Assembly: GCA_030832085.1 (NCBI GenBank)
Contig: JAURJU010000064.1
Coordinates: forward strand, 124,001 to 188,000
DNA from: Chitinophagales bacterium
Lineage (GTDB): Bacteria; Bacteroidota; Bacteroidia; Chitinophagales; Chitinophagaceae
Direction of reading: 5' to 3'
DNA length: 64,000 bases
In this document: piece after piece, positions 1 through 64,000 of the stretch
Numbering within the stretch: the stretch's first letter is position 1
Layout of the letters: the number at the start of each line of letters is the position of its first letter
The notes under the pieces: generated by a model
Told to the model about the DNA's origin: nothing
Seen by the model: the letters and a program-made list of their open reading frames with translations, nothing else
The model's database searches: none
Position numbers and translations under genes: made by a program

Positions 1-847
1 ATGGTGTCAGGTAGTCGAAAGGAACCCTGTCGCGCACATCGTCTGGCAATCGACCATTAACGGTATCCACTTTCAACAGGGCAAAATATTTTTCTCCTTC
101 TTTTGGAGGACGAACGCTTCCGGTAATGGTATCGCCGGTTTTAATTCCAAACAATTTGATCTGGGAAGGAGAGACATATACATCGTCCGGGGATGACAAA
201 TAATTGTAATCACTGCTTCTCAAGAAACCATAACCATCTGGCATCATTTCCAATACACCCTCACCCAAAATGGCGCCGTCAAATTCAACATTGAATACGG
301 GCTCTTTTTTGATGAAGAGTTGTTTTGAAGGCACCTCTTCCTGTGCAATGGTATTTTCCGGTGATTGCGGCTCTTCCCCATCATTTGAAACCTCCTGCAG
401 TTTTGCTTGATCGGGCTGCACCATTGTTGTTTGTGCAGGAATGGGTTTAATTTTTTTGATGGGTTGCTTTTCTATTTTTACAACCGGAGTTTCTGTTTCT
501 TGCTGAACTGGAGTGGCAGATGCAGGCGGCCTTCCTCTTTTTGCAACCTTTTTTTCCAATTTAGGTGCTTCTGTTCCCCCTATAACCTCACTGCTGGCAT
601 CTTCCGATTCTACAATCGCCTCTTCGGTACTGTTGGCTGTTGTAGTTTTTACAATCCGCTTCTTCCTCACCACCTTTTCTTCCTTGCCTTCGGCTTTTGT
701 AACACTGTTCAAGATGGCCTGTTTATCAAGAATCTTATAAATCAGATCTTGTTTTTCCATTTTCTTCACCCCTGTTATTTTGAGTTCTTCTGCGATATCA
801 AGCAGTTCTGGAACAAGCATGTCGTTCAGCTGTAGAATGTCGTACAT
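1..847 (-). CDS. rho: Transcription termination factor Rho, N-terminal part (cut by window start)
   Basis: The minus strand is open from an ATG at 847 to the window edge, about 282 codons with no stop, so the C-terminal ATPase part lies outside. The first 45 residues match the Rho N-terminal helical domain ([16 protein letters not shown]). Then comes a long charged linker rich in Lys, Glu, Pro and Thr, roughly residues 50-185, a known feature of Bacteroidota Rho. From about residue 195 the cold-shock-like RNA-binding domain begins ([46 protein letters not shown]). Rho is the hexameric RNA helicase that ends transcription of untranslated RNA. It is divergent from asnS across 226 bases. Family assignment is firm; the ATPase motifs cannot be inspected here. 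Confidence 0.95.
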
Positions 848-1046
848 AAATGATGTTTGGATAATAGCTCCCAAAGGGGAAATGACAGAATAATGATGAT
901 GAATGTGAATGGAAAACGATGTGTGGAGTTGTGCTGACCTGATTCTTGCTCCTGTTTCCGATGGCAATATTAAGCCTTTTTCAATTTTAAAAAAAATATT
1001 TACCCATCTTATCCCCGAATCATCTCCCACGCTATATTGTATTTGT

Positions 1047-1054
1047 TACCTTTG
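1047..1054 (+). promoter_or_regulatory. Putative -7 element of the asnS promoter
   Basis: TACCTTTG matches the Bacteroidota -7 consensus TAnnTTTG. It lies 19 bases before the chosen asnS ATG at 1074, which gives a leader of about 14 bases. I see no TTG at the expected upstream distance. Confidence 0.5.
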
Positions 1055-1073
1055 CGACAAGAAAAATTACGTT

Positions 1074-2510
1074 ATGTTCAACAAGCGCATCAAGATCAGG
1101 GAATTGTTGCTCCAGCCGCCAGGCCAGAAAAATATTGTTGTCATGGGCTGGGTCAGGACCTTTAGGAACAATCAGTTCATAGCCCTGAACGATGGGTCAA
1201 CCAACACGAACATACAGGTTGTTGCACCGCTTGGTCAATTTGATGACGAATTGTTAAAGCGAATAACCACCAGCGCTTCACTTAAAATTACCGGTTCTCT
1301 GGTTGCCTCTCAGGGCAAGGGCCAAACCGTGGAACTGGTAGCAGATGCAATTGAGGTTTTAGGAGATTCAGACGCTGAACGCTATCCGCTTCAACCCAAA
1401 AAGCACAGCCTAGAGTTTTTGAGGGAAAAGGCACACCTGCGTTTCAGGACCAATACATTTGGATCTGTTTTCAGGGTAAGGCATGCCCTCGCTTTTGCCA
1501 TTCACCGGTTTTTTCACGAAAAGGGATTTCTTTACATGCACACCCCGATCGTCACTGCCAGTGATGCCGAGGGGGCCGGAGAAATGTTCAGGGTTACTAC
1601 GCTTCCTTTTGATAACCCACCCCGCGACGAGCAAGGTGGCATCGATTTTAAGGAAGATTTTTTCGGTCGAAGCACCAATCTTACCGTCAGCGGTCAATTG
1701 GAGGGTGAACTGGGCGCCACGGCATTTGGTGAGGTCTATACGTTTGGGCCTACGTTCCGTGCAGAGAATTCAAATACCACCCGCCATTTGGCAGAATTTT
1801 GGATGATTGAACCCGAGATGGCCTTCTGTGATCTTGAGGACAACATGCATCTTGCTGAAGCATTCATCAAGTACATCATCCGGTTTGCCATGGACAACAA
1901 CATGGATGACCTTCAATTCCTGGACCAGCGTCTTGCCGAAGAAGAAAAGCAACTTCCAGCAGACAAGCGCAGCGAAATGGGTTTGATTGAGAAGTTGAAT
2001 TTCGTCCTGAACAATGATTTCGAACGCATTACGTACACCGAAGCCATAGATATTCTACTGAATTCACCTGCCTATAAGAAGAAAAAATTCTCGTACGAAG
2101 TAAAATGGGGGGTCGATATGCAAAGTGAACATGAGCGCTACCTTGTGGAAAAACACTTCAAAAAACCTGTCATTGTAACCAATTATCCCAAAGACATCAA
2201 GGCGTTTTACATGCGCCAAAACGACGATGGGAAGACCGTTGCCGCCATGGATATTCTGGCTCCAGGAATCGGTGAAATTGTAGGAGGTTCACAGCGCGAG
2301 GAACGCCTAGACCTGTTGACCCAGCGCATGAAACAAATGGGCATTGATGAACAAGAGCTTTGGTGGTACCTTGATACCCGGCGTTTTGGAACCGTACCCC
2401 ATGCAGGCTTTGGTCTTGGTTTCGAACGCATGGTATTGTTCGTTACCGGCATGACCAATATCAGGGATGTCATTGCATTTCCAAGGACGCCTAAGAGTGC
2501 CGAGTTTTAG
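1074..2510 (+). CDS. asnS: Asparaginyl-tRNA synthetase
   Basis: Charges tRNA-Asn with asparagine in the cytoplasm (class II synthetase). The 478-residue product has an N-terminal OB-fold anticodon-binding domain (about residues 10-110, [11 protein letters not shown]) and a class II catalytic core. Motif 2 is [17 protein letters not shown] near residue 228, and motif 3 is [12 protein letters not shown] near residue 444. The frame is open 165 bases further upstream (to 909), but that extension is Cys-rich and unlike the family, and a -7 promoter element lies inside it, so the ATG at 1074 is chosen. The length agrees with bacterial AsnRS (about 465). Its 3' end overlaps the convergent UspA gene by 20 bases. 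Confidence 0.95.
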
Positions 2511-3354
2511 CCATTTCCGGTTCTGCAACCACACGGTGTAAACACATCACCGGTATATGTGTTTCGTGTATCAACTCACGGGTTGTGCTTTTTTCAAAAA
2601 AGCGCTCAAGCACACTGTGTTTTTTGGGAAGCGTTATCAACAAGTCCAGGTCGTGCTTTTCCGTAAACCCGTCCAACCCTTCGCTGATGTCTTTGTTTTC
2701 GATGAAATCATAAATGGGGTTCAAGCCCGCCAGCAGGGTGTCCATGTTCATGGTTTCCTCAGGAGTGCTTGCTGTGAAATGCTTTCGCTTGTAGTCAACG
2801 TTCAGCACATGCAGTTCTGCATTGAAAAACTGCACAATCGATCTTATTTTCGCTACAGGTGTTGACGCAACAACATCCCTGAGGTCGGTTGCCAGGCCAA
2901 TTCTTTTGAATGGCTTAAACCTTACGCCCGGTGGAATGACGAACACAGGCACGCCAACTTTTGAAACCACCGAAAGCGTATTGCTCCCTAAAAAAAACCT
3001 TCCAGCACCGGTTGTTCCTCTTGTTCCCATGGTAACTGCAAAGGGGTCCAGTATTTTACACAGCTTGCTTATTTCTTCCGCTACTTCGCCCATCTTGCTT
3101 TCCGTATAAATTTTTAGCTTGCCCCCGGTAATGGTTTCGAGATTCTTTTTTAATTCCGCCAGTTTCTGCTCACTGATTTTTCTGATTTCATCCAAAGAAA
3201 TTGTGACCAATGGCACTTCTGAAAAACTGATGGGAAGTTGATATACGTTCAACAACAAAAGATGGCTACCCATTGCCAAAGCCATGTCTGATGCGTACTT
3301 TACAGCATTATCGGATATTGCCGAAAAGTCTGTAGGAACAATTATTGCCTTCAT
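2491..3354 (-). CDS. Tandem-domain universal stress protein (UspA family)
   Basis: A 287-residue protein with two UspA-type alpha/beta domains in tandem. The first starts [14 protein letters not shown], and its end carries the ATP-binding pattern G-x2-G-x9-G-S as [15 protein letters not shown]. The second starts near GLATDLRDV and lacks a clear glycine-rich loop (it has [12 protein letters not shown]), so it probably does not bind ATP. Nine more in-frame codons exist upstream, but the -7 element TATGTTTG at 3368-3375 lies within them, so the ATG at 3354 is preferred. Usp proteins are cytoplasmic stress or ATP-sensing proteins; the actual role here is unknown. Convergent with asnS, with a 20-base overlap. 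Confidence 0.88.
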
Positions 3355-3367
3355 GTGGATGTTTTTC

Positions 3368-3375
3368 CAAACATA
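3368..3375 (-). promoter_or_regulatory. Putative -7 element of the uspA-like gene
   Basis: On the minus strand the bases read TATGTTTG, an exact TAnnTTTG match, 13 bases before the ATG at 3354. It supports the shorter start for the UspA-like protein. Confidence 0.5.
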
Positions 3376-3429
3376 CCGCACAAGCCTGTATTCTTTAATG
3401 ATACCGTACAGCCAGCGAAATGAAGTTTG

Positions 3430-4455
3430 TCAGTTTTTGCGCAGGAAATAACCAACGCGCCTGTTGGCATCTTTTCTCACATCAACGTAGAAAAGATTGA
3501 TATCGCCCGCGTGGTAATTTTTGCTCCGGTATAAAAATGACCACGGAAAACGCGGATGTGATACCCACAGTGCACTTCCCTCTACCTGGGCGTTTTGGGT
3601 CTTCTTGTACACCTTGTTCAGGTTATACAGTACTGCTCCTTGTTGTAGTTTTTTATCTGCAATTTCAGTAGTTGTTTTCCAGGTGATGGGATTTACAACT
3701 GCAATACTGCTATCAAGCCTGTTCGCCCAATTGTCCGAATGGTCTTTTCTGTATGTTCTCCAGCTTACAAAACATCCGGTAGACGTACTGTCTGTGCAAA
3801 CCGGTATCTCTTTGTATTCGCCCTTTTTCACACCCATTCCTATCAGATAAGCACATACCAGCTGTTTTTGAAGCGGCTTTCCGTCAAAAAATTCTTTTAA
3901 CAAACGGATGGCATGTGTTGTTCCCTGGCTGTGGGATGCAATGATTATCGGGCGACCGCCGTTTTCATTTTTCAAATAATACGCAAATGCATTTTTGACA
4001 TCCTCATACGCAGTATTGAATGCCCTGTATTTTGAAACACTGTCTTTTTCGCTGTACATTCCTATATGCGCCTGTCTGTACCTTGGCGCAAAAACCCTTG
4101 CCCGCTCATTGAAGGCAGAGGCCTGGTAAAGGATAGCGCTATAATCTGTCTTGTGGTTGATGAAGGGGTCGTCTATTGTAGCATTGTCATTCCCGTTTTC
4201 CCTTAAACCGGTTAATGTGGTGGGGTGCAGATAAAATACATCGGCCTCTTTTTCTGTTTTTATTCCAACCAGCGGTTTGGGAACCGTATCTGATGGATCC
4301 TGTTTTGCAGGATGTGCTGCCCAATATTTGAGTTGTGTGTAATCGGGGATGCCGGTTTCGCTTTTGAACGCAGCATCTCCCGTGTATGAAACAATGTTTT
4401 TTGAACAAGCACAGAGCACCATAATCCCCATTGCCGCAACAACCGCCTTAATCAT
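3430..4455 (-). CDS. DUF3089 family lipoprotein (alpha/beta-hydrolase-like)
   Basis: A 341-residue predicted lipoprotein. The N-terminus is a short hydrophobic signal ending in the lipobox VLCAC, with Cys17 as the likely lipidated residue. Family features of DUF3089 are visible: ADVFYLHPTT near residue 71, a middle region AFAYYLKNENGGRPIIIASHSQG, and HSQG around Ser176, a nucleophile elbow variant of GxSxG. That suggests an esterase or lipase fold anchored in the cell envelope, but no substrate is known. It is monocistronic, divergent from the 2OG oxygenase at 4517, and has its own well-spaced promoter (4475-4505). Confidence 0.8.
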   Translation of the reverse strand: MIKAVVAAMGIMVLCACSKNIVSYTGDAAFKSETGIPDYTQLKYWAAHPAKQDPSDTVPKPLVGIKTEKEADVFYLHPTTLTGLRENGNDNATIDDPFINHKTDYSAILYQASAFNERARVFAPRYRQAHIGMYSEKDSVSKYRAFNTAYEDVKNAFAYYLKNENGGRPIIIASHSQGTTHAIRLLKEFFDGKPLQKQLVCAYLIGMGVKKGEYKEIPVCTDSTSTGCFVSWRTYRKDHSDNWANRLDSSIAVVNPITWKTTTEIADKKLQQGAVLYNLNKVYKKTQNAQVEGSALWVSHPRFPWSFLYRSKNYHAGDINLFYVDVRKDANRRVGYFLRKN

Positions 4456-4474
4456 TTATATTCTGTTTAGTTTT

Positions 4475-4505
4475 CAAATTTATGTTCCTTAATTTTACCC
4501 AACAA
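4475..4505 (-). promoter_or_regulatory. Promoter of the DUF3089 gene (TTG-N20-TAAATTTG)
   Basis: On the minus strand TTG (4505-4503) is followed by 20 bases and then TAAATTTG (4482-4475), an exact TAnnTTTG. The same TTG-N20 spacing occurs at two other promoters in this window. The start codon lies 20 bases after the -7 element. Confidence 0.6.
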
Positions 4506-4516
4506 TCTTTTTTGTC

Positions 4517-5461
4517 ATGAATATACCCGTTGTTGATCTTGAGCAATTTATTAAAGGAAATAGAGAAGAAAAGGTTCAGTTTTCCGCTGTTCTTGGAAGG
4601 GCTTTTGAAGAAGTTGGTTTTGTTTCCGTTAAAAACCACGGCATTCCCCAAGATTTGATTGATGATTTATATGATACTGTCAGGTTGTTTTTCTCACTTC
4701 CCGAAGCCGACAAAAGATCTTATGAAATAGCCGGTTTGGCAGGCCAACGCGGATATACATCCTTCGGAAAGGAACACGCCAAAGGGTCTGACGCACCAGA
4801 CCTCAAAGAATTTTTCCAGTTTGGTCAAACGGTTTTACCCGGAGAAGAGGCCCCGGAGTTTTATCCACCCAACGTTACCGTTTCGTCACCATCCAATTTC
4901 AATGCCTTGTTTTTAGACGCCTACAGGGCTTTTGAAACATCTGGTGCTGCTTTGTTGTCTGCTATCTCAATGTATTTAGATTTGGGAGACAGCTATTTTA
5001 CGGAACATGTACACCTTGGTAACAGCATACTTCGCGCAATCCATTATCCCCCTATTTTGCAAGAGCCCCGATCAGCCATTCGTGCAGAGCAACACGAGGA
5101 CATCAACTTGATTACATTGCTTGTTGGCGCATCGGCCGATGGTTTAGAAATCTTGAGCAAGGATGGCAACTGGCTTCCTGTGAAGGCTGGTCCTGGAGAA
5201 ATTGTTGTGAATGTTGGTGACATGCTTCAGCGACTTACCAACGACAGGCTAAAAAGTACAACACACCGTGTGGTGAATCCTCCGCGCGAAATGTGGAACC
5301 ACTCTCGTTTTTCAATCCCCTTCTTTTTACACCCACGCAGCAACATGTCACTTGCCTGTCTTCCTTCCTGCATTACGACGTTGCGACCCAAACAATACGA
5401 GGATTATACAGCTGGTTTTTATCTCGATGAAAGATTAAGGGAAATAGGGTTGAAAAAATAG
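4517..5461 (+). CDS. Isopenicillin N synthase-like 2-oxoglutarate/Fe(II) dioxygenase
   Basis: A 314-residue soluble oxygenase. The N-terminus (IPVVDLEQF, GRAFEEVGFVSVKNHGI) is the DIOX_N domain, and the C-terminal jelly roll carries the Fe(II) triad His193-x-Asp195 (EQHEDINLIT) and His250 (STTHRVV), then the 2-oxoglutarate-binding RxS at Arg264-Ser266 (RFSIPFF). All key residues are present, so the enzyme should be active. The family includes IPNS, gibberellin oxidases and the ethylene-forming enzyme; the bacterial substrate cannot be inferred. The stop codon is 5 bases before the start of chrA, so the two genes are probably cotranscribed. Confidence 0.88.
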   Translation: MNIPVVDLEQFIKGNREEKVQFSAVLGRAFEEVGFVSVKNHGIPQDLIDDLYDTVRLFFSLPEADKRSYEIAGLAGQRGYTSFGKEHAKGSDAPDLKEFFQFGQTVLPGEEAPEFYPPNVTVSSPSNFNALFLDAYRAFETSGAALLSAISMYLDLGDSYFTEHVHLGNSILRAIHYPPILQEPRSAIRAEQHEDINLITLLVGASADGLEILSKDGNWLPVKAGPGEIVVNVGDMLQRLTNDRLKSTTHRVVNPPREMWNHSRFSIPFFLHPRSNMSLACLPSCITTLRPKQYEDYTAGFYLDERLREIGLKK

Positions 5462-5465
5462 AACA

Positions 5466-6710
5466 TTGCTCAGGAAACATTTCCATTTTTTAAAATCAGT
5501 TTTGGTCTTTAGCCTTTCTGCTTTTGGGGGGCCACAAGGTCAGTTTGGCATGATGGTCAAAACTTTCGTTGAAAAGGAAAAATACATTTCCTTACCTGAT
5601 CTTCTCAACTTGAATGCCTTCTGCCAATTGCTTCCCGGTGCAACTGCAACCCAAACTGTTTCCTTGCTGGGTTATCGGCAGGGCGGTTTTTGGCTGGCTT
5701 TTCTTACACTTCTTTTGTGGACAACACCAGCCGTAATTTTTATGTCTGCTTTGTCTTTTGTATTTTCTTCAGACAACAGCAACCTGATTTTTCGACTAAG
5801 GTTTGTTCAGCCTATGGCACTTGGATTCTTGGCTTTTGCTGCCATAAAAACCTATGCCTTGATTGTTTCAAGGTTACAGGTATTTGTTGTGGTATTTTCA
5901 TCCCTGATCACGTTCTATCTGTTCAAGACGCCGTGGGTATTTCCTGTGGTGCTGCTCTTTGGTGGTCTATGGGGATCTTTTTCTTCAAGCGATCAACAAA
6001 CTTCTGCGACCCCCATTTTTAAAAGACCAAATTTTTTGCCACTCTTTGTGTTCGCCATACTTTTTGTGTTGGCAGGATTTTTTTCAGAGACTGCCAGAAA
6101 AAAATCTTGGGAAAACAGAACGCCATACAATGTTTTTGAAAACATGTATCGTTTCGGGAGCATCGTTTTTGGTGGTGCTGATGTACTCATCCCCGTCATG
6201 TACAATCAATATGTTGTTCGACCAGAAACAGACAGAATCAAACGCACCAACAAGGACGCTATCAGGATAGAAAGGAATTCATTTTTGTCTGCAGCGGGTG
6301 TTGTTCGTGCAATTCCCGGACCTGCTTTTTCCATCAGCGCTTTTATAGGTGGAATGGCGATGAATGATAGGGGATGGGCTTACCAGGTATTGGGCTGTTT
6401 TTTGGCAGCCACAGGAATTTTTCTTCCTACCTTTTTGTTGTCTGTTTTTTTCTACCCATTCTGGGAAACTGCTCAACAGTACAATCGTGTAAAGGCAACA
6501 ATGGTGGGCATCAATGCTGCGGTTGTGGGTATCATGACGGCAAGTATTGTTTATCTTTTTCGTGACACCGTTGTTCCTTTTTTAGGGAAAGCACCCATCG
6601 ATATTTTTCTCTTTTTTGCAGTTTTCTCCATTACATTTTTTCTCCTGTACCGTACAAAGGTTTCTGCTCCCCTTATTGCTGCGGGCTGTCTCCTGCTTGG
6701 TTTTTTATAA
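5466..6710 (+). CDS. chrA: Chromate transporter ChrA (two-domain CHR family)
   Basis: A 414-residue membrane protein with two CHR halves. The first half has FGGPQGQFGMMVKTFVEKEKY-type residues followed by LLPGATATQTVSLLGY. The second half has FGSIVFGGADVLIPVM and AAGVVRAIPGPAFSISAFIGG. About ten hydrophobic segments are visible. CHR proteins export chromate from the cytoplasm; in genomes without chromate exposure the natural substrate is unclear. The start is TTG at 5466: no ATG or GTG precedes it in frame, because a TGA stop lies at 5451-5453. It is 5 bases behind the 2OG oxygenase gene and convergent with nadD, 5 bases apart. Confidence 0.9.
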   Translation: MLRKHFHFLKSVLVFSLSAFGGPQGQFGMMVKTFVEKEKYISLPDLLNLNAFCQLLPGATATQTVSLLGYRQGGFWLAFLTLLLWTTPAVIFMSALSFVFSSDNSNLIFRLRFVQPMALGFLAFAAIKTYALIVSRLQVFVVVFSSLITFYLFKTPWVFPVVLLFGGLWGSFSSSDQQTSATPIFKRPNFLPLFVFAILFVLAGFFSETARKKSWENRTPYNVFENMYRFGSIVFGGADVLIPVMYNQYVVRPETDRIKRTNKDAIRIERNSFLSAAGVVRAIPGPAFSISAFIGGMAMNDRGWAYQVLGCFLAATGIFLPTFLLSVFFYPFWETAQQYNRVKATMVGINAAVVGIMTASIVYLFRDTVVPFLGKAPIDIFLFFAVFSITFFLLYRTKVSAPLIAAGCLLLGFL

Positions 6711-6715
6711 CCCCC

Positions 6716-7285
6716 TTATTTGTAATAACCGCTTTTCAGAATTTCCTCATGCACACTGTCTGGTACCATGTACCGAATCGATTGTCCAGCAGCGACCATC
6801 TTTCTGATCATTGTTGAGGAAATATCCAAAAGCGGGGCATTCATCAATGTGGTTTTCTTCTCCAATTTTTCTGGAACCTCAAAACCGGGTCTTTGGTACA
6901 CCAGGATGGGATATCTTTTCAAAAGCAGTTCTCCGCTTTTCCACTTCCCAATGTTTTGGAGACTGTCCGATCCCATGATGACAAAGAAATTGTTTTCGGG
7001 ATACTTTTCTTCAAGATAGGTGAGGGTGTCAATTGTATAAGAGGGTCGGGGTAGGCTAAATTCGATATCGGATGCTTTAAGGGCCAACTCTCCCTCTATT
7101 GCCTGTTTCACCAGGTGAAGACGGTGGTACTCGTTGAGTAAGTTACCGGAAGTTTTGAGCGGGTTTTGCGGAGAAACCACAAACCAAATCTGCTCAAGGC
7201 CTGAATGTTGCAGTACGTGGTTTGCGATGATGAGGTGTCCGTTGTGGATGGGGTTGAAAGATCCAAAATAGAGCCCAACTTTCAT
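6716..7285 (-). CDS. nadD: Nicotinate-nucleotide adenylyltransferase
   Basis: Adenylates nicotinic acid mononucleotide to deamido-NAD in NAD biosynthesis. The 189 residues have the usual family length. The nucleotidyltransferase signature GSFNPIHNGH lies at residues 8-17 and the second signature ISSTMIR at 155-161, both complete. The start ATG at 7285 follows the feoA stop by 27 bases on the same strand, so feoA and nadD probably share a transcript. Confidence 0.95.
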   Translation of the reverse strand: MKVGLYFGSFNPIHNGHLIIANHVLQHSGLEQIWFVVSPQNPLKTSGNLLNEYHRLHLVKQAIEGELALKASDIEFSLPRPSYTIDTLTYLEEKYPENNFFVIMGSDSLQNIGKWKSGELLLKRYPILVYQRPGFEVPEKLEKKTTLMNAPLLDISSTMIRKMVAAGQSIRYMVPDSVHEEILKSGYYK

Positions 7286-7312
7286 AAAATACTGATAATC
7301 AACGTTTTGAGA

Positions 7313-7540
7313 TTATTTTATTTCTACCATTACAGCATCTGCCTCGCTGATGCGCAGGCTCACCTGGTAGCCAGCCACCATAACAGATATGGGGTCGCCC
7401 AGTGGAGCAATTTGCTCTACGGTTATTTCTTCTCCTGGGAGAAACCCCATCTCCATTAGTTTCAAAACCAACTCTTCATCCTCTAACGAGCTGATGATTG
7501 CTTTTTGCCCGACCGCCAACGCTGAAAGTTTTTTCTGCAT
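7313..7540 (-). CDS. feoA: FeoA domain protein
   Basis: A 75-residue SH3-like FeoA protein: KLSALAVGQKAIISSL, the signature LVLKLMEMGFLPGEEI and a final strand SLRISEADAVMVEIK. FeoA is normally a small cytoplasmic accessory of the ferrous iron permease FeoB, but no feoB is present here; the neighbour downstream is nadD. The frame stays open 27 codons upstream. The -7 element TAGCTTTG at 7559-7566 falls within that stretch, so ATG at 7540 is chosen, which matches normal FeoA length. It may be a stand-alone FeoA-like regulator or adaptor rather than a transport component. Confidence 0.85.
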   Translation of the reverse strand: MQKKLSALAVGQKAIISSLEDEELVLKLMEMGFLPGEEITVEQIAPLGDPISVMVAGYQVSLRISEADAVMVEIK

Positions 7541-7558
7541 ATTCAATTCTACGAACTG

Positions 7559-7566
7559 CAAAGCTA
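7559..7566 (-). promoter_or_regulatory. Putative -7 element for feoA-nadD
   Basis: The minus strand reads TAGCTTTG, an exact TAnnTTTG, 18 bases before the ATG at 7540. It supports the short FeoA start. Confidence 0.5.
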
Positions 7567-7606
7567 CTTCCCTTCGGTGGATTTCTTGTACTTTTATTCT
7601 CTTTCT

Positions 7607-8047
7607 ATGAATGATATACAATTCTTTTGTCTCGAGCCAGTGCCAGCACTGAAAGACAGAAAACGCCTCAAGTCTTTTCTTGTAAGCACCGCCACCATGA
7701 ATGGGCGACAGCTTTCAGCGCTCAATGTTATTTTTTGTAGTGACGAGCACCTGCTCACCATCAACAAGGATTTTCTTCAACACGATTATTATACCGATAT
7801 CATCACTTTTGATCTTTCCCCATCTGGAAAATCACCGCTCGAGGCAGAGCTTTACATCAGTATCGAAAGAGTAAGGGACAATGCACAATCGTTGGGCTTT
7901 CCTTTTTACAAAGAGCTGCACCGTGTTGTTTTTCACGGGCTTTTGCACTTGATGGGATACAAGGACAAGAAAAAAACAGACCAACAGACCATGCGCAAGA
8001 TGGAAGACAAACTCCTGGCTGATTATTTTGGCCCGAAGGATATGTAA
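7607..8047 (+). CDS. ybeY: Endoribonuclease YbeY (rRNA maturation)
   Basis: A 146-residue metal-dependent RNase of the YbeY (UPF0054) family, involved in 16S rRNA 3' end processing and ribosome quality control. The zinc motif appears as HGLLHLMGYKDK, with His110 and His114; the third canonical His of the HxxxHxxGYDH motif is not at the usual place, Lys-Asp-Lys being found there, which I recall as usual in Bacteroidota copies. Ten additional codons lie upstream in frame, but ATG at 7607 gives the normal family start (MNDIQFF). Divergent from feoA; TACTTTTA at 7589-7596 could be a weak -7 element. Confidence 0.9.
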   Translation: MNDIQFFCLEPVPALKDRKRLKSFLVSTATMNGRQLSALNVIFCSDEHLLTINKDFLQHDYYTDIITFDLSPSGKSPLEAELYISIERVRDNAQSLGFPFYKELHRVVFHGLLHLMGYKDKKKTDQQTMRKMEDKLLADYFGPKDM

Positions 8048-8095
8048 AACCCTTGTTGTTTTTCATGTCTTTCCCGATGGGCGCTTTTCCTTAAA

Positions 8096-8111
8096 TGTTC
8101 CACGTGGAACC
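8096..8111. promoter_or_regulatory. parS-like palindrome 1
   Basis: GTTCCACGTGGAAC at 8097-8110 is a perfect 14-base palindrome. It shares the GTTCCACGTG left arm of the Bacillus subtilis parS site for ParB (TGTTCCACGTGAAACA). Whether ParB binds is inference. Confidence 0.6.
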
Positions 8112-8367
8112 TGTGTTGTTGTGAAATCGTCCCTTATGTTGTTTGGCATTGGTGTCATGGAAGCGTTTCTAATCTATCTTCTTGGTCTTTTGGTTTGATG
8201 GAAGAGCAGCATTTCATTGAAGCCATCTTTATTTGGTGGATTCTGCGGCCTTCTGAATTTTAAGGTCTTGGTCATTGCTTTATAAGTAGATTTACCCAAG
8301 AATGAGGTGTCTGTGTCAGCAAAACCAATATGGCTGGCCTTGGCCCATATTCGCTTTGAGGTATGAG

Positions 8368-8383
8368 TGTTCCACGTGGAACA
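8368..8383. promoter_or_regulatory. parS-like palindrome 2
   Basis: TGTTCCACGTGGAACA is a perfect 16-base palindrome and matches the B. subtilis parS site at 15 of 16 positions. It lies 146 bases before mnmG (gidA), a gene that is often close to the chromosome origin and parAB. No parA or parB is in this window. Confidence 0.65.
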
Positions 8384-8501
8384 TTGGTGTTTTTTGGTTG
8401 ATGGTGGATTTAATATAAAACCCCGTTTGAATACATTTTAGCGAGGGGCCATTATTGGCTTCAGAATTCGGACGAGGAGTGAAAAGACCTAACTTCTTTT
8501 T

Positions 8502-8509
8502 TATCTTTG
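8502..8509 (+). promoter_or_regulatory. -7 element of the mnmG promoter, directly at the start codon
   Basis: TATCTTTG, an exact TAnnTTTG, ends only 4 bases before the mnmG ATG at 8514. Initiation 5-7 bases after the element would fall at or within the start codon, which suggests a leaderless transcript or use of the second ATG at 8523. Confidence 0.55.
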
Positions 8510-8513
8510 CCCC

Positions 8514-10382
8514 ATGTTTCAGATGTATGATGTTATCGTCGTGGGTGCGGGTCATGCCGGTTGTGAGGCCGCAGCCGCAGCGGCCAACATGGGTAGCAAG
8601 ACCCTTCTTGTAACCATGAACCTGCAGACAATTGCACAAATGAGTTGTAATCCCGCTATGGGCGGAATAGCCAAGGGGCAAATTGTAAGAGAGGTGGATG
8701 CTTTGGGTGGGTACTCGGGTATTGTTACAGATCAAACCATGATCCAGTTCAGGATGTTGAACAGGTCAAAAGGGCCAGCAATGTGGAGCCCCAGGGCCCA
8801 AAGTGACAGGATGCTTTTTTCACAGCGATGGAGAGCGTTGCTGGAAAACACACCAAACCTTGATTTTTACCAAGACATGGTCAATGGTTTGATTGTTAAG
8901 GATGGTCGAGTGAGGGGCGTTGTCACAGGAATGGGCAATGAGATAGCGGCCAAGTCGGTTGTTTTGACCAATGGAACCTTCTTGAATGGGATTATCCATA
9001 TTGGTGAAAAACAGTTTGGTGGAGGAAGAATGGCTGAGCGGGCTGCGACTGGAATTACTGAACAACTGGTGGGTTTGGGCTTTGAGAGTGACCGCCTTAA
9101 AACCGGTACGCCACCAAGGATTGACGGAAGAAGTTTGGATTATACCAAGATGGAGGAGCAGAAAGGAGATGATGAAATTACCGGCTTCTCTTATTTGGAC
9201 ATCGATAGGATCAAGCCAGAACAACAAAGAAGTTGTTGGATTGCGTATACTAACCAAACGGTACACGATACCCTTAAAACGGGCTTTGACAAGAGTCCCA
9301 TGTATGCCGGCCGCATAGAAGGAACAGGTCCCCGTTATTGTCCAAGCATAGAAGACAAAATCAACCGCTTTGCTGAGCGAGACAGACACCAACTTTTTGT
9401 AGAGCCAGAAGGCTGGGATACTGTGGAAATATACCTCAATGGGTTTTCAACTTCATTGCCCGAGGATGTTCAATACAAGTCGCTAATAAAGATTCCAGGC
9501 TTTGAAAATGTTAAGATGTTCAGGCCGGGATACGCCATCGAATATGATTTTTTCCCACCCCACCAACTTCATTACTCGTTGGAAACCAAGCACTTACGTG
9601 GATTATTCTTTGCGGGGCAGATCAATGGAACAACAGGGTATGAGGAAGCGGCATGCCAGGGTTTGATGGCGGGAATCAACGCACACAACAATGCATTTGA
9701 GCGTGCACCATTGATATTGAAAAGGAGTGAAGCATACATTGGTGTTTTGATTGATGACCTGATTACAAAAGGAACCGAGGAGCCGTACAGGATGTTTACC
9801 TCAAGGGCAGAGTTCAGGACTTTGCTGAGACAAGACAATGCAGATATTCGCCTTACAGTGATCGGCCATGAACAGGGCTTGGCCAGCGAGGAAAGATACC
9901 AAAAGGTGAAAAACAAAAAAGAGAATGTTGCAGAGATCATCAAAAAATTCAATGAGGTTTCGGTTGATCCGGAATCGATGAATGCCTATTTTGAGGCATC
10001 GGGCTCTGCAGCCCTAACCCAAAAACAAAAAATTTCCCAGTTGGTCTTGCGCCCTGGCATTGGTGCAAAAGCAATGATTGAACATGCGGACCAACTCAGG
10101 AATGAATTTGGACATTATGATCCCTTGGAAATTGAGCAGGCAGAGATTCAGATGAAATATGCAGTTTATCTTGAAAAGGAAAGGGAGATGGTACAAAAAA
10201 TGTCAGAAATGGAATCGCTTGAAATTCCCATAACCTTTGATTATGGCAAGGTTCAGGCGATTGGAACCGAAGCAAGAGAAAAACTGAAAAAAATTCAGCC
10301 AACCACACTCGGACAGGCATCCCGGATATCCGGCATCAATCCAAGTGATATTCAAATCCTCATGGTGTACATGGGCAGATAG
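8514..10382 (+). CDS. mnmG: tRNA U34 5-carboxymethylaminomethyl modification enzyme MnmG (GidA)
   Basis: The FAD-binding subunit of the MnmE-MnmG complex, which modifies the wobble uridine of several tRNAs. The 622 residues cover the whole family. The N-terminal dinucleotide fold is YDVIVVGAGHAGCEAA; signature stretches are CNPAMGGIAKG, GRMAERAATGI, LKTGTPPRIDG and the second family signature GQINGTTGYEEAACQGL. The C-terminal domain ends in the helical MnmE-interacting region (ASRISGINPSDIQILMVYM). Start is ATG at 8514 or ATG at 8523 (MYDVIVVG); the latter matches family starts closely. A Crp/Fnr gene begins 28 bases after its stop. Confidence 0.95.
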   Translation: MFQMYDVIVVGAGHAGCEAAAAAANMGSKTLLVTMNLQTIAQMSCNPAMGGIAKGQIVREVDALGGYSGIVTDQTMIQFRMLNRSKGPAMWSPRAQSDRMLFSQRWRALLENTPNLDFYQDMVNGLIVKDGRVRGVVTGMGNEIAAKSVVLTNGTFLNGIIHIGEKQFGGGRMAERAATGITEQLVGLGFESDRLKTGTPPRIDGRSLDYTKMEEQKGDDEITGFSYLDIDRIKPEQQRSCWIAYTNQTVHDTLKTGFDKSPMYAGRIEGTGPRYCPSIEDKINRFAERDRHQLFVEPEGWDTVEIYLNGFSTSLPEDVQYKSLIKIPGFENVKMFRPGYAIEYDFFPPHQLHYSLETKHLRGLFFAGQINGTTGYEEAACQGLMAGINAHNNAFERAPLILKRSEAYIGVLIDDLITKGTEEPYRMFTSRAEFRTLLRQDNADIRLTVIGHEQGLASEERYQKVKNKKENVAEIIKKFNEVSVDPESMNAYFEASGSAALTQKQKISQLVLRPGIGAKAMIEHADQLRNEFGHYDPLEIEQAEIQMKYAVYLEKEREMVQKMSEMESLEIPITFDYGKVQAIGTEAREKLKKIQPTTLGQASRISGINPSDIQILMVYMGR

Positions 10383-10410
10383 TTTTAAATCCACAATTCA
10401 ATTTTCTGAA

Positions 10411-11058
10411 ATGACAACCCTGGGTGCAAAAGAATTATTGGGAATTTTTCCTTTGTTCGACCTGCCGCTTGCAACGTTTATGTATGAAAAGGGAGAAAGT
10501 AAAACATTCGAACAAGGTGCTTTGCTGATGAAGCCCGGCCAGTTTTTCAAGTATGCAATGCTCATCGTATCTGGAAAGGTTAAACTGTACAGGGAGGGAG
10601 AGGATGGAGAAGAGTTTTTCATGTATTTTCTTGAACGCGGAAATGCATGTGCCCTTAGCATGATGTGCATGGCGAGAAGCCAGGCCAGTACCATCATGGC
10701 CATAGCAGTTGAAGAAACAGAAGTGATCATGATTCCCATTCAGCACATGGATACACTGATGAAAAATTACCCTGCCTGGTATCATTTTGTGATTGAAACC
10801 TATAGGAACAGGTTTGAAGAGTTGCTGACCGTAATCGATCAAATCGCCTTCAAAAACATGGACCAGCGATTGGAGTGGTATTTGAAACGCCAGGCAAAAT
10901 CCATGGGAAACAACCTGATGCTGACACACCAACAAATAGCGCATGATATCAATTCTTCAAGAGAAGTGGTTTCCCGTTTGCTGAAAAAAATGGAAAAGAC
11001 GGGATTGGTAGAGACAGAACGCAACAGCATTGTGTGGAAGGGGGAAGAAATGGAGTAG
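10411..11058 (+). CDS. Crp/Fnr family transcriptional regulator, likely regulator of the sulfur island
   Basis: A 215-residue regulator: an N-terminal cyclic-nucleotide-binding fold (about 15-125), a dimerisation helix, and a C-terminal winged helix (HQQIAHDINSSREVVSRLLKKM). The cAMP-phosphate pocket is not kept; Cys80 and Cys86 (NACALSMMCMARS) sit where the phosphate cassette would be, as in a Bacteroidota subgroup with Cys-rich cassettes. The recognition helix reads R-E-V-V-S-R: Arg-Glu as in CRP (GTGA sites) and Ser-Arg as in FNR. This fits the GTGA-N6-TCAC sites found before four sulfur operons downstream. The frame is open upstream into mnmG, but ATG at 10411 after the mnmG stop is the natural start. 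Ligand and sensing mode are inference. Confidence 0.85.
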   Translation: MTTLGAKELLGIFPLFDLPLATFMYEKGESKTFEQGALLMKPGQFFKYAMLIVSGKVKLYREGEDGEEFFMYFLERGNACALSMMCMARSQASTIMAIAVEETEVIMIPIQHMDTLMKNYPAWYHFVIETYRNRFEELLTVIDQIAFKNMDQRLEWYLKRQAKSMGNNLMLTHQQIAHDINSSREVVSRLLKKMEKTGLVETERNSIVWKGEEME

Positions 11059-11187
11059 AAAATTTAAGGGCTGTACATGGGCCTGTATTTTTTACGCAAA
11101 TCGCCAATCGTCGGTAGCTTTTACAAACATGGAGAATGAAGGGTTTCAGTTGTATTTAGATCCACTATAATTATAATTCATCTCCAT

Positions 11188-11201
11188 GTGATAAAAATCA
11201 C
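11188..11201 (+). promoter_or_regulatory. Crp/Fnr-type site before the YeeE/YedE pair
   Basis: GTGATAAAAATCAC is a 14-base inverted repeat of the form GTGA-N6-TCAC, the same spacing as CRP half-sites. Its centre (11194.5) is 36.5 bases before the last G of the -7-like element GATTTTTG (11224-11231). No TTG -33 element is seen at the usual distance, consistent with an activator-dependent promoter. Confidence 0.7.
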
Positions 11202-11223
11202 CTTTTGACACGACCATTTTCGT

Positions 11224-11231
11224 GATTTTTG
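11224..11231 (+). promoter_or_regulatory. -7-like element for the YeeE/YedE operon
   Basis: GATTTTTG differs from TAnnTTTG at one position. It ends 38 bases before the ATG at 11270 and is placed exactly as in three other sulfur-island promoters relative to the Crp-type site. Confidence 0.55.
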
Positions 11232-11269
11232 TCCTTGGATTTTTCAACACAGATCATAAAAAAACAAAC

Positions 11270-11836
11270 ATGACGATTATCGAACTCATCAAACAACCAT
11301 GGCCCTGGTATGTTGCTGGACCCATTATTGGATTAATGGTGCCAGCCTTGTTGATTTTTGGAAACAAAACATTTGGAATTTCATCTTCATTGCGGCATGT
11401 ATGTGCCGCATGTTTACCAGCAAAAATTCCATTCTTTCAGTACGATTGGAAAAAAGAAATCTGGAACCTGTTTTTTGTTTTTGGAATTTTTCTTGGAGGC
11501 ATCATTACAGCGTTTTATTTGAAAACGGATACAGATGTGGTTGTTGATCCAAAACTGGTTGAAGTTTTGTCGGGATATGGAATTGCTGATTTCAGTGGAT
11601 TGGTTCCTGCAGATCTTTTCAGCTGGTCATCCCTGTCCACCCCTCGCGGTTTTATACTGATGGTCATTGGCGGATTTTTGGTTGGATTTGGAACACGCTA
11701 TGCTGGTGGATGCACTTCCGGACATGCCATCATGGGTTTATCCAACCTTCAGCTGCCTTCATTGATTGCAACCATATCATTCATGGCAGGCGGTTTTATC
11801 ATGGCAAACCTTATTCTTCCATTCATCCTTTCACTT
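11270..11836 (+). CDS. YeeE/YedE family transporter, first subunit (sulfur-compound uptake)
   Basis: A membrane protein of 189 residues ending at the stop codon around 11837-11839, with about four to five hydrophobic segments. Family signature GTRYAGGCTSGHAIMGLS is near residues 141-158 with Cys148; another pair, Cys45 and Cys48, lies in RHVCAACLPAK. In characterised relatives (thiosulfate importer TsuA/YeeE), conserved cysteines line the path and handle thiosulfate by a relay. Here the long YeeE architecture is split over two adjacent genes, this one and the gene at 11852. Sixteen more codons lie upstream in frame, but the promoter element is inside them. The product is inferred to move thiosulfate or another sulfane-sulfur compound across the inner membrane. 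Confidence 0.82.
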
Positions 11837-11851
11837 TAAAAGAAAATCATC

Positions 11852-12355
11852 ATGACAAAAAATAAAAAAGATACCAATACTGATTTTGAGGTAAGGTCAT
11901 TGGATACCATTGGTAAAAACCAAGACAACACATCGTTGTCAACATGGCACAACCTGAGGTACCTCGTATTTGGAATTGCATTTGGAATTGTATTGATCAA
12001 GTCTGAAGTTGTTTCCTGGTTTCGCATTCAGGAAATGTTCAGACTTCAAAGCTTCCACATGTTTGGCGTAATTGGTTCAGCTGTTGCTGTTGGTGCAGTG
12101 TCTGTTTTTCTGATCAAGAAGTTCAAGATCAAGTCCATCCAGGGTGAAGAAATTATTCTTCCGCAGAAAACATTCAACAAGGGTCAAATCTATGGTGGAT
12201 TGATTTTTGGTTTTGGTTGGGCCATGACCGGAGCATGCCCGGGCCCGTTGTTTGCACAATTGGGATATGGCGCAATGGCCACATCCGTTACAATTCTTAT
12301 GGCCATAGCAGGAACCTGGGTCTATGGATTGTTGAGAGAAAAACTTCCCGCCTGA
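11852..12355 (+). CDS. YeeE/YedE family transporter, second subunit (DUF6691-like)
   Basis: A 167-residue membrane protein and the partner of the preceding gene, 12 bases away. It has a charged cytoplasmic N-terminus of about 35 residues, then four hydrophobic segments. The second YeeE signature FGFGWAMTGACPGPLFAQLGYG is present with one conserved Cys. Half-size YeeE/YedE pairs next to persulfide dioxygenase and rhodanese genes recur in Bacteroidota and Proteobacteria, and are taken as sulfur-compound carriers. It shares the Crp-controlled promoter of 11270. It is convergent with the TsdA-like gene across 44 bases, with no clear terminator between. Confidence 0.8.
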   Translation: MTKNKKDTNTDFEVRSLDTIGKNQDNTSLSTWHNLRYLVFGIAFGIVLIKSEVVSWFRIQEMFRLQSFHMFGVIGSAVAVGAVSVFLIKKFKIKSIQGEEIILPQKTFNKGQIYGGLIFGFGWAMTGACPGPLFAQLGYGAMATSVTILMAIAGTWVYGLLREKLPA

Positions 12356-12399
12356 TTGATTTCTTTCGGAAACAAATGGAGCACAAAAACAAAATCTGA

Positions 12400-13383
12400 T
12401 TATTTTCCTGTTCTTGCAGCAACAATCGGTTTGAAAGGACCGAACTTGTGTTGCTGTTCCGTGAATCCATCTGCATATGGACCAAAGGGATGGTCAACGG
12501 GTTTTTTTGAAATGTTGGGCCAGTCTTTGCTGAGGTCTTTCGCTGGACGGGGCCTCGAGTTTACAAAAGCTGCAACATCCCAGCTTTCTTCATCAGACAG
12601 TGCGGGCGATTCATGCGATGCCTGATTGAAGGGCATGTTGTCGCGCACATATCCCGCGAAGCGGGAAAGACGAAACAATCCTGCACCAGTGTTGTAACTG
12701 TGATCACCCCATAGCGGGGGATAAATGTAAGATTTTGCATCCGCGGCCATTTGTCCCTCCCCGTTGGCGCCATGGCAGCTTTGGCATTTTGCTGCATACA
12801 CCACAAGACCTTTTTCTGGACTGGCTGCGCGCTCAAGGTATTCGGGAGGCTTGATTCCACTGCCTTTTGGCGTGCTGTCTTTGGGTACCGCATGCCCTAC
12901 CCATTTGATGTAGGCAATCATGGCTTTCATTTCACGTGCATTGCTATCAAGTGCTGATCCATTCAGGCTGCGTTCCATGCAATCGCTTACCCGCTTGAAG
13001 ACACTTTCCATCGAACCGCTCCTGTCGCGAAACTTTGGGTAGTTGGCTGAAACGGCACCATAATTGTTCCCCCATTTTTTTCGTCCAGCATTGAGGTGAC
13101 AGTTCTGGCAATTCATGCCGTTGGTAATCTGTGCAACAGACCCGTTGGGCCCCAGGTATTTTGCTGTATTTGCAATCAGTTCTTCTCCATAAATTACAAG
13201 CGCCCTTTCTTCACCCTGAATTGTTCTGTCTGTAAATAAACTGGGTGCGGTCCATTCTTCCTTTTTTAAAACCGGCGTTGTTTTATTGGGAGCGTTGATG
13301 AATGCAATGATTTCAGTTGACATGACCAGGATCACAACAGTGACGATTGAATAGATAATCCAGTTTTGTCTTGGGTTGTTCAT
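12400..13383 (-). CDS. TsdA-like dihaem cytochrome c, putative thiosulfate dehydrogenase
   Basis: A 327-residue protein with one N-terminal membrane anchor (residues 8-30), so the haem domains face the periplasm. Two haem c motifs are seen: CQNCH at 92-96 and CQSCH at 200-204. Between them, FRDRSGSMESVFKRVSDCMERSLNG places Cys135 at the position of the unusual Cys ligand of the active-site haem in TsdA; Met250 (VRDNMPF) is the likely ligand of the second haem. TsdA oxidises two thiosulfates to tetrathionate, or works in reverse. The position and a Crp-type site 51-64 bases upstream tie it to the sulfur island. Upstream in-frame codons overlap the promoter, so ATG at 13383 is used. A SoxA-related cytochrome is the main alternative. 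Confidence 0.78.
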   Translation of the reverse strand: MNNPRQNWIIYSIVTVVILVMSTEIIAFINAPNKTTPVLKKEEWTAPSLFTDRTIQGEERALVIYGEELIANTAKYLGPNGSVAQITNGMNCQNCHLNAGRKKWGNNYGAVSANYPKFRDRSGSMESVFKRVSDCMERSLNGSALDSNAREMKAMIAYIKWVGHAVPKDSTPKGSGIKPPEYLERAASPEKGLVVYAAKCQSCHGANGEGQMAADAKSYIYPPLWGDHSYNTGAGLFRLSRFAGYVRDNMPFNQASHESPALSDEESWDVAAFVNSRPRPAKDLSKDWPNISKKPVDHPFGPYADGFTEQQHKFGPFKPIVAARTGK

Positions 13384-13403
13384 GAAGAGCCCTGTTTGGA
13401 AAT

Positions 13404-13411
13404 TAAATATA
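13404..13411 (-). promoter_or_regulatory. -7-like element for the TsdA-like gene
   Basis: The minus strand reads TATATTTA, one mismatch from TAnnTTTG, 20 bases before the ATG at 13383. Its last base is 36.5 bases from the centre of the Crp-type site at 13434-13447. Confidence 0.55.
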
Positions 13412-13433
13412 ATCCAATTTGACCGGTGCATCG

Positions 13434-13447
13434 GTGATTTTGGTCAC
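13434..13447 (-). promoter_or_regulatory. Crp/Fnr-type site before the TsdA-like gene
   Basis: GTGATTTTGGTCAC has the form GTGA-N6-TCAC. It lies between the stop of the membrane protein gene at 13452 and the TsdA-like start, in the class II position relative to the -7 element at 13404-13411. Confidence 0.7.
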
Positions 13448-13451
13448 ATGG

Positions 13452-14207
13452 CTAGTGCATCTCACTGCCGTATTCCTTCATGATGGCAGCATCGAGCGAC
13501 TCTCCGATTTTTTTTAGTTCCTTGAGCTTTGCATTCAGGTAGCGATTGGTATTCAGCCCTATTGAAACAAGGTTGAGCAATTCGTTAAGAGCAGTCTTGT
13601 TTTTTTGGGTGATGTTATCGGCCTTGGCCGGCGGCTGAAATCGCATGATGCCATCCACCATTTGATGGATAGACATTTCATATAGTATACCCGCATCCAT
13701 GACTTCAGCCATCTTGAAACGACCTTTTTCTAGTGTTCTTTCACGCAGCTCTTCCAGTTTGTCGATGGAACTGAGCATGCGTTCATACTCCTGAATTCCT
13801 GAACTGATTGTCTTGTTCCTGACCATTCTTAATCCCCCTGCTGATTTGATCTGGTCAAATCCAATGCGTGAACTTTCGAATGTAGCACGTAAGGCCAGGT
13901 TCCGGACATAATAATAAACTTCTTCGTTGGTGATCGATTGATTGTTCAGCTTTTGAAAAAGCGTATCAAGATTTTTTAGTCTTGTATCATTGGAGCGCAC
14001 TACAAAATCACTGGATTGAAAATCAAGCAGCAAATCTTCGTGCACATTTTTCAGGTATGAAATTTCCCTGTGTTTTTCAATTTGGGTTTCACGAATGTTT
14101 TCAGCGAAAAATCCAAGGGTGACTGCTGCAAACAACATCACGAATTCGGTGATGTATTCTTTCCAGGCTTTTTTATGCGTGGGATGATGTGGGTGATGGA
14201 CTTCCAT
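13452..14207 (-). CDS. Hypothetical protein with one membrane segment
   Basis: A 251-residue protein I cannot assign to a named family. The start is His-rich (MEVHHPHHPTHKKAWKEY), followed by one hydrophobic stretch at about residues 20-35 (FVMLFAAVTLGFFAENI) and then a long, mostly helical, charged region with coiled-coil character to the end. Similar short His-rich starts with one membrane helix are common among uncharacterised Bacteroidota proteins. The gene lies between the photolyase-like gene and the TsdA-like gene on the same strand; the Crp-type site at 13434 follows its stop codon, so the TsdA-like gene has its own promoter. No function is proposed. Confidence 0.7.
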   Translation of the reverse strand: MEVHHPHHPTHKKAWKEYITEFVMLFAAVTLGFFAENIRETQIEKHREISYLKNVHEDLLLDFQSSDFVVRSNDTRLKNLDTLFQKLNNQSITNEEVYYYVRNLALRATFESSRIGFDQIKSAGGLRMVRNKTISSGIQEYERMLSSIDKLEELRERTLEKGRFKMAEVMDAGILYEMSIHQMVDGIMRFQPPAKADNITQKNKTALNELLNLVSIGLNTNRYLNAKLKELKKIGESLDAAIMKEYGSEMH

Positions 14208-14317
14208 TTGTAATTTGATGTGTGAACACCTTAAAGATAAGATTGAAATTTCTCCAAATCAAATGTCAGCTGAACATTCTTGGCCATGTCCGCATTGTTT
14301 GTCGATAGGACAAACCA

Positions 14318-15439
14318 CTAGAAATATGTTTTGATGAGCCGCTTCTCGAATTTTTTCCAGAATGAAAAAAATGAACCTTCTGCAACAGCAGGGTCATTGA
14401 GCATCCAGGTTCGCTCATCTTGGATGCCGCTATAATGCTTGTTCAACGGATGCTCTCGATAAACCAATGGTGATCCGCCTGCATGGTTTTTCAAGGCGGC
14501 AAAGCTCCCCGTAAAAACCTGAATGCCTTCTATGTTTTTGCAAAGCTTCAAAGCAAAATCCATACAACTCTGTGAAATCGGATATTGGTCAAACAGTTCC
14601 GGTTCTAACAAGAACACCCTGTTGGCTGTCTCTGTATTGCGCCAACTGGGCGAAAGATGATAATAATTGTACACCAATGTTGGCAAGTCCGGATTTAAGG
14701 TTGGTGCAACGGTTGCTGGCAATGGTGTTTTAAGGACTGGGGTGCAAGAAGCCTGCAGGATTTCAGGACATGTCGTTGCTGAAAGTGTATCATAATCACA
14801 GTCCAAATAGGTTTGCTTTTGTTCTATTCCCGTGTAGTGGTTGACATTGTCCTGGTTGGCAATATATTTTTTATTGGAGAAGGTTCCTGCAACCCATTGC
14901 CACGAAAGGGCATTGGAAGCCCAGTCGCCATCCAGCAGATGATAATACATCCAGCGTGCCGAATCAGCCCAATGAAAACTGGCGAGGTTTGCAGAAAGAA
15001 AAGCGGTGTACATGCGCATGTGGTTGTGCATGTTTCCATTGGTTTTCAATTCGCGTATTCCGTGGTCAATGGCTTCAATACCCGTGTTTGCATCGTGAAC
15101 AGCCAGTGGCATTCCCTTATTGAATTTTGCGCCTTGATCGTTTTTGAGGTCATGGTTGATCAGGACACCTTTTGATTGCCACACACGTTGAAAATATTCC
15201 CGCCATGCCATTTGTTGAACGAACTTTTCCAGCTGGTAGAACTTGAAACCACGGTGGATCAGGTGTTCCAGGATGGTTTTGGTATCGATTACTCCTCTAG
15301 AAATATAAGGAGACAACCCCGTTACTGCACCATGGGTGAAATTTCTGGTTTTGGCATAATCCAGGGGACTGAACGGCCCCAGTTGTTGCAGTATCTCTTC
15401 TTGTGTCATCGTCTCTTTTGGTTTTATCAGCATGTGCAT
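14318..15439 (-). CDS. Photolyase/cryptochrome-like FAD-binding protein with unusual domain order
   Basis: A 373-residue protein. The first 235 residues are the FAD-binding helical domain of photolyases: LSPYISRGVID, FVQQMAWREYFQRVW, GIRELKTNGNMHNHMRMYTA and LLDGDWASNALSWQWVAGT are its core motifs, with the Trp-rich part kept. The usual N-terminal alpha/beta antenna domain is missing from the front. Instead the last 125 residues (LVYNYYHLSPSWRN, NRVFLLEPELFDQYPIS, GIQVFTGSFAAL, SFFSFWKKFEKRL) look like that domain placed at the C-terminus. Function may be DNA repair or light sensing; the permutation is my reading. ATG choice is uncertain: 15439, 15433 and 15409 are all possible, with TTG at 15451 further out. 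Confidence 0.75.
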   Translation of the reverse strand: MHMLIKPKETMTQEEILQQLGPFSPLDYAKTRNFTHGAVTGLSPYISRGVIDTKTILEHLIHRGFKFYQLEKFVQQMAWREYFQRVWQSKGVLINHDLKNDQGAKFNKGMPLAVHDANTGIEAIDHGIRELKTNGNMHNHMRMYTAFLSANLASFHWADSARWMYYHLLDGDWASNALSWQWVAGTFSNKKYIANQDNVNHYTGIEQKQTYLDCDYDTLSATTCPEILQASCTPVLKTPLPATVAPTLNPDLPTLVYNYYHLSPSWRNTETANRVFLLEPELFDQYPISQSCMDFALKLCKNIEGIQVFTGSFAALKNHAGGSPLVYREHPLNKHYSGIQDERTWMLNDPAVAEGSFFSFWKKFEKRLIKTYF

Positions 15440-15586
15440 TTGTTCTAACAATTGAAGGATTTAAAAGTTGATGCGGCGTTTACAATGCGCATTCGAATAT
15501 GATGTGCTGCGCTTTCGATCAGGCCCTTCATTTACTAACATTGAACATCTGTTGACGTTTCTGTGTTATATTACGAATACCTTGAA

Positions 15587-16183
15587 ATGAAAAAAATGTT
15601 GATTACACTCTTGGTCATTTTTGTTGTTCTCATTGCATTCCAATCCTTTATGGCAATATCCACATCCAATATCGAGAAGCAACAATACCGGGTTGTTAAA
15701 AAAGAAAACGGTTTTGAGATTCGGTTTTATCCACCAGCAACTTTTGCCACCATCCGGTCAGCAGCAAAAAACTACAGGGAACTTTCCGGAAGCGGATTTC
15801 GTAAAATCGCGGGATATATTTTTGGCAACAATGCAACATCTGCCAAAATTGCTATGACATCCCCTGTGCACATGGACATCAATGAAACCGAATCCTCGAT
15901 GAGTTTTGTCATGCCTTCTGCCTATGATATAAAAAGCCTTCCCCGCCCCAACGATGCAAAGGTTGAGATACACGAATCTCCCAGCGAATACGCTGCGGCC
16001 ATTGAGTTTGGTGGATTTGCCAATGATGAAACCATCAGCAAACATGCCGAGCAACTTAAAAAATCACTCGAAGAAAAGGGGATCAAGTCAACAGGACATT
16101 ACAGATACCTGGGATACAATCCGCCCTACCAACTCATTGGAAGAAAAAACGAAGTGATTGTTGCAGTGGAGTGGAAGGAATAG
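15587..16183 (+). CDS. SOUL haem-binding family protein
   Basis: A 198-residue protein with an N-terminal hydrophobic signal or anchor (MLITLLVIFVVLIAF) and a SOUL domain from about residue 35: YRVVKKENGFEIRFYPP, FRKIAGYIFGNN, KIAMTSPVHMD, FVMPSAYDIKSLPRP and a closing LGYNPPYQLIGRKNEVIV. These are the recurring SOUL/HEBP motifs. Family members bind haem or related tetrapyrroles loosely; the bacterial role is not established. It is likely exported or membrane-tethered. Start is ATG at 15587; eight upstream codons are in frame but precede a better signal sequence. Convergent with the pirin gene. Confidence 0.85.
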   Translation: MKKMLITLLVIFVVLIAFQSFMAISTSNIEKQQYRVVKKENGFEIRFYPPATFATIRSAAKNYRELSGSGFRKIAGYIFGNNATSAKIAMTSPVHMDINETESSMSFVMPSAYDIKSLPRPNDAKVEIHESPSEYAAAIEFGGFANDETISKHAEQLKKSLEEKGIKSTGHYRYLGYNPPYQLIGRKNEVIVAVEWKE

Positions 16184-16264
16184 GAATGGGGGTAATCCAA
16201 TTCCTTTCATCAATATGATCTTGTATTGTAGTGCACCCCAGTAGTGGCCAACAGGCCCATTGTG

Positions 16265-16969
16265 TCAAAGGGGTACTTCTATTAAAATGACTGCTGCATT
16301 TTTTGAAGCGGTTATCTTCAGTGATTCTGTTTCCCAAATACCCATTGCATCGCGGCTTCCAAGTGATTGTTCGTTCACGGTCACTGCTCCACTGATGACA
16401 AATACATAAACACCGCTCTGGGTGTTGTGAAGCCCATATGTCAATGTTACTCCCTCTTGAAGTTGACCAAGCGAACACCATGCATCTTGGTTGATCCAAA
16501 CAGCATTTTTATCATCCGGCGCTACAACGGTTTGCCATTGATTCTGCCTTCCTTCTGGCAAGAAGGTTTTCTGTTCGTACCGGGGCTCAATATTTTTTTC
16601 TTTTGGAAAAATCCATATTTGAAGAAACTTTACTTCCTTGTCTTGGTTTGCATTCTGTTCACTGTGCTCGATTCCGCTGCCAGCGCTCATGATCTGAACG
16701 TCCCCCTGGCGAATGATTTTATCCCTTCCTGTGCTGTCTTTGTGGTGCAAATCTCCAAACAGCGGAATGGATATTATTTCCATGTTCTCATGCGGGTGTT
16801 TATTGAAACCATATCCCGGAGCTACGACATCGTCATTCAATACACGCAACGCACCAAAACGGATTTTTGCAGCATCGTAATAACCGGCGAAACTGAAACT
16901 GTGATAACTCTCGAGCCATCCGTGTTCCGCATGGCCCCTATCTGCTGCTTTGTGTAGTATTGTTTTCAA
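16265..16969 (-). CDS. Pirin family protein (YhhW-like cupin), TTG start
   Basis: A 234-residue bicupin of the pirin family. The N-terminus (RGHAEHGWLESYHSFSFAGYY) is the pirin signature; metal ligands are visible as His58, His60, His102 and Glu104 (KHPHENME, GIEHSE). YhhW-type pirins have quercetin 2,3-dioxygenase activity in vitro; the physiological role is unknown. The start must be TTG at 16969: an in-frame TAA lies two codons upstream and the next ATG is after the signature, while residue 1 onwards matches the family. A TAGATTTG -7 element is at 17000-17007. Confidence 0.88.
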   Translation of the reverse strand: MKTILHKAADRGHAEHGWLESYHSFSFAGYYDAAKIRFGALRVLNDDVVAPGYGFNKHPHENMEIISIPLFGDLHHKDSTGRDKIIRQGDVQIMSAGSGIEHSEQNANQDKEVKFLQIWIFPKEKNIEPRYEQKTFLPEGRQNQWQTVVAPDDKNAVWINQDAWCSLGQLQEGVTLTYGLHNTQSGVYVFVISGAVTVNEQSLGSRDAMGIWETESLKITASKNAAVILIEVPL

Positions 16970-16999
16970 TGGTTTTTATTTACGTGCAATTCCAAAATG

Positions 17000-17007
17000 C
17001 AAATCTA
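17000..17007 (-). promoter_or_regulatory. Putative -7 element of the pirin gene
   Basis: The minus strand reads TAGATTTG, an exact TAnnTTTG, 30 bases before the TTG start at 16969. Confidence 0.45.
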
Positions 17008-17191
17008 TTATTAACTGTGCAGTTGGGATATATATGGCATAAAATTTATCCTGTGGAAGAAAAAAATTCAACAAAAAACCTCTCGGTTAATGCCATCAAG
17101 CAGTTTGTTAAAATGTGAAGAGTAGAGGGCTTGACTTAATCATGTTCGAAAAGATGTGAGAGAAATGCGAAAGTATATGTTATTTTACATC

Positions 17192-17557
17192 ATGAATAAC
17201 CAAGATGCTAAAATAGCAAAAATGCTATTTTCTTCTGTGTATCCTCTCTACGTAACAAAAGTCGAAAGAAAAGGACGTAGCAAGGCTGAGTTACATGAAA
17301 TCATCAGATGGCTTACGGGATATAGCGAAGAAAATCTCCAGTCATTGATTGATCAAAAAATTACTTTTGAAGAGTTCTTTCAACATGCAACATTTCATCA
17401 GGATGCGAAATTAATCACTGGAGTAATATGCGGTTATCGGGTTGAGCATATTGAAAACACCTTGACACAAAAGGTGCGGTATTTAGATAAAATAGTTGAT
17501 GAACTGGCAAAAGGAAGAGCAGTAGAAAAAATTATACATCGCAAACGAAGCGCCTGA
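17192..17557 (+). CDS. DUF2200 domain protein
   Basis: A 121-residue small cytoplasmic protein. The residues KIAKMLFSSVYPLYVTKVERKGR, IIRWLTGY and KLITGVICGYRVEHIE, then VRYLDKIVDELAKGRAVEKI, match the uncharacterised DUF2200 family over its full length. No catalytic motif is known. The frame is open 12 codons further upstream, but ATG at 17192 matches the family start. It is richer in A and T than its neighbours, which may mean a separate history. It sits between the pirin gene and the first persulfide dioxygenase, convergent with the latter. Confidence 0.75.
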   Translation: MNNQDAKIAKMLFSSVYPLYVTKVERKGRSKAELHEIIRWLTGYSEENLQSLIDQKITFEEFFQHATFHQDAKLITGVICGYRVEHIENTLTQKVRYLDKIVDELAKGRAVEKIIHRKRSA

Positions 17558-17627
17558 ACTGTACAATACTCCCCCAATTCAGACCAGGAGGTCAGTGTCA
17601 CACCCCCCATACAACCAGTCAAAAATC

Positions 17628-17680
17628 AAGGGTGATTGAATTGTTTTTCTTCGGCCTTCGAAAAAGAAAATTCAACCCTG
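17628..17680. terminator. Probable bidirectional terminator between convergent genes
   Basis: An imperfect inverted repeat: AGGGTGATTGAATTG and TTTTTCTTCG pair with CGAAAAAG and AAAATTCAACCCT around a short loop GCCTT. T-rich and A-rich arms give a possible T tract for both strands between the DUF2200 gene (plus) and the persulfide dioxygenase gene (minus). Confidence 0.5.
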
Positions 17681-19081
17681 CTAGAATTCCACTGCATTCC
17701 CCAGGGCCAGCCATTCATTCATGCTCGCTGAATAATTGAGCACATTTGTGTACCCTTCCCTTGCAAGCAAGGAATAGCCTATGGTTGCACGATCTCCACC
17801 CTGGCAATGAATCATTACTTTTTTATTTTTACTGACTTTGTCAAGGTTATCCAGCAAGGTGCCAACAAATACATGCTCTGCACCTTTGATGTGTCCGCTC
17901 TTGAACTCTGTAGCATTGCGCAGATCAACCACCTGAATGTTTGGTTCATCCAATTGAGACTTGAATGTTTCAATATCAATGACTGGAACAGTGTCGAGCT
18001 GTCCACCTTGATCGGTATATTCCTTTGTTGAAGCCACATAGCCCATGATGTTGTCAAGGCCGATGCGCATGAGTTTGCGTGAAAGGTCATCGAGCATTGA
18101 TTCATCTGCCAGCAACATGAACTGCTCTTCATAATTCAGCAACCAGCCGGCCCAGGTTGCAAATGAATTGTTGCCTTGTATGTTGATGCTTCCTGGAACA
18201 TATCCTTTTGCAAATTCAGTTTTGTTGCGGGCATCAATCAGTTTTACTCCTCGTCCCATGGCTTCCATCATTTCATGGTTGCTGAGAGCTTTGGGTTTGG
18301 GAACTGCAGTCATCAGAGGACGATCCACCTTGTTCAGTTTTTTCATCATGGCGAAATACTTGGGTGGCTCGGGTTGGTCTTCCAACAAAAAGCGGATGAA
18401 TCCTTGCTCATCATTTGAAAAGCGGAATGCCCAGTTGCGAATTTTTTCATACCCAACGGTCGTGCTCGGCACTGCACCCAAAGCCTTTCCACAAGCCGAT
18501 CCGGCACCATGTCCGGGCCAGACCTGGATATGATCGGGCAACTTGCTGAAACGGCCAATCGACTTGTACATCTGGTGGGCCCCAGCATCTGAAGTGCCGG
18601 ATATTCCGGCTGCCTTTTCAAGAAGGTCAGGACGACCGATATCGCCAACAAAAACAAAGTCACCGGTAAAGAGCATCACTGGCTCAGCACTTGCAGGGGT
18701 ATCTGTCAATAAAAAGCTGATGCTTTCTGGAGTATGTCCAGGAGTGTGGAAAGTTTCTATTTTCAGGTTGCCCACCATGAAACTGTTGCCATCCCTCAAT
18801 CCAACATGGTCGAATTCATATTCCCAACCCGGCCCACCTTCGTCCGAAAGATAGAGCTTGGCTCCAGTCAGCGCCGCCAATTCGCGCGATCCGGAAAGGA
18901 AGTCGGCGTGAATATGGGTTTCCAATACATGTGTGATGGTCATGTTGTTTTGCCTGGCGATTTCAAGATAGGTATCTACATCGCGTTTCGGATCGATGAC
19001 CGCTGCAACGCCTGCTTTCTGGCATCCGATGAAATAACTTGCTTGTGCCAGGGTCTTGTCGTAAACGTGTTGAAAAAACAT
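17681..19081 (-). CDS. Persulfide dioxygenase/rhodanese fusion protein, copy 1
   Basis: A 466-residue protein with an N-terminal metallo-beta-lactamase domain of the ETHE1 (persulfide dioxygenase) type and two C-terminal rhodanese domains. Metal residues start with His56-x-His58-x-Asp60 (ETHIHADF) and continue with FHTPGHTPES, FTGDFVFVGDIGRPDL and WPGHGAGSACG. The first rhodanese domain (KLIDARNKTEFAKGY) lacks the active Cys (LLADES in its place); the second has Cys426 in IHCQGGDRA. The fusion would oxidise glutathione or protein persulfide to sulfite and exchange sulfane sulfur. It follows TauE on the same strand by 70 bases, so the TauE promoter probably serves both genes; TauE would then export the sulfite formed. 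Confidence 0.88.
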   Translation of the reverse strand: MFFQHVYDKTLAQASYFIGCQKAGVAAVIDPKRDVDTYLEIARQNNMTITHVLETHIHADFLSGSRELAALTGAKLYLSDEGGPGWEYEFDHVGLRDGNSFMVGNLKIETFHTPGHTPESISFLLTDTPASAEPVMLFTGDFVFVGDIGRPDLLEKAAGISGTSDAGAHQMYKSIGRFSKLPDHIQVWPGHGAGSACGKALGAVPSTTVGYEKIRNWAFRFSNDEQGFIRFLLEDQPEPPKYFAMMKKLNKVDRPLMTAVPKPKALSNHEMMEAMGRGVKLIDARNKTEFAKGYVPGSINIQGNNSFATWAGWLLNYEEQFMLLADESMLDDLSRKLMRIGLDNIMGYVASTKEYTDQGGQLDTVPVIDIETFKSQLDEPNIQVVDLRNATEFKSGHIKGAEHVFVGTLLDNLDKVSKNKKVMIHCQGGDRATIGYSLLAREGYTNVLNYSASMNEWLALGNAVEF

Positions 19082-19141
19082 GGGGGTGAATTTTAATCGT
19101 GTAGCGTGATCTCTTTGGTTCTTTTATAAGGAAGCCATAGC

Positions 19142-19155
19142 GTGACCTTGATCAT
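19142..19155 (-). promoter_or_regulatory. Weak Crp/Fnr-type site candidate
   Basis: GTGACCTTGATCAT matches GTGA-N6-TCAC at 7 of 8 positions, 61-74 bases before the first persulfide dioxygenase gene. Unlike the other four sites it has no -7-like element at the fixed distance and overlaps the TauE stop codon, so it may be chance. Confidence 0.25.
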
Positions 19156-19952
19156 GATTTGAAAAAAAGTTCTTTTAAAATTATATAAATGCCCATTACC
19201 AAAACAAACCATCCGAATCCTTTTTTTAGGTTGTTGGCAGATACTTTCTTGGACAGCGCATTTCCAATAAAAATACCAATGATGGCCAACGCGGTAACAG
19301 CGGCCAGCAAGGTCCAGTCCATGGTCTGTTTCCCAAGATCTCCTGTAAAACCAATCAGGGACTTTGCTGCAATGATGATCAACGAAGTTCCTATTGCCTG
19401 TTTCATTGGAAGTTTGCTGAACAAGACCAATGCAGGGATGATCAGAAATCCACCACCTGCACCTACCAACCCTGTAAGCAATCCTACCACTGCGCCTTCC
19501 AACAGGATCATCGGATAGTTGAATACCTGGGGACCATCTTTCTCTTCCATATTGTCGCTGTTGCTGCGGATCATGGATACCGATGCAAATACCATCAGTA
19601 CAGCAAAAATCATCATCATCATCAAAGCCTTGGTTACAACCACATTGCCGATAGAGAACAATTCTGCGGGGATGGCAGGAACAATGAATGCACGGGTTGC
19701 ATAGACGGTGGCAATGGACGGTATTCCGAAGATGATGGCAGTTTTTACATTGATTTCACCATTTTTATACTTTGGGATGACACCGATGAGGCTGGTGGAC
19801 CCAACAATAAAAAGAGAATAAGCTGTTGCCAAAACGGGGTCCACGCCAAACAGGTATACCAAAACGGGAACAGTCAATATTGATCCCCCCCCTCCAATCA
19901 GGCCCAGTGAAATGCCGATAACCAACGAAGCCAAATATCCAATTGTTTCCAT
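19152..19952 (-). CDS. TauE/SafE family sulfite exporter-like permease
   Basis: A 266-residue inner-membrane protein with about eight hydrophobic segments in two similar halves. The TauE/SafE signatures are the N-terminal glycine-rich stretch GISLGLIGGGGSILTVPVLVY and the mid-protein repeat GLLTGLVGAGGGFLIIPALV. Family members are thought to export sulfite or sulfonates. It is placed between and divergent from two persulfide dioxygenases, which make sulfite, so sulfite efflux is the natural reading. A Crp-type site is 49-62 bases upstream, with a -7-like element at 19971-19978. Confidence 0.88.
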   Translation of the reverse strand: METIGYLASLVIGISLGLIGGGGSILTVPVLVYLFGVDPVLATAYSLFIVGSTSLIGVIPKYKNGEINVKTAIIFGIPSIATVYATRAFIVPAIPAELFSIGNVVVTKALMMMMIFAVLMVFASVSMIRSNSDNMEEKDGPQVFNYPMILLEGAVVGLLTGLVGAGGGFLIIPALVLFSKLPMKQAIGTSLIIIAAKSLIGFTGDLGKQTMDWTLLAAVTALAIIGIFIGNALSKKVSANNLKKGFGWFVLVMGIYIILKELFFKS

Positions 19953-19970
19953 CTGTGAAATTTCCTAACG

Positions 19971-19978
19971 CAAAGTTG
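19971..19978 (-). promoter_or_regulatory. -7-like element for TauE
   Basis: The minus strand reads CAACTTTG, one mismatch from TAnnTTTG, within TCAACTTTG, which is also present at the divergent promoter (20070-20078). Its last base is 36.5 bases from the centre of the site at 20001-20014. Confidence 0.55.
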
Positions 19979-20000
19979 AAAGATGCCAGTAACAATGTTT

Positions 20001-20014
20001 GTGACGGATGTCAC
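20001..20014 (-). promoter_or_regulatory. Crp/Fnr-type site for TauE
   Basis: GTGACGGATGTCAC is a perfect GTGAC-N4-GTCAC inverted repeat. Its distance to the TauE -7 element equals that at the YeeE and TsdA promoters. Confidence 0.7.
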
Positions 20015-20034
20015 GGAAGCTGTTTTTAAAAACA

Positions 20035-20048
20035 ATGATTTAAATCAC
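20035..20048 (+). promoter_or_regulatory. Crp/Fnr-type site for the second persulfide dioxygenase
   Basis: ATGATTTAAATCAC contains the 12-base palindrome TGATTTAAATCA and matches GTGA-N6-TCAC at 7 of 8 positions. The centre, 20041.5, is 36.5 bases before the last G of CAACTTTG at 20071-20078. Confidence 0.65.
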
Positions 20049-20070
20049 TATTTGTTTTTGGCATAAAGGT

Positions 20071-20078
20071 CAACTTTG
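20071..20078 (+). promoter_or_regulatory. -7-like element for the second persulfide dioxygenase
   Basis: CAACTTTG is one mismatch from TAnnTTTG and identical to the divergent TauE element. It ends 27 bases before the ATG at 20106. Confidence 0.55.
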
Positions 20079-20105
20079 GTGCTGAACAAATTCTAAAAAA
20101 ATCAT

Positions 20106-21527
20106 ATGAAAGTAGAACAAATTTACACCGGTTGTTTGGCACATGGGGCTTATTACATCGAAAGTGAAGGGGAAGTGGCGATTGTAGATCCGCTCAGGGA
20201 GGTAGAACCCTATATCAAGAGGGCTGCATCTGAAGGGGCAAGGATCAAATATGTATTGGAAACCCATTTCCATGCTGATTTTGTTTCAGGCCATCTTGAC
20301 CTGTCCAACAAGACCGGAGCAGAAATTGTTTTTGGCCCGAATGCACACCCATCCTTTCCAATTCATTCCGCAAAGGACGGAGAAATTCTGTCATTGGGGA
20401 ACGTCAAGATAAAAGTGTTGCATACCCCCGGACATACGATGGAAAGCACCTGCTATCTCTTGATGGATGAGTTTGGAAAGGAAACCGCATTGTTCAGTGG
20501 AGATACCCTTTTCATCGGTGATGTTGGACGCCCTGATCTGGCACAACACGTGAAGGCAGAATTGACCGAGGACATTCTCGCTGGTTATCTGTACGATTCA
20601 TTGAGGAACAAGATCATGCCACTTCCAAACGATATCATCATTTATCCTGCCCATGGCGCAGGATCAGCCTGTGGTAAAAACATGAGCAAGGAAACTACAG
20701 ATACTTTGGGGCACCAAAAGCATACCAATTATGCACTTGCGCCAACACTGACCCTGGAGCGCTTCAGGGCAGTTCTATTGGAGGGATTGGTGGCACCTCC
20801 CGGATACTTTCCATTGAACGTGTTGATGAATATTCAAGGATACGATAGCATAGACAAGGTTTTAAAAAGGGGACAACATGCACTGACCCCAGATGCGTTT
20901 GAGGCTGTAGCCAATGAAACGGGTGCATTGATTTTGGACACCAGAAAAGCAGAGGACTTTGCAAAAGGATTTATCCCCAATTCCATCAATATCGGCATTG
21001 ATGGCAATTTTGCTCCCTGGGTTGGCACATTGATTCCAGACATCAAACAGGAAATTCTGCTGGTTACAGAAGCGGGAAGGGAGGAGGAGGCCGTAATTAG
21101 GCTTGCCAGGGTTGGATATGATTTTACGGTTGGCTACCTGAAAGGTGGATTCGGTGCATGGAAGCATGCCAACAAAGAGATTGACCATGTTGAACAGGTT
21201 ACTGCTGAAGAATTGTCGAAAATCGTGGATACGGATCCACATGCCCATCTGCTTGATGTGCGCAGGCAATCTGAATTCATGAGTGAGCACTTGCTGGATG
21301 TGAAAAACACCCCCCTGGATTGTATCAACGAGAGCATGTCTGAAATAGACAAAAGCCGAAAACACTATGTGCATTGTGCAGGCGGATACAGGTCCATGAT
21401 TTTCATATCCATTTTAAAGGCGCGGGGTTTCGATAATCTTGTAGACATCAAAGGTGGATTCAATGCCATCAAGGCAAGTGGAAAATTCAGCCTCTCACCT
21501 TATCTTACTCCGTCCACAATGTTGTAA
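20106..21527 (+). CDS. Persulfide dioxygenase/rhodanese fusion protein, copy 2
   Basis: A 473-residue paralogue of the protein at 17681-19081, with the same order: ETHE1-type metallo-beta-lactamase (His54-x-His56-x-Asp58 in ETHFHADF; VLHTPGHTMES; FSGDTLFIGDVGRPDL; YPAHGAGSACG), then two rhodanese domains. The first rhodanese lacks the catalytic Cys (LLVTEAGRE), and the second has Cys424 in VHCAGGYRS. The two copies differ widely, so they are old paralogues and probably not redundant. No signal peptide: cytoplasmic. It has its own Crp-type promoter and is followed 17 bases later by the secreted DsrE-like gene. Confidence 0.88.
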   Translation: MKVEQIYTGCLAHGAYYIESEGEVAIVDPLREVEPYIKRAASEGARIKYVLETHFHADFVSGHLDLSNKTGAEIVFGPNAHPSFPIHSAKDGEILSLGNVKIKVLHTPGHTMESTCYLLMDEFGKETALFSGDTLFIGDVGRPDLAQHVKAELTEDILAGYLYDSLRNKIMPLPNDIIIYPAHGAGSACGKNMSKETTDTLGHQKHTNYALAPTLTLERFRAVLLEGLVAPPGYFPLNVLMNIQGYDSIDKVLKRGQHALTPDAFEAVANETGALILDTRKAEDFAKGFIPNSINIGIDGNFAPWVGTLIPDIKQEILLVTEAGREEEAVIRLARVGYDFTVGYLKGGFGAWKHANKEIDHVEQVTAEELSKIVDTDPHAHLLDVRRQSEFMSEHLLDVKNTPLDCINESMSEIDKSRKHYVHCAGGYRSMIFISILKARGFDNLVDIKGGFNAIKASGKFSLSPYLTPSTML

Positions 21528-21544
21528 ATTGTGCAAAAGCATTC

Positions 21545-21955
21545 ATGAAAAAAGGAACTTTTGCATTGCTCTTCTGCCTGGTAACATTTGCGGTATCAGC
21601 ACAAGAAAAAAAATTGAGTGTGGTTTGGGATCTTTCCAGCGCAGATACTGTTGTTCAGGCGGCTGTGTTTCGCCAAATCAACAATGCAAAAACACAGGTA
21701 CCAGACCTGCAGGTGGAAGTGGTTTTTCATGGACAGGCCATATTGGCCGTGATCAATGATTCTACACAGTTTGCAGCAAGGGTCAAGGTAGCCAAGGAAA
21801 AAGGGGTCACGCTCGCCGTTTGCAACAACTCGCTGAAACGATTGAAAATAGATCCATCAAAGCTGATGCCGGAAACGACAGTCGTTCCAAGTGCTGTTGT
21901 CGAACTGATCAAAAAACAGGCGGATGGTTGGAGCTATTTAAAGGCCAGCCATTGA
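21545..21955 (+). CDS. Secreted DsrE/DsrF-like sulfur-carrier family protein
   Basis: A 136-residue protein with a clear signal peptide (MKKGTFALLFCLVTFAVSAQ) and one DsrE-like alpha/beta domain: LSVVWDLSSADT, QVEVVFHGQAILAV, VAKEKGVTLAVCNNSLKRL. The single Cys in LAVCNNSL is at the position of the functional Cys of periplasmic DsrE-like proteins. DsrE proteins carry or transfer sulfane sulfur; this one would work in the periplasm, beside the TsdA-like enzyme. It is 17 bases behind the second persulfide dioxygenase and ends before the terminator at 22087. Confidence 0.8.
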   Translation: MKKGTFALLFCLVTFAVSAQEKKLSVVWDLSSADTVVQAAVFRQINNAKTQVPDLQVEVVFHGQAILAVINDSTQFAARVKVAKEKGVTLAVCNNSLKRLKIDPSKLMPETTVVPSAVVELIKKQADGWSYLKASH

Positions 21956-21973
21956 TTCTCAACGCTTGATTTT

Positions 21974-21991
21974 GTGCAATCGTTTGCGCAC
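21974..21991. promoter_or_regulatory. LacI-type operator-like sequence downstream of the sulfatase operon
   Basis: GTGCAATCGTTTGCGCAC contains GCAATCGTTTGC, the same core as the operator before susC (28356-28375). It lies after the dsrE-like gene and beyond the 3' end of the sulfatase gene, 6.4 kb from the susC site, where no start codon is near. Confidence 0.45.
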
Positions 21992-22086
21992 CCAATTGAT
22001 CATTTACTTGGGTAGATTTGCGCAAGTTGTTTAATGAATTCTTTCTTCAACGAAAGACAAAGTGTAGCAACGATGGTTGATATTAA

Positions 22087-22117
22087 GAGGGCGCTTTCCA
22101 GCGCCCTCGCTTTTTTT
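22087..22117 (+). terminator. Rho-independent terminator after the DsrE-like gene
   Basis: A nine-base-pair stem GAGGGCGCT / AGCGCCCTC with loop TTCC is followed by GC and seven T on the plus strand. It ends the persulfide dioxygenase-DsrE transcript and touches the 3' end of the convergent sulfatase. Confidence 0.85.
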
Positions 22118-23600
22118 ACTGCGCTTTTTTGATTTTGGGATCAATAAATTCCCAGTCCAATACGTGAGGATGCAGGTGCTCTCTTTGTGCAATGGTTGTC
22201 ATTTCCTTTATGATTTCAGGATGTGCGGATGCCACATTGTTTTTTTCAAACCGGTCCGTTGTCATGTTGAACAATTCCCACTGGGCTGAAGGATCTTTTC
22301 TCACATTTCTTTTGATTCCTTTCCAGTTGCCGATCCTTACCGCCAATTGACCTCCGTTTTCCGGGTATTCGAAGTAAAGGAATTCATGATTTTTTTGGAC
22401 CTTGTTTTGCCCCATCAACGTTGGCAACAATGAAATGCCGTCGAGGTTTTGAACAGGGTTCCCTGTCAAGGCTGCAAGGGTAGGCATGATATCGTACTGC
22501 ACTGAAACATGGCTAGAGGTGGTGTTTGGTGCAATCTTGCCTGGCCATCTTGCGATGAAAGGCACGCTGATTCCACCTTCATAGAGGTCCATTTTCAATC
22601 CCCTAAGACCGGCCACACTGTTGAAAAATTTGGAATCAACCCCTGCAGAAAAAGTGGCACCATTGTCACTTGAAAACATGATGATGGTATTTTCATCAAG
22701 TCCCAGTTTTTTTATTTTATCCAGGATGATGCCTACCTGGTCGTCCAAAAAACTGATCATCGCTGCATAGGTTGAACGCGGATACCTTGTTGCCGCATAT
22801 CCCTTTTGACCGTAATAGGGTTGCTCATCAAAAAGGCCGATGTATTTTTTTATATATTCATCAGGTGCCTGCAGGGAAAGATGGGGCAGTGTATATGGCA
22901 GGTAAAGATAGAATGGCTTGTTCTTGTTGTTATCGATGAAACCCAGGGCCTTTTCCGTCATTTTTGCGGGCGCGTATTCATTCCCCTTGTAATAATTGAA
23001 GTCTGCATCTGTTGCATGCAGTGTATCCTTGATGGGTTGGTGCACGTTGATGAAATGATTGTCCAACGAGTCCCATTTGTCATTCTCCCAAAGGTGGGTA
23101 GGATAAAAATTATGCGCCTGTTTTTGATCAAGGTATCCGTAATAATAATCGAAGCCGTGTTTCAATGGACTTCCGGTTGTACCTGTCATTCCCATTCCCC
23201 ATTTGCCAACCAATGCGGTTTGGTATCCCCTTTCTTTCAGCATCCTGGCAACGGTATATGCGCCTTCATGCAAGGGCATTTGTCCACCTTCCTTGTCATC
23301 GTCAAATCCCCCCATTTCATAATTGCCCCGTATATAAGAATGACCAGGATGTTTGCCTGTCATCAGCATGCAGCGTGAAGGTGCACACACGGGCGCGCTG
23401 CTGTAATGTTGTGTAAAGCGCATTCCCTCTTTCGCCATGCGATCCAGGTTGGGCGTCTTGATTTTTGTTTGTCCATAAGCACCCAATTCACCATAGCCCA
23501 GGTCGTCTGCATAAATATAAATGATGTTTGGTTTGGATGACTGTGCGTGCGTTGTGGTCAGGCATGAGGCAAAAAATGTGGCGAGTAAGAGTTTAAGCAT
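22116..23600 (-). CDS. Secreted sulfatase (formylglycine-dependent), SusCD-linked
   Basis: A 494-residue type I sulfatase with a signal peptide (MLKLLLATFFASCLTTTHAQ). Cys72 in VCAPSRCMLMTGKH is the residue converted to formylglycine (C-x-P-S-R). The metal and active-site motifs YADDLGYGELG, GKWGMG and MFSSDNGA are present. It removes sulfate esters from a glycan in the periplasm or outside the cell. It lies directly downstream of susD on the same strand, but the susD terminator (23639-23663) separates them, so it may have its own promoter or be read through. An anaerobic or FGE-type maturase must be elsewhere. Confidence 0.92.
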   Translation of the reverse strand: MLKLLLATFFASCLTTTHAQSSKPNIIYIYADDLGYGELGAYGQTKIKTPNLDRMAKEGMRFTQHYSSAPVCAPSRCMLMTGKHPGHSYIRGNYEMGGFDDDKEGGQMPLHEGAYTVARMLKERGYQTALVGKWGMGMTGTTGSPLKHGFDYYYGYLDQKQAHNFYPTHLWENDKWDSLDNHFINVHQPIKDTLHATDADFNYYKGNEYAPAKMTEKALGFIDNNKNKPFYLYLPYTLPHLSLQAPDEYIKKYIGLFDEQPYYGQKGYAATRYPRSTYAAMISFLDDQVGIILDKIKKLGLDENTIIMFSSDNGATFSAGVDSKFFNSVAGLRGLKMDLYEGGISVPFIARWPGKIAPNTTSSHVSVQYDIMPTLAALTGNPVQNLDGISLLPTLMGQNKVQKNHEFLYFEYPENGGQLAVRIGNWKGIKRNVRKDPSAQWELFNMTTDRFEKNNVASAHPEIIKEMTTIAQREHLHPHVLDWEFIDPKIKKAQ

Positions 23601-23638
23601 GTTATTGTTTCAGTGGTTTGGTATGTAAATTATAAAAA

Positions 23639-23663
23639 AAACGCCTTCAATTTGAAGGCGTTT
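23639..23663 (-). terminator. Rho-independent terminator after susD
   Basis: On the minus strand, AACGCCTTCAA and TTGAAGGCGTT form a strong stem directly followed by a run of eight T (plus-strand A run at 23634-23641). It lies 9 bases after the susD stop. Confidence 0.8.
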
Positions 23664-23671
23664 TGAAAGTG

Positions 23672-25258
23672 TTACCAACCGGGATTTTGGCCCAAGGCTG
23701 GATTAAGTGTTTTCTCTTTTTGAGGGATGGGCCAGAGATAATGTTTTGATGCATCAAAAGTTTTTACAACGCTAGGAACTACAACTGTTACAGGTGTTGC
23801 GCCGGAGTAGTAAGTGATGCCCTTAACCGGACCTGTCATGACCTGTTGGGCAGTTTTCCATCTTCTTATATCAAAAAGGTGAACACCCTCAAATGCAAGC
23901 TCAAGTACGCGCTCTCTTCTTACTGCTGCACGAAGCTCAGCCTGTGTCATTCCTGTTACAAGTGCAGGAAGTCCAACATCAGAACGTGTTCTGACTTTGT
24001 TGATGGCATCATATACTGTAGCATCGATTTGATTCTGTTCAATTTTGGCTTCTGCATAAGTCAAAAGTACCTCTGCATATCGCAATAAAATAAAGTTCAG
24101 TCCACTTGCACCCGGATTGGCAAAGTCTTCAGCGGAAACGTATTTTTTTAAAGAGAATCCGGTCGTTGTATTGTACTGTGTTTTTCCAATCTCGTCGCCC
24201 CCACCCATACCGGGTACTGGTTTGAAAGGAATGCCGCTGGGCAACATGTCACCGTCAACATACATGGTAAATCGCATTCTTGGATCCCGGTTGGTATAGG
24301 GGTTTTTAGGATCAAACCCTGATGTGGCATCGGTGATGGCTTTTCCATTTTTCATTGTGTATAGGTCTGCCAGGTCTTTTGTCGGAACAAAGGTGCTACC
24401 ACTTGATTTTTGACTATACGGCCCCATAAAGGCAAATGCGTTATGGGTATTGGTACCAGCAAGAAACTGTTTGTCAAATACGACCTCTATGCTGTTTTCA
24501 TTCGCATAAGTGAACAGTTTTCCGTATTCTGCAATCAGGTTATATACGTTGAGGTCCATCACTGATTTCGCTGCTGCAGCGGCTGTGGCAAAATCACCAG
24601 ACCATAGTGCCGACCTGGCTTTTAGTGCCAAAGCGGTTCCTTTAGTTACCCTTCCTTTGTCTACACCAGCAAAGCTGTTGGGCAGGAATGCAGATGCTTC
24701 GGTGAGCTCTTTGTCGATGAATGCCCAAACCTCTGCAACCTTTGATCTTGTTGCTGTAAGACCATCTGCCGTGTTAATGGCAGTTTTTATCAACGGCACA
24801 TCACCATAAAGTCCTGCCAGCTTCATATAGTTGTACGCACGAAGTACACGTGCTTCGCTTTTGAATTGGTTGATCAGGCCGGTATTGGTGGTTTTGATTT
24901 TGTCAATGTTCTCCAAAACGTAGTTGGCAAGGAAGATGCTTCTATAAGCATTTTGCCACTCTGTTTGAATCCTCGAGTGCGAGGCGTCATAAGTGCCGTT
25001 TTCAATGTTGTATTCAACCGTGAACACAGTGTTGGTATGTCCGATATCTGTTATACCATCCAATACAAAAAGATTGGTGGCGTCAAGTGAGGCATATACA
25101 GCGTTTACTGCGTATCGCGCATCAGTTTCTGTTTTCCAGTAGATTTCAGATGACACACGGTCATTGGGAATAGTTTCAAGTACATCTTTTTTACAAGATT
25201 GGAAAACAGTTCCAACGATAGCTATAAAGTATCCCAGGCGTTTGATATTTCTTTTCAT
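23672..25258 (-). CDS. SusD/RagB family outer-membrane glycan-binding lipoprotein
   Basis: A 528-residue surface lipoprotein. The signal ends in the lipobox VFQSC, followed by KKDVLETIPNDR. The SusD N-terminal half has the TPR-like helices (RSIFLANYVLENIDKI, EARVLRAYNYMKLAGLYGDVPL), and the C-terminal half has NFILLRYAEVLLTYAEAKIEQ and the end signature RRERVLELAFEGVHLFDIRRWK. It binds the glycan and acts as the lid of the SusC channel. Start: ATG at 25258; six earlier codons begin with TTG and run to the susC stop. It is 18 bases after susC and clearly in one operon with it. Confidence 0.93.
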   Translation of the reverse strand: MKRNIKRLGYFIAIVGTVFQSCKKDVLETIPNDRVSSEIYWKTETDARYAVNAVYASLDATNLFVLDGITDIGHTNTVFTVEYNIENGTYDASHSRIQTEWQNAYRSIFLANYVLENIDKIKTTNTGLINQFKSEARVLRAYNYMKLAGLYGDVPLIKTAINTADGLTATRSKVAEVWAFIDKELTEASAFLPNSFAGVDKGRVTKGTALALKARSALWSGDFATAAAAAKSVMDLNVYNLIAEYGKLFTYANENSIEVVFDKQFLAGTNTHNAFAFMGPYSQKSSGSTFVPTKDLADLYTMKNGKAITDATSGFDPKNPYTNRDPRMRFTMYVDGDMLPSGIPFKPVPGMGGGDEIGKTQYNTTTGFSLKKYVSAEDFANPGASGLNFILLRYAEVLLTYAEAKIEQNQIDATVYDAINKVRTRSDVGLPALVTGMTQAELRAAVRRERVLELAFEGVHLFDIRRWKTAQQVMTGPVKGITYYSGATPVTVVVPSVVKTFDASKHYLWPIPQKEKTLNPALGQNPGW

Positions 25259-25276
25259 TGTATTCTGTTTTTTCAA

Positions 25277-28200
25277 TTAAAAATTGATGTTGAGTCCATA
25301 GGTATACAAGGCGGTCTGTGGATAGTAGGTTGCCCTACCGGAATCGGCCTCAGGATCCAACCCCCATTCATTCAATTTTGAGATGGTAAAGAGGTTCGTT
25401 CCGGAAACATATAATCTTGCACCGCTGATACCAATTCTTTTACAGATGGTTGCAGGAATAGAATACATCAGTTGTACATTTTTAAGTCTTAGATACGAGC
25501 CATCAATGATCAGCCTGTCTGAAGTGCCGACATTCCTGAAATCACTTTTTCTTGGAAGTGGAAATTTGGCATTTGGTCTTTCAGGTGTCCAGTAATTGTT
25601 GGTTACCATCTTGTGTGTGAACGCTTCAGCGATTCCAATTTCGGTGATACCGCCAGACAACCTTGTATCAACCTTGGCCGCTCCTTGCAAAAGAAAGTTG
25701 AGGCTAAAATTTTTATATGAGAAGTCTGAGCTGAGTCCGAACGTATATTTAGGAAAAGGATTTCCAATCATTGTCCAGTCATCTGCTGTAATCTTTCCAT
25801 CTTTGTTGAGATCAACAAATTTTACATCGCCGGGTTTTGTTCCTGGTGCAATGGATGGATAGCTGGCAACATCGGCCGCGTTTTGGAAATACCCATCTGT
25901 CTTGTAACCCCAATGGGCATTGAAAGGTAGGCCAACTTTTACAATATAACGAGGATCCAATTCGTAAGAACTATTGATAAAAGGCCCGGCACCCTTGAGG
26001 TCGATCACCATGTTGTTATTGACGGCAAGGTTTCCATTTATGGCATATTGAAACTTGTGTTGGTTATTTTTGAATCCAAGCGTAAACTCCCACCCCTTGT
26101 TGTCAATTACACCTGCATTCTGTGTTGAGGAGGCAAATCCTGTAACCACAGGGAGTGGCAACGCGAGCAAGATTCCAGAAGTTCTCTTCTTGTAATAATC
26201 AACAGAAAATGAAAGCTTGTTGTTCAGCAATTGGCCTTCAAGTCCAAGATCGGTTTGGTCATTGGTCTCCCAGGTAATGGTCGGATCAGCCAGTCCAGTT
26301 TGTGAAAATGACTGTGCCGCCGTACCCCCGAAGGAATAAGAACCCTGGGATAGCGATGCAAAATAACTGTACAACGGAACCGTTTGGTTTCCTGTCTGAC
26401 CCCAGGATCCCCGGACCTTAAGATCAGTAATAGGGAGGTTCAGGTTATCAAAAAACTTCTCTTTCGAAACCCTCCATGCACCGGAAAAAGAAGGGAAAAA
26501 GCTGAATTGGTTATCACCTGTAAACCTAGAAGAGCCATCATATCGAGCATTCCCCTCTAAAAGATACTTTCCATCAAAAGCATAGTTGATCCTTGTGAAA
26601 CCTGAACGGAGACCGTACTTGTATTCAGATCCAGAGTTGTTTTTGGTAGCATCGTTTGCACCTTGTCCGATGGATTGAATATCGTTGTTATAAAACCTTT
26701 CACGATAGGCAGTTAATCCAGTACCCTGGTTGTACAGTTCAGAATATCCGACAAGGCCACGCAATTCATGTTTTTTCAACTTTTTTGAATAGTTCAACAG
26801 ATAGTTGGTAGTCAGCTCAGTATAGCGGTCTCTTCCTTCTGTCAACGTGTTGTTCGCAACAACGAATGTTCTTGCATTGATGGCATCATAATTGGTATAT
26901 GCATTTTGGAATGCCTTTGATTCTACATAGTTAATTACCGCAGAAGCCTGTGCCGAGAAAACCAGGTCAGGTAGGATTTCATAATCGAGTTTGCCCGATC
27001 CATAGAGATAATGGGTCGCTATTTTATTAAAGCCAGACTTTTCCGCCAACATCAAGGGGTTTGATGTTTGTTGGCTCAGGCCATATGTACCATCAGCATA
27101 TTTGGGGTATGCAAAAAGCGTTCCATGGATGAAACGATTGAACACGTCGGAACTAAAAGGTGTTTTTGACAGGTTATACCGGTAGTTGATGTCTGTACTC
27201 AACTTAAGTTTTGGGCTCAATTGCATATCATTGTTCATCCTTAATTCACGGATATTTGCACCATAGTTGGCAGCTATGCCATCCTGGTCCATGTATCGAA
27301 AACTTACTCTCGTTCTTGAAAAATCATTTCCACCGCTAAAGGAAAAGTTATGGCTTTGCTGAGGGGCAGATTTTAAAACTGTTTGGAACCATGTATTGGG
27401 AAGGGGATATTTTTCCCTGTCAGTAGCAGTAATCCAGGATTGTATGCTTGCTTCTGTATAACGCGCAGGAATTGCAAGCCCCTGATTGGTATGCGCCAGC
27501 ACCTGATAACGCATATAGTCCTCAAGGCCCATCATTTCCGGATTGTTGACCGATTGTTGAATGGCATAGTACCCACTATAAGAGGCTTGAATTTTGCCAG
27601 ACTTTCCTCTTTTGGTGGTAACCAATACAACGCCGTTGGCTGCCCTTGAACCATATATTGCAGTAGAGGATGCATCTTTCAAAATTGAAATGGATTCAAC
27701 GTCCTCGGGGTTCAATGTAAAAAGCGTTTGTTCGACACCGTCAACGATAATCAGCGGAGAACTGTTCCCAGAGCTGTTTCCACTAAAAGTGGTAATTCCC
27801 CGAATACGCAGCGTAGCTGCGGAACGACCAGGTTCTCCACCCCTGTCCAATACAGTAAGGCCAGGAGCCTGCCCCTGCAAGGCCTGCTGAAGATTGGAAA
27901 CAGGGCGCCTGACCAGGTCTGCACCCTTGATCTGTGAAACTGAGCTGGTGAGGCTTACCTTTTTCTGTGTTCCATATCCAACTACCACAACATCTTCCAA
28001 GTCGTTTTTGGCCATTGCAAGAGAAATCGTCAAGGAATTGGTTGTGCTTTTGAGGATGAGAACCTGGCTTGAAAAACCAATTGAACTGACTGTTATCTGG
28101 TCACCTGTTTTTCCTATAACAGCGAATTGACCATTTGCATTGGTTTGTGTTCCTTTATCAGAGCCTTTTACGATGACTGTGGCACCCTCAATCGGTTTGT

Positions 28201-28339
28201 TGTCCAAGGCTGAAATGACAATCCCCTTGATTGTGGTTTGTGCATGCAGTTGGGTACAAAAAAGACCGATAGTCAGCAATGCAGTCAGTAGTAGCTTTTT
28301 GTGTTTGCCGATCATAATTTTTCTTTTAAATTTAAACAT
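25277..28339 (-). CDS. SusC/RagA family TonB-dependent outer-membrane receptor
   Basis: A 1020-residue TonB-dependent transporter: signal peptide ending LHAQ, a carboxypeptidase-regulatory-like domain (residues 35-115, GTQTNANGQFAVIG), TonB box region EDVVVVGYGTQKK, a plug domain with VRRPVSNLQQALQGQAPGL and the SusC motif SILKDASSTAIYGSRAANGVVLVTTK, then a 22-strand barrel to the end FTISKLNEWGLDPEAD and the terminal GLNINF. It imports oligosaccharides with SusD. ATG at 28339 or 28315 could start it; the second gives the more compact signal peptide. It is preceded by a promoter at 28380-28410 and a LacI-type operator. Confidence 0.95.
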   Translation of the reverse strand: MFKFKRKIMIGKHKKLLLTALLTIGLFCTQLHAQTTIKGIVISALDNKPIEGATVIVKGSDKGTQTNANGQFAVIGKTGDQITVSSIGFSSQVLILKSTTNSLTISLAMAKNDLEDVVVVGYGTQKKVSLTSSVSQIKGADLVRRPVSNLQQALQGQAPGLTVLDRGGEPGRSAATLRIRGITTFSGNSSGNSSPLIIVDGVEQTLFTLNPEDVESISILKDASSTAIYGSRAANGVVLVTTKRGKSGKIQASYSGYYAIQQSVNNPEMMGLEDYMRYQVLAHTNQGLAIPARYTEASIQSWITATDREKYPLPNTWFQTVLKSAPQQSHNFSFSGGNDFSRTRVSFRYMDQDGIAANYGANIRELRMNNDMQLSPKLKLSTDINYRYNLSKTPFSSDVFNRFIHGTLFAYPKYADGTYGLSQQTSNPLMLAEKSGFNKIATHYLYGSGKLDYEILPDLVFSAQASAVINYVESKAFQNAYTNYDAINARTFVVANNTLTEGRDRYTELTTNYLLNYSKKLKKHELRGLVGYSELYNQGTGLTAYRERFYNNDIQSIGQGANDATKNNSGSEYKYGLRSGFTRINYAFDGKYLLEGNARYDGSSRFTGDNQFSFFPSFSGAWRVSKEKFFDNLNLPITDLKVRGSWGQTGNQTVPLYSYFASLSQGSYSFGGTAAQSFSQTGLADPTITWETNDQTDLGLEGQLLNNKLSFSVDYYKKRTSGILLALPLPVVTGFASSTQNAGVIDNKGWEFTLGFKNNQHKFQYAINGNLAVNNNMVIDLKGAGPFINSSYELDPRYIVKVGLPFNAHWGYKTDGYFQNAADVASYPSIAPGTKPGDVKFVDLNKDGKITADDWTMIGNPFPKYTFGLSSDFSYKNFSLNFLLQGAAKVDTRLSGGITEIGIAEAFTHKMVTNNYWTPERPNAKFPLPRKSDFRNVGTSDRLIIDGSYLRLKNVQLMYSIPATICKRIGISGARLYVSGTNLFTISKLNEWGLDPEADSGRATYYPQTALYTYGLNINF

Positions 28340-28355
28340 AAAAATTTATTGACTT

Positions 28356-28375
28356 GTGCGCAATCGTTTGCACAC
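28356..28375 (-). promoter_or_regulatory. LacI-type operator before susC
   Basis: GTGCGCAATCGTTTGCACAC is a near-perfect inverted repeat with central CG, typical for LacI-family repressors. It begins 4 bases after the -7 element on the minus strand, so a bound repressor would cover the transcription start. The lacI gene is directly upstream. Confidence 0.75.
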
Positions 28376-28379
28376 CGAA

Positions 28380-28410
28380 TAAACATATCAACCTGGTGTA
28401 TAGGAATCAA
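28380..28410 (-). promoter_or_regulatory. Promoter of susC-susD (TTG-N20-TATGTTTA)
   Basis: On the minus strand TTG (28410-28408) is followed by 20 bases and TATGTTTA (28387-28380), one mismatch from TAnnTTTG. The spacing equals that at 4475-4505 and 35290-35320. The operator overlaps the expected start point. Confidence 0.6.
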
Positions 28411-28453
28411 TACCTCTTGAATCCTTATAATTTATGCTGAAAATAAAATAGCA

Positions 28454-29479
28454 TCATCGCACATGCTTGGTTCCGTGAATCACAAGCGTGGCGGGCACTT
28501 CCTCGTGGTAGTATTGGTGGGTTGGATGCTGCTCTTTCATGGCACGGATCATGGTCTCCATCGATTGCTCTCCCTGCCCATATGGATATTGCTCAACAGA
28601 CAACAGCGGAGGATAGGCAGTATAATCTGTTATGGACAAATTTGAGTAACTCACAAAGGCAATGTCCTTGTTGATGTTGATGCCTTGAAGGTGGGCATAT
28701 TGCGTAGCGTCCATGTGCACATAATCGTTGAAAGAAATCACTGCGGTTGGAACATTTTTCAGTGAGAGCAATTTTTTCATTGCATGGGTCGTTCCTTCTT
28801 TGGTGAGGTCAGTGCTCTCGAAATACCGCATGTCAATTTTCATCTTCTTTTGCGAAAGTGCCTGTTTGTATCCCTCAAGCCTTTCGCGGCTGGCTGTAAG
28901 GATTGAAGGGCCATTGATCATTGCAATCTTTCGAAACCCTCGGCTGTAGAGCCAGTTCACCATATCAATGGTGCTTTTGTAGATATCACAATACACCTTG
29001 TGCACATCAGCCTGGTCTGGAACCCTGTCAAAAAAAACGACTGGAATGCCGGCCATTTCTATTTCTTTTAGAAAAGAAATTTTATGCGTGTTTTTGGACA
29101 GTGAGATGATGATGCCGTCGACACGTTGTCGCTTCATTGTGTCAACCACCCTTTTTTCTATGGCCGGGTCGTCATGGCTTTGTCCGAAAAGGATGGTATA
29201 GTTGTACTGGGTTGCTGCTGCTTCAATGCCACTGATGGCCTGGGAAAAAAATTCCTCCTTGATGGAGGGCAATACAACACCAATGACTGCTGTCTTTTGT
29301 TTTTTGAAGAAAATGGCCTGGGCGTTGGGCACATATTTCATTTCTCGTGCAAGTTCCTTTACACGCTCCCTGGTCTTGAGCCCGATCCTGGGATGGTCAT
29401 GCAATGCCCTGGATACCGTGGATACCGAGACGTTGAGCCGAAGGGCTATTTCCTTGATGGTGGGATTGTTGGAACTCAT
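28454..29479 (-). CDS. LacI family transcriptional regulator of the SusCD locus
   Basis: A 341-residue regulator. The N-terminal helix-turn-helix and hinge are TIKEIALRLNVSVSTVSRALHDHPRIGLKTRERV (residues 7-40, given in part) with the hinge helix MKYVPNAQA. Residues 60-341 form a periplasmic-binding-protein-like sensor (AVIGVVLPSIKEEFFSQ, GIIISLSKN, VVFFDRVP, TAVISFNDYVHMDA, AFVSYSN). It lies upstream of susC in the same direction and should bind the CAATCGTTTG operator between them. The ligand is presumably a sugar released from the glycan. Confidence 0.92.
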   Translation of the reverse strand: MSSNNPTIKEIALRLNVSVSTVSRALHDHPRIGLKTRERVKELAREMKYVPNAQAIFFKKQKTAVIGVVLPSIKEEFFSQAISGIEAAATQYNYTILFGQSHDDPAIEKRVVDTMKRQRVDGIIISLSKNTHKISFLKEIEMAGIPVVFFDRVPDQADVHKVYCDIYKSTIDMVNWLYSRGFRKIAMINGPSILTASRERLEGYKQALSQKKMKIDMRYFESTDLTKEGTTHAMKKLLSLKNVPTAVISFNDYVHMDATQYAHLQGININKDIAFVSYSNLSITDYTAYPPLLSVEQYPYGQGEQSMETMIRAMKEQHPTHQYYHEEVPATLVIHGTKHVR

Positions 29480-29513
29480 GTTTAGACAAGTAAGCTGAAG
29501 TTAACGAAAAACT

Positions 29514-30707
29514 TTAGCCTAAGCTGCTGATGCCCGATAGTTTTTTGGCAGCATCTTGAAGCGTTGCAGCTGACTTGGCAAAACAAAAACGAAGCACATG
29601 GTCATCATGCCCATCGGTATAAAATGCAGAAACCGGTATGCTGGCAACACCCACTGTCTTGGTCATGTGAACCGCCAGATCCATTGCAGGCATTGTGCTG
29701 ATCTTTTCGTAAGTCGCACAAACAAAATAACTCCCTGATGAATGCAGCATGGTGAAGTTGCTTTCTTTCATTGCATCGAGAAACAGGTCTCTTTTTTCTT
29801 GCATGAAGGAGGAGAGTTGCAGGTATTTTTCAGCTTTCCCAAGATGAGATGCAAGGGCCACTTGTGTTGGTGTAAAACAGCAGAAGGCATCAAATTGGTG
29901 GATCTTTCGGAACTCGGCCATCAAGGTTGCAGGAGCAACACAATAACCAAGCTTCCATCCTGTACAGTTGTACACTTTCCCGAAGGAAAAACAAACAAAA
30001 CTTCTTGAAAACAACTCCGGATATTTCAAGACGCTGTTGTGCTGAAGGCCATCAAAAACCAGGTGTTCATAAACTTCATCGGAAACCAGGAAAATATGGG
30101 TATCGCGGAGCAAGTCTTGCAGTGTCAGCAGGTCTTCATGGGAGAGCAGGCTGCCTGTGGGATTGTGGGGCGAGTTGATGATGATGGCCTTGGTTTTGCT
30201 GCTGATGGCAGCCTTTACTTTTTCCCAATCAATTTTGTATTCGGGAAATACCAGGGGTATCCGAACAGGAACTGCGCCATTGGCGATGATATTGGGGATA
30301 TAGCTGTCGTAAGCCGGTTCAAAAACAATTACCTCATCACCCTTTTCTAGAATGGTCGTGAAAGCAGTATAGATTGCATAACTGCCTCCCGGCGTGATGG
30401 TGATGCAATCTGCGGGAGAGACAGTGCAGTTGTAGCGCTGTTGTATTTTTGTTGCGATGGCTTCCCGAAGCGGCAAATGACCCGCCATGGGCGCATATTG
30501 GTTGTGGCCATCCATGATGGCTTTTGCTGCCAATTCCGCCAATTCCTCATCCATCTGAAAATCCGGGAAACCCTGCCCCAGGTTGATGGCGCCGTGTTGG
30601 CCCGCAAGCGCACTCATGGTGGTGAAGATGCTGGTGCCGGTATGTGGAAGTTTTGATTTGATGGTTGTAAGGGATGAGGGTGAAGGGGGAAGTAGGTGCT
30701 TCAACAA
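29514..30707 (-). CDS. PLP-dependent aminotransferase, methionine/kynurenine type (YbdL-like)
   Basis: A fold type I aminotransferase of about 397 residues. Family features are KSKLPHTGTSIFTTMSALA, INLGQGFPDF, NQYAPMAGHLPLREAI, a substrate region NSPHNPTGS, SDEVYEHLVF and the PLP-lysine motif SFGKVYNCTGWKLGY. E. coli YbdL transaminates methionine with 2-oxo acids; the same use is likely here, possibly in methionine salvage. The start is uncertain: there is no in-frame ATG before the conserved KSKLP, so TTG at 30707 or 30704 is used. The first 15 codons come from a CT-rich repeat-like stretch (30671-30692). Confidence 0.87.
   Translation of the reverse strand: MLKHLLPPSPSSLTTIKSKLPHTGTSIFTTMSALAGQHGAINLGQGFPDFQMDEELAELAAKAIMDGHNQYAPMAGHLPLREAIATKIQQRYNCTVSPADCITITPGGSYAIYTAFTTILEKGDEVIVFEPAYDSYIPNIIANGAVPVRIPLVFPEYKIDWEKVKAAISSKTKAIIINSPHNPTGSLLSHEDLLTLQDLLRDTHIFLVSDEVYEHLVFDGLQHNSVLKYPELFSRSFVCFSFGKVYNCTGWKLGYCVAPATLMAEFRKIHQFDAFCCFTPTQVALASHLGKAEKYLQLSSFMQEKRDLFLDAMKESNFTMLHSSGSYFVCATYEKISTMPAMDLAVHMTKTVGVASIPVSAFYTDGHDDHVLRFCFAKSAATLQDAAKKLSGISSLG
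30671..30692. repeat. G-rich repeat related to 39331-39352
   Basis: Starts with GGGATGAGGG and matches the copy at 39331-39352 at 19 of 22 positions. It lies inside the first codons of the aminotransferase gene, read as CT-rich on its coding strand. Confidence 0.45.
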
Positions 30708-30714
30708 ACGATTG
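30705..30714. promoter_or_regulatory. LacI-type operator core at the aminotransferase start
   Basis: CAAACGATTG fits CAAWCGWTTG and sits in TTCAA-N8-TTGAA. It overlaps the TTG start of the aminotransferase gene; no -7 element is seen at a matching distance, so it may be chance. Confidence 0.25.
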
Positions 30715-30744
30715 AAGTAAAAATTTCAGTGGGAAAGTTGATTT

Positions 30745-31830
30745 TTACAAATACTTGTCTCCTTTGTTCCGCTTGATTTCTGCAACATATTGTTTTATTT
30801 CCTGCTCCTTTTCCTTCTTGCAAATCATCAACACATCTTCCGTATCAACGATGATGTAGTCGTTCATCCCCTGAAGCAAGACCAGCTTGTTGTTGGGAAC
30901 ATGTACCATGTTATGGGTGGCATCGATGACGATGACATCACTACCCGAAACCGCATTGCCCAGGTAATCTTTTTCCATGTTCTCATGTGCAGAGTTCCAT
31001 GTGCCCAAGTCGCTCCATCCAAAAGCGGAAGGAATGATGTATACATTGTCTGCCTTTTCCATCACAGCATAGTCAATGGATACGTTGGTGCAAAGCGGGT
31101 AAATTCTTTCAATCGCTGCTTTTTCCTTTTCCGTGTTGTATGAGGCCTTTTCCGATTCAAATATTTCAGCAATTTCCGGCAGGTGTTTTTCAAATGCTGC
31201 AATGATGTTGTTGACCTGCCAAACAAAAATGCCTGCATTCCAAAGGAACTCACCACTGGAAACAAAGGTTTTTGCAAGTTCGGTATTTGGCTTTTCAGTA
31301 AAGGTTTTCACCTTGTAAACATTGTCGCTGGCTGGTTGCTGCTCAAACTGGATATAGCCATACCCCGTGTTCGGGTGTGTGGGTTTGATGCCCAGCGTGA
31401 TGAGTGCCTTGTGGGCTTTCACAAAACTCAATGCTTCAAGGCAAACTTTTGTAAATGCAGTGTCGTCCAGGATGATATGGTCTGCCGGTGCACAGATCAG
31501 TGAACCTTTTTCATTCAGTTGTTGCAGCTTGTAGGATATGTATGCGATGCAGGGTGCTGTATTTTTTCTGGAAGGTTCTGCAACAATGTTCTTGGATGGA
31601 ATTTCGGGCAACTGGTCTCTTACGATTTCAACATATTCTTCGGATGTAACAATGTAGATATTCTCTTCCGGAATGAATTTTTTGAAACGATCGTATGTGG
31701 ATTGAATCAGTGTTCTGCCTGTGTTGAGGATATCGAGAAATTGTTTGGGGTAAGAGCTGCGGCTCATGGGCCAGAAGCGACTTCCGATTCCTCCGGCCAT
31801 GATGGCCACATAATGGTTGTTGTTGATCAT
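30745..31830 (-). CDS. manC: Mannose-1-phosphate guanylyltransferase
   Basis: Makes GDP-mannose from GTP and mannose 1-phosphate for polysaccharide and glycoprotein synthesis. The 361 residues form a single nucleotidyltransferase domain; the bifunctional C-terminal isomerase domain of longer ManC proteins is absent. The pyrophosphorylase signature GGIGSRFWPMSRSSYPKQF is at residues 13-31; ICAPADHII, FTEKPN, LWNAGIFVW and SIDYAVMEKA follow as in the family. It begins 9 bases after the kdsD stop, so kdsD-manC form an operon for surface sugar supply. Confidence 0.92.
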   Translation of the reverse strand: MINNNHYVAIMAGGIGSRFWPMSRSSYPKQFLDILNTGRTLIQSTYDRFKKFIPEENIYIVTSEEYVEIVRDQLPEIPSKNIVAEPSRKNTAPCIAYISYKLQQLNEKGSLICAPADHIILDDTAFTKVCLEALSFVKAHKALITLGIKPTHPNTGYGYIQFEQQPASDNVYKVKTFTEKPNTELAKTFVSSGEFLWNAGIFVWQVNNIIAAFEKHLPEIAEIFESEKASYNTEKEKAAIERIYPLCTNVSIDYAVMEKADNVYIIPSAFGWSDLGTWNSAHENMEKDYLGNAVSGSDVIVIDATHNMVHVPNNKLVLLQGMNDYIIVDTEDVLMICKKEKEQEIKQYVAEIKRNKGDKYL

Positions 31831-31839
31831 ATCTGTGGG

Positions 31840-32805
31840 TTAAATGATTCCCTCCTTGACGAGGTCATGCAAGTGGATTACACCTGCATAGTGTTTGTTT
31901 TCAGTAACAATCAGCTGTGTGATGTTGTTTTTGCGCATCCTGTCCAGGGCGTCCACTGCCAACGCATCTGCTTCCACTGTTTTGGGATGTATGCCCATGA
32001 TGTCTTTTGCTTTTGTGTGGATGATGTCACCACCTTTTTCCAGCATCCTTCTCAGGTCGCCGTCCGTAATCACTCCTGCCAGTGTACCTTTTTCGTCAAG
32101 CACTGCTGTCAGTCCAAGCCTCTTCCTGGTAATTTCTACAATCACTTCCTTGAGGGAACTGTTTTCGGTTACCGATGGCTTTTCGTTTTGCTGGCTCAAG
32201 TCAGAAACGCGCAGGTACAATTTTTTACCCAGGCTTCCTCCTGGGTGAAATTTTGCAAAATCGGAGGTAGTGAATCCTTTCATTTCCATCAGGCAAACTG
32301 CAATGGCATCCCCCATGGCCAATTGGGCCGTTGTGCTTGATGTTGGGGCAAGGTTGTTGGGACAGGCCTCCTGACTTACGGTTGTGTTCAGAACAATATC
32401 AGCACGCTGGGCAAGGGAAGAGTTCATGTTTCCCACCATCGCAACCAGGGTATTTCCCGTATTCTTGATCAGGGTGACCAATACTTTTATTTCAGGGCTT
32501 TCTCCGCTTTTGGAAATGACCATCACAAGATCTTCCTGTTGTATCATGCCAAGATCACCGTGAATTGCATCAGCGGCATGCATGAAAATGGAGGGGGTCC
32601 CTGTACTGTTGAGCGTGGCAACGATTTTTTGACCGATGATGGCACTTTTTCCGATTCCGCTGATGACCAGTCGGCCCTTCAGCGCATGCAGCAGTTGTAC
32701 CAAATTGACAAAAGATTCGTCAATGAATTCCCGCAGCTCCATGATGGATGCCGCTTCAAGGGAAAGGGTATTTTTTGCTGTTTCCTTGATGGAATGTTTC
32801 TGCAT
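31840..32805 (-). CDS. kdsD: Arabinose-5-phosphate isomerase (KpsF/GutQ family)
   Basis: Converts ribulose 5-phosphate to arabinose 5-phosphate, the first step to Kdo. The 321-residue product has an N-terminal SIS domain (residues 30-165: RLVISGIGKSAIIGQKIVATLNSTG, SGESPEI) and two C-terminal CBS domains (about 200-321: ITRKRLGLTAVLDEKGTLAGVITDGDLRRML). All are complete. ATG at 32805 is preceded by a -7-like element (TAACCTTTG) that ends only 3 bases before it. The gene is divergent from recQ and leads the kdsD-manC operon. Confidence 0.93.
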   Translation of the reverse strand: MQKHSIKETAKNTLSLEAASIMELREFIDESFVNLVQLLHALKGRLVISGIGKSAIIGQKIVATLNSTGTPSIFMHAADAIHGDLGMIQQEDLVMVISKSGESPEIKVLVTLIKNTGNTLVAMVGNMNSSLAQRADIVLNTTVSQEACPNNLAPTSSTTAQLAMGDAIAVCLMEMKGFTTSDFAKFHPGGSLGKKLYLRVSDLSQQNEKPSVTENSSLKEVIVEITRKRLGLTAVLDEKGTLAGVITDGDLRRMLEKGGDIIHTKAKDIMGIHPKTVEADALAVDALDRMRKNNITQLIVTENKHYAGVIHLHDLVKEGII

Positions 32806-33016
32806 TTGCAAAGGTTACAAATTCTGTTGTAGCTGGCTGAACTGCAAAAGTACCATATTTCACAGATGTTTAGGAGGCTATTGTACGCGGAATTCTGCCC
32901 TATTATCGGTAAATTTGTTAAAACCTCGTTTTGTAGGATACCCGAAAAGGAGTAGTTTGTTTGGTCTTTGGCCAAATTATTCCCCATTCATTAAACAACA
33001 TCAGCTTTAACCTATA

Positions 33017-35266
33017 ATGCCTTCTCCGAAAAACAAAAAAACAGCAGCCCCGCCAGCAGGTAGCTCCACCGCCGGCAAGGACCTTCATTCACCACTCAGG
33101 CAATACTTTGGCTTTGATGCCTTCCGCGGCAACCAGGAAGCCATCATCAACAATGTGCTGAACGGCAACGATACTTTTGTCATCAAGCCAACAGGGGGAG
33201 GCAAGAGCCTTTGCTATCAGCTTCCTGCCATGATCAGTGAGGGCTGCGCCATTGTTGTTTCTCCCCTGATTGCCCTCATGAAAAACCAGGTTGACCTGGT
33301 GAGGGGATACAGCAGCAACGACAATGTCGCCCATTTCCTGAACTCTACCCTTACCAAAAAGGAAATCAAAGAGGTGCACGACGACCTGAACGCCGGAACC
33401 ACCAAAATGCTCTATGTTGCCCCTGAAACACTCACCAGGCAAGAGAACCTGGACTTTTTCAGTGGATTGAAAATATCTTTTTTTGCGGTGGATGAGGCCC
33501 ATTGCATATCGGAATGGGGCCATGACTTTCGTCCGGAGTACCGCCGGCTGAGGGAAATGATGGACCAGATTGATGCAAAGGTCCCAGTTATTGCTTTGAC
33601 GGCCACTGCAACGCCCAAGGTGCAGGGAGACATTGTTCATAACCTCGGACTCAGAAACCCTGCCGTTTTTATTTCCTCCTTTGACAGGCCCAACCTTGAA
33701 TATGAGATCAGGCCCAAAATCAGGAAAGACCAGACCATCAAGGGTATGGTCAAGTTCATCCACGACAACAGGGGTAAGAGCGGGATCATTTATACGCTGA
33801 ACAGAAAAACAACAGAAGAACTGGCGGAGCTGTTGAACATCAACGGCATCAAGGCAGGGGCATACCATGCCGGGCTTGACAGCAAGCTGAGGGCTGAGCG
33901 CCAGGACAAATTCCTGAATGAGGACATGCAGGTGATTGTGGCCACCATCGCATTCGGGATGGGGATTGACAAACCGGATATCCGTTTCGTCATCCATTAC
34001 AATATTCCCAAAAGCCTTGAGAATTATTACCAGGAAACCGGCAGGGCTGGCAGGGATGGCATGGAAGGAAAATGTGTCCTCTATTATTCCCATAAGGATG
34101 TTTCCAAATTGGAACATTTTCTTCGCGACAAACAATTGAGCGAAAGGGAAGTGGGTGCACAATTGATTGATGAGATGGTTGCATTTGCCGAAAGCGGACA
34201 ATGCAGAAGGAAGGTCCTCATGAATTATTTTGGGGAAAAATACAGCACCGCCAATTGTGGTGCTTGTGACAATTGCCTGCATCCCAAAGAGCGCATTGAG
34301 GCCAAGGCAAACGCGGTCAAGTTGTTGAAGGTCATCAAGGCCCTGGATGAAAGGTTTGCGGCAGACTATGTGGTGAACATTACCATCGGCCGGCTCATCC
34401 CACAGATCAAAATGTACAGGCACGATGAACTTCCTGTTTTTGCAACAGGCGACGATGAGCCTGATATGTATTGGACATCGTTGATTCGGCAGATGTTGCT
34501 GGAAGGACTGCTTCAAAAGGACATTACTGAACATGGGATATTGAAGATCAGCAAAGACGGAGCGGCTTTTCTCAAAAAGCCAACTTCATTCTCCATGATC
34601 ATGGGTAACTTTTATGAAGATGCCAACGAGGATGATGATGAGACAACAACGGATGCAGGGGGCACCGCTTCCACAGATGCGCAACTGTTTGAAATGTTGA
34701 AGGACCTCAGAAAGCAATTTGCAAAAGAGAAAAAACTTCCACCGTTTGTCATCTTTCTTGAGTCATCCCTGGAAGACATGGCCACGCAATACCCTACCAC
34801 ACTGGCTGAGCTGGAAAAAATCAGTGGCGTCAGCAAGGGCAAGGCCATTCGCTATGGGCAAACTTTTGTTGACCTGATTGAAAAGTATGTTGCTGAAAAT
34901 GATATCACAAAGCCAGATGATTTTGTGATGCGGAGCGTCGTGAACAAGAGTGGAGACAAGGTTTTCATCATACAGCAGGTAGATAAAAAAGTATCGTTGG
35001 ATACCATTGCAAAAAACCGCGACATGAAAATGGAGCAGCTGTTGGAAGCCATGGAAACCATTGTCGCCAGTGGCACAAAACTCAACCTGGATTATGCCAT
35101 CGACCAGATGGTGGATGAGGATGACCAGGAAGACATCATGGAATATTTCAAAAGCTGCGAAACGAGCAGCCTCGATACAGCCAGAGAAGAACTGGCAGAC
35201 CTTGACCTGGAGTGGGAGCAACTGAAAATCATGCGGATAAAATTTCTCAGTGTTTATGGCATGTAA
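33017..35266 (+). CDS. recQ: ATP-dependent DNA helicase RecQ
   Basis: A 3'-5' DNA helicase for recombination and fork repair. The 749 residues include a helicase core with Walker [16 protein letters not shown] (Gly-Lys-Ser at 62-64), the DEAH box [18 protein letters not shown] with the RecQ aromatic loop, motif [14 protein letters not shown] and motif [13 protein letters not shown]. The zinc-binding segment ([20 protein letters not shown]) and winged helix follow, then an HRDC domain near 580-660 and a C-terminal extension of about 90 residues (acidic, helical) that E. coli RecQ (609 residues) lacks. An acidic insert ([13 protein letters not shown]) precedes HRDC. Start ATG at 33017. Divergent from kdsD. 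Confidence 0.95.
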
Positions 35267-35289
35267 GCCATTTTTATAGTCTATCTGTT

Positions 35290-35320
35290 TTGTGTACTAT
35301 TGCAACAGTGGTTATCTTTG
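35290..35320 (+). promoter_or_regulatory. Promoter of the DUF1684 gene (TTG-N20-TATCTTTG)
   Basis: TTG at 35290-35292, 20 bases, then TATCTTTG at 35313-35320, an exact TAnnTTTG. The ATG at 35338 is 17 bases after the -7 element. Confidence 0.7.
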
Positions 35321-35337
35321 TTCCTCAATTCTAATTG

Positions 35338-36234
35338 ATGAACAGCATAAAACAGGTATTGGTCATGATTGCATTTTTGATGGGAATCATATCTGACGCA
35401 GCAGCGCAGGCAGGTGCAAGAAAGTACAGGAATGAAATTGTTGAATGGGACAGGAAGCGGATGGAATCCTTGAAATCTGCAACAGGCTGGGTCAACCTTG
35501 CTGGTCTTTATTGGCTCAAAAAGGGGGAGAACCGCTTTGGGAGCGCTGCAGAAAATGAGTTGGTCTTCAAGGAAAAGGCTTTTCCGGCCTTGCTGGGAAC
35601 CTTTACGTTGTCAGGAAATGAAGTGAATTGGAAGACGGCAGCAGGAAACGACGTGCTCATCAAAAATGAAAAGACTGCTGCTGCCACCATCTTCAGTGGC
35701 GATGAAAAAAATGCAGCCGTACTGGCTTTTCAAACCTTCCGGTGGAGCGTCATCCAGCGTGAAGACCTTGTGGGCATCCGTTTTCGGGACCTTGCCAGTC
35801 CGTTGCTCCAAAAATTGCAGCACATTGAGCGGTACCCCATCAGAAAAGAATGGAGGATCAATGCCCGCATCGAAAAATCCCTCCTGCCATCTGTCTCCAT
35901 TTTAAATGTACTTGGACAAACCGTTCAGGAAAAATCTGCGGGCAAGCTGGTGTTTGCGTACAAGGGTCAAACCTTTAAGCTGGACCTGGTTGATGAGGGA
36001 ACCACCAACTTATTTGTATTGTTTGGAGATGAAACCAACGCAAAGGAGACCTATCCCACGGGAAGGTTTTTATATGTTCCAAGGCCTGATGCAGATGGCA
36101 ACACCGTCATCGATTTCAACAAGGCCTATAACCCACCCTGCGCATTCACACCCTTTGCCACCTGCCCCATCCCGCCAAAGCAAAACATATTGCCCATTGC
36201 CGTAAAAGCAGGGGAAAGAAAGATTCACCTGTAG
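35338..36234 (+). CDS. Exported DUF1684 family protein
   Basis: A 298-residue protein with a signal peptide (ends SDAAAQA) and one DUF1684 domain: EIVEWDRKRMESLKSATGWVNLAGLYWLKKGENRFGS-type start (given here only in outline), a middle region TFRWSVIQREDLVGIRFRD and the family ending YNPPCAFTPFATCPIPPKQN. The family is widespread in aerobic bacteria and archaea and has no established function; the Cys-containing ending PPCAFTPFATCPIPP is its most conserved part. It has its own promoter and is followed 42 bases later by the sugar-acid dehydratase, so it may be cotranscribed with it. Confidence 0.85.
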   Translation: MNSIKQVLVMIAFLMGIISDAAAQAGARKYRNEIVEWDRKRMESLKSATGWVNLAGLYWLKKGENRFGSAAENELVFKEKAFPALLGTFTLSGNEVNWKTAAGNDVLIKNEKTAAATIFSGDEKNAAVLAFQTFRWSVIQREDLVGIRFRDLASPLLQKLQHIERYPIRKEWRINARIEKSLLPSVSILNVLGQTVQEKSAGKLVFAYKGQTFKLDLVDEGTTNLFVLFGDETNAKETYPTGRFLYVPRPDADGNTVIDFNKAYNPPCAFTPFATCPIPPKQNILPIAVKAGERKIHL

Positions 36235-36276
36235 CCCATTTATTCTGTAACTTTTGCCATCAATAATGATCGGATC

Positions 36277-37995
36277 ATGGCAGAAGAACTCAGGAGCCGC
36301 GGTTGGTTTGGCCGCAAAGACAAGGACGGAATCATTTACAGGAGCTGGATGAAAAACCAGGGCATGCCCAATGACATGTTTGACGGGCGCCCAGTGATTG
36401 GCATTTGCAATACTTTCAGTGAATTGACACCCTGCAATGCACATTTTCGCGACTTTGCCGAAAGCATAAAAAAAGGGGTACTCGAAGCCGGGGGTTTTCC
36501 GTTGGAATTCCCGATCATGAGCCTTGGGGAGACCCTGCTCAAACCAACAGCGATGTTGTTCCGCAACCTGGCCAGCATGGACGCAGAAGAATCCATCCGT
36601 GGCAATCCGATCGATGGCGTGGTCTTGATGACGGGTTGCGACAAGACAACCCCCTCCACTGTCATGGGTGCGGCCAGCGTGGGCCTGCCGACGATCGTTG
36701 TTCCTGGAGGACCCATGTTGAATGGCCGTTACAAAGGGCAGACCATTGGATCCGGAACACATGTCTGGAAATTTGATGAAGACATGAAGACCGGGAAAAT
36801 GACCCAAGAGGAATGTGAATTTGCTGAAAGCTGCATGAGCAGGAGCATTGGGCATTGCATGACCATGGGAACCGCCTCGACCATGGCCACCATGGTGGAA
36901 GCGCTTGGGCTTACCCTGAGCGGGGCATCCGCCATCCCGGCTGCTGACTCCAGAAAAAAACAGATGGCCCAATTGAGTGGAAGGCGAATAGTGGAAATGG
37001 TCAGGGAAAACCTGACCATCGACAAGATACTCACCCGTGAGGCATTTGAAAATGCCATCAAGGTGAACGCTGCTGTTGGCGGATCTTCCAATTTCATCAT
37101 CCACCTCTTGGCCATTGCCGGTCGGATAGGGGTTGACCTGAAACTGGATGATTTTGATGAACTTGGCAGCAAGATTCCCCTGTTGCTGAACCTCATGCCT
37201 TCCGGAAAATACCTGATGGAAGATTATTACTATGCTGGCGGATTGCCGGTGATATTGAATGAGCTGAAAAAAGAACTTCACCGCAATGTCATTACCGTGA
37301 CTGGGAAAAACCACCACGAAAACATTGAAGGCAATACAGCAAATTATAACAGCGATGTAATTGCAACCATGGATCAACCTTTGATTGCGGAAGCCGGCTC
37401 TGTGGTGGTTAGGGGGAACCTTGCTGCCAATGGTGCGGTGATCAAGCCCTCTGCCGCAAGCCCTGCACTGATGCAGCATACAGGGCGCGCAGTGGTTTTT
37501 GAAAGCATTGAAGATTACCATGCACGCATTGATGACCCGGCACTGGACATTGATGAGAACTGTGTGATGGTCTTGAAATACGTTGGACCCGTTGGATACC
37601 CGGGCATGCCGGAAGTGGGCAACATGGCATTGCCGAAAAAAATTCTTGCCAAGGGCATCAAGGACATGGTACGCATCAGCGATGGCAGGATGAGTGGAAC
37701 GGCATATGGCACGGCCGTATTGCATGTATCGCCGGAAAGTGCCATTGGTGGTACGTTGGCCCTGGTGGAAAATGGAGACATGATTGAGTTGGATGTTCCC
37801 CAACGAAAACTGCACCTCCATGTCAGTGATGAAGTACTTGCACAAAGAAAGGCAAACTGGACCCCCCCCAAACCGGCCGCCAGCAGGGGTTACGTGAGTT
37901 TGTACATCAACCATGTGGAAGGCGCAGACAAGGGTGCCGACCTTGATTTTCTCAGGGGAAGTTCAGGGAGCACTGTGACCAGGGATTCACATTGA
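36277..37995 (+). CDS. IlvD/Edd family sugar-acid dehydratase (arabinonate/xylonate-type)
   Basis: A 572-residue Fe-S dehydratase. Three cysteines, Cys53 (ELTPCNAHF), Cys121 (TGCDKTTPS) and Cys194 (IGHCMTMGT), have the spacing of the cluster ligands of pentonate dehydratases. The sequence TGCDKTTPSTVMGA and SGASAIPAADSRK point to the aldonate group (L-arabinonate, D-xylonate, L-fuconate) rather than to dihydroxy-acid dehydratase of valine synthesis. It removes water from a sugar acid to give a 2-keto-3-deoxy acid. It is 19 bases before a GntP permease, which fits uptake and first dehydration of a sugar acid. The exact substrate is not determined. Confidence 0.85.
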   Translation: MAEELRSRGWFGRKDKDGIIYRSWMKNQGMPNDMFDGRPVIGICNTFSELTPCNAHFRDFAESIKKGVLEAGGFPLEFPIMSLGETLLKPTAMLFRNLASMDAEESIRGNPIDGVVLMTGCDKTTPSTVMGAASVGLPTIVVPGGPMLNGRYKGQTIGSGTHVWKFDEDMKTGKMTQEECEFAESCMSRSIGHCMTMGTASTMATMVEALGLTLSGASAIPAADSRKKQMAQLSGRRIVEMVRENLTIDKILTREAFENAIKVNAAVGGSSNFIIHLLAIAGRIGVDLKLDDFDELGSKIPLLLNLMPSGKYLMEDYYYAGGLPVILNELKKELHRNVITVTGKNHHENIEGNTANYNSDVIATMDQPLIAEAGSVVVRGNLAANGAVIKPSAASPALMQHTGRAVVFESIEDYHARIDDPALDIDENCVMVLKYVGPVGYPGMPEVGNMALPKKILAKGIKDMVRISDGRMSGTAYGTAVLHVSPESAIGGTLALVENGDMIELDVPQRKLHLHVSDEVLAQRKANWTPPKPAASRGYVSLYINHVEGADKGADLDFLRGSSGSTVTRDSH

Positions 37996-38014
37996 TGGTT
38001 TAAACCCAAATACG

Positions 38015-39325
38015 ATGACCATTCTCATCATCATACTTGCCATTGCCTTGCAGGTGTTCCTGTCTGTCAAAAAAATAAGTCCTTTTATTTCACTGCTCAT
38101 GGTTGCCATTGCAACAGGATTGTGTTTGGGCATGCCCGCTGCAGACCTGCTCAAATCCATCGAAAAAGGTGTTGGCAGTACGTTGGGTGGTTTGGCCCTG
38201 ATCCTTTGCCTGGGGGCCATTTTGGGTAAAATATTGGAAGAAACAGGAGCGGCAGAAAAGATTACCATCACCCTAATACATGGATTTGGTGCAAAAAAAA
38301 TCCAATGGGCCGTCATGCTTACGGGATTCATGATTGGCATTCCCCTTTATTACAATGCAGGCTTTGTGATACTGGTTCCTCTGGTGTTCATGCTGGTCCG
38401 CAAAACAGGGCTACCCCTTTTGTACATCGCCATCCCCATGGCTGCAGCCTTGAGCACAACCCATTGTTTTCTTCCCCCACACCCCGGACCTGTTGTATTG
38501 GTCAATGCTTTTGGTGCAGACATGGGAAAGGTATTGATTTATGGCATCATCATTGCCATCCCTGCCGTGATTGTGGCGGGCCCCATTTTGGGAAGGTTCC
38601 TGAAAAACATCCGACCTGCCGAGCAGACAACTGTGGTTGCAGCGCCTTCAGCAACGGTGCAGCTTCCAAAAGCATTTCCCAGTTTTCTGATGGCCTTGTT
38701 GCCAGTCTTGCTCATCACCATGGCGGTCATTTGCAATGCATTCCTAGATCAGGGGCATTTGCTCCGGCAATTTTTTTCTTTTGTTGGCGAGCCAGTCATT
38801 GCCATCTTCATTTCTGTAATCTTATCAATGTATTTTTTTGGAATCAGGGCAGGCATTCGGATCGACAATATCATGAAATGGGTAAGCGATGCCATCGCCG
38901 GCATCGCCATGATCCTGCTGATCATCACGGCTGGCGGGGTTTTCAAGCAGGTTTTGCAAGACAGTGGCACAGGAACCTATATCGCTTCTTTCAGCAGCAA
39001 ATGGGAAATGCCTCCCCTGCTTTTCGGTTGGATCATCACCGCATTGCTAAGGGTCATGATTGGCTCAGCCACTGTAGCCGGCATCACCGCTGCAGGCATT
39101 GTATCACCATTGGTTGTTGCAGGTACTGCTTCGCCAGAGTTGATGGTTTTGGCAGTGGGCAGCGGCTCAGTATTCGGTTCTCACATCAATGATTCTGGCT
39201 TCTGGATGTACAAGGAGTTTTTCAAGTTGACACTGAAGCAAACATTTTTATCATGGACCGTGATGGAGACGCTGATCTCCATCATTGGGCTTGTTGGTGT
39301 TTTGGTATTGAATGCTATCTTGTAG
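38015..39325 (+). CDS. GntP family gluconate/sugar-acid permease
   Basis: A 436-residue inner-membrane transporter with about 12 hydrophobic segments. GntP family features are GGLALILCLGAILGKILEETGAAEKI, FMIGIPLYYNAGFVILVPLVF, STTHCFLPPHPGPVVL and GSVFGSHINDSGFWMYKEFF (partly quoted). It brings gluconate-like acids into the cell with protons. It is 19 bases behind the sugar-acid dehydratase; the two form a small catabolic module. A G-rich repeat (39331-39361) follows its stop codon. Confidence 0.9.
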   Translation: MTILIIILAIALQVFLSVKKISPFISLLMVAIATGLCLGMPAADLLKSIEKGVGSTLGGLALILCLGAILGKILEETGAAEKITITLIHGFGAKKIQWAVMLTGFMIGIPLYYNAGFVILVPLVFMLVRKTGLPLLYIAIPMAAALSTTHCFLPPHPGPVVLVNAFGADMGKVLIYGIIIAIPAVIVAGPILGRFLKNIRPAEQTTVVAAPSATVQLPKAFPSFLMALLPVLLITMAVICNAFLDQGHLLRQFFSFVGEPVIAIFISVILSMYFFGIRAGIRIDNIMKWVSDAIAGIAMILLIITAGGVFKQVLQDSGTGTYIASFSSKWEMPPLLFGWIITALLRVMIGSATVAGITAAGIVSPLVVAGTASPELMVLAVGSGSVFGSHINDSGFWMYKEFFKLTLKQTFLSWTVMETLISIIGLVGVLVLNAIL

Positions 39326-39330
39326 AATGA

Positions 39331-39361
39331 GGGATGAGGGGAAAGGGGAAAGGGATGAGGG
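39331..39361 (+). repeat. G-rich repeat with potential G-quadruplex
   Basis: Five runs of three to four G (39331-33, 38-41, 45-48, 52-54, 59-61) are separated by loops of 3-4 bases, ATGA or AAA. The decamer GGGATGAGGG occurs twice, 21 bases apart. A related copy is at 30671-30692 (19 of 22 bases identical). Confidence 0.6.
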
Positions 39362-39393
39362 AAAAGGATTAAATTGGGGTTCAAACTATTTCC

Positions 39394-40230
39394 ATGCGTA
39401 AAATAGCATTCCTGTTTTTCATAGCCCTTTTTCAATTCATCAAAGTGGAAGCCCAAACAATTCGCGCAGCAACCTTCAACATCCGTTACGACAATCCCCG
39501 CGACAGCGGAAACCTGTGGAAGGACAGGAAGGATCCTGTTCTTGCGTTGATCAAATACCACAATTTTGATGTGTTTGGTGTGCAGGAAGCATTGAAAAAC
39601 CAGTTGGATGACCTGCAGTCCGGATTGAAAGGATTTGCCCAACATGGCATTGGAAGGGACGATGGAAAATCTGCAGGCGAGCATTCCACCATTTTTTATA
39701 AAACCAGCAAATACAACCTGCAGGCCAGTGGGGATTTTTGGCTCTCACCCACTCCCGAAAAAGTAGGCCCCGGTTGGGATGCAAAGCTCAACAGGATCTG
39801 CAGCTGGGTGAAACTGACAGATAAAAAATCCGGAAAGGAGTTTTTTGTTTTCAATGCCCATTATGACCACCAGGGTGTAGTGGCCAGGGTGGAAAGCAGC
39901 AAGCTGATCCTGGATAAAATCAAATCGATTGCAGGAGATAAGCCTGTGGTTTTTATGGGCGACCTCAATGGTAACCGGGAAAGTGAATGGTATATGCATA
40001 TTGCAAACGCTGGTGTCTTGAAGGACAGCCATGGATTGGCAAAGCTGGTCTATCAACCCAATGGCAGCTTCAATAGTTTTCGTGCCGACGGCATCCGGCA
40101 GGATGTCATTGACCATGTATTTGTCAGCGCCCATTTCAAGGTCTCAAAATGGGCTGTGCTGACCGACACCTACAACGGGAAGTTTCCTTCCGATCATTTT
40201 CCTGTTGCAACCGAATTGTCTCTTCAATAA
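39394..40230 (+). CDS. Secreted endonuclease/exonuclease/phosphatase family protein
   Basis: A 278-residue EEP-superfamily hydrolase with a signal peptide (MRKIAFLFFIALFQFIKVEAQ). Catalytic motifs are TFNIRYDNP, FGVQEALKNQL (metal Glu), FNAHYDHQG, FMGDLNGN (Asp-x-Asn) and the final SDHFPVATE (Asp-His pair). Members cleave phosphodiesters in nucleic acids, lipids or sugar phosphates; this exported group is often found with glycan-degradation genes. It starts 33 bases after the G-rich repeat and is followed 9 bases later by a sulfatase, so the two are probably one operon. Confidence 0.88.
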   Translation: MRKIAFLFFIALFQFIKVEAQTIRAATFNIRYDNPRDSGNLWKDRKDPVLALIKYHNFDVFGVQEALKNQLDDLQSGLKGFAQHGIGRDDGKSAGEHSTIFYKTSKYNLQASGDFWLSPTPEKVGPGWDAKLNRICSWVKLTDKKSGKEFFVFNAHYDHQGVVARVESSKLILDKIKSIAGDKPVVFMGDLNGNRESEWYMHIANAGVLKDSHGLAKLVYQPNGSFNSFRADGIRQDVIDHVFVSAHFKVSKWAVLTDTYNGKFPSDHFPVATELSLQ

Positions 40231-40239
40231 TATTTTCAC

Positions 40240-41619
40240 GTGAACCAATCCATACTTCTCCTATTGTTCATTTGCTTCTCGCAAGCAACCATCGCGCAGC
40301 AAAAAAAAGGCCCCAACCTGATCATCATCATGACCGATGATATGGGTTATGCGGATGTGGGCTTTAACGGCTGCAAGGATATTCCCACACCGAATATTGA
40401 CAGGATTGCATCATCCGGTGTGGTGTTCAGTTCCGGCCATGTTTCATTTGCGGTATGCAGCCCCAGCAGGGCTGGACTGCTTACCGGCCGTTATTCCCAG
40501 CGTTTCGGTTATGAGCGCAATGTACTCTACATTCCGGGTGATGAACAGATGGGGTTGAGCCAGGACGAGGAAACCACCGCAGATCTGTTGGGGAAAGCCG
40601 GATACGCCACGATGCTGGTTGGCAAGTGGCACCTGGGCGCGCATCCGAACCTGCATCCCCTGAAGAGGGGCTTCAGGGAATTTTTCGGATTTCTTGGCGG
40701 CGGGCACCAGTATTTTCCAACAGAGTGGAGGATTTCAGATCCTCTTTCTGTGATGGACGAGCCAGGCAGTTACAGAACAAAACTGAACAAGGGCAATGCG
40801 GTGGTGGAAGAACAGGAATACATTACTGATGCCTTTTCCAGGGAAGCCGTTTCTTTTTTGGACCGCAATGCATCCAATCCCTTTTTCCTCTACCTGACCT
40901 ACAATGCACCACATACGCCGCTTCAGGCGCCGGAGCAATACCTTTCACGGTTCACCCATATCACAGACAAAAAAAGAAGTACCTATGCGGCCATGGTCAG
41001 TGCCATCGATGATGGTGTGGGCAAAATATTGGACAAGTTGAAGGAGACGGGTCAGGAGAAGAATACACTGGTGTTTTTTCTCTCTGACAATGGCGGCCCG
41101 ATTGAAAACGGCAGCAGCAACGCTAACCTCACGGGAAGGAAGGCCAGTCTTTTTGAAGGCGGTATCAGGGTCCCCTTTGCCATGCAGTGGCCTGGCAGGA
41201 TTCCTGCAGGAATGGTCTATGACAAGCCCATCATATCATTGGACATCCTTGCGACCATATTGGCGCAATTGAGAGAACCCATCAAGACAAAACACCCCCT
41301 GGATGGAGTAAACCTTGTTCCCTACCTGACAGGAAAAAACAAAGGGGTTCCCCACGAGATATTGTTTTGGCGCCACTACGACATGAAGTCTTATGCTGCT
41401 CTTTCTGCGGATGGGAAAAAACTGTGGATGCGGGGCGACAGTACAGTACTGTATGACTTGAGTACAAATCCACGAGAAGCCAACAACATTGCAGAGGAAC
41501 ATCCTGCACTGGTGATCAAGATGAAACAACAGCTGATGGATTGGGAGAAAGGCTTGAAACCACCGGCTTTTCTTGGGCTTTCCCAACGCGATGCCTATAT
41601 CAAATCAAAGGGGTTATAG
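40240..41619 (+). CDS. Secreted sulfatase (formylglycine-dependent), GTG start
   Basis: A 459-residue type I sulfatase. Signal peptide ends in IAQ; metal site starts IIMTDDMGYADVGF; Cys73 in VCSPSRAGLLTGRY is the formylglycine precursor; GKWHLG and FFLSDNGGP are the other active-site motifs. The start is GTG at 40240, which gives a proper signal sequence and no ATG alternative before the domain. It is 9 bases behind the EEP hydrolase. It is more like sulfatase 3 (53470) than the SusCD-linked one in its GFNGCKDIPTPNIDR segment. The substrate is unknown. Confidence 0.92.
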   Translation: MNQSILLLLFICFSQATIAQQKKGPNLIIIMTDDMGYADVGFNGCKDIPTPNIDRIASSGVVFSSGHVSFAVCSPSRAGLLTGRYSQRFGYERNVLYIPGDEQMGLSQDEETTADLLGKAGYATMLVGKWHLGAHPNLHPLKRGFREFFGFLGGGHQYFPTEWRISDPLSVMDEPGSYRTKLNKGNAVVEEQEYITDAFSREAVSFLDRNASNPFFLYLTYNAPHTPLQAPEQYLSRFTHITDKKRSTYAAMVSAIDDGVGKILDKLKETGQEKNTLVFFLSDNGGPIENGSSNANLTGRKASLFEGGIRVPFAMQWPGRIPAGMVYDKPIISLDILATILAQLREPIKTKHPLDGVNLVPYLTGKNKGVPHEILFWRHYDMKSYAALSADGKKLWMRGDSTVLYDLSTNPREANNIAEEHPALVIKMKQQLMDWEKGLKPPAFLGLSQRDAYIKSKGL

Positions 41620-41725
41620 GTTCACGAAAAGGATTTAGCAGAATAAATGCCTTATGCTTCTACGCAAGTTGCATTGCATTCAATTTTGTGCGATATTTAG
41701 GATCAAGCAATTTTTATATTTATTT

Positions 41726-41735
41726 CAAACGATTG
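41726..41735. promoter_or_regulatory. LacI-type operator core before the first Gfo/Idh/MocA gene
   Basis: CAAACGATTG fits CAAWCGWTTG. It lies 4 bases after a -7-like element TATATTTA (41715-41722) and 5 bases before the ATG at 41740. Confidence 0.5.
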
Positions 41736-41739
41736 TCAA

Positions 41740-43161
41740 ATGAACTTGAACAACGATTCACGCCGTAAATTTCTCAAAGACACGGCAATGGTAACAGCTG
41801 CGGCATCCATGCCTTCTCTTTTTACCCAGGCCAGGACCAACCGCAAGGCTGGTGAAAAAGTAAAACTTGCCTGCATCGGAATTGGCAACCAGGGAGCATC
41901 TGACCTGATGCAGTTCCATAAGTCCGGCCTCGCTGAATTTGTGGCTTTTTGTGATGTAGACATGGGTGCTCCGCAAACGCAGGCCGTTTTGAAACAATTT
42001 CCTGATGTTCCAAGGTTCCAGGATTTCCGCAAGATGTTCGACAAGATGGGAAATCAAATTGAAGCGGTGAGCATTGGTGTTCCAGACCATTCGCATTTTG
42101 CGATCACCATGATGGCCCTTTCCCTGGGTAAGCACGTATACGTTGAAAAGCCCATGGCCCGTACCTTCAATGAGGTTGAGCTGATGATGAAGGCTGCAAA
42201 AAAACACAGCAAGCTGGTTACACAAATGGGCAACCAGGGGCACTCTGAAGCCAACTATTTTCAGTTCAAGTCATGGGTGGAAGCTGGCATCATCAAGGAT
42301 GTGACAGCTATTACGGCACACATGAATTCAGCGCGTCGCTGGCACGCTTTTGATCCCAAGATCAAAAGTCTCCCTGCTAAAGAGGCCATCCCTGCAACAC
42401 TTGACTGGGATACCTGGCATGGTGTTGTGAAAGAACACGATTACAACCACGATTACCACAATGGCCAATGGCGTTGCTGGTATGATTTCGGTATGGGTGC
42501 TCTTGGCGATTGGGGTGCACACTTGATTGATACAGCGCACCAGTTTTTGGACTTGGGACTTCCAACAGAAGTGAGCATGTTGAGGGCCGACCAGCACAAT
42601 AAATTCTTCTATCCGTATTCGTCTACCATCCTGTTCAAATTCCCAGAGCGCAAAGGGATGCCAGCCTGTGACATCACCTGGTACGATGGATTGAACAATC
42701 TTCCGCCTTTGCCGGAAGGATATGGTTCTTCTGCGAAGCTGGATGCAAATATTCCAGCGCCAAGCAATGGAGCGATCCAATCACAGCGGTTGAATCCCGG
42801 AAAGATCATCTACAGCAAGGACCTGATTTTCAAAGGTGGTTCTCACGGAAGTACGCTTTCCATCATCCCTGAAGAAAAAGCAAAGGAAATGGCTTCCAGG
42901 CTTCCTGAAGTTCCAGTGAGTCCTTCCAACCACTATGCCAACTTCCTGAAGGCCTGTCTGGGCCAGGAAGAGACGCGTTCTCCATTTGCCATTGCAGGTC
43001 CGTTGAGCCAGGTCTTCTGCCTGGGTGTGCTTTCTCAAATGCTCAACACGACATTGAAATTTGACAGGAAGAAAAAGCAGATCACCAACAACAAACTTGC
43101 CAATCAATTGCTGGTGGGCGAACCACCGCGAAAAGGCTGGGAACAGTATTACAAGATTTAA
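41740..43161 (+). CDS. Tat-exported Gfo/Idh/MocA family oxidoreductase 1
   Basis: A 473-residue NAD(P)-dependent oxidoreductase. The N-terminus has a twin-arginine signal (SRRKFLKDTAMVTAAASMPSL). The Rossmann fold is KVKLACIGIGNQGASD; the family lysine motif is VYVEKPMARTFNEVE, and the C-terminal domain has DWGAHLIDTAHQFLDLGLP. Exported Gfo/Idh/MocA proteins of this kind act on glycosides or keto-sugars in the periplasm with a tightly bound cofactor, often with DUF1080 proteins. It is followed by a strong terminator (43169). Confidence 0.9.
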   Translation: MNLNNDSRRKFLKDTAMVTAAASMPSLFTQARTNRKAGEKVKLACIGIGNQGASDLMQFHKSGLAEFVAFCDVDMGAPQTQAVLKQFPDVPRFQDFRKMFDKMGNQIEAVSIGVPDHSHFAITMMALSLGKHVYVEKPMARTFNEVELMMKAAKKHSKLVTQMGNQGHSEANYFQFKSWVEAGIIKDVTAITAHMNSARRWHAFDPKIKSLPAKEAIPATLDWDTWHGVVKEHDYNHDYHNGQWRCWYDFGMGALGDWGAHLIDTAHQFLDLGLPTEVSMLRADQHNKFFYPYSSTILFKFPERKGMPACDITWYDGLNNLPPLPEGYGSSAKLDANIPAPSNGAIQSQRLNPGKIIYSKDLIFKGGSHGSTLSIIPEEKAKEMASRLPEVPVSPSNHYANFLKACLGQEETRSPFAIAGPLSQVFCLGVLSQMLNTTLKFDRKKKQITNNKLANQLLVGEPPRKGWEQYYKI

Positions 43162-43168
43162 GCCATAT

Positions 43169-43198
43169 GCCGCGTGAAAATTCACGCGGCTTTTTTTT
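43169..43198 (+). terminator. Rho-independent terminator after the first Gfo/Idh/MocA gene
   Basis: A ten-base-pair stem GCCGCGTGAA / TTCACGCGGC with a two-base loop AA is followed by eight T. It is 8 bases after the stop codon at 43161 and faces the 3' end of the radical SAM gene. Confidence 0.9.
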
Positions 43199-43203
43199 GT
43201 GCA

Positions 43204-44877
43204 TCATTTCCTGCATGCGGAAAGGTCCAATACCTTGGATTTGGTCTGACCGTCAAAAACAATGACCAGCACAGTTGGTGATGCACCGATGATGTTTTCC
43301 CTCTCCCACATTCCAACATCAAAACTGATCTGGGTAACTGCATAACGGTATTTGTTGTGGGGCAGTTTGTATGCGTCGAGCAACGCGAATTTTTCTTTTT
43401 TATCGAACTCCTGTAAAAAACTTTTCGAAGGTTTGATCTTGTGTTGCAGCCAATGGTCGATGGCCAGCAATTCTTTCAAGACAGGGTCGTTCGAATAGCT
43501 TGTTTCAATGAATTCTGCAGCAATTTCATATACTGTTTCAAGGCTGAAACCAATGAACTTTCCGTGTTTCAGTAGAAAGTGGCGTCCCAGGCCCAACAAA
43601 AAATCGAAGATGCTGTATTGAGCAGTTACATACTTGAGTGTATTGAACAACCTTGGTTTGTTCCAGTAAATTTCCAACGCATGCTCCAACAATGTAATCT
43701 GGTAGAGCTCATCCTCTGAAAGGTATTTGCTCCTGATGATTTGATAGGGCGCGACAGGATCAAATACATAACCATGGTCTTGGTACTTGTCGCGCACCGG
43801 TGTGCCCTTCAGGAATTTCAGGAAGCCCAGTTGAAGTTCTGGAGGGTACAATTTGAAAACCTCTTCGAAGCTGAATCTGATGTCGTTCCAGTAATCCAGC
43901 GGTAAGCCCACAATCAGGTCCAGGTGCATGTCTACATGATCCTTCAGTTCTAGAATCACGCCTTTTGTCTTGTCAAAATTCTGCTTACGGCTGACCTCCA
44001 GGTTGGCTTTTTGGTTGACGGTTTGGATCCCGATTTCAAAACGGAACATCCCCTTGGGAACCTTCTCCTTGATGAACTGCATGATGGCGGGATGCAGGAT
44101 GTCTGCAGTGATCTCGAACTGGAATACATTGTCAGGGCGGGCATGGTCAAGGATGAACTGAAAAATATCCAGCGTAAAATCCTTCTTGACATTGAAGGTG
44201 CGGTCAAGGAACTTGATCACGCGCCCGTGCTTCATCAGGTACAGCAGATTGCTCTTGATGTGTTCGGTGGGCAGGTAGCGGACGCCATTGTCCAGGCTGG
44301 CCAGGCAGAATTCGCATTTGTAAGGACAGCCCCGCGAGGTCTCGATGTAAAGCACCCTGTTGCGAAGGGTTTCAGGGTCGTCGTTTTGGTAGGGATTGGT
44401 ATTGGCGTATTGCTCCAACGGAAAGTTAATTCCTTGTTGCTGGTAGATCAGGTCGTTGTTTTGTTTGGATACGATGTTGTTGATAGACCCAACCTTTGGA
44501 TAATGTTGCAAGAACGTGGAAAACGGAATCTCTCCTTCCCCTGTTACAATGAAGTCAATGCAATCCAGTTGAATGACTTCCTGCCAGTCATAGGTCACTT
44601 CCGGGCCACCCAACAATATTTTTGTGGTGGGATTCAGTTGCTTGATCTTTTCTGCCACTGCCAGTGTTTGGGTGATGTTCCAGATATAACAGCTGAAGCA
44701 GACCACTTCAAATGCACTGCAATGCGACGCAATTTCATCAGGATTTTCCTTGATGGTAAACTCCTTCCAGGTCAGCCGTTCATCCGCCTTGTTCAGTTCA
44801 TAGAGCAGCCTGATTGCCAAGTTCATGTGGATGTACTTGGCATTGAGCGTGGTCAACAAGATGGAAGGCTGGGACAT
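43204..44877 (-). CDS. B12-binding radical SAM protein with DUF4080 C-terminus
   Basis: A 557-residue protein: N-terminal cobalamin-binding-like domain (SILLTTLNAKYIHMNLAIRLLY, ILLGGPEVTYDW, IVTGEGEIPF), the radical SAM core with Cys184-x3-Cys188-x2-Cys191 (SRGCPYKCEFC), and a C-terminal DUF4080 domain. In the first domain the cobalamin His motif DxHxxG is not obvious. Members of this group are poorly characterised, and no substrate can be given. ATG at 44877 is used; six more codons lead back to TTG. The gene lies alone between two terminators. Confidence 0.85.
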   Translation of the reverse strand: MSQPSILLTTLNAKYIHMNLAIRLLYELNKADERLTWKEFTIKENPDEIASHCSAFEVVCFSCYIWNITQTLAVAEKIKQLNPTTKILLGGPEVTYDWQEVIQLDCIDFIVTGEGEIPFSTFLQHYPKVGSINNIVSKQNNDLIYQQQGINFPLEQYANTNPYQNDDPETLRNRVLYIETSRGCPYKCEFCLASLDNGVRYLPTEHIKSNLLYLMKHGRVIKFLDRTFNVKKDFTLDIFQFILDHARPDNVFQFEITADILHPAIMQFIKEKVPKGMFRFEIGIQTVNQKANLEVSRKQNFDKTKGVILELKDHVDMHLDLIVGLPLDYWNDIRFSFEEVFKLYPPELQLGFLKFLKGTPVRDKYQDHGYVFDPVAPYQIIRSKYLSEDELYQITLLEHALEIYWNKPRLFNTLKYVTAQYSIFDFLLGLGRHFLLKHGKFIGFSLETVYEIAAEFIETSYSNDPVLKELLAIDHWLQHKIKPSKSFLQEFDKKEKFALLDAYKLPHNKYRYAVTQISFDVGMWERENIIGASPTVLVIVFDGQTKSKVLDLSACRK

Positions 44878-44908
44878 CGCAACGAAGGTCACCAATAAAT
44901 CACGAAAA

Positions 44909-44938
44909 AAGAAAAGCCTTCCAAATTTGGAAGGCTTT
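44909..44938 (-). terminator. Rho-independent terminator after the SSS transporter
   Basis: On the minus strand AAAGCCTTCC AAATTT GGAAGGCTTT forms a hairpin, followed by a T-rich tract (TTCTTTTTT). It lies 20 bases after the transporter stop, just before the radical SAM gene. Confidence 0.8.
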
Positions 44939-44958
44939 GACGAAAGAAATGATCGGGA

Positions 44959-46683
44959 TTACCAAAACCGCACATAGAGTGCTGCAAGGATCATCAATGT
45001 GGCTACAATCAGTGCAATGGTTTGGGGTTTCAGTTTCAGCATCGACCTGTCCGTTTCAAAAGATTTTGGATTCACCTTCGGGCCTGCAAGACTGATCAGC
45101 ACCATGACGGCTACTGTAATGAAGAAGGACCAGCCCATGTTGATCAGGAAAGGAATTTCAGTAATGGTTTTCACCAGGCCGCCTTCCATTTTTTGGTATT
45201 CATACGCAGTGTACAAGAGGGTTTCCTTGCCAAAGATGCTGACCGCATAGTTGTTGAAGAAAACAGCCAGGGTAAATCCAAGTACAACCCCTACCAATGC
45301 TGCAGTTCCCGTAGTTCTTTTCCAAAACATGCCCAGGATGAACATGGCAAAAACACCCGGACTGATAAAGCCCGTATATTTTTGGATGAAGGTGAATCCA
45401 CCTTCGCCACCAATGCCAAGGGAGTCTTTCCAGGTAAAGATCAGCGCAACCAACATGGAAGCAACAATGGCCACCCGCCCTGTCCAGACCAGTTTTTTTT
45501 CATCGGCTTCCTTGCTGATGTATTTCTTGAAAATATCCAAAGTGAAAATGGTTGAAATGCTGTTGGCTTTTCCTGCAAGCGAAGCAACAATGGCTGCGGT
45601 CAAAGCAGCGATGGAAAGACCTTTCAGGCCTGCTGGGAGAAAACCAAGAATCGCAGAGTATGCGCCGTCTTTGCTTCCACCTTCAAGCTGCGGAAGCTGG
45701 CCATTTTTGAAGAGTACATAGGCTGCAATACCAGGAAGCATCACGATTACCGGCATGAGAAGCTTGATGAATCCTGCAAACAGGATACCTGTGCGGGCTG
45801 TTTGTAGGTCAGCGCCCAGGGCCCTTTGTGTGATGTATTGGTTGCAGCCCCAGTAATTGAGGTGCAATATCCATTGTCCTGCGAAATACATGGCGATGCC
45901 CGGCAGCACCACATATTTTTGGATTTCGAGGTTTACCGGTTGGTCAATTGTGGCGGTGGTAACGGCAGGTTTCTGGAGGATCATGTGAAAGTGTTCAGGC
46001 GCCTGCTTCATCAGGTCGGTCAACCCTGCCAGGGCCGTTCCTCCAGAGCCAAAGGTATCACTCACGATGGTCAACGCCATGTAGGTGGTGGCAAGCCCGC
46101 CAATGATCAGTACCGCCACCTGAATGACGTCCGTATATCCAATCACCTTCATGCCGCCCAAGGTAATGATCACGGCAAAAACCATCAGCACAATCATGAT
46201 GAGATGAAGATAATCGCCACCCAGCAATCCATTGATGGCAACAGCACCCAGGTAGAGGATGGACGTAAGGTTTACAAAAATGTAAAGGAAGAGCCAGAAG
46301 ATGGCCATGATCAATGCCACTGCATCGTTGTAGCGGTTGGTCAGAAACTGCGGCATCGTGAAAATCTTGTTCTTCAGGTATATCGGAATGAACCAGATGG
46401 CAATGATGATAAGTGCAACTGCGGCAATCCATTCATATGCTGAAATGGCAATGCCCAGAAAAAACCCTTCTCCACTCATTCCGATGAATTGTTCCGCAGA
46501 AATGTTCGAGGCAATCAGTGAGGCGCCGATGGCCCACCAGGTAAGTGAGCCCTCAGCAAGGAAAAAGTCTTTGGTATCTGTGGAGGATTTTTTCTTTTTA
46601 TTGTAGATCCAATATCCATAAGAGGACACGATTAGAAAATAAATGAAGAATACAACAAAGTCAATTGTTTGAAGGGATCCCAT
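44959..46683 (-). CDS. Sodium/solute symporter (SSS family, SGLT-like)
   Basis: A 574-residue inner-membrane symporter with about 13-14 hydrophobic segments. SSS signatures are DFFLAEGSLTWWAIGASLIASNISAEQFIGM (quoted only in part: TWWAIGASLIASNISAEQF), the AALTAAIVASLAGKANSISTIFTLDIF-type region with the Na2-site serines, and ALGADLQTAR. Relatives carry sugars, including galactose and sialic acid, with Na+. It is 32 bases behind the second Gfo/Idh/MocA gene, so it probably imports the product of that periplasmic enzyme or its substrate. Confidence 0.9.
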   Translation of the reverse strand: MGSLQTIDFVVFFIYFLIVSSYGYWIYNKKKKSSTDTKDFFLAEGSLTWWAIGASLIASNISAEQFIGMSGEGFFLGIAISAYEWIAAVALIIIAIWFIPIYLKNKIFTMPQFLTNRYNDAVALIMAIFWLFLYIFVNLTSILYLGAVAINGLLGGDYLHLIMIVLMVFAVIITLGGMKVIGYTDVIQVAVLIIGGLATTYMALTIVSDTFGSGGTALAGLTDLMKQAPEHFHMILQKPAVTTATIDQPVNLEIQKYVVLPGIAMYFAGQWILHLNYWGCNQYITQRALGADLQTARTGILFAGFIKLLMPVIVMLPGIAAYVLFKNGQLPQLEGGSKDGAYSAILGFLPAGLKGLSIAALTAAIVASLAGKANSISTIFTLDIFKKYISKEADEKKLVWTGRVAIVASMLVALIFTWKDSLGIGGEGGFTFIQKYTGFISPGVFAMFILGMFWKRTTGTAALVGVVLGFTLAVFFNNYAVSIFGKETLLYTAYEYQKMEGGLVKTITEIPFLINMGWSFFITVAVMVLISLAGPKVNPKSFETDRSMLKLKPQTIALIVATLMILAALYVRFW

Positions 46684-46715
46684 GGGGGTTTGTTTTGGTT
46701 GTAGGAAAGGGTATG

Positions 46716-48083
46716 TTAAATCACTTCAGGCAACAGGTAGGGCGCCCTGTAATCGCGGCTCAGCATGGCATTGGCCTCATTTTCGCCTTCTCCAATGAAG
46801 CGCTCTGCCACGGGATCAAACTCCAGTTGACGACCAAGGCGATAAGAGATGTTCCCCAAATGTGCCAGTGATGAGGAAAGGTGCCCCGTTTGCACTGGTC
46901 CGTTTTGGATGCTCATGTCCCTTGCGCGAATCGCATCGAACCAGTTCTGGAAATGCAGGCCCAGTTCACCACCTTCAGAACGGCTTGGTCCCTTCTCTCT
47001 TTTTTCGCCCAGATAGGTTTCGTAGGTATTGTAGCCCTTGACCACCATATATCCTTTTTCGCCATAAAATATATTGCCCACGCCGGCACCGTCTTCCAGG
47101 TTGGTGTTCCAGTGACGGACTTCGAACTGGATGATCTTTTTTTGTTTCGGATAATGGTAGATGGATGTTTGTACTTCAGGCACTTCCTTGCAATCGTCCC
47201 AAAGAAATTTCCCACCCATGGAAGTGATGCGCTCAGGGAGTTGATCTACGCCCAATCCCCACATGCAGAGGTCTGTCTCGTGAATGCCCTGGTTCCCAAC
47301 ATCACCATTGCCATAGTTCCAATGCCAGTGCCAGTTGTAGTGTACAAGGTTTTTTGAGAAGGGACGCATCGGGGCAGGCCCGCACCACAGGTCATAGTTC
47401 AATCCTGCAGGAATCGGTGAGATGCCCTTGTTGCCAATGTCCGGCCTTCTGCGGTAGACCAATCCGCGCGACATGTAAACCCTTCCAATCAGGCCTTCTT
47501 CCAGGTGTTTGACTGCCTCTCGGATGGCCACCGAACTGCGCAACTGTACACCGTGTTGAACAATGCGGTTGTATTTGTAGGCCGCTTCAATCATCTTCTT
47601 GCCTTCATGAATATTGTGTGTGGCGGGCTTTTCAACGTACACGTCTTTACCTGCCTGACAGGCCCAGATCGTTTGCAATGCATGCCAGTGGTTGGGAGTG
47701 GCCAGCGTAACCGCATCAATGCTTCTGTCTTCGTAAATTTTTCTGAAGTCTTGTTCGATTGCTACTTTCTTGCCATACTTTTTTTCAAAATCTGCAGCTG
47801 CAACTTTTAGAAGGTTCATGTCAGGATCGCAGAGTGCAACCACTTCGACATTCGATTTGCTGGCGAGGTCCATGATTTCTTCCACATGGGTTTTACCACG
47901 CCCGTTGATGCCCAATACCGCAATGCGGATGCGGTCATTTGCACCGATGATGCGGGAGGTATTGTGCGCTGCATTTGTTGTTTCTGCTGCGGCAAAAGCC
48001 GAGGGTGCAATCGCTGCTACAGCAGCCTTGCCGGCGGCAGACCTGATGAAGGAACGCCTTGAGTTGTTGTTGGATTGTTGCAT
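46716..48083 (-). CDS. Tat-exported Gfo/Idh/MocA family oxidoreductase 2
   Basis: A 455-residue oxidoreductase. The signal is twin-arginine (NSRRSFIRSAAGKAAVAA). The Rossmann segment is RIAVLGINGRGKTHVEEI, and the lysine motif is VYVEKPATHNIHEGKK. The central part has WHWNYGNGDVGNQGIHETDLCMWGL, partly quoted, with a conserved His-Glu pair. ATG at 48083 is chosen over an 8-codon extension, because the extension crosses the operator-like palindrome at 48105-48114. It leads an operon with the SSS transporter and is divergent from the DUF1080-SIAE-GH20 operon. Confidence 0.9.
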   Translation of the reverse strand: MQQSNNNSRRSFIRSAAGKAAVAAIAPSAFAAAETTNAAHNTSRIIGANDRIRIAVLGINGRGKTHVEEIMDLASKSNVEVVALCDPDMNLLKVAAADFEKKYGKKVAIEQDFRKIYEDRSIDAVTLATPNHWHALQTIWACQAGKDVYVEKPATHNIHEGKKMIEAAYKYNRIVQHGVQLRSSVAIREAVKHLEEGLIGRVYMSRGLVYRRRPDIGNKGISPIPAGLNYDLWCGPAPMRPFSKNLVHYNWHWHWNYGNGDVGNQGIHETDLCMWGLGVDQLPERITSMGGKFLWDDCKEVPEVQTSIYHYPKQKKIIQFEVRHWNTNLEDGAGVGNIFYGEKGYMVVKGYNTYETYLGEKREKGPSRSEGGELGLHFQNWFDAIRARDMSIQNGPVQTGHLSSSLAHLGNISYRLGRQLEFDPVAERFIGEGENEANAMLSRDYRAPYLLPEVI

Positions 48084-48104
48084 TTCTAAATTTAAGACAA
48101 AAAC

Positions 48105-48114
48105 CAATCGATTG
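48105..48114. promoter_or_regulatory. LacI-type operator core between divergent carbohydrate operons
   Basis: CAATCGATTG is a perfect 10-base palindrome. It lies 8 bases after a minus-strand -7-like element AATATTTG (48130-48123) and 48 bases before the DUF1080 start. It could control both directions. Confidence 0.5.
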
Positions 48115-48162
48115 TCTCATTTCAAATATTTCAAAATAGATTGAATTGCTTAAATTCATCCC

Positions 48163-48750
48163 ATGAAAAAAATACTTCCAGTTCTTTTAATGTTGGTGAC
48201 CCTTCTCTCTGCGCAAGCACAGGAGCCCAAATTGAAAAAAATATTCAACGGAAAAAATTTGAAGGGATGGGTTGAACCCACCAACAATGTATGGTGGACG
48301 GTAAACGATGGAATTCTTTTTGTGAAGAGCACGGCTGAAAAAAAAGGCAGCATTTTGTGGACAGAAAACAAGTATGAAAACTTCATCGTGCAGGCTGATT
48401 TTTTGATGGGTGATGGCACTGTTGATTCCGGAATATTTTTGCGTTCAGAACATGACCAGATCCAGATAGGCATTTCCGGCTCACTGAAGCGCGACCTCAC
48501 TGCATCGCCCTATATTCCTAAAAAAGGCTATCCTGTGGAAGCAAAGGTCAAGGATATTTTGAAGCTGAAGGATTGGAATACCATGAAAGTAAAAGTGGTG
48601 GGCAGCACCTATACTGTTTGGCTGAATGGCAATGAGGTGATGACCTATACATCAGAGAACATGCCTGCAACTGGTCCTATCGGATTTCAATTGCATCCCG
48701 GCAATGAAATGTCTTGCAGCTTCAAAAACATCAGGTTGGCTGCACTCTAG
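48163..48750 (+). CDS. Secreted DUF1080 (3-keto-disaccharide hydrolase-like) protein
   Basis: A 195-residue protein with a signal peptide (LLMLVTLLSAQAQ) and one concanavalin-like DUF1080 domain: KKIFNGKNLKGW, WWTVNDGILFVKS, FIVQADFLMGDGTVDSGIFLRSE (partly quoted), WNTMKVKVVGSTYTVWLNG and IGFQLHPG. Family members bind or hydrolyse 3-keto-glycosides, formed by oxidoreductases of the Gfo/Idh/MocA type, and such an enzyme is encoded divergently next door. First gene of an operon with SIAE, GH20 and DUF6370. Confidence 0.88.
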   Translation: MKKILPVLLMLVTLLSAQAQEPKLKKIFNGKNLKGWVEPTNNVWWTVNDGILFVKSTAEKKGSILWTENKYENFIVQADFLMGDGTVDSGIFLRSEHDQIQIGISGSLKRDLTASPYIPKKGYPVEAKVKDILKLKDWNTMKVKVVGSTYTVWLNGNEVMTYTSENMPATGPIGFQLHPGNEMSCSFKNIRLAAL

Positions 48751-48783
48751 CCCTTCATTCATTTATCGCCGCAAAATAAAACC

Positions 48784-50154
48784 ATGAACAAGATTCTTGC
48801 CATTTCTCTGTTGCTATCCATTTGCGCTTTCTCTGCCACTGCTGATGTAAAACCCAACGGCATGTTCAACGACCATGCCGTTTTACAAAGGGGGATAAAA
48901 ATTCCCGTTTGGGGTACTGGCTCAGAAGGGGAAAAAGTTACCGTTTCCATGAATGGACAAACGCTGAGCACAGTTACAGCAAATGGGAAATGGGAAGTTG
49001 CATTTGCTCCGATCCCTGCAGGAGGCCCTTATACATTGACCATTCAGGGCAACAACACCATCACCCTGAACGATATCATGGTTGGAGAAGTATGGCTGGC
49101 CAGCGGACAATCGAACATGGAGCGCCAACTCGGACCAAGAAGAGGGCAACAACTGCTTATCAACTGGATGGAAGAGAAAAAAAATGCGGCCAACAACAAT
49201 ATCCGGATGATCACCATCCCCCTGAAAACAAACAGCGAGCCACAAGCTGAGATCAAGGCCGATTGGAAGGTTTGTGATACAGCTTCAGTAGTGGAGTTTT
49301 CTGCTGTGGCGTATTTTTTCGCCCGCGACCTGCAGGCCAAGCTCAATGTGCCGGTTGGTATCATCCATTCTTCCTGGGGTGGAACACCTGCCGAAAAATG
49401 GATCAGCAAGGAAGCCATGATGGCCAATGATACGCTGGTGCAGGGCCTGATGAAGGCAGACGAAAAAAGAAAGTCGGCCTACAACGGATTGTACAATGCA
49501 ATGATTGCACCACTGATTCCTTATGCCATCAAGGGTGCGATTTGGTACCAGGGTGAAAGCAACAGAACCGAAACCCAACTCTATCAAACATTGTTTCCGG
49601 CCATGATCAAAGATTGGAGAAGCCGCTGGAAAATCGGTGATTTCCCATTCTTGTTTGTGCAGGTTGCGCCTTACAAAGACATGCCACCCGAAATCAGGGA
49701 ATCACAACTCATTTCTTATCAACGCGTACCCAATACTGCCATGGTGGTTACCACAGATTGCGGCGATTGCAAAGACATCCATCCGGTGAACAAGCAACCC
49801 GTGGGATACAGGCTTTCACTGGGAGCAAGGGCATTGGCCTACGGAGAAAAAATCGAATACATGGGTCCTGTTCAAACCTCCGTCAAGCGCAGTGGCAACA
49901 AGCTTGTGCTGGGATTTGAGCATGCATCAAAAGGATTGCAAAAGAACGATGCATTGAAAGGATTCGAGATCAGCGCAGGTGGCGATGCATTTGTGCCTGC
50001 CAACGCAAAAGTGAAGGGGAAGATGGTGGTGGTATGGTCTGATGAACTCAAGGAAGCACCGGTATCCGTACGCTATGGCTGGAGCAATTGCATGGACGTA
50101 AACCTTTTCAACAAGGAGTCTTTGCCAGCATCTCCATTCAGGGTTAAACTGTAA
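48784..50154 (+). CDS. Sialate O-acetylesterase-like SGNH hydrolase
   Basis: A 456-residue secreted esterase. After the signal peptide comes a beta-sandwich start (NGMFNDHAVLQRGIKIPVWG), typical for bacterial SIAE-like proteins, then the SGNH block I VWLASGQSNMERQLG, a middle block SSWGGTPAEKWIS, and block III-like IWYQGESNRTE. The C-terminal segment has CKDIHPVNKQPVGYRL with the Asp-x-His pair. It removes O-acetyl groups from sialic acid or other acetylated sugars; related enzymes act on acetylated xylan. It is 33 bases behind DUF1080 and 25 before GH20. Confidence 0.88.
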   Translation: MNKILAISLLLSICAFSATADVKPNGMFNDHAVLQRGIKIPVWGTGSEGEKVTVSMNGQTLSTVTANGKWEVAFAPIPAGGPYTLTIQGNNTITLNDIMVGEVWLASGQSNMERQLGPRRGQQLLINWMEEKKNAANNNIRMITIPLKTNSEPQAEIKADWKVCDTASVVEFSAVAYFFARDLQAKLNVPVGIIHSSWGGTPAEKWISKEAMMANDTLVQGLMKADEKRKSAYNGLYNAMIAPLIPYAIKGAIWYQGESNRTETQLYQTLFPAMIKDWRSRWKIGDFPFLFVQVAPYKDMPPEIRESQLISYQRVPNTAMVVTTDCGDCKDIHPVNKQPVGYRLSLGARALAYGEKIEYMGPVQTSVKRSGNKLVLGFEHASKGLQKNDALKGFEISAGGDAFVPANAKVKGKMVVVWSDELKEAPVSVRYGWSNCMDVNLFNKESLPASPFRVKL

Positions 50155-50179
50155 TTGTCAAAATGATCAAAACAACCAT

Positions 50180-51778
50180 ATGAAAAGAATCTTATTGGCC
50201 TTTCTGATTGCAGGATTTTCATTTTCTGCGATGGCACAAAATGCATACAACTTGATTCCGGTGCCCAAACAACTGACTCCTGCCGAGGGCAGTTTCACCA
50301 TCAAAAAAGGGATGGGTATTTCCATTGCAGATGAATCCTTGAGACCTGTTGCAGCCATGTTGGCGAACCAATGTCAAACTGCAGCGGGCATCAGCCTGCC
50401 CATCAAGGTTGGAAAAGCATCCACAGGAATTGTGATGCTGGTGAATCCATCCCTTGGAGAAGAGGCATACGCATTGAACGTCAGCAGCAAAAAAATTGAA
50501 GTGCAGGCCAAAACCGGCAAGGGTGCTTTCTATGCATTGCAGACCCTCCTGCAGCTCATGCCTGCACAGGTTCATGGGAAAGATTTATCTGCAACACCAT
50601 TGACCGTCCCCAATTGTAGTGTTCAGGATGAACCCCGCTTCAGTTACCGTGGCCTGATGCTGGACGTTGGCCGTCATTATTATCCTGTTGACCATATCAA
50701 GCGGTTTATCGACCTGATGGCGATGTACAAGATGAATATTTTCCATTGGCACCTGACAGAAGACCAGGGTTGGAGGATTGAAATCAAAAAATATCCATTG
50801 CTCACGCAGTTGTCATCCATCCGCAAGGAATCTACGGTAGGCCGCTACAGCGACAAGAAGTTTGATGGCAAACCTTATGGTGGATTTTATACCCAGGAGG
50901 AAGTGAAAGACATTGTTGCTTATGCAGGCAAGAAGTTCATCACGGTAATCCCCGAGATTGAAATGCCTGGACACTCACAAGCCGTGTTGGCTGCCTATCC
51001 GCAATTGGGCGCCAATGCAGACAAGATCTACCAAGTGGGCACCAAATGGGGTGTTTCAGAAGACGTTTTGTTTCCGCGTGAAGAGACCTTTACTTTTTTG
51101 GAAAATGTATTGACCGAAGTGATGGCCTTGTTTCCTGGTCCGTATATCCATATTGGTGGCGATGAGTGCCCGAAAGCACAATGGAAAGAAAGCCGTTTCT
51201 GTCAAGACCTGATCAAAAAACAAGGATTGAAAGACGAGCATGAACTGCAGAGTTATTTTATCCGCAGGATTGACAAGTTCATCAGTTCCAAGGGAAGGAA
51301 ATTGTTGGGGTGGGATGAGATCCTCGAAGGTGGATTGTCGCCCAATGCAACTGTGATGTCATGGAGAGGAACCGCTGGCGGAATAGAAGCAGCCAAGCAG
51401 GGGCATGATGTGGTGATGTCGCCCAACAGCTTTTTGTACTTTGACTATTACCAAGCAGATCCCAAGACCGAGCCCATTGCCATCGGCGGAAACCTGACCC
51501 TTGAAAAAACCTATTCATTTGAACCCCATTTGCCCGAACTCAATGCTGCCGAAACAAAACATGTGATTGGCATCCAGGGCAATGTTTGGACAGAATACAT
51601 CAAGGACCTTCCATATGCAGAATACATGACCTATCCCAGGGCCTTGGCCCTGGCAGAAATCGCCTGGTCTCCAATGGCATCCAAAAACTATGCTGATTTT
51701 AAAAAGCGTGTGACAGGTCATTTGCCAGTGTTGGATATCATGAAGGTCAATTATGCAAAAGCATTTTTAAAACAGTAA
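50180..51778 (+). CDS. Beta-N-acetylhexosaminidase (GH20)
   Basis: A 532-residue secreted glycosidase. The signal peptide is followed by the GH20b domain (residues 25-150) and the GH20 barrel starting at FSYRGLMLDVGRHYYPVDHI. The catalytic pair Asp-Glu is in HIGGDECPKAQW, near residue 328, in which Asp stabilises the oxazoline and Glu is the acid/base. NIFHWHLTEDQGWRIEI and GWDEILEGGL with the closing Trp motif GIQGNVWTEYI are also typical. It removes terminal GlcNAc or GalNAc from chitin oligomers or host-type glycans. Its stop is one base before the next gene. Confidence 0.93.
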   Translation: MKRILLAFLIAGFSFSAMAQNAYNLIPVPKQLTPAEGSFTIKKGMGISIADESLRPVAAMLANQCQTAAGISLPIKVGKASTGIVMLVNPSLGEEAYALNVSSKKIEVQAKTGKGAFYALQTLLQLMPAQVHGKDLSATPLTVPNCSVQDEPRFSYRGLMLDVGRHYYPVDHIKRFIDLMAMYKMNIFHWHLTEDQGWRIEIKKYPLLTQLSSIRKESTVGRYSDKKFDGKPYGGFYTQEEVKDIVAYAGKKFITVIPEIEMPGHSQAVLAAYPQLGANADKIYQVGTKWGVSEDVLFPREETFTFLENVLTEVMALFPGPYIHIGGDECPKAQWKESRFCQDLIKKQGLKDEHELQSYFIRRIDKFISSKGRKLLGWDEILEGGLSPNATVMSWRGTAGGIEAAKQGHDVVMSPNSFLYFDYYQADPKTEPIAIGGNLTLEKTYSFEPHLPELNAAETKHVIGIQGNVWTEYIKDLPYAEYMTYPRALALAEIAWSPMASKNYADFKKRVTGHLPVLDIMKVNYAKAFLKQ

Positions 51779-51779
51779 C

Positions 51780-52130
51780 ATGAAAAAAACAGTGTTCGTT
51801 GTTTTGGCTGTATTCTTGACTGTCGTTGCATTCTCTCAAGAAAACAAGAAACCGAAAATGGTTTTGGACAGCAGCAAGGAGACCCATGTATTGGAGGCCA
51901 GTTGCGGCACCTGCATGTTCAAGATGAAAGGGGATGGATGCAAGCTGGCTGTCCGTTTCAAGGGCAAGGATTATTTTGTTGTGGGCACCGGAATAGATGA
52001 CCATGGGGATGCACATGACCAGGAGGGTTTCTGCAATGCCATCAGCAAGGCAAAGGTGCAGGGCAAAGTGGAAGGTGATGCATTCAAGGTCAGCTATTTT
52101 GAATTGCTCAAGAAAGAAACAAAACAATAG
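51780..52130 (+). CDS. Small secreted DUF6370-like protein with a Cys/His cluster
   Basis: A 116-residue protein with signal peptide (MKKTVFVVLAVFLTVVAFSQ). The mature part holds Cys42-x2-Cys45, Cys54, the pattern DDHGDAHDQEGFC with His75, Asp77, His79 and Cys85, and a C-terminal strand region. This pattern resembles the DUF6370 family and looks like a metal site, but no function is known. The start follows the GH20 stop by one base, so the genes are cotranscribed. It ends the operon; a terminator follows. Confidence 0.75.
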   Translation: MKKTVFVVLAVFLTVVAFSQENKKPKMVLDSSKETHVLEASCGTCMFKMKGDGCKLAVRFKGKDYFVVGTGIDDHGDAHDQEGFCNAISKAKVQGKVEGDAFKVSYFELLKKETKQ

Positions 52131-52572
52131 TTGACCTGCTCGCTAGAACACAATATAAGTTGGTTCCGACCTAAGCAGCATCTGGATTCAGCAATTGACG
52201 GGTCTCAATAACAAAACAAAGGCAGGAATTACTTCCTGCCTTTTTCGATTGCAGCGGACAATCATGCTTTTTCAGGACATGGGTTCCGTTTGAATCTGAT
52301 TCTGCAGTTGGCGCCCAAGCGAATAAACAGTACCCTGTTTTTTCGGAGTAGGCTACGGATGTCTTTTAGACACCAGGGCCTTTCTCCTGCTTCGCCAGAC
52401 GTTGTGCTGCTGAACTGGTGTAAAGATAGGGTCAAGGGATACCGATTTTGAATGATGATTGGCAGCCTTCATCCTGTTTATGATCAGCTTTTTCAAATCG
52501 CAGTGGCAACACCGTAAAAAATTTCAGTGAATGCCTAAATTCAGTAAGTTTAAGCATTCAAACAATAACAGC
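52131..52572. other. Intergenic region with terminator and no supported gene
   Basis: About 440 bases between the DUF6370 gene and the phosphatase-like gene. It holds the terminator at 52218-52245 and a possible -7 element TAAGTTTA at 52545-52552. On the minus strand between about 52472 and 52250 two short frames read like protein but are interrupted; they may be remains of a decayed gene. Confidence 0.5.
52218..52245 (+). terminator. Rho-independent terminator of the DUF1080-GH20-DUF6370 operon
   Basis: AAAGGCAGGAA and TTCCTGCCTTT form an 11-base-pair stem around loop TTAC; the T run ends at 52245. It lies 88 bases after the last stop codon. Confidence 0.85.
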
Positions 52573-53460
52573 ATGTTCAAGCGCATTCTTTTTGCCATTG
52601 CAATCATCACTGCATTTCATTCTCAGTTGTTATCCCAACAAAAAATCAAACATGTTGTCTTGATCGGCGTTGATGGCATGGGCGCTTACGCATTCAAGAA
52701 AGCGAAACTCCCCGTGATGCAATCCATGATGGCCAAGGGTTCCTGGAGCCTTGAGGCGCGGTCTGTGTTGCCGAGTTCCAGCGCAGCGAACTGGGCCTCG
52801 ATGAACATGGGTGCAGGTCCGGAGCTGCATGGTTTCACCACCTGGGGAAGCAAGTCGCCAGACATGCCATCAAGGGAATTGGACGAATATGGGATGTTCC
52901 CTTCCATCGCGGGATTGCTCAGGAAGAGCAGGCCCCAGAGTGAAATTGGTTTTATTTATGAGTGGGATGGCATCGGTTATTTGTTTCCCAAAGCAGCCGT
53001 CAACAAAGACCAGAACTGTGATGGCGACATTGCATTGACGAATGCTGTGGTCGAGTATATTGAAAGCAAAAAACCGGATTTTTTATTCGTGCATTTGCAC
53101 GATGTGGACAGTGTGGGCCATACGGTTGGCCACGATACTCCTGAATACTATGCCTCCGTGGAGCGGACCGATGCACATATCGGGGAGATCTTGAAAAGCA
53201 TTGAGCGTGCAGGCATTGCCGATGAAACAATGGTATTGGTTACAGCCGATCACGGTGGCATCAAAAAAGGACATGGCAGCACCACCATGGTGGAGATGCA
53301 AATACCCTGGATCGTCACAGGCCCCGGCATCCGAAAAAACCATCCGATTCAGGAAAGCATCATGACCTTTGATACAGCTGCCACCATCGCCGCAGCGTTG
53401 AAGCTGAAGGCCCCGCAGGTATGGATTGGAAGACCGGTCCGGTCGATTTTTGGGAAATGA
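52573..53460 (+). CDS. Alkaline phosphatase superfamily protein (phosphodiesterase-like)
   Basis: A 295-residue exported hydrolase. Signal peptide MFKRILFAIAIITAFHSQLLSQ; the metal site starts at VVLIGVDGMGAYAF; a nucleophile region LPSSSAANWASMNMGAGP follows, and the remaining metal ligands are in LHDVDSVGHTVGHDTPEY and VTADHGGIKKGHGS. It fits type I phosphodiesterase/nucleotide pyrophosphatase or a small sulfatase-like hydrolase; there is no CxPSR motif, so it is not a formylglycine sulfatase. Fourteen upstream codons are in frame, but ATG at 52573 gives a clean signal. It is convergent with sulfatase 3, with 9 bases between. Confidence 0.85.
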   Translation: MFKRILFAIAIITAFHSQLLSQQKIKHVVLIGVDGMGAYAFKKAKLPVMQSMMAKGSWSLEARSVLPSSSAANWASMNMGAGPELHGFTTWGSKSPDMPSRELDEYGMFPSIAGLLRKSRPQSEIGFIYEWDGIGYLFPKAAVNKDQNCDGDIALTNAVVEYIESKKPDFLFVHLHDVDSVGHTVGHDTPEYYASVERTDAHIGEILKSIERAGIADETMVLVTADHGGIKKGHGSTTMVEMQIPWIVTGPGIRKNHPIQESIMTFDTAATIAAALKLKAPQVWIGRPVRSIFGK

Positions 53461-53469
53461 TTCTCAGGT

Positions 53470-54825
53470 TTATTTCCCGCCAGGGGCAACTGCGTTCTTG
53501 AGCAATACAGACAATTCCTTGCGCATTTCAGCCACCCTTTCTGGATGGGCGGAAGCCAGGTTCTTTGATTCTCCTGGGTCTTCTGCAAGATTGAAAAGAG
53601 ATACCGGCTCGTATTTTTTAACCTGTTTTTTTTGGGCATCGCCATCTGATTCATTTGCATCTGATACGATGAGTTTCCAATCACCCATCCGTATGGCGGC
53701 CTGTGATGGACCGCGGGTGGAGACCGAAAGAATGGCCTTGTGCGGAGATTTTCCGCTTTTGGTGATCATCGGCCAAACATCTTTTCCATCTATGGGCAAT
53801 GCCTGTTTCAAAGATCCTCCTGCCAAACCCACCAATGTTGGGTACCAATCGATGATGTGCATGGCGCCCTCAATTGTTTTTCCTGAAGGAACATGCCCTG
53901 GCCAGTGCGCAAACGCTGCGGCATGGGTTCCTCCTTCATAGATGCTTGCCTTGAAATCCCGCAATGGAGTATTTTTCCCCGGAGGCGGACCACCATTGTC
54001 GCTGGAAAAAATGATCAGCGTGTTCTCCAGCATCCCTGCTTTTTTCAGGGATGCAACGATTTGGCCGACCGCTTCATCAACAGCGGCCAACATGCCGGCA
54101 AGCTTTTTTCGGTTGCCTTCCAGGTTAGGATATGCCTGTGTATATTGGTCAGGAACCTGAAAAGGGCTGTGCACGCCATTGAAGGGAACATAGAGGAACA
54201 GCGGTTTTGAGGCTGCATTTTTTTCAATCAGGCTGCAGGCTTCCTTTGCTACGAGATGGGTTGAATAGCCTTCCTCTTTGAGCGTCATTCCATTGCGGTA
54301 CCAGTCCATCTGGTTGTTCCGCACATGCGTGAAATAATCGATGGCACCAAAAAAATGACCATATTGATGATCAAAACCCCTTGCATTGGGCTGGTAGGCT
54401 TTTTCAAAATCACCCAGATGCCATTTCCCTGTGATGGCTGTGCTGTATCCGGCCTCCTGCAATGCATTGGCCAGGGTCCTTTCATTCAGTGGCAAGCCCC
54501 ATTGAGCCCCTGGCGTGATGACAGTATAGATACCTGTTTGTGTGGGGTACCGGCCTGTCATCAGGGCAGATCGTGTGGGAGAGCAGACCGGCTGCACATA
54601 ATGGTTTTTTAGGATGGCGCCTTCTTTTGCAAGTTTGTCAATGTTGGGTGTGAGGATATCCTTTCCGCCATTGAAGCCACAATCTGCATAGCCAAGATCA
54701 TCAATCAGCAAAAAAACAATGTTTGGTTTTTTTGTTTGGGCTTGCAAGCCCATGCAAAATACCAAGGCAGTGAAGAACAAGACAGTGCGCTTTTGAAACA
54801 GTTGTTGAAGAAAGGATTTTTTCAT
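53470..54825 (-). CDS. Secreted sulfatase (formylglycine-dependent) 3
   Basis: A 451-residue type I sulfatase. The signal (LFFTALVFCMGLQAQ) is followed by the metal site VFLLIDDLGYADCGFNGG; Cys81 in VCSPTRSALMTGRY is the formylglycine precursor in the C-x-P-T-R variant. GKWHLGDF and IFSSDNGGPPPGKN are also present. A 19-codon upstream extension is rejected, because the signal peptide starts at ATG 54825. It is 77 bases behind the exported methyltransferase-like gene, same strand, but no promoter is clear in between. Confidence 0.92.
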   Translation of the reverse strand: MKKSFLQQLFQKRTVLFFTALVFCMGLQAQTKKPNIVFLLIDDLGYADCGFNGGKDILTPNIDKLAKEGAILKNHYVQPVCSPTRSALMTGRYPTQTGIYTVITPGAQWGLPLNERTLANALQEAGYSTAITGKWHLGDFEKAYQPNARGFDHQYGHFFGAIDYFTHVRNNQMDWYRNGMTLKEEGYSTHLVAKEACSLIEKNAASKPLFLYVPFNGVHSPFQVPDQYTQAYPNLEGNRKKLAGMLAAVDEAVGQIVASLKKAGMLENTLIIFSSDNGGPPPGKNTPLRDFKASIYEGGTHAAAFAHWPGHVPSGKTIEGAMHIIDWYPTLVGLAGGSLKQALPIDGKDVWPMITKSGKSPHKAILSVSTRGPSQAAIRMGDWKLIVSDANESDGDAQKKQVKKYEPVSLFNLAEDPGESKNLASAHPERVAEMRKELSVLLKNAVAPGGK

Positions 54826-54902
54826 GTGTTGTATGGTTGCATCATCCTTTAAATTACAACTTAAATGAAAGTGCCACATCATTTTATGGAAATGGAATCA
54901 GT

Positions 54903-55607
54903 TCATTTTTTGCTGAACACCAGGCAATGTTGCCAGGGAAGGTTGCTGATGTTTTTTTCGAAAATGAATCCAGCCGCTTTAAGTTCTTTGACAGCCTGTA
55001 CTTCACTCATCTTGTGGATGGTTTTGATGGGCACCATGGGATCCTCTGACCTGAATTCCACCAACACCAGTTTCCCGCCAGGTTTCATTGCATTCAGCAT
55101 GGACAGGGCCATTTCATAAGGATAGGAAAATTCATGGTATACATCCACCAACAACATCAGGTCAATCGAATTATCGGGAAGCATGACGTTTTGTTCTCTG
55201 CCTAATACTGGAATAATATTCTTGGTGCCTTCCAGCTTGATCCTGTCGTTCAGGTAGGCAATCATTTCCGGTTCCACATCCACCGCATATACTTTTCCAG
55301 CCCCCACCATTTTTGACAACAATGTGCTGTGGTAGCCACTTCCGGCTCCAATGTCTGCAACAATCATACCCGGCTTCAGGGCAAGGTTTTTCAACAGTTG
55401 GGATGTGTTTTCTTCCATTTCCCTTTCCTGTCTCTCAAGCCAATCGATGCCGTAATGGCTCATCACCTGTGCAATCTGTCTGCCCATGTACCATTTTTTG
55501 ATGCCGTTGGGATCACCAGGTTTTGTTGTATACCGGTCTTGCGCCATAGCGCCAGACATGAATAACACAGCTATGAAAAGCAATGAAATGGGCAATGACT
55601 TTTTCAT
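54903..55607 (-). CDS. SAM-dependent methyltransferase-fold protein with a signal peptide
   Basis: A 234-residue protein whose first 22 residues are a typical signal peptide (SLPISLLFIAVLFMSGAMAQ). The mature part is a class I methyltransferase fold: motif I VADIGAGSGYHSTLL, an acidic residue after strand 2 (VYAVDVEPEM), DLMLLVDVYHEFSYP, and PGGKLVLVEFRSEDP. All SAM-binding features look intact, yet the protein should leave the cytoplasm, where SAM is made. Similar exported methyltransferases are known as sequences in Bacteroidota and Planctomycetes without function. Its start lies in a short direct repeat (55604-55634). Confidence 0.83.
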   Translation of the reverse strand: MKKSLPISLLFIAVLFMSGAMAQDRYTTKPGDPNGIKKWYMGRQIAQVMSHYGIDWLERQEREMEENTSQLLKNLALKPGMIVADIGAGSGYHSTLLSKMVGAGKVYAVDVEPEMIAYLNDRIKLEGTKNIIPVLGREQNVMLPDNSIDLMLLVDVYHEFSYPYEMALSMLNAMKPGGKLVLVEFRSEDPMVPIKTIHKMSEVQAVKELKAAGFIFEKNISNLPWQHCLVFSKK

Positions 55608-55742
55608 GGTTGACTTGTTGTTTTGCAGTTCATTGAAATCAGCATTGATGTATCATGGTTGACATTTTTTGCTGTTCATTTAAACAGCTTTTGGTCTTCC
55701 ATTGTTGACTGTTTATTTATTGTTGTAAGTTTCCATGGTTGG
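55604..55742. repeat. Short direct repeats between the methyltransferase and xylanase genes
   Basis: TCATGGTTGAC occurs at 55604-55614 and 55653-55663; in both, a T-rich stretch and G-C-(A/T)-GTTCATT follow, so the units at 55604-55634 and 55653-55680 are related. Diverged versions (CCATTGTTGACT at 55699, CCATGGTTGGGA at 55733) come next. The first copy contains the methyltransferase start codon. Confidence 0.5.
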
Positions 55743-55820
55743 GAACCACAGCAATTTAACGCAATTGTGGCTCTGGAGAAGATATTGATTACATTTACTG
55801 GAGCCAAAGAGATTGAACAG

Positions 55821-56906
55821 ATGAAAAAACAAGTGGTAAATTTTCTGATGATGTTTTTCTTTATTGGGACAGCGGTCGCTCCAATGATGACTGCATCAGC
55901 TGGAACAATTTCTTTTGCCACGCCACAATCGTCTGTTGCAGATACCAATCTTTATCAATTCATGCCATTCCCGATGGGTGCAGCTGTTGGCATTGCGCGG
56001 ATGAAGAACAATGCCAAGTACAGCGAAGTGGTTTCCAAAGAATTCAACAGCATTACTGCAGAAAATGCAATGAAGTTTCGGTCCCTGCATCCTGCAGAAA
56101 ATACATTCAATTGGGCTGATGCAGATTACCTGGTTGAATTTGCACAAAAAAATGGCAAGCGACTTCATGGCCATACCTTGAACTGGTATCAATACTTACC
56201 CGCTTGGGTGACCAATTTTTCCGGCGATTCCATCGCCTGGGAAAACATGTTGAAGACACATATTCAAACGGTTGTTGCGCATTTCAAAGGAAAGGTTGCT
56301 TCATGGGATGTAGTCAATGAATATTTCAATGATGATGGAACCATCAGGCCAAGTGTTTGGGTCAAAAATCTCGGACCTGATTATATTGCAAGGTGTTTTC
56401 AATATGCACACGAGGCAGACCCCGATGCAATCCTTTTTTATAATGATTACGGTCATGAGTATAGCAGCGCAAAAAGAACTGCCATAGGTAAATTGATCAA
56501 TGCATTCAAGGCAAGAAATATTCCCATCCATGGCATTGGTATGCAGTTTCACATGACCTATACACAGAGTGATGCAAACATCAATGCCGCCATGGCATTT
56601 GCTGCAGGGACCGGACTCAAGGTGCATCTCTCAGAACTGGACATTCGGTTGAACACCAACAAGGTTCAGGGGTTTGTCTTCAATGAGACCTTGGCTGCAC
56701 AACAGGCAGACAGGTATAAATTTGTCGTGCAGGCCTACAATGCTGCTGTTCCAAAGGCGCAGCAGTTTGGTATCACCACCTGGAATGTCGGCGATGCAGA
56801 CTCCTGGGTGCCTTCATGGCAGGGTGTACCTGATTACCCTTTGCCATTTGATGCAAACTATTTGCGGAAACCAGCATACAAAGCCATCATCGAAGGTGGA
56901 AAATAA
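55821..56906 (+). CDS. Endo-1,4-beta-xylanase (GH10)
   Basis: A 361-residue secreted xylanase. The signal peptide (residues 1-28) is followed by the GH10 barrel from about residue 45. The acid/base is Glu167 (SWDVVNEYFND) and the nucleophile Glu272 (VHLSELDIRL). NSITAENAMKFRSLHP, HGHTLNWYQYLP and GIGMQFHMTY are other GH10 motifs. It cuts beta-1,4-xylan. The frame is open 66 codons further upstream through the direct repeats, but that part has no signal-like or family sequence, so ATG at 55821 is chosen. It stands alone, without a SusCD pair nearby. Confidence 0.92.
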   Translation: MKKQVVNFLMMFFFIGTAVAPMMTASAGTISFATPQSSVADTNLYQFMPFPMGAAVGIARMKNNAKYSEVVSKEFNSITAENAMKFRSLHPAENTFNWADADYLVEFAQKNGKRLHGHTLNWYQYLPAWVTNFSGDSIAWENMLKTHIQTVVAHFKGKVASWDVVNEYFNDDGTIRPSVWVKNLGPDYIARCFQYAHEADPDAILFYNDYGHEYSSAKRTAIGKLINAFKARNIPIHGIGMQFHMTYTQSDANINAAMAFAAGTGLKVHLSELDIRLNTNKVQGFVFNETLAAQQADRYKFVVQAYNAAVPKAQQFGITTWNVGDADSWVPSWQGVPDYPLPFDANYLRKPAYKAIIEGGK

Positions 56907-56915
56907 GGTAGGTGC

Positions 56916-57227
56916 TTACCACAACAGTGTAACGTCTATCACCAATGCAAGCGCAAGACTGCAGTAAGAAATCTTTGCCAGTACATGCTCTTTGAAGTTT
57001 CGCATGAGAAAAAGCATCAATAACGCAGAACTGATGAGGAATAGCGTTTCAGAGATACCCAATGCCATGTAGGTTCTTCCGAGTGCCTGAAGCACCAAAA
57101 CCCATCCGAGCGTCCTTGTTCGCTTCAACGGATTCAAGATGATCAACACCAATCCGGTAAAAAAAGTCATTGTCATTACAGTCAATTCGATAAGCATGTT
57201 GTCGCGGTATAATTTGTTGGTCAACAT
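56916..57227 (-). CDS. Small hypothetical membrane protein
   Basis: A 103-residue protein with three to four hydrophobic segments (LIELTVMTMTFFTGLVLIIL, LGWVLVLQALGRTYMAL, SETLFLISSALLMLFLM, SLALALVIDVTLLW). I recognise no family. The codon positions look normal and the hydrophobic pattern is regular, which argues for a real gene. ATG at 57227 or 57197 could start it. It is convergent with the xylanase, 9 bases away, and downstream of nothing obvious; the 155 bases up to sbcC hold no other gene. Confidence 0.55.
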   Translation of the reverse strand: MLTNKLYRDNMLIELTVMTMTFFTGLVLIILNPLKRTRTLGWVLVLQALGRTYMALGISETLFLISSALLMLFLMRNFKEHVLAKISYCSLALALVIDVTLLW

Positions 57228-57382
57228 ATTGTTGATGCAACCAAGGTATAAACGCAGACCGCATGGTATTGGAGGAGAGAAAATAATTTTCCCAGCATTA
57301 AATTGAATAGAAAAAGATCAGTAGAAGAAATACTTTTTGCAATGTTCTTACAGACAGGGATTCATCATCATCGAAAATATTT

Positions 57383-60300
57383 TTACGGCTGCTTGATCTT
57401 CAAACCCCGTTTCTCTTCGTTGCATTTGAGGTAAAGCATACTCTCGCCATTTTGCAATTTCTCTACCAGGATCTGTGTGCCGATCCTTTCTTTCAGGCTT
57501 TCAACATGGCTGATGATGCCCACCAGTTTATCACCTTCCACTTGCATGCGCTCAAGCATCGCAATGGCATTGTAAAGATCATCAGGAGAGAGTGTGCCGA
57601 AGCCCTCATCAATGAACATGGAATCAATGCGTACATTTTGGGAAGCCATATCGCTCAAGGCCAAAGCCAGTGCCAGCGAGATCACAAAACGTTCGCCCCC
57701 AGACACACTGTCGATTGTTCTCCACTCATCACCCATGTGCATATCCACCACCCAGATGCTGTCTTCATCCGCCTCCGACCCCAACTCCAGTTGGTACCGG
57801 TCCATCAATGTTTCCAGCCGAATGTTGGCAAGGCCAAAAAGATGGCGCATGGTGATGCGCTGCACAATATTGTTGAATTTGTTGCCCTGCGCATCGCCAA
57901 TATAACTGTTGAGAATGCCATGAATTTTTTCCTCTTTCTCCAGCATTGCCAGTTGTAACAAAATACCTTCGTGCTGTTGCTTCTTTGCAGCATCTGTTTT
58001 TAGTGATTGATCTATCTGACCCTGTTCGTACAGGTTCTTATCCAGCAACTCCTTCTGTTCTTTTTCTGTCGACAAAAGTTCTTCAAGCATTAGTTGAGCA
58101 TCATCCTGTGAGCGCAGGAAAAGCAGTTCAGCATTGGCCTGACTGCTTTTTCCGGTATGCTGGTCTTTTCTTTTCTTGAAATCAATGACCTGCTTTCTGG
58201 TTGAATCAATGGTATCAAGATCGGCCATTGCCAAACTGAATGCAGCCCTGTCTGCAAATCCATTTTCTGTTATCGCTGCATCAAACAATGCATTTTCCTT
58301 TAGGATGAATTGCTGAATGGTTTCAATACCAGAAGTTGCTTTTTCAATGGCATTTTGTTCCTTCAATACAGATGTAGTGATTCTTGTCCAGTCCTGTTTC
58401 AATTTGTCTTTGAAAACATGAATGGACCCACCAGAAAACAAAGCTGCTCTTTCTTGCTTCATGTTTTGCAAGTTTGCTTGGTTTTGCAGGAAAACTTCCA
58501 TGTCTTTGATGAACTGATCCAAGATGGCTTTAACCATCATCCACTCCTGGTGCAAATTGATTACCCGAATATTTTCTTCTGCATCGGCAATGGAACTTTT
58601 GATCATTTGCACATCAGCACTTTCGGGAATTCCCCAAGACTTCAATTTTCCTTTCAACTCCTGCTTTCTTGTCTCAAGGTCAATGTTGATGCTTTCAATC
58701 ATTTTTTTCTGATTCAGTCCATCCCGCTCCAGGAGTTCAATGTCCCTGATTGCCTTGTTTTTCAAGTCAATCTCCTTCTCGTTGGCCGCTTTTCTTGCAG
58801 TGTAATTTTCCTGCAGTGCATTGTTGAGTTTTGGCAGGTGGATGGAATAGGGATGGTGGGTTGAACCACAGCAGGGACAAGGGTTGCCATCGACCAAATT
58901 CTGCCGGTGGATGTCCATGGAAAGGATGGCGTTGTTCGCTTCAACAGCTTTTAGCAAGGCCTCCAGTGCAACATTTTCTGCAGCAATTCCCGCATCCATC
59001 CGCAGGACCGATTGTTTCAATTCACTGGTTTTCTTTTCACTGTTGTTGATCTCTTCCTCGAATGTTTTTTTATCCGTTTCATTTTTGACAACGAGCTCAA
59101 GCAAAGAAATGCATGACCCTAGTGCAGCAATCCTATTTTGTTCATGGGATTTGGCATCCTCGTAATGCTGGTGAGTAAACGCTGCAGGCAGTGGATTTTT
59201 TTCAAGTGCGTTTTGCTGCTCCTGCAGGTATTGATTTAACTTGTCGATGTCAGCACTGATCGGGCCAACAACCGCCTTTGTTTTTTCAGGAAGGTTCTTG
59301 ATCGTATTCGCCAGGGGTGTTCTCTGCGCATTGGTTGCAGCTTCCAGCCTGTTGATGTTCAGGTCCATCCCATCCACCAGGTTAAAAAAAGCATCAAGCG
59401 CTTCCTCAAAAACATGCGCATCTATGGATTTTCCGCAAGCGATACTCAATGCATCAATTAGTCCAGTGCTTTCATCCAACAATTGGTGCAGTGTTGATTT
59501 GGCTTCTTCTAGTTTTTTGTGTTCTGCCTGCAACTCCTTTTGTTTTGATTGCAGTGCATTCCAACGGTTCATCAAGGGAGCCGTTTTTTCAAATTCCTGC
59601 AACCGATCCATTGCCTCTTTTAAATCTTCTTCTTCTTTTGCGAGCAGTAGTTTTTCTTTGTCCAGGGTTTCCACCGTTGCCATCAAGGCTGCAATGTTTT
59701 GCTTGGTTTTGATCTTGCTGCCCAGTGCAGTGATGGTTTGAGCACCTTCAATTTGTTCCTTGACGAGGGTTTGTTTTTTTACTTCAAACTCCTCGCGCTC
59801 GGTCTCTGACATTACAGCAATCATGTCCATGTTTTCGGTCAGCTGCCTGATCCTGTCCTTGATATCGCGGTGCCGGTCATACGCCAGCTTTCCAATTTCA
59901 CGGAAGACTACGGTTCCTGTAATGATTTCCAGCAGCGCATAGCGGTCTGTATTTTTGGCTTTGAGAAATTCATCAAACTTGCCTTGGCTGAGCACAATGG
60001 CCTGTGTGAACTGCTCCTGCGAGAGACCGATGATCTTGATGATTTCTGCTCTTGAATCTTTCAACTTATCGCTGATGGGCTTGAATTCACCATCCTCCTG
60101 CTTGCTGACTTTCAACAGGATTTTCGTCAGCTTACCGGAACGGGTTAACCCTGCTGACCATTGTGATCGATAGGTTTCTCCATTGACTTGGAAAGTGATG
60201 GATGCATATGATTCAGTTGTGCCCTTTGTGATGATTCCCTTATCGTCTTCAATTGTTGTTTTCGTAACCTCCTGAAACCTTGCCGTATAACCATACAATG

Positions 60301-60457
60301 CCAGTGTGATGGCGTCAAGGATGGAACTCTTTCCTGCACCAGTAGGACCTGTGATGGCAAAAAGTCCGGCGTTGGCCAGTTCAGGGGCTTCAAAATCAAT
60401 ATTAAACGCCCCCTTCAGTGAATTGATGTTGCTGAAACCCAGCTTGAGAATTTTCAT
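57383..60457 (-). CDS. sbcC: Exonuclease subunit SbcC (Rad50-like ATPase)
   Basis: A 1024-residue SMC-like protein; with SbcD it forms the Mre11-Rad50-type nuclease that opens hairpins and processes double-strand ends. N-terminal Walker A is AITGPTGAGKSSILDAITLAL (at residues 34-54, quoted in part: GPTGAGKSS), followed by a Q-loop region LSQGKFDEFL. Long coiled coils flank a central zinc hook, NPCPCCGSTHHPY, near residue 515. The C-terminal part has the ABC signature DSVSGGERFVISLALALALSD and Walker B DSMFIDEGFGTLSPDD. It overlaps sbcD by 4 bases (ATGA), translationally coupled. Confidence 0.95.
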   Translation of the reverse strand: MKILKLGFSNINSLKGAFNIDFEAPELANAGLFAITGPTGAGKSSILDAITLALYGYTARFQEVTKTTIEDDKGIITKGTTESYASITFQVNGETYRSQWSAGLTRSGKLTKILLKVSKQEDGEFKPISDKLKDSRAEIIKIIGLSQEQFTQAIVLSQGKFDEFLKAKNTDRYALLEIITGTVVFREIGKLAYDRHRDIKDRIRQLTENMDMIAVMSETEREEFEVKKQTLVKEQIEGAQTITALGSKIKTKQNIAALMATVETLDKEKLLLAKEEEDLKEAMDRLQEFEKTAPLMNRWNALQSKQKELQAEHKKLEEAKSTLHQLLDESTGLIDALSIACGKSIDAHVFEEALDAFFNLVDGMDLNINRLEAATNAQRTPLANTIKNLPEKTKAVVGPISADIDKLNQYLQEQQNALEKNPLPAAFTHQHYEDAKSHEQNRIAALGSCISLLELVVKNETDKKTFEEEINNSEKKTSELKQSVLRMDAGIAAENVALEALLKAVEANNAILSMDIHRQNLVDGNPCPCCGSTHHPYSIHLPKLNNALQENYTARKAANEKEIDLKNKAIRDIELLERDGLNQKKMIESINIDLETRKQELKGKLKSWGIPESADVQMIKSSIADAEENIRVINLHQEWMMVKAILDQFIKDMEVFLQNQANLQNMKQERAALFSGGSIHVFKDKLKQDWTRITTSVLKEQNAIEKATSGIETIQQFILKENALFDAAITENGFADRAAFSLAMADLDTIDSTRKQVIDFKKRKDQHTGKSSQANAELLFLRSQDDAQLMLEELLSTEKEQKELLDKNLYEQGQIDQSLKTDAAKKQQHEGILLQLAMLEKEEKIHGILNSYIGDAQGNKFNNIVQRITMRHLFGLANIRLETLMDRYQLELGSEADEDSIWVVDMHMGDEWRTIDSVSGGERFVISLALALALSDMASQNVRIDSMFIDEGFGTLSPDDLYNAIAMLERMQVEGDKLVGIISHVESLKERIGTQILVEKLQNGESMLYLKCNEEKRGLKIKQP

Positions 60458-61668
60458 GGTTGTTGTTGGGTTGCGTCTGCAAGAATGGTGTTGAAAAGGT
60501 CTTTGAGTGCAGTTTTTTCTTCGCTCTCTTCTCGCCCTTCAATAATTTTTTCAAAAACGGCGGTAGGTTGAAGATCTTTCACCTTCTCATGTGCCAGGGT
60601 CCCCAGTTTTCGGCTGCTGGATTTGTCGCGAAAAACTACCCGCTGGGTCACGATTTTCAAGTTTCGCTCTGCCATTTCATTTTTCAGCGTTTCTATCCTT
60701 GGCATGAGCTTTGGATCAAAGATTGGTTCATCGATTGAAAGGTCCACCAGGGCAGTGAGGTCATATTTGCATTTCAGCAAAGCCAGTTTTTCTTCCACTT
60801 CTTGCATGGATCCTTTGACCTGGTAAAGCGACCTGAATTTTGGTATGGGGATGAAGGTCTGTTTGAAACTGTTGCCTTCAATTTCCAGTTGGATGATTTT
60901 GTGCTTGTAAACATTTTCAGAAAAGCCCAGTGAAATCGGGCTGCTGGCATAATGGATTTTTCCCTGAATCACAGGCTGCCCTGTATGGATATGTCCCAAA
61001 CCCAGGTAGTCAAACTGGTCCAGGGCATCAGACGGGATCCCCAACTCGTTGCCGATCTGGATCTCCCTTTCCGCCTCGCTGGCTTTTGTACCTTGTGCGT
61101 GGAGGTGCGCCATGCCGATATGCAATTGGTCCGGGAAACGTTTTTTCATTTCATCACCAATGCCCTTGAAGACCCTGCGCATGCCTTCCCTGATTTTGGT
61201 GTCGATTTCCTTGATGCCCTCAGCTTCGCCCACCTGGCGGACGAAACGGTCCTGAAGGAATGGGATGGCGGCAACAATGGCTTTGATGTTTCCCGAGCGA
61301 TTGGCAACAGGAACCAATATTTTTTCAAGGTGCTCCATGCCCGGAAATCGGCTCACCACCGTTGTCCCAAGGGAATGCAACAGGGAAGATGGAGTTTCAA
61401 GGAAGGAGGGGGAATCATGGTTTCCGGAAGTGATGATGGCTTTACAACCCTTGCCGTGCAATTGCACAAGAAAATCATAGTATTGCTTGGTGGCCTCGTT
61501 GGAAGGGTTGTTCTGGTCGAAGATGTCCCCCGCCACCAGAAGCTGATCAATTTGGTTTTCTTCAATGTACTTGAGCAGCCAGTCCAGAAAAAATGCCATG
61601 TCCTGGCCGAAGTCCTCCATGTGGAGTCTCTTCCCAAGGTGCCAGTCGGCGGTGATCAGTATTTTCAT
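60454..61668 (-). CDS. sbcD: Exonuclease subunit SbcD (Mre11-like nuclease)
   Basis: A 404-residue calcineurin-like phosphoesterase, the nuclease of SbcCD. Metal motifs are ITADWHLGKRL (Asp-x-His), VAGDIFDQNNPS, TSGNHDSPSF, MAHLHAQG and GLGHIHTGQP. The C-terminal capping domain from about residue 280 is complete. ATG at 61668 starts at the conserved MKILITADWH. It leads the sbcD-sbcC operon. Both proteins work in the cytoplasm in recombination and repair. Confidence 0.95.
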   Translation of the reverse strand: MKILITADWHLGKRLHMEDFGQDMAFFLDWLLKYIEENQIDQLLVAGDIFDQNNPSNEATKQYYDFLVQLHGKGCKAIITSGNHDSPSFLETPSSLLHSLGTTVVSRFPGMEHLEKILVPVANRSGNIKAIVAAIPFLQDRFVRQVGEAEGIKEIDTKIREGMRRVFKGIGDEMKKRFPDQLHIGMAHLHAQGTKASEAEREIQIGNELGIPSDALDQFDYLGLGHIHTGQPVIQGKIHYASSPISLGFSENVYKHKIIQLEIEGNSFKQTFIPIPKFRSLYQVKGSMQEVEEKLALLKCKYDLTALVDLSIDEPIFDPKLMPRIETLKNEMAERNLKIVTQRVVFRDKSSSRKLGTLAHEKVKDLQPTAVFEKIIEGREESEEKTALKDLFNTILADATQQQP

Positions 61669-61720
61669 TGGCTTCTAAGTTGTATTGCTGCAATATCATT
61701 CAAATGACTGAAATTTTGTT

Positions 61721-61876
61721 TCAATACGGAACCGATCCAATAATATTTCCCGTGGAAGGATGGCTGGCCACCACAATGATTCCGCCACTGGGGCAGTAGG
61801 CCACGCCTGCTCCTGCTTCAGGGTATATCGCCAAACCTTTTGGGTACAGTGACCAATCATTTTTCCCGCGCCCAAT
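61721..61876 (-). other. Protein-like in-frame extension after the quinoprotein stop codon
   Basis: After the TGA of the quinoprotein gene, the same frame continues for 51 sense codons to a second TGA at 61721-61723. The translation looks like ordinary protein (for example GVAYCPSGGIIVVASHPS), but has no ATG, and family members normally end at YVAFAL near the first TGA. It may be read-through, a decayed tail, or chance. Confidence 0.35.
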
Positions 61877-64000
61877 TCAGCGCTCTTTCAATGCAAAAGC
61901 CACATAGGCATCGCTGGATTTACCGCCCCATTTGGACCCGCCGCAGGCAATGACAACAAATTGTTTTCCTTTCACCTCGTAGACTGCGGGAGTGGCTACA
62001 CCCGGAGCAGGGAGCTCAACTTCCAACAAGATTTTTCCGGTCCTTTTGTTGATGGCCCTGAACTTTCCATCGGAGGAGGCACCAATAAACAGGAGGCCGC
62101 CGGCCGTCACAACAGGACCGCCATAGTTCTCGCGTCCTGTGGCAGGAATACCCTTGGCCTTCAATGCTTCAAATTCACCGAAGGGTATTTTCCATGCTTG
62201 TTCGCCCGTGTTCATGTTGATGGCCGTCAGCGATCCCCAAGGGGGCTTGATGGCAGGATAGCCATCCGCCGTTAAAAACTTGTTGTATCCGGTGAACCCG
62301 TAGCGTTGTTTGGGCGCCTCGCCATCTTTTGCCGCTGGTCCCGTAAATGGTTTTTTCTGTTCATCCTTGAGGTCCAGGATAAAAGCAGCGAGGGCATTTT
62401 TTTCTTCCTTCGTCAAGTTGTTGTTCCCGGGCATCATTCTCCTTCCGGTGGTAATCAGTTGGATAAATTGCTGTGATGTATATTTTTTCTCTGCCCCAAC
62501 AATGGAAGGATAATTTCCGCCACCAAGCCTTTCAGGGCCATGACAGCTCATGCAGTGCTGGGAATAAAGCGTTGCACCCGCTTCCAGGTTGGTTCTTGAC
62601 TTTTTCTTTTCAGGCTTGTTTTCCACCATGTTCAAGACCCAGCTCATTTCATTGGTGTTCACATAGAGCATTTTTGTTTCAGGGTCAAATGCCGGACCAC
62701 CCCACTCTGCACCGCCATCATAACCGGGTAAAATGATGGTGCCTTCTTTTGAAGGAGGGTTGAACATTTTCCCTGAACGATAGGTTTTGAACCTTTTTTC
62801 GATATCGCGGTAGTTCGAATCACTTACGATATTGTTCAGGTCAGAATGGTTGAACGACTGACGCACCAAGGGTTTGGGCAAACGCGGCATGGGCTGTGTG
62901 GGCCAGAGTACTTCGTTCTTCAGCGGACTCTGGTGATCGACAGGCACTTCATCAATCGGAAAAAGCGGCTTGCCTGTTTCACGGTCAAAGGTGAAAACAA
63001 AACCGGTTTTGCTTGTCTGCGCAACGGCATCCACAGGTTTTCCATCGTGCATCACCGTGATCAATGCTGGTGCTGCAGGAAGGTCCATGTCCCAGACATC
63101 GTGGTGGACCGTCTGGAAATGCCAAATCAGCTTACCGGTCTCGGCATTGATGGCCAGCAGGCAATTGCCATACAATCCCTTCCCCAATCTTCCACCTCCG
63201 TAAAAATCATTGGAAGGATTTCCAGTGGGGGCAAACAGGATTCCCCTTTTCTCGTCCAGGCTGAAGCCCGCCCAGCTGTTGGTGGACCCCATGTATGTAT
63301 AGGCAGTGCTGTCTTCCCAGGTTTCATGACCGGCTTCGCCGGGGTAGGGAATGGTATGGAAAATCCATTTTTGCTGGCCTGTTTTCACATCAAACGCACG
63401 GATATGGCCGGGGGTTTCATCACCCACCAAACCACTCAGGAAAAACAGGTTTTTGTAGACCATCACCGGAGACGTAGGTGCAACAAAGAGCTTGGAGGAA
63501 TCCCTGCCCAGTCCATTGGCAAGGTTGATGCCCCCGTCGGTTCCAAAACTGGTGATCAGCTTTCCGGTTGTTGCATTGACTTCCATCGCAATCGGCCCGA
63601 CGGTATAAATGATTCTTTTGTCTTCGCCTTCAGACCAATAGCTTACACCACGGTTCATGTTGACGCTGCTGCGGTGCCATGTCTTGTTGGCCACTGAATC
63701 AGCGGGATTGAATGTCCAGATTTCTTTTCCGGTTCGCGCATTGATGGCAAAGAGTTTTAATTTGGGTGATACGCCAAACAAGACGGAATCAATGATGATC
63801 GGATTGCATTCCATGGCCCCAAAACGGGTACTGTCCTTGTTTTCGGAATAATAGATCCATGCAATTTCAAGGTCCTGTATGTTGGAGGTATCAATTTTTT
63901 TGATTGAAGAATACTTGATGTTCTCCTTGCTGCCTCCTGTTACACCCCAGCCCGTGTAGGATTTGTGCAGGTCAGAAGAGTTACAACCTGCAAGCAACAA
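61877..64000 (-). CDS. Quinoprotein dehydrogenase-like lipoprotein with cytochrome c domain (cut by window end)
   Basis: At least 707 residues; the 5' end lies outside the window. The first residues are the end of a lipoprotein signal (LLAGCN, lipobox). An eight-bladed PQQ propeller follows (IAWIYYSENKD, FAINARTGKEIWTFNP, CLLAINAETGKLIWHFQTVHHDVWDMDLPA with the family's DVWDMD). A cytochrome c domain with CMSCH is inserted before the last blades (LYSQHCMSCHGPERLGG, RRMMPG for the Met ligand), and the propeller closes with GAMNTGE-type blades and YVAFALKER. It probably oxidises a sugar or alcohol and passes electrons to its own haem. PQQ binding is by homology only. It needs exogenous or self-made PQQ. 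Confidence 0.88.
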   Translation of the reverse strand: MLLAGCNSSDLHKSYTGWGVTGGSKENIKYSSIKKIDTSNIQDLEIAWIYYSENKDSTRFGAMECNPIIIDSVLFGVSPKLKLFAINARTGKEIWTFNPADSVANKTWHRSSVNMNRGVSYWSEGEDKRIIYTVGPIAMEVNATTGKLITSFGTDGGINLANGLGRDSSKLFVAPTSPVMVYKNLFFLSGLVGDETPGHIRAFDVKTGQQKWIFHTIPYPGEAGHETWEDSTAYTYMGSTNSWAGFSLDEKRGILFAPTGNPSNDFYGGGRLGKGLYGNCLLAINAETGKLIWHFQTVHHDVWDMDLPAAPALITVMHDGKPVDAVAQTSKTGFVFTFDRETGKPLFPIDEVPVDHQSPLKNEVLWPTQPMPRLPKPLVRQSFNHSDLNNIVSDSNYRDIEKRFKTYRSGKMFNPPSKEGTIILPGYDGGAEWGGPAFDPETKMLYVNTNEMSWVLNMVENKPEKKKSRTNLEAGATLYSQHCMSCHGPERLGGGNYPSIVGAEKKYTSQQFIQLITTGRRMMPGNNNLTKEEKNALAAFILDLKDEQKKPFTGPAAKDGEAPKQRYGFTGYNKFLTADGYPAIKPPWGSLTAINMNTGEQAWKIPFGEFEALKAKGIPATGRENYGGPVVTAGGLLFIGASSDGKFRAINKRTGKILLEVELPAPGVATPAVYEVKGKQFVVIACGGSKWGGKSSDAYVAFALKER

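Follow-up and report, generated by a model that had tools for sequence, protein, structure and literature searches.

At class II CRP-dependent promoters, the activator site is centred at −41.5, and the cAMP-binding residues of CRP are Glu72 and Arg82. FNR also acts from the class II position, the one predicted for the regulator described here; the FNR half-site is TTGAT, whereas this regulator has a CRP-type half-site. CstR, SqrR/BigR and FisR regulate genes for persulfide dioxygenase, rhodanese or SQR, or TauE-type genes. Like the regulator described here, these proteins have conserved cysteines, two or three in number (PMC9774590), but they have CsoR, ArsR and Fis-family folds, and CstR and SqrR repress. 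No Crp/Fnr sulfane-sulfur sensor was found in the passages of PMC9774590 consulted. Likewise, no description of a regulon like the one below was found in the part of the open-licence literature that was searched and judged by titles and opening lines of abstracts, where the wording "crp fnr" may miss "Crp/Fnr".

The system described here has in common with E. coli CRP and class II promoters the fold, the GTGA-N6-TCAC half-sites, a recognition helix of the form R-E-x-x-x-R and the centre at −41.5. E. coli CRP keeps Glu72 and Arg82, whereas this regulator has a cysteine pair instead, and the sigma-A box TAnnTTTG and local sulfur targets further set the system apart. With FNR it shares the superfamily and the serine of the recognition helix (x-x-S-R), but it has no N-terminal cluster cysteines and only two cysteines in total.

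Sulfur genes and predicted activator sites in the window

The window, meaning the whole 64-kb stretch of DNA that was analysed, encodes a Crp/Fnr-family regulator of 215 aa (10411..11058, + strand) and a series of sulfur genes. Two transporter halves were identified: a thiosulfate transporter-like YeeE/TsuA-like Sulf_transp half of 189 aa (11270..11839, +; PF04143), which is similar to TsuA structures, and a second YeeE/YedE half of 167 aa (11852..12355, +; PF20398, PF04143). A TsdA-like dihaem cytochrome c of 327 aa (12400..13383, −; PF21342, PF00034) carries two CxxCH motifs, at 92 and 200, and matches thiosulfate dehydrogenase structures (best E 6.7e-42). A metallo-beta-lactamase and rhodanese protein, PDO1 (17681..19081, −; PF00753, PF00581), is encoded 70 nt after a TauE/SafE sulfite exporter-like protein of 266 aa (19152..19952, −; PF01925) on the same strand, and these two genes likely form one operon. 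PDO2, a metallo-beta-lactamase with two rhodanese stretches (20106..21527, +; PF00753, PF00581), is similar to 3tp9 and 3r2u; a DsrE-like gene (21545..21955, +; PF02635) lies 17 nt after it, likely in the same operon.

Predicted activator sites were located upstream of the YeeE pair (GTGATAAAAATCAC, 11188..11201, +), the TsdA-like gene (GTGACCAAAATCAC, 13434..13447, −), TauE (GTGACATCCGTCAC, 20001..20014, −) and PDO2 (ATGATTTAAATCAC, 20035..20048, +). The −7-like boxes are GATTTTTG (11224..11231, +), TATATTTA (13404..13411, −), CAACTTTG (19971..19978, −) and CAACTTTG (20071..20078, +), respectively. The half-sites are invariant in a footprint of 11 aligned YeeE promoters that includes this one, and site and box are conserved at TsdA in loci L038, L040, L042 and L047. 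The TauE and PDO2 sites are divergent, with centres 34 bp apart.

An earlier note had described GTGA-N6-TCAC repeats at these four promoters, three perfect and one with 7 of 8 matches, each centred 36.5 bases from the last base of the box. The repeat scan bore this out: the sites at 11188-11201, 13434-13447 and 20001-20014 are perfect, the one at 20035-20048 is ATGA-N6-TCAC, and the distance corresponds to a 22-base gap in all four. All four boxes are one mismatch from TAnnTTTG, and none of the four promoters has a second box with at most one mismatch at gaps of 5-59. By itself the repeat showed no enrichment in the window, where it matched 31 times at up to one mismatch, against 25.1 expected. 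The composite of repeat, box with at most one mismatch and gap of 22 occurred in exactly four places, which are these four promoters.

In the bacterium's own genome, the composite with at most one mismatch gave 4 matches, 3 of them here. With up to two mismatches there were 21 (4 here), and the reversed pattern likewise gave 21; the refined consensus gave 17 against 13. At the genome-wide rate for up to two mismatches, the probability of at least four matches in 8.9 kb was about 7e-7, for a pattern chosen after the sites had been seen; this post-hoc objection is removed because independent genomes show the composite too. Two further matches were taken as chance, namely C103:11550 (1 mismatch), where an anmK-like gene begins, upstream of an upp-like gene (names assigned by eye), and C8:83410, inside a long ORF of which the sequence stretch covers 883 aa. 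A fifth target could be a thioredoxin gene (C67:49070-49113, 2 mismatches); it is not claimed as such because, of the 12 same-genus loci examined out of 18 matches, 11 of them with upstream sequence, only 3 had a site, own genome included.

The Crp/Fnr regulator

The regulator scored above the Pfam cut-offs for both cNMP_binding (PF00027, 48.7 bits) and HTH_Crp_2 (PF13545, 40.4 bits), as expected of the Crp/Fnr superfamily. Its predicted structure had a pLDDT of 83.2 and a pTM of 0.61, and the fold matches listed were Crp/Fnr proteins; an ArsR, CsoR or Fis-family fold, as in the SqrR/BigR, CstR and FisR families, was not found. The recognition helix reads R-E-V-V-S-R, and the CRP-like form REV[IV]SR was present in 94 of 97 aligned homologues. 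The own genome encodes three Crp/Fnr proteins that pass the Pfam cut-off; of these, only this one has the CRP-type helix R-E-x-x-S-R, the other two having different helices.

Cys80 was conserved in all 97 homologues and Cys86 in 91, with Ser in 5 and Gly in 1 at the latter position. These were the only alignment columns with Cys in at least 10 rows, and exactly two cysteines were present in 80 of the 97 proteins and three in 12. A conserved cysteine pair, one of the features expected of a sulfane-sulfur (RSS) sensing regulator, is thus present. The cAMP-binding residues were not kept among the 97 homologues: the Glu72 position held Ala in 92 and Ser in 5, and Arg was found at the Arg82 position in 6. 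The score against the NCBIfam CRP equivalog was 52 bits (cut-off 266). As read from the alignment, Cys80 and Cys86 sit where CRP holds cAMP, and the pair replaces the usual cAMP pocket. FNR-type 4Fe-4S cluster cysteines were not found in the 97 sequences, and the Fnr model score was 31.6 against a cut-off of 228; FNR-type oxygen sensing was ruled out because the cluster cysteines are absent.

Outside the family, C-x5-C was found in 24 of 25 regulators, 7 of which had a third Cys after it; the sequence stretch compared did not extend to this region in the 25th (L315). The closest solved sequence is 3dv8 (E 5.2e-28), an uncharacterised Crp/Fnr protein of Eubacterium rectale (Firmicutes). It carries C-x5-C at the same alignment place, but shows 25% identity to the regulator in the structure alignment.

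Promoter geometry

The −7 box of Flavobacterium lies at −12 to −5 (PMC9723704). With this box placement and the 22-base gap, the site centre falls at −41.5, that is, in the class II position, in agreement with the position near −42 proposed earlier. Class II activation goes with a fixed distance to the core promoter, and in 77 regulator loci of the family 91 sites had a gap of 22, followed by 9 at 23 and 0-2 at other gaps, with none at 22 for the reversed pattern. The 59 loci that had not been fetched for a site gave 39 at gap 22, 4 at gap 23 and 0-3 elsewhere. The refined site consensus was GTGA-Y-N4-R-TCAC.

The reported lack of a −33 TTG largely extended to the family: among 117 promoter-like family sites, TTG began at −33 in 6 cases and at −34 in a single one. 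A TTG start at −38 to −35 is impossible because these positions are the fixed TCAC itself. The TAnnTTTG box held at the four promoters, each with one mismatch, but its first base did not hold in the family, where position −12 was T in 36% and C or G in 63% of the 117 sites. A first base other than T suggests weak, activator-dependent promoters.

Recurrence of sites and targets across genomes

Across the family (195 genomes), the composite was matched 168 times, compared with 24 for the reversed pattern (84 and 22 genomes, respectively). The 72 genomes with an orthologue above 180 bits contained 131 sites against 11 in the control. In the 123 genomes lacking such an orthologue there were 37 sites against 13, more than the control, and therefore other regulators use similar sites. 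The exact pattern occurred directly 3′ of the regulator gene (≤300 nt, same strand) for 29 of 77 family regulators, and 14 of 20 named relatives had a site immediately 3′ of crp. A sulfur gene was present in 70 of the 77 regulator loci and a site by looser criteria in 61, figures that have no random-locus control. The other 16 loci had no site by the criteria used; a still looser scan, likewise with no control and uncounted here, gave weaker candidates in 12 of them. Among the 20 named relatives, L050 and L052-L056 had no site.

Beyond the family, 25 loci of other families contained 18 sites at gap 22. In 61 genomes of a genus from another family (g108), 60 matches were found versus 4 for the reversed pattern, and 18 of 30 sites read lay before TauE. 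A phylum scan gave 61 versus 7.

The recurring family targets were TauE, persulfide dioxygenase, rhodanese, YeeE, thioredoxin and OEP. Among 150 listed family sites, 27 preceded TauE, 25 PDO2-like, 8 rhodanese or PDO1-like, 6 YeeE and 3 SQR-like genes, giving 69 sites before these classes. Thiol or oxidative-stress genes accounted for OsmC 7, thioredoxin 6 and ferritin-like 2. A further 64 were followed either by no called ORF or by a gene without an evident role in sulfur or thiol metabolism, OEP in 12 cases. Sites before persulfide-handling genes, as expected of an RSS regulator, were thus predicted repeatedly. The genome and related-genome scans could have placed the arrangement at random genes; they did not overturn the regulon. 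The claim that the neighbouring Crp/Fnr protein governs sulfur genes with class II geometry is strongly supported by the excess over reversed patterns, the orthologue dependence, the spacing peak, the recurring targets and the replication in a second family.

Alternative explanations

Chance alignment with hindsight picking of the pattern would agree with the chance-level counts of the repeat alone in the window and of the composite with up to two mismatches in the own genome. The reversed-pattern controls in the family, the phylum and the other genus, together with the single spacing peak, leave it a negligible probability, and as the sole explanation it is refuted by these controls. It is also improbable that a different Crp-like protein, of the global cAMP-CRP type, binds the sites and the neighbouring regulator is incidental. 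GTGA-N6-TCAC is of the general CRP type, sites exceed the control in genomes lacking a close orthologue, and the family has a second set of sites at gap 23; yet only this one of the three own-genome Crp/Fnr proteins has R-E-x-x-S-R, and sites concentrate in orthologue-bearing genomes, often directly 3′ of the regulator gene. A global cAMP-CRP was ruled out as the binder because the own paralogues have other helices and the regulator itself lacks the cAMP residues.

Repression from −41.5, released by the signal, is unlikely, though slightly less so than a different binder. The known sulfur sensors CstR and SqrR/BigR are repressors (PMC9774590), but a repressor does not need a fixed distance, and the centre at exactly −41.5, the scarcity of −33 TTG and the C or G at −12 argue for activator-dependent promoters. 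The most serious contender, somewhat short of an even chance, keeps the regulon and its geometry and has redox state, nitric oxide, sulfite, thiosulfate or another small ligand as the signal in place of persulfide. With two cysteines, each chain could act as a disulfide redox sensor, and the OsmC, thioredoxin and ferritin-like targets are general thiol or oxidative-stress genes. Against this, 69 of the 150 listed sites precede TauE, PDO, rhodanese, YeeE or SQR-like genes, and the cysteine pair is near-invariant, as in known sulfane-sulfur sensors (PMC9774590).

Proposed mechanism and implications

The Crp/Fnr protein at 10411-11058 is thus, with high probability, a local sulfane-sulfur/thiosulfate regulator with a regulon of class II geometry, as predicted from sequence comparison. 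A dimer would bind GTGA-Y-N4-R-TCAC centred at −41.5 and activate sigma-A at weak promoters that have the −7 box and no −33 TTG. Persulfide or polysulfide (sulfane sulfur), which would react with Cys80 and Cys86, is marginally favoured as the signal. The YeeE pair would import thiosulfate and the TsdA-like protein oxidise it, PDO1 and PDO2 would oxidise persulfides, rhodanese and DsrE would shuttle sulfur, and TauE would export sulfite.

Very likely, a Crp-like protein with a conserved cysteine pair, bound at a constant promoter distance, switches on sulfur oxidation and detoxification genes in many Bacteroidota. There is about an even chance that the large C-x5-C Crp/Fnr clade represents a structurally new class of sulfane-sulfur sensors, with cysteines in the former cAMP pocket. 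Its members would be class II activators, unlike the CstR/SqrR-type repressors, and would govern both sulfur oxidation and the detoxification of persulfides throughout Bacteroidota, and perhaps in Firmicutes (3dv8) too. This points to Crp/Fnr as an additional persulfide-sensing fold. The promoters form a natural class II set for studying activation of the unusual Bacteroidota sigma-A (TAnnTTTG, with the −33 TTG often missing here). Bacteroidota gain a sulfur-oxidation/persulfide regulon for which the regulator can be named, the operator is precisely defined and the promoters follow a rule, and therefore its targets become predictable from sequence in many genomes.

Promoter architecture of the sulfur cluster

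A re-scan of the window exactly reproduced the four GTGA-N6-TCAC repeats of the earlier note, their four -7-like TAnnTTTG boxes and the constant distance between them, upstream of the YeeE pair (site 11188-11201, box 11224-11231), the TsdA-like cytochrome gene (13434-13447 and 13404-13411), TauE (20001-20014 and 19971-19978) and the persulfide dioxygenase-like gene PDO2 (20035-20048 and 20071-20078). The repeat with up to one mismatch is not rare by itself (31 in the 64-kb window versus 25.1 expected); combined with a box of up to one mismatch at a gap of 22 bases, it occurred in four places, only at the four named promoters. All four sites are intergenic, and the last box base lies 19 to 39 bases upstream of the ATG. 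TauE and PDO1 share one strand and PDO2 and DsrE the other; therefore, the probable transcription units behind the four promoters are YeeE1-YeeE2, TsdA, TauE-PDO1 and PDO2-DsrE. The TauE-PDO2 intergenic region carries two divergent sites with centres 34 bp apart. The nearest structures of the TsdA-like cytochrome, PDO2 and YeeE were thiosulfate dehydrogenase, metallo-beta-lactamase/rhodanese proteins (3tp9 and 3r2u) and TsuA, respectively, and the predicted enzymes of the cluster agree with the proposed sulfur role. Beyond the cluster, positions 22116-28339 hold sulfatase, SusD-like and TonB-dependent receptor genes; in 6 of the 20 named relatives, a homologue of this sulfatase lies close to the regulator.

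Conservation and spacing of the operator

The earlier note had proposed a scan for this arrangement in the whole genome and in related genomes; the excess appeared in the relatives and not in the genome itself. In its own genome, perfect repeats numbered 39 (reversed control, 26), and the composite of repeat and box was found at up to one mismatch in four places, three of them promoters of this cluster, and at up to two mismatches in 21 (reversed, 21). The probability of four composites within 8.9 kb was about 7e-7 from the own-genome rate, for a pattern picked on these very sites. The family-refined consensus, whose refinement took in two of the four window sites, gave 17 matches at up to two mismatches (reversed, 13), including two perfect matches, both in the cluster, and four with one mismatch, two in the cluster. 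Given these counts, the composites of this genome taken alone are clustered, without genome-wide excess.

Across 195 Chitinophagaceae genomes, GTGAN6TCAC-N22-NANNTTTG gave 168 matches in 84 genomes, and the reversed pattern 24 in 22 (totals from a table copied by hand). A regulator orthologue (>180 bits) was present in 72 genomes, which held 131 matches (control 11), versus 37 (control 13) in the 123 others; at least one site occurred in 56 of the 72 and 28 of the 123, respectively. At 77 regulator loci, in stretches widened where a listed site was near, perfect and one-mismatch repeats with NANNTTTG numbered 56 and 35 at gap 22, 2 and 7 at gap 23, and 0-2 at each other gap from 10 to 35; the reversed sequence gave none at 22. 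At the 59 loci whose retrieval did not depend on a site (39 family loci with no exact site listed nearby and the 20 named relatives), the counts were 19 and 20 at gap 22, 1 and 3 at gap 23, and 0-3 elsewhere. Hand counts in the 195 genomes were 53 for gaps 20 and 21 together (reversed, 52) and 76 for gaps 23 and 24 (60 and 16; reversed, 54).

A published Flavobacterium start-site map places TAnnTTTG at -12 to -5 (PMC9723704); a gap of 22 therefore puts the site centre at -41.5. Among the 150 of 168 matches listed, 117 were promoter-like (ATG within 120 nt, outside a long ORF), with the consensus GTGA-Y-N4-R-TCAC (Y 98%, R 96%). The first box base was C in 40%, T in 36%, G in 23% and A in 1%. 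Six of the 117 have a TTG that starts at -33, and one has it at -34. From sequence, the set looks like weak promoters needing help. In 11 aligned YeeE promoters, the invariant columns were confined to three blocks, TGTGA.A...ATCAC, A..TTTG and ATGA at the start codon, apart from a single isolated T, and the spacer between conserved blocks was variable. With gap 22 as the single dominant peak and the centre at -41.5, the class II position, the promoter geometry proposed earlier is supported.

A second GTGA-N6-TCAC set, spaced by 23 bases (centre -42.5) and flanked by distinct sequences of its own (GTGACGATCGTCACAGG; GTGATGTAGATCACGCAATCACC), was seen at 20 family loci chosen from the list (L360-L379). 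It precedes genes labelled by eye as VOC/glyoxalase-like, NTF2-like, flavodoxin-type quinone reductase, old-yellow-enzyme, YceI-like and SDR, and is perhaps a separate Crp-like electrophile-stress regulon.

Regulator loci and target genes

Sulfur genes (TauE, PDO, YeeE, TsdA, DsrE, SQR-like or rhodanese) lay within about 1.2 kb upstream or 5.5 kb downstream at 70 of 77 regulator loci, and a site by looser criteria at 61, both counted at regulator loci alone. Among the 150 matches listed, an exact site lay within 300 nt 3' of the regulator on the same strand for 29 of 77 regulators. A site directly followed the regulator gene in 14 of the 20 named relatives, and none did in L050 and L052-L056. 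The next matched gene was YeeE in some relatives and TauE in others; thus, the site is retained and the downstream genes differ. Both site and box of the TsdA promoter were kept in L038, L040, L042 and L047. Directly 5' of the regulator gene lies the tRNA-modification gene mnmG (gidA), at 8514-11058 for the pair in this DNA and in 15 of 20 relatives (L037-L051), so the two may be co-transcribed. In genome G121, small contigs (C53, C216 and C217; L262, L141 and L142) hold several regulator-rhodanese loci that resemble one another, two of them with PDO2, reflecting duplication, mixed strains or assembly redundancy.

The first ORF after the 150 listed sites was TauE in 27, PDO2-like in 25, rhodanese or PDO1-like in 8, YeeE in 6 and the regulator itself in 2 (L158 and L222, genomes G023 and G076), which suggests autoregulation there. 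Clusters among the remaining listed sites, named by Pfam on one representative each, were OEP 12, OsmC 7, thioredoxin 6, SQR-like flavoprotein (Pyr_redox_2) 3, thioredoxin-reductase-like 2 and ferritin-like 2; the last 50 sites preceded other genes or no called ORF. The OEP gene, TolC-like and encoding an outer-membrane efflux protein, recurred in 12 family genomes (cluster 0) and at 3 of 30 other-family loci (L390, L392 and L400). In the own genome, GTGACAAAAGTCAT-N22-TAATTTTA lies just upstream of a thioredoxin gene (C67:49070-49113, L034), a possible fifth target. The own genome also encodes, at C22:387789 (L287), a fusion of a response regulator and a Crp protein whose helix is FNR-like; a nearby gene, judged by eye to be Hsp20-like, is preceded by a weak composite site.

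Outside the family, a regulator homologue (E <= 1e-40) was found in 51 of 296 phylum genomes, several being in g108, a genus of another family (49-55% identity). At 25 outside regulator loci, gap 22 accounted for 18 sites and the other gaps for 0-2; the reversed control gave 0 at 22 and 0-3 elsewhere. The variant GTGAY-N4-R-TTAC-N22-NANNTTTG had 60 matches in 61 g108 genomes versus 4 reversed; among 30 of the 60 sites, 18 precede TauE, 3 an OEP gene and 6 a small protein without a Pfam name, which on visual comparison is similar to a recurrent protein of the first family. The refined pattern gave 61 matches versus 7 across the phylum, but 7 of the 61 are copies of a single, probably coding sequence (GTGATGCT.. 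ATCACCCA-like) and should not be counted.

The regulator and its predicted mechanism

The regulator (10411-11058) belongs to Crp/Fnr by Pfam and by fold, and scores far under the NCBIfam CRP and FNR cut-offs. Three own-genome Crp/Fnr proteins exceeded the Pfam cut-off; by eye, only this one has a CRP-type helix, the others reading T-E-S-L-I-R and K-E-Q-V-S-R. Among 97 sequences (>150 bits), the recognition helix REV[IV]SR was present in 94, Cys80 was invariant, position 86 was Cys in 91, Ser in 5 and Gly in 1, and 80 had exactly two cysteines; no other column had Cys in ten or more. C-x5-C was also present in 24 of 25 regulators outside the family and, in the alignment, in 3dv8 from Eubacterium rectale, the closest protein of known structure. 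In the alignment with E. coli CRP, Glu72 is replaced by Ala/Ser and Arg82 is matched by Arg in only 6 of 97, which places the cysteines in the predicted former nucleotide pocket.

Judged by titles and abstract openings, no such regulon was found described among the open-licence papers listed. CstR, SqrR and FisR use two or three cysteines (PMC9774590); 'fnr' is absent from the main text of that paper. Genome comparison established, at the level of sequence, the operator, its geometry, its conservation, the target set and the tie to regulator presence. The regulator very probably binds these sites, and it quite likely activates rather than represses the targets. From the target set and the analogy with CstR, SqrR and FisR, there is an even chance or slightly better that the signal is persulfide or sulfane sulfur, which would act through Cys80/Cys86. 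The system is read as a Crp/Fnr class II regulon with a probable thiol sensor.
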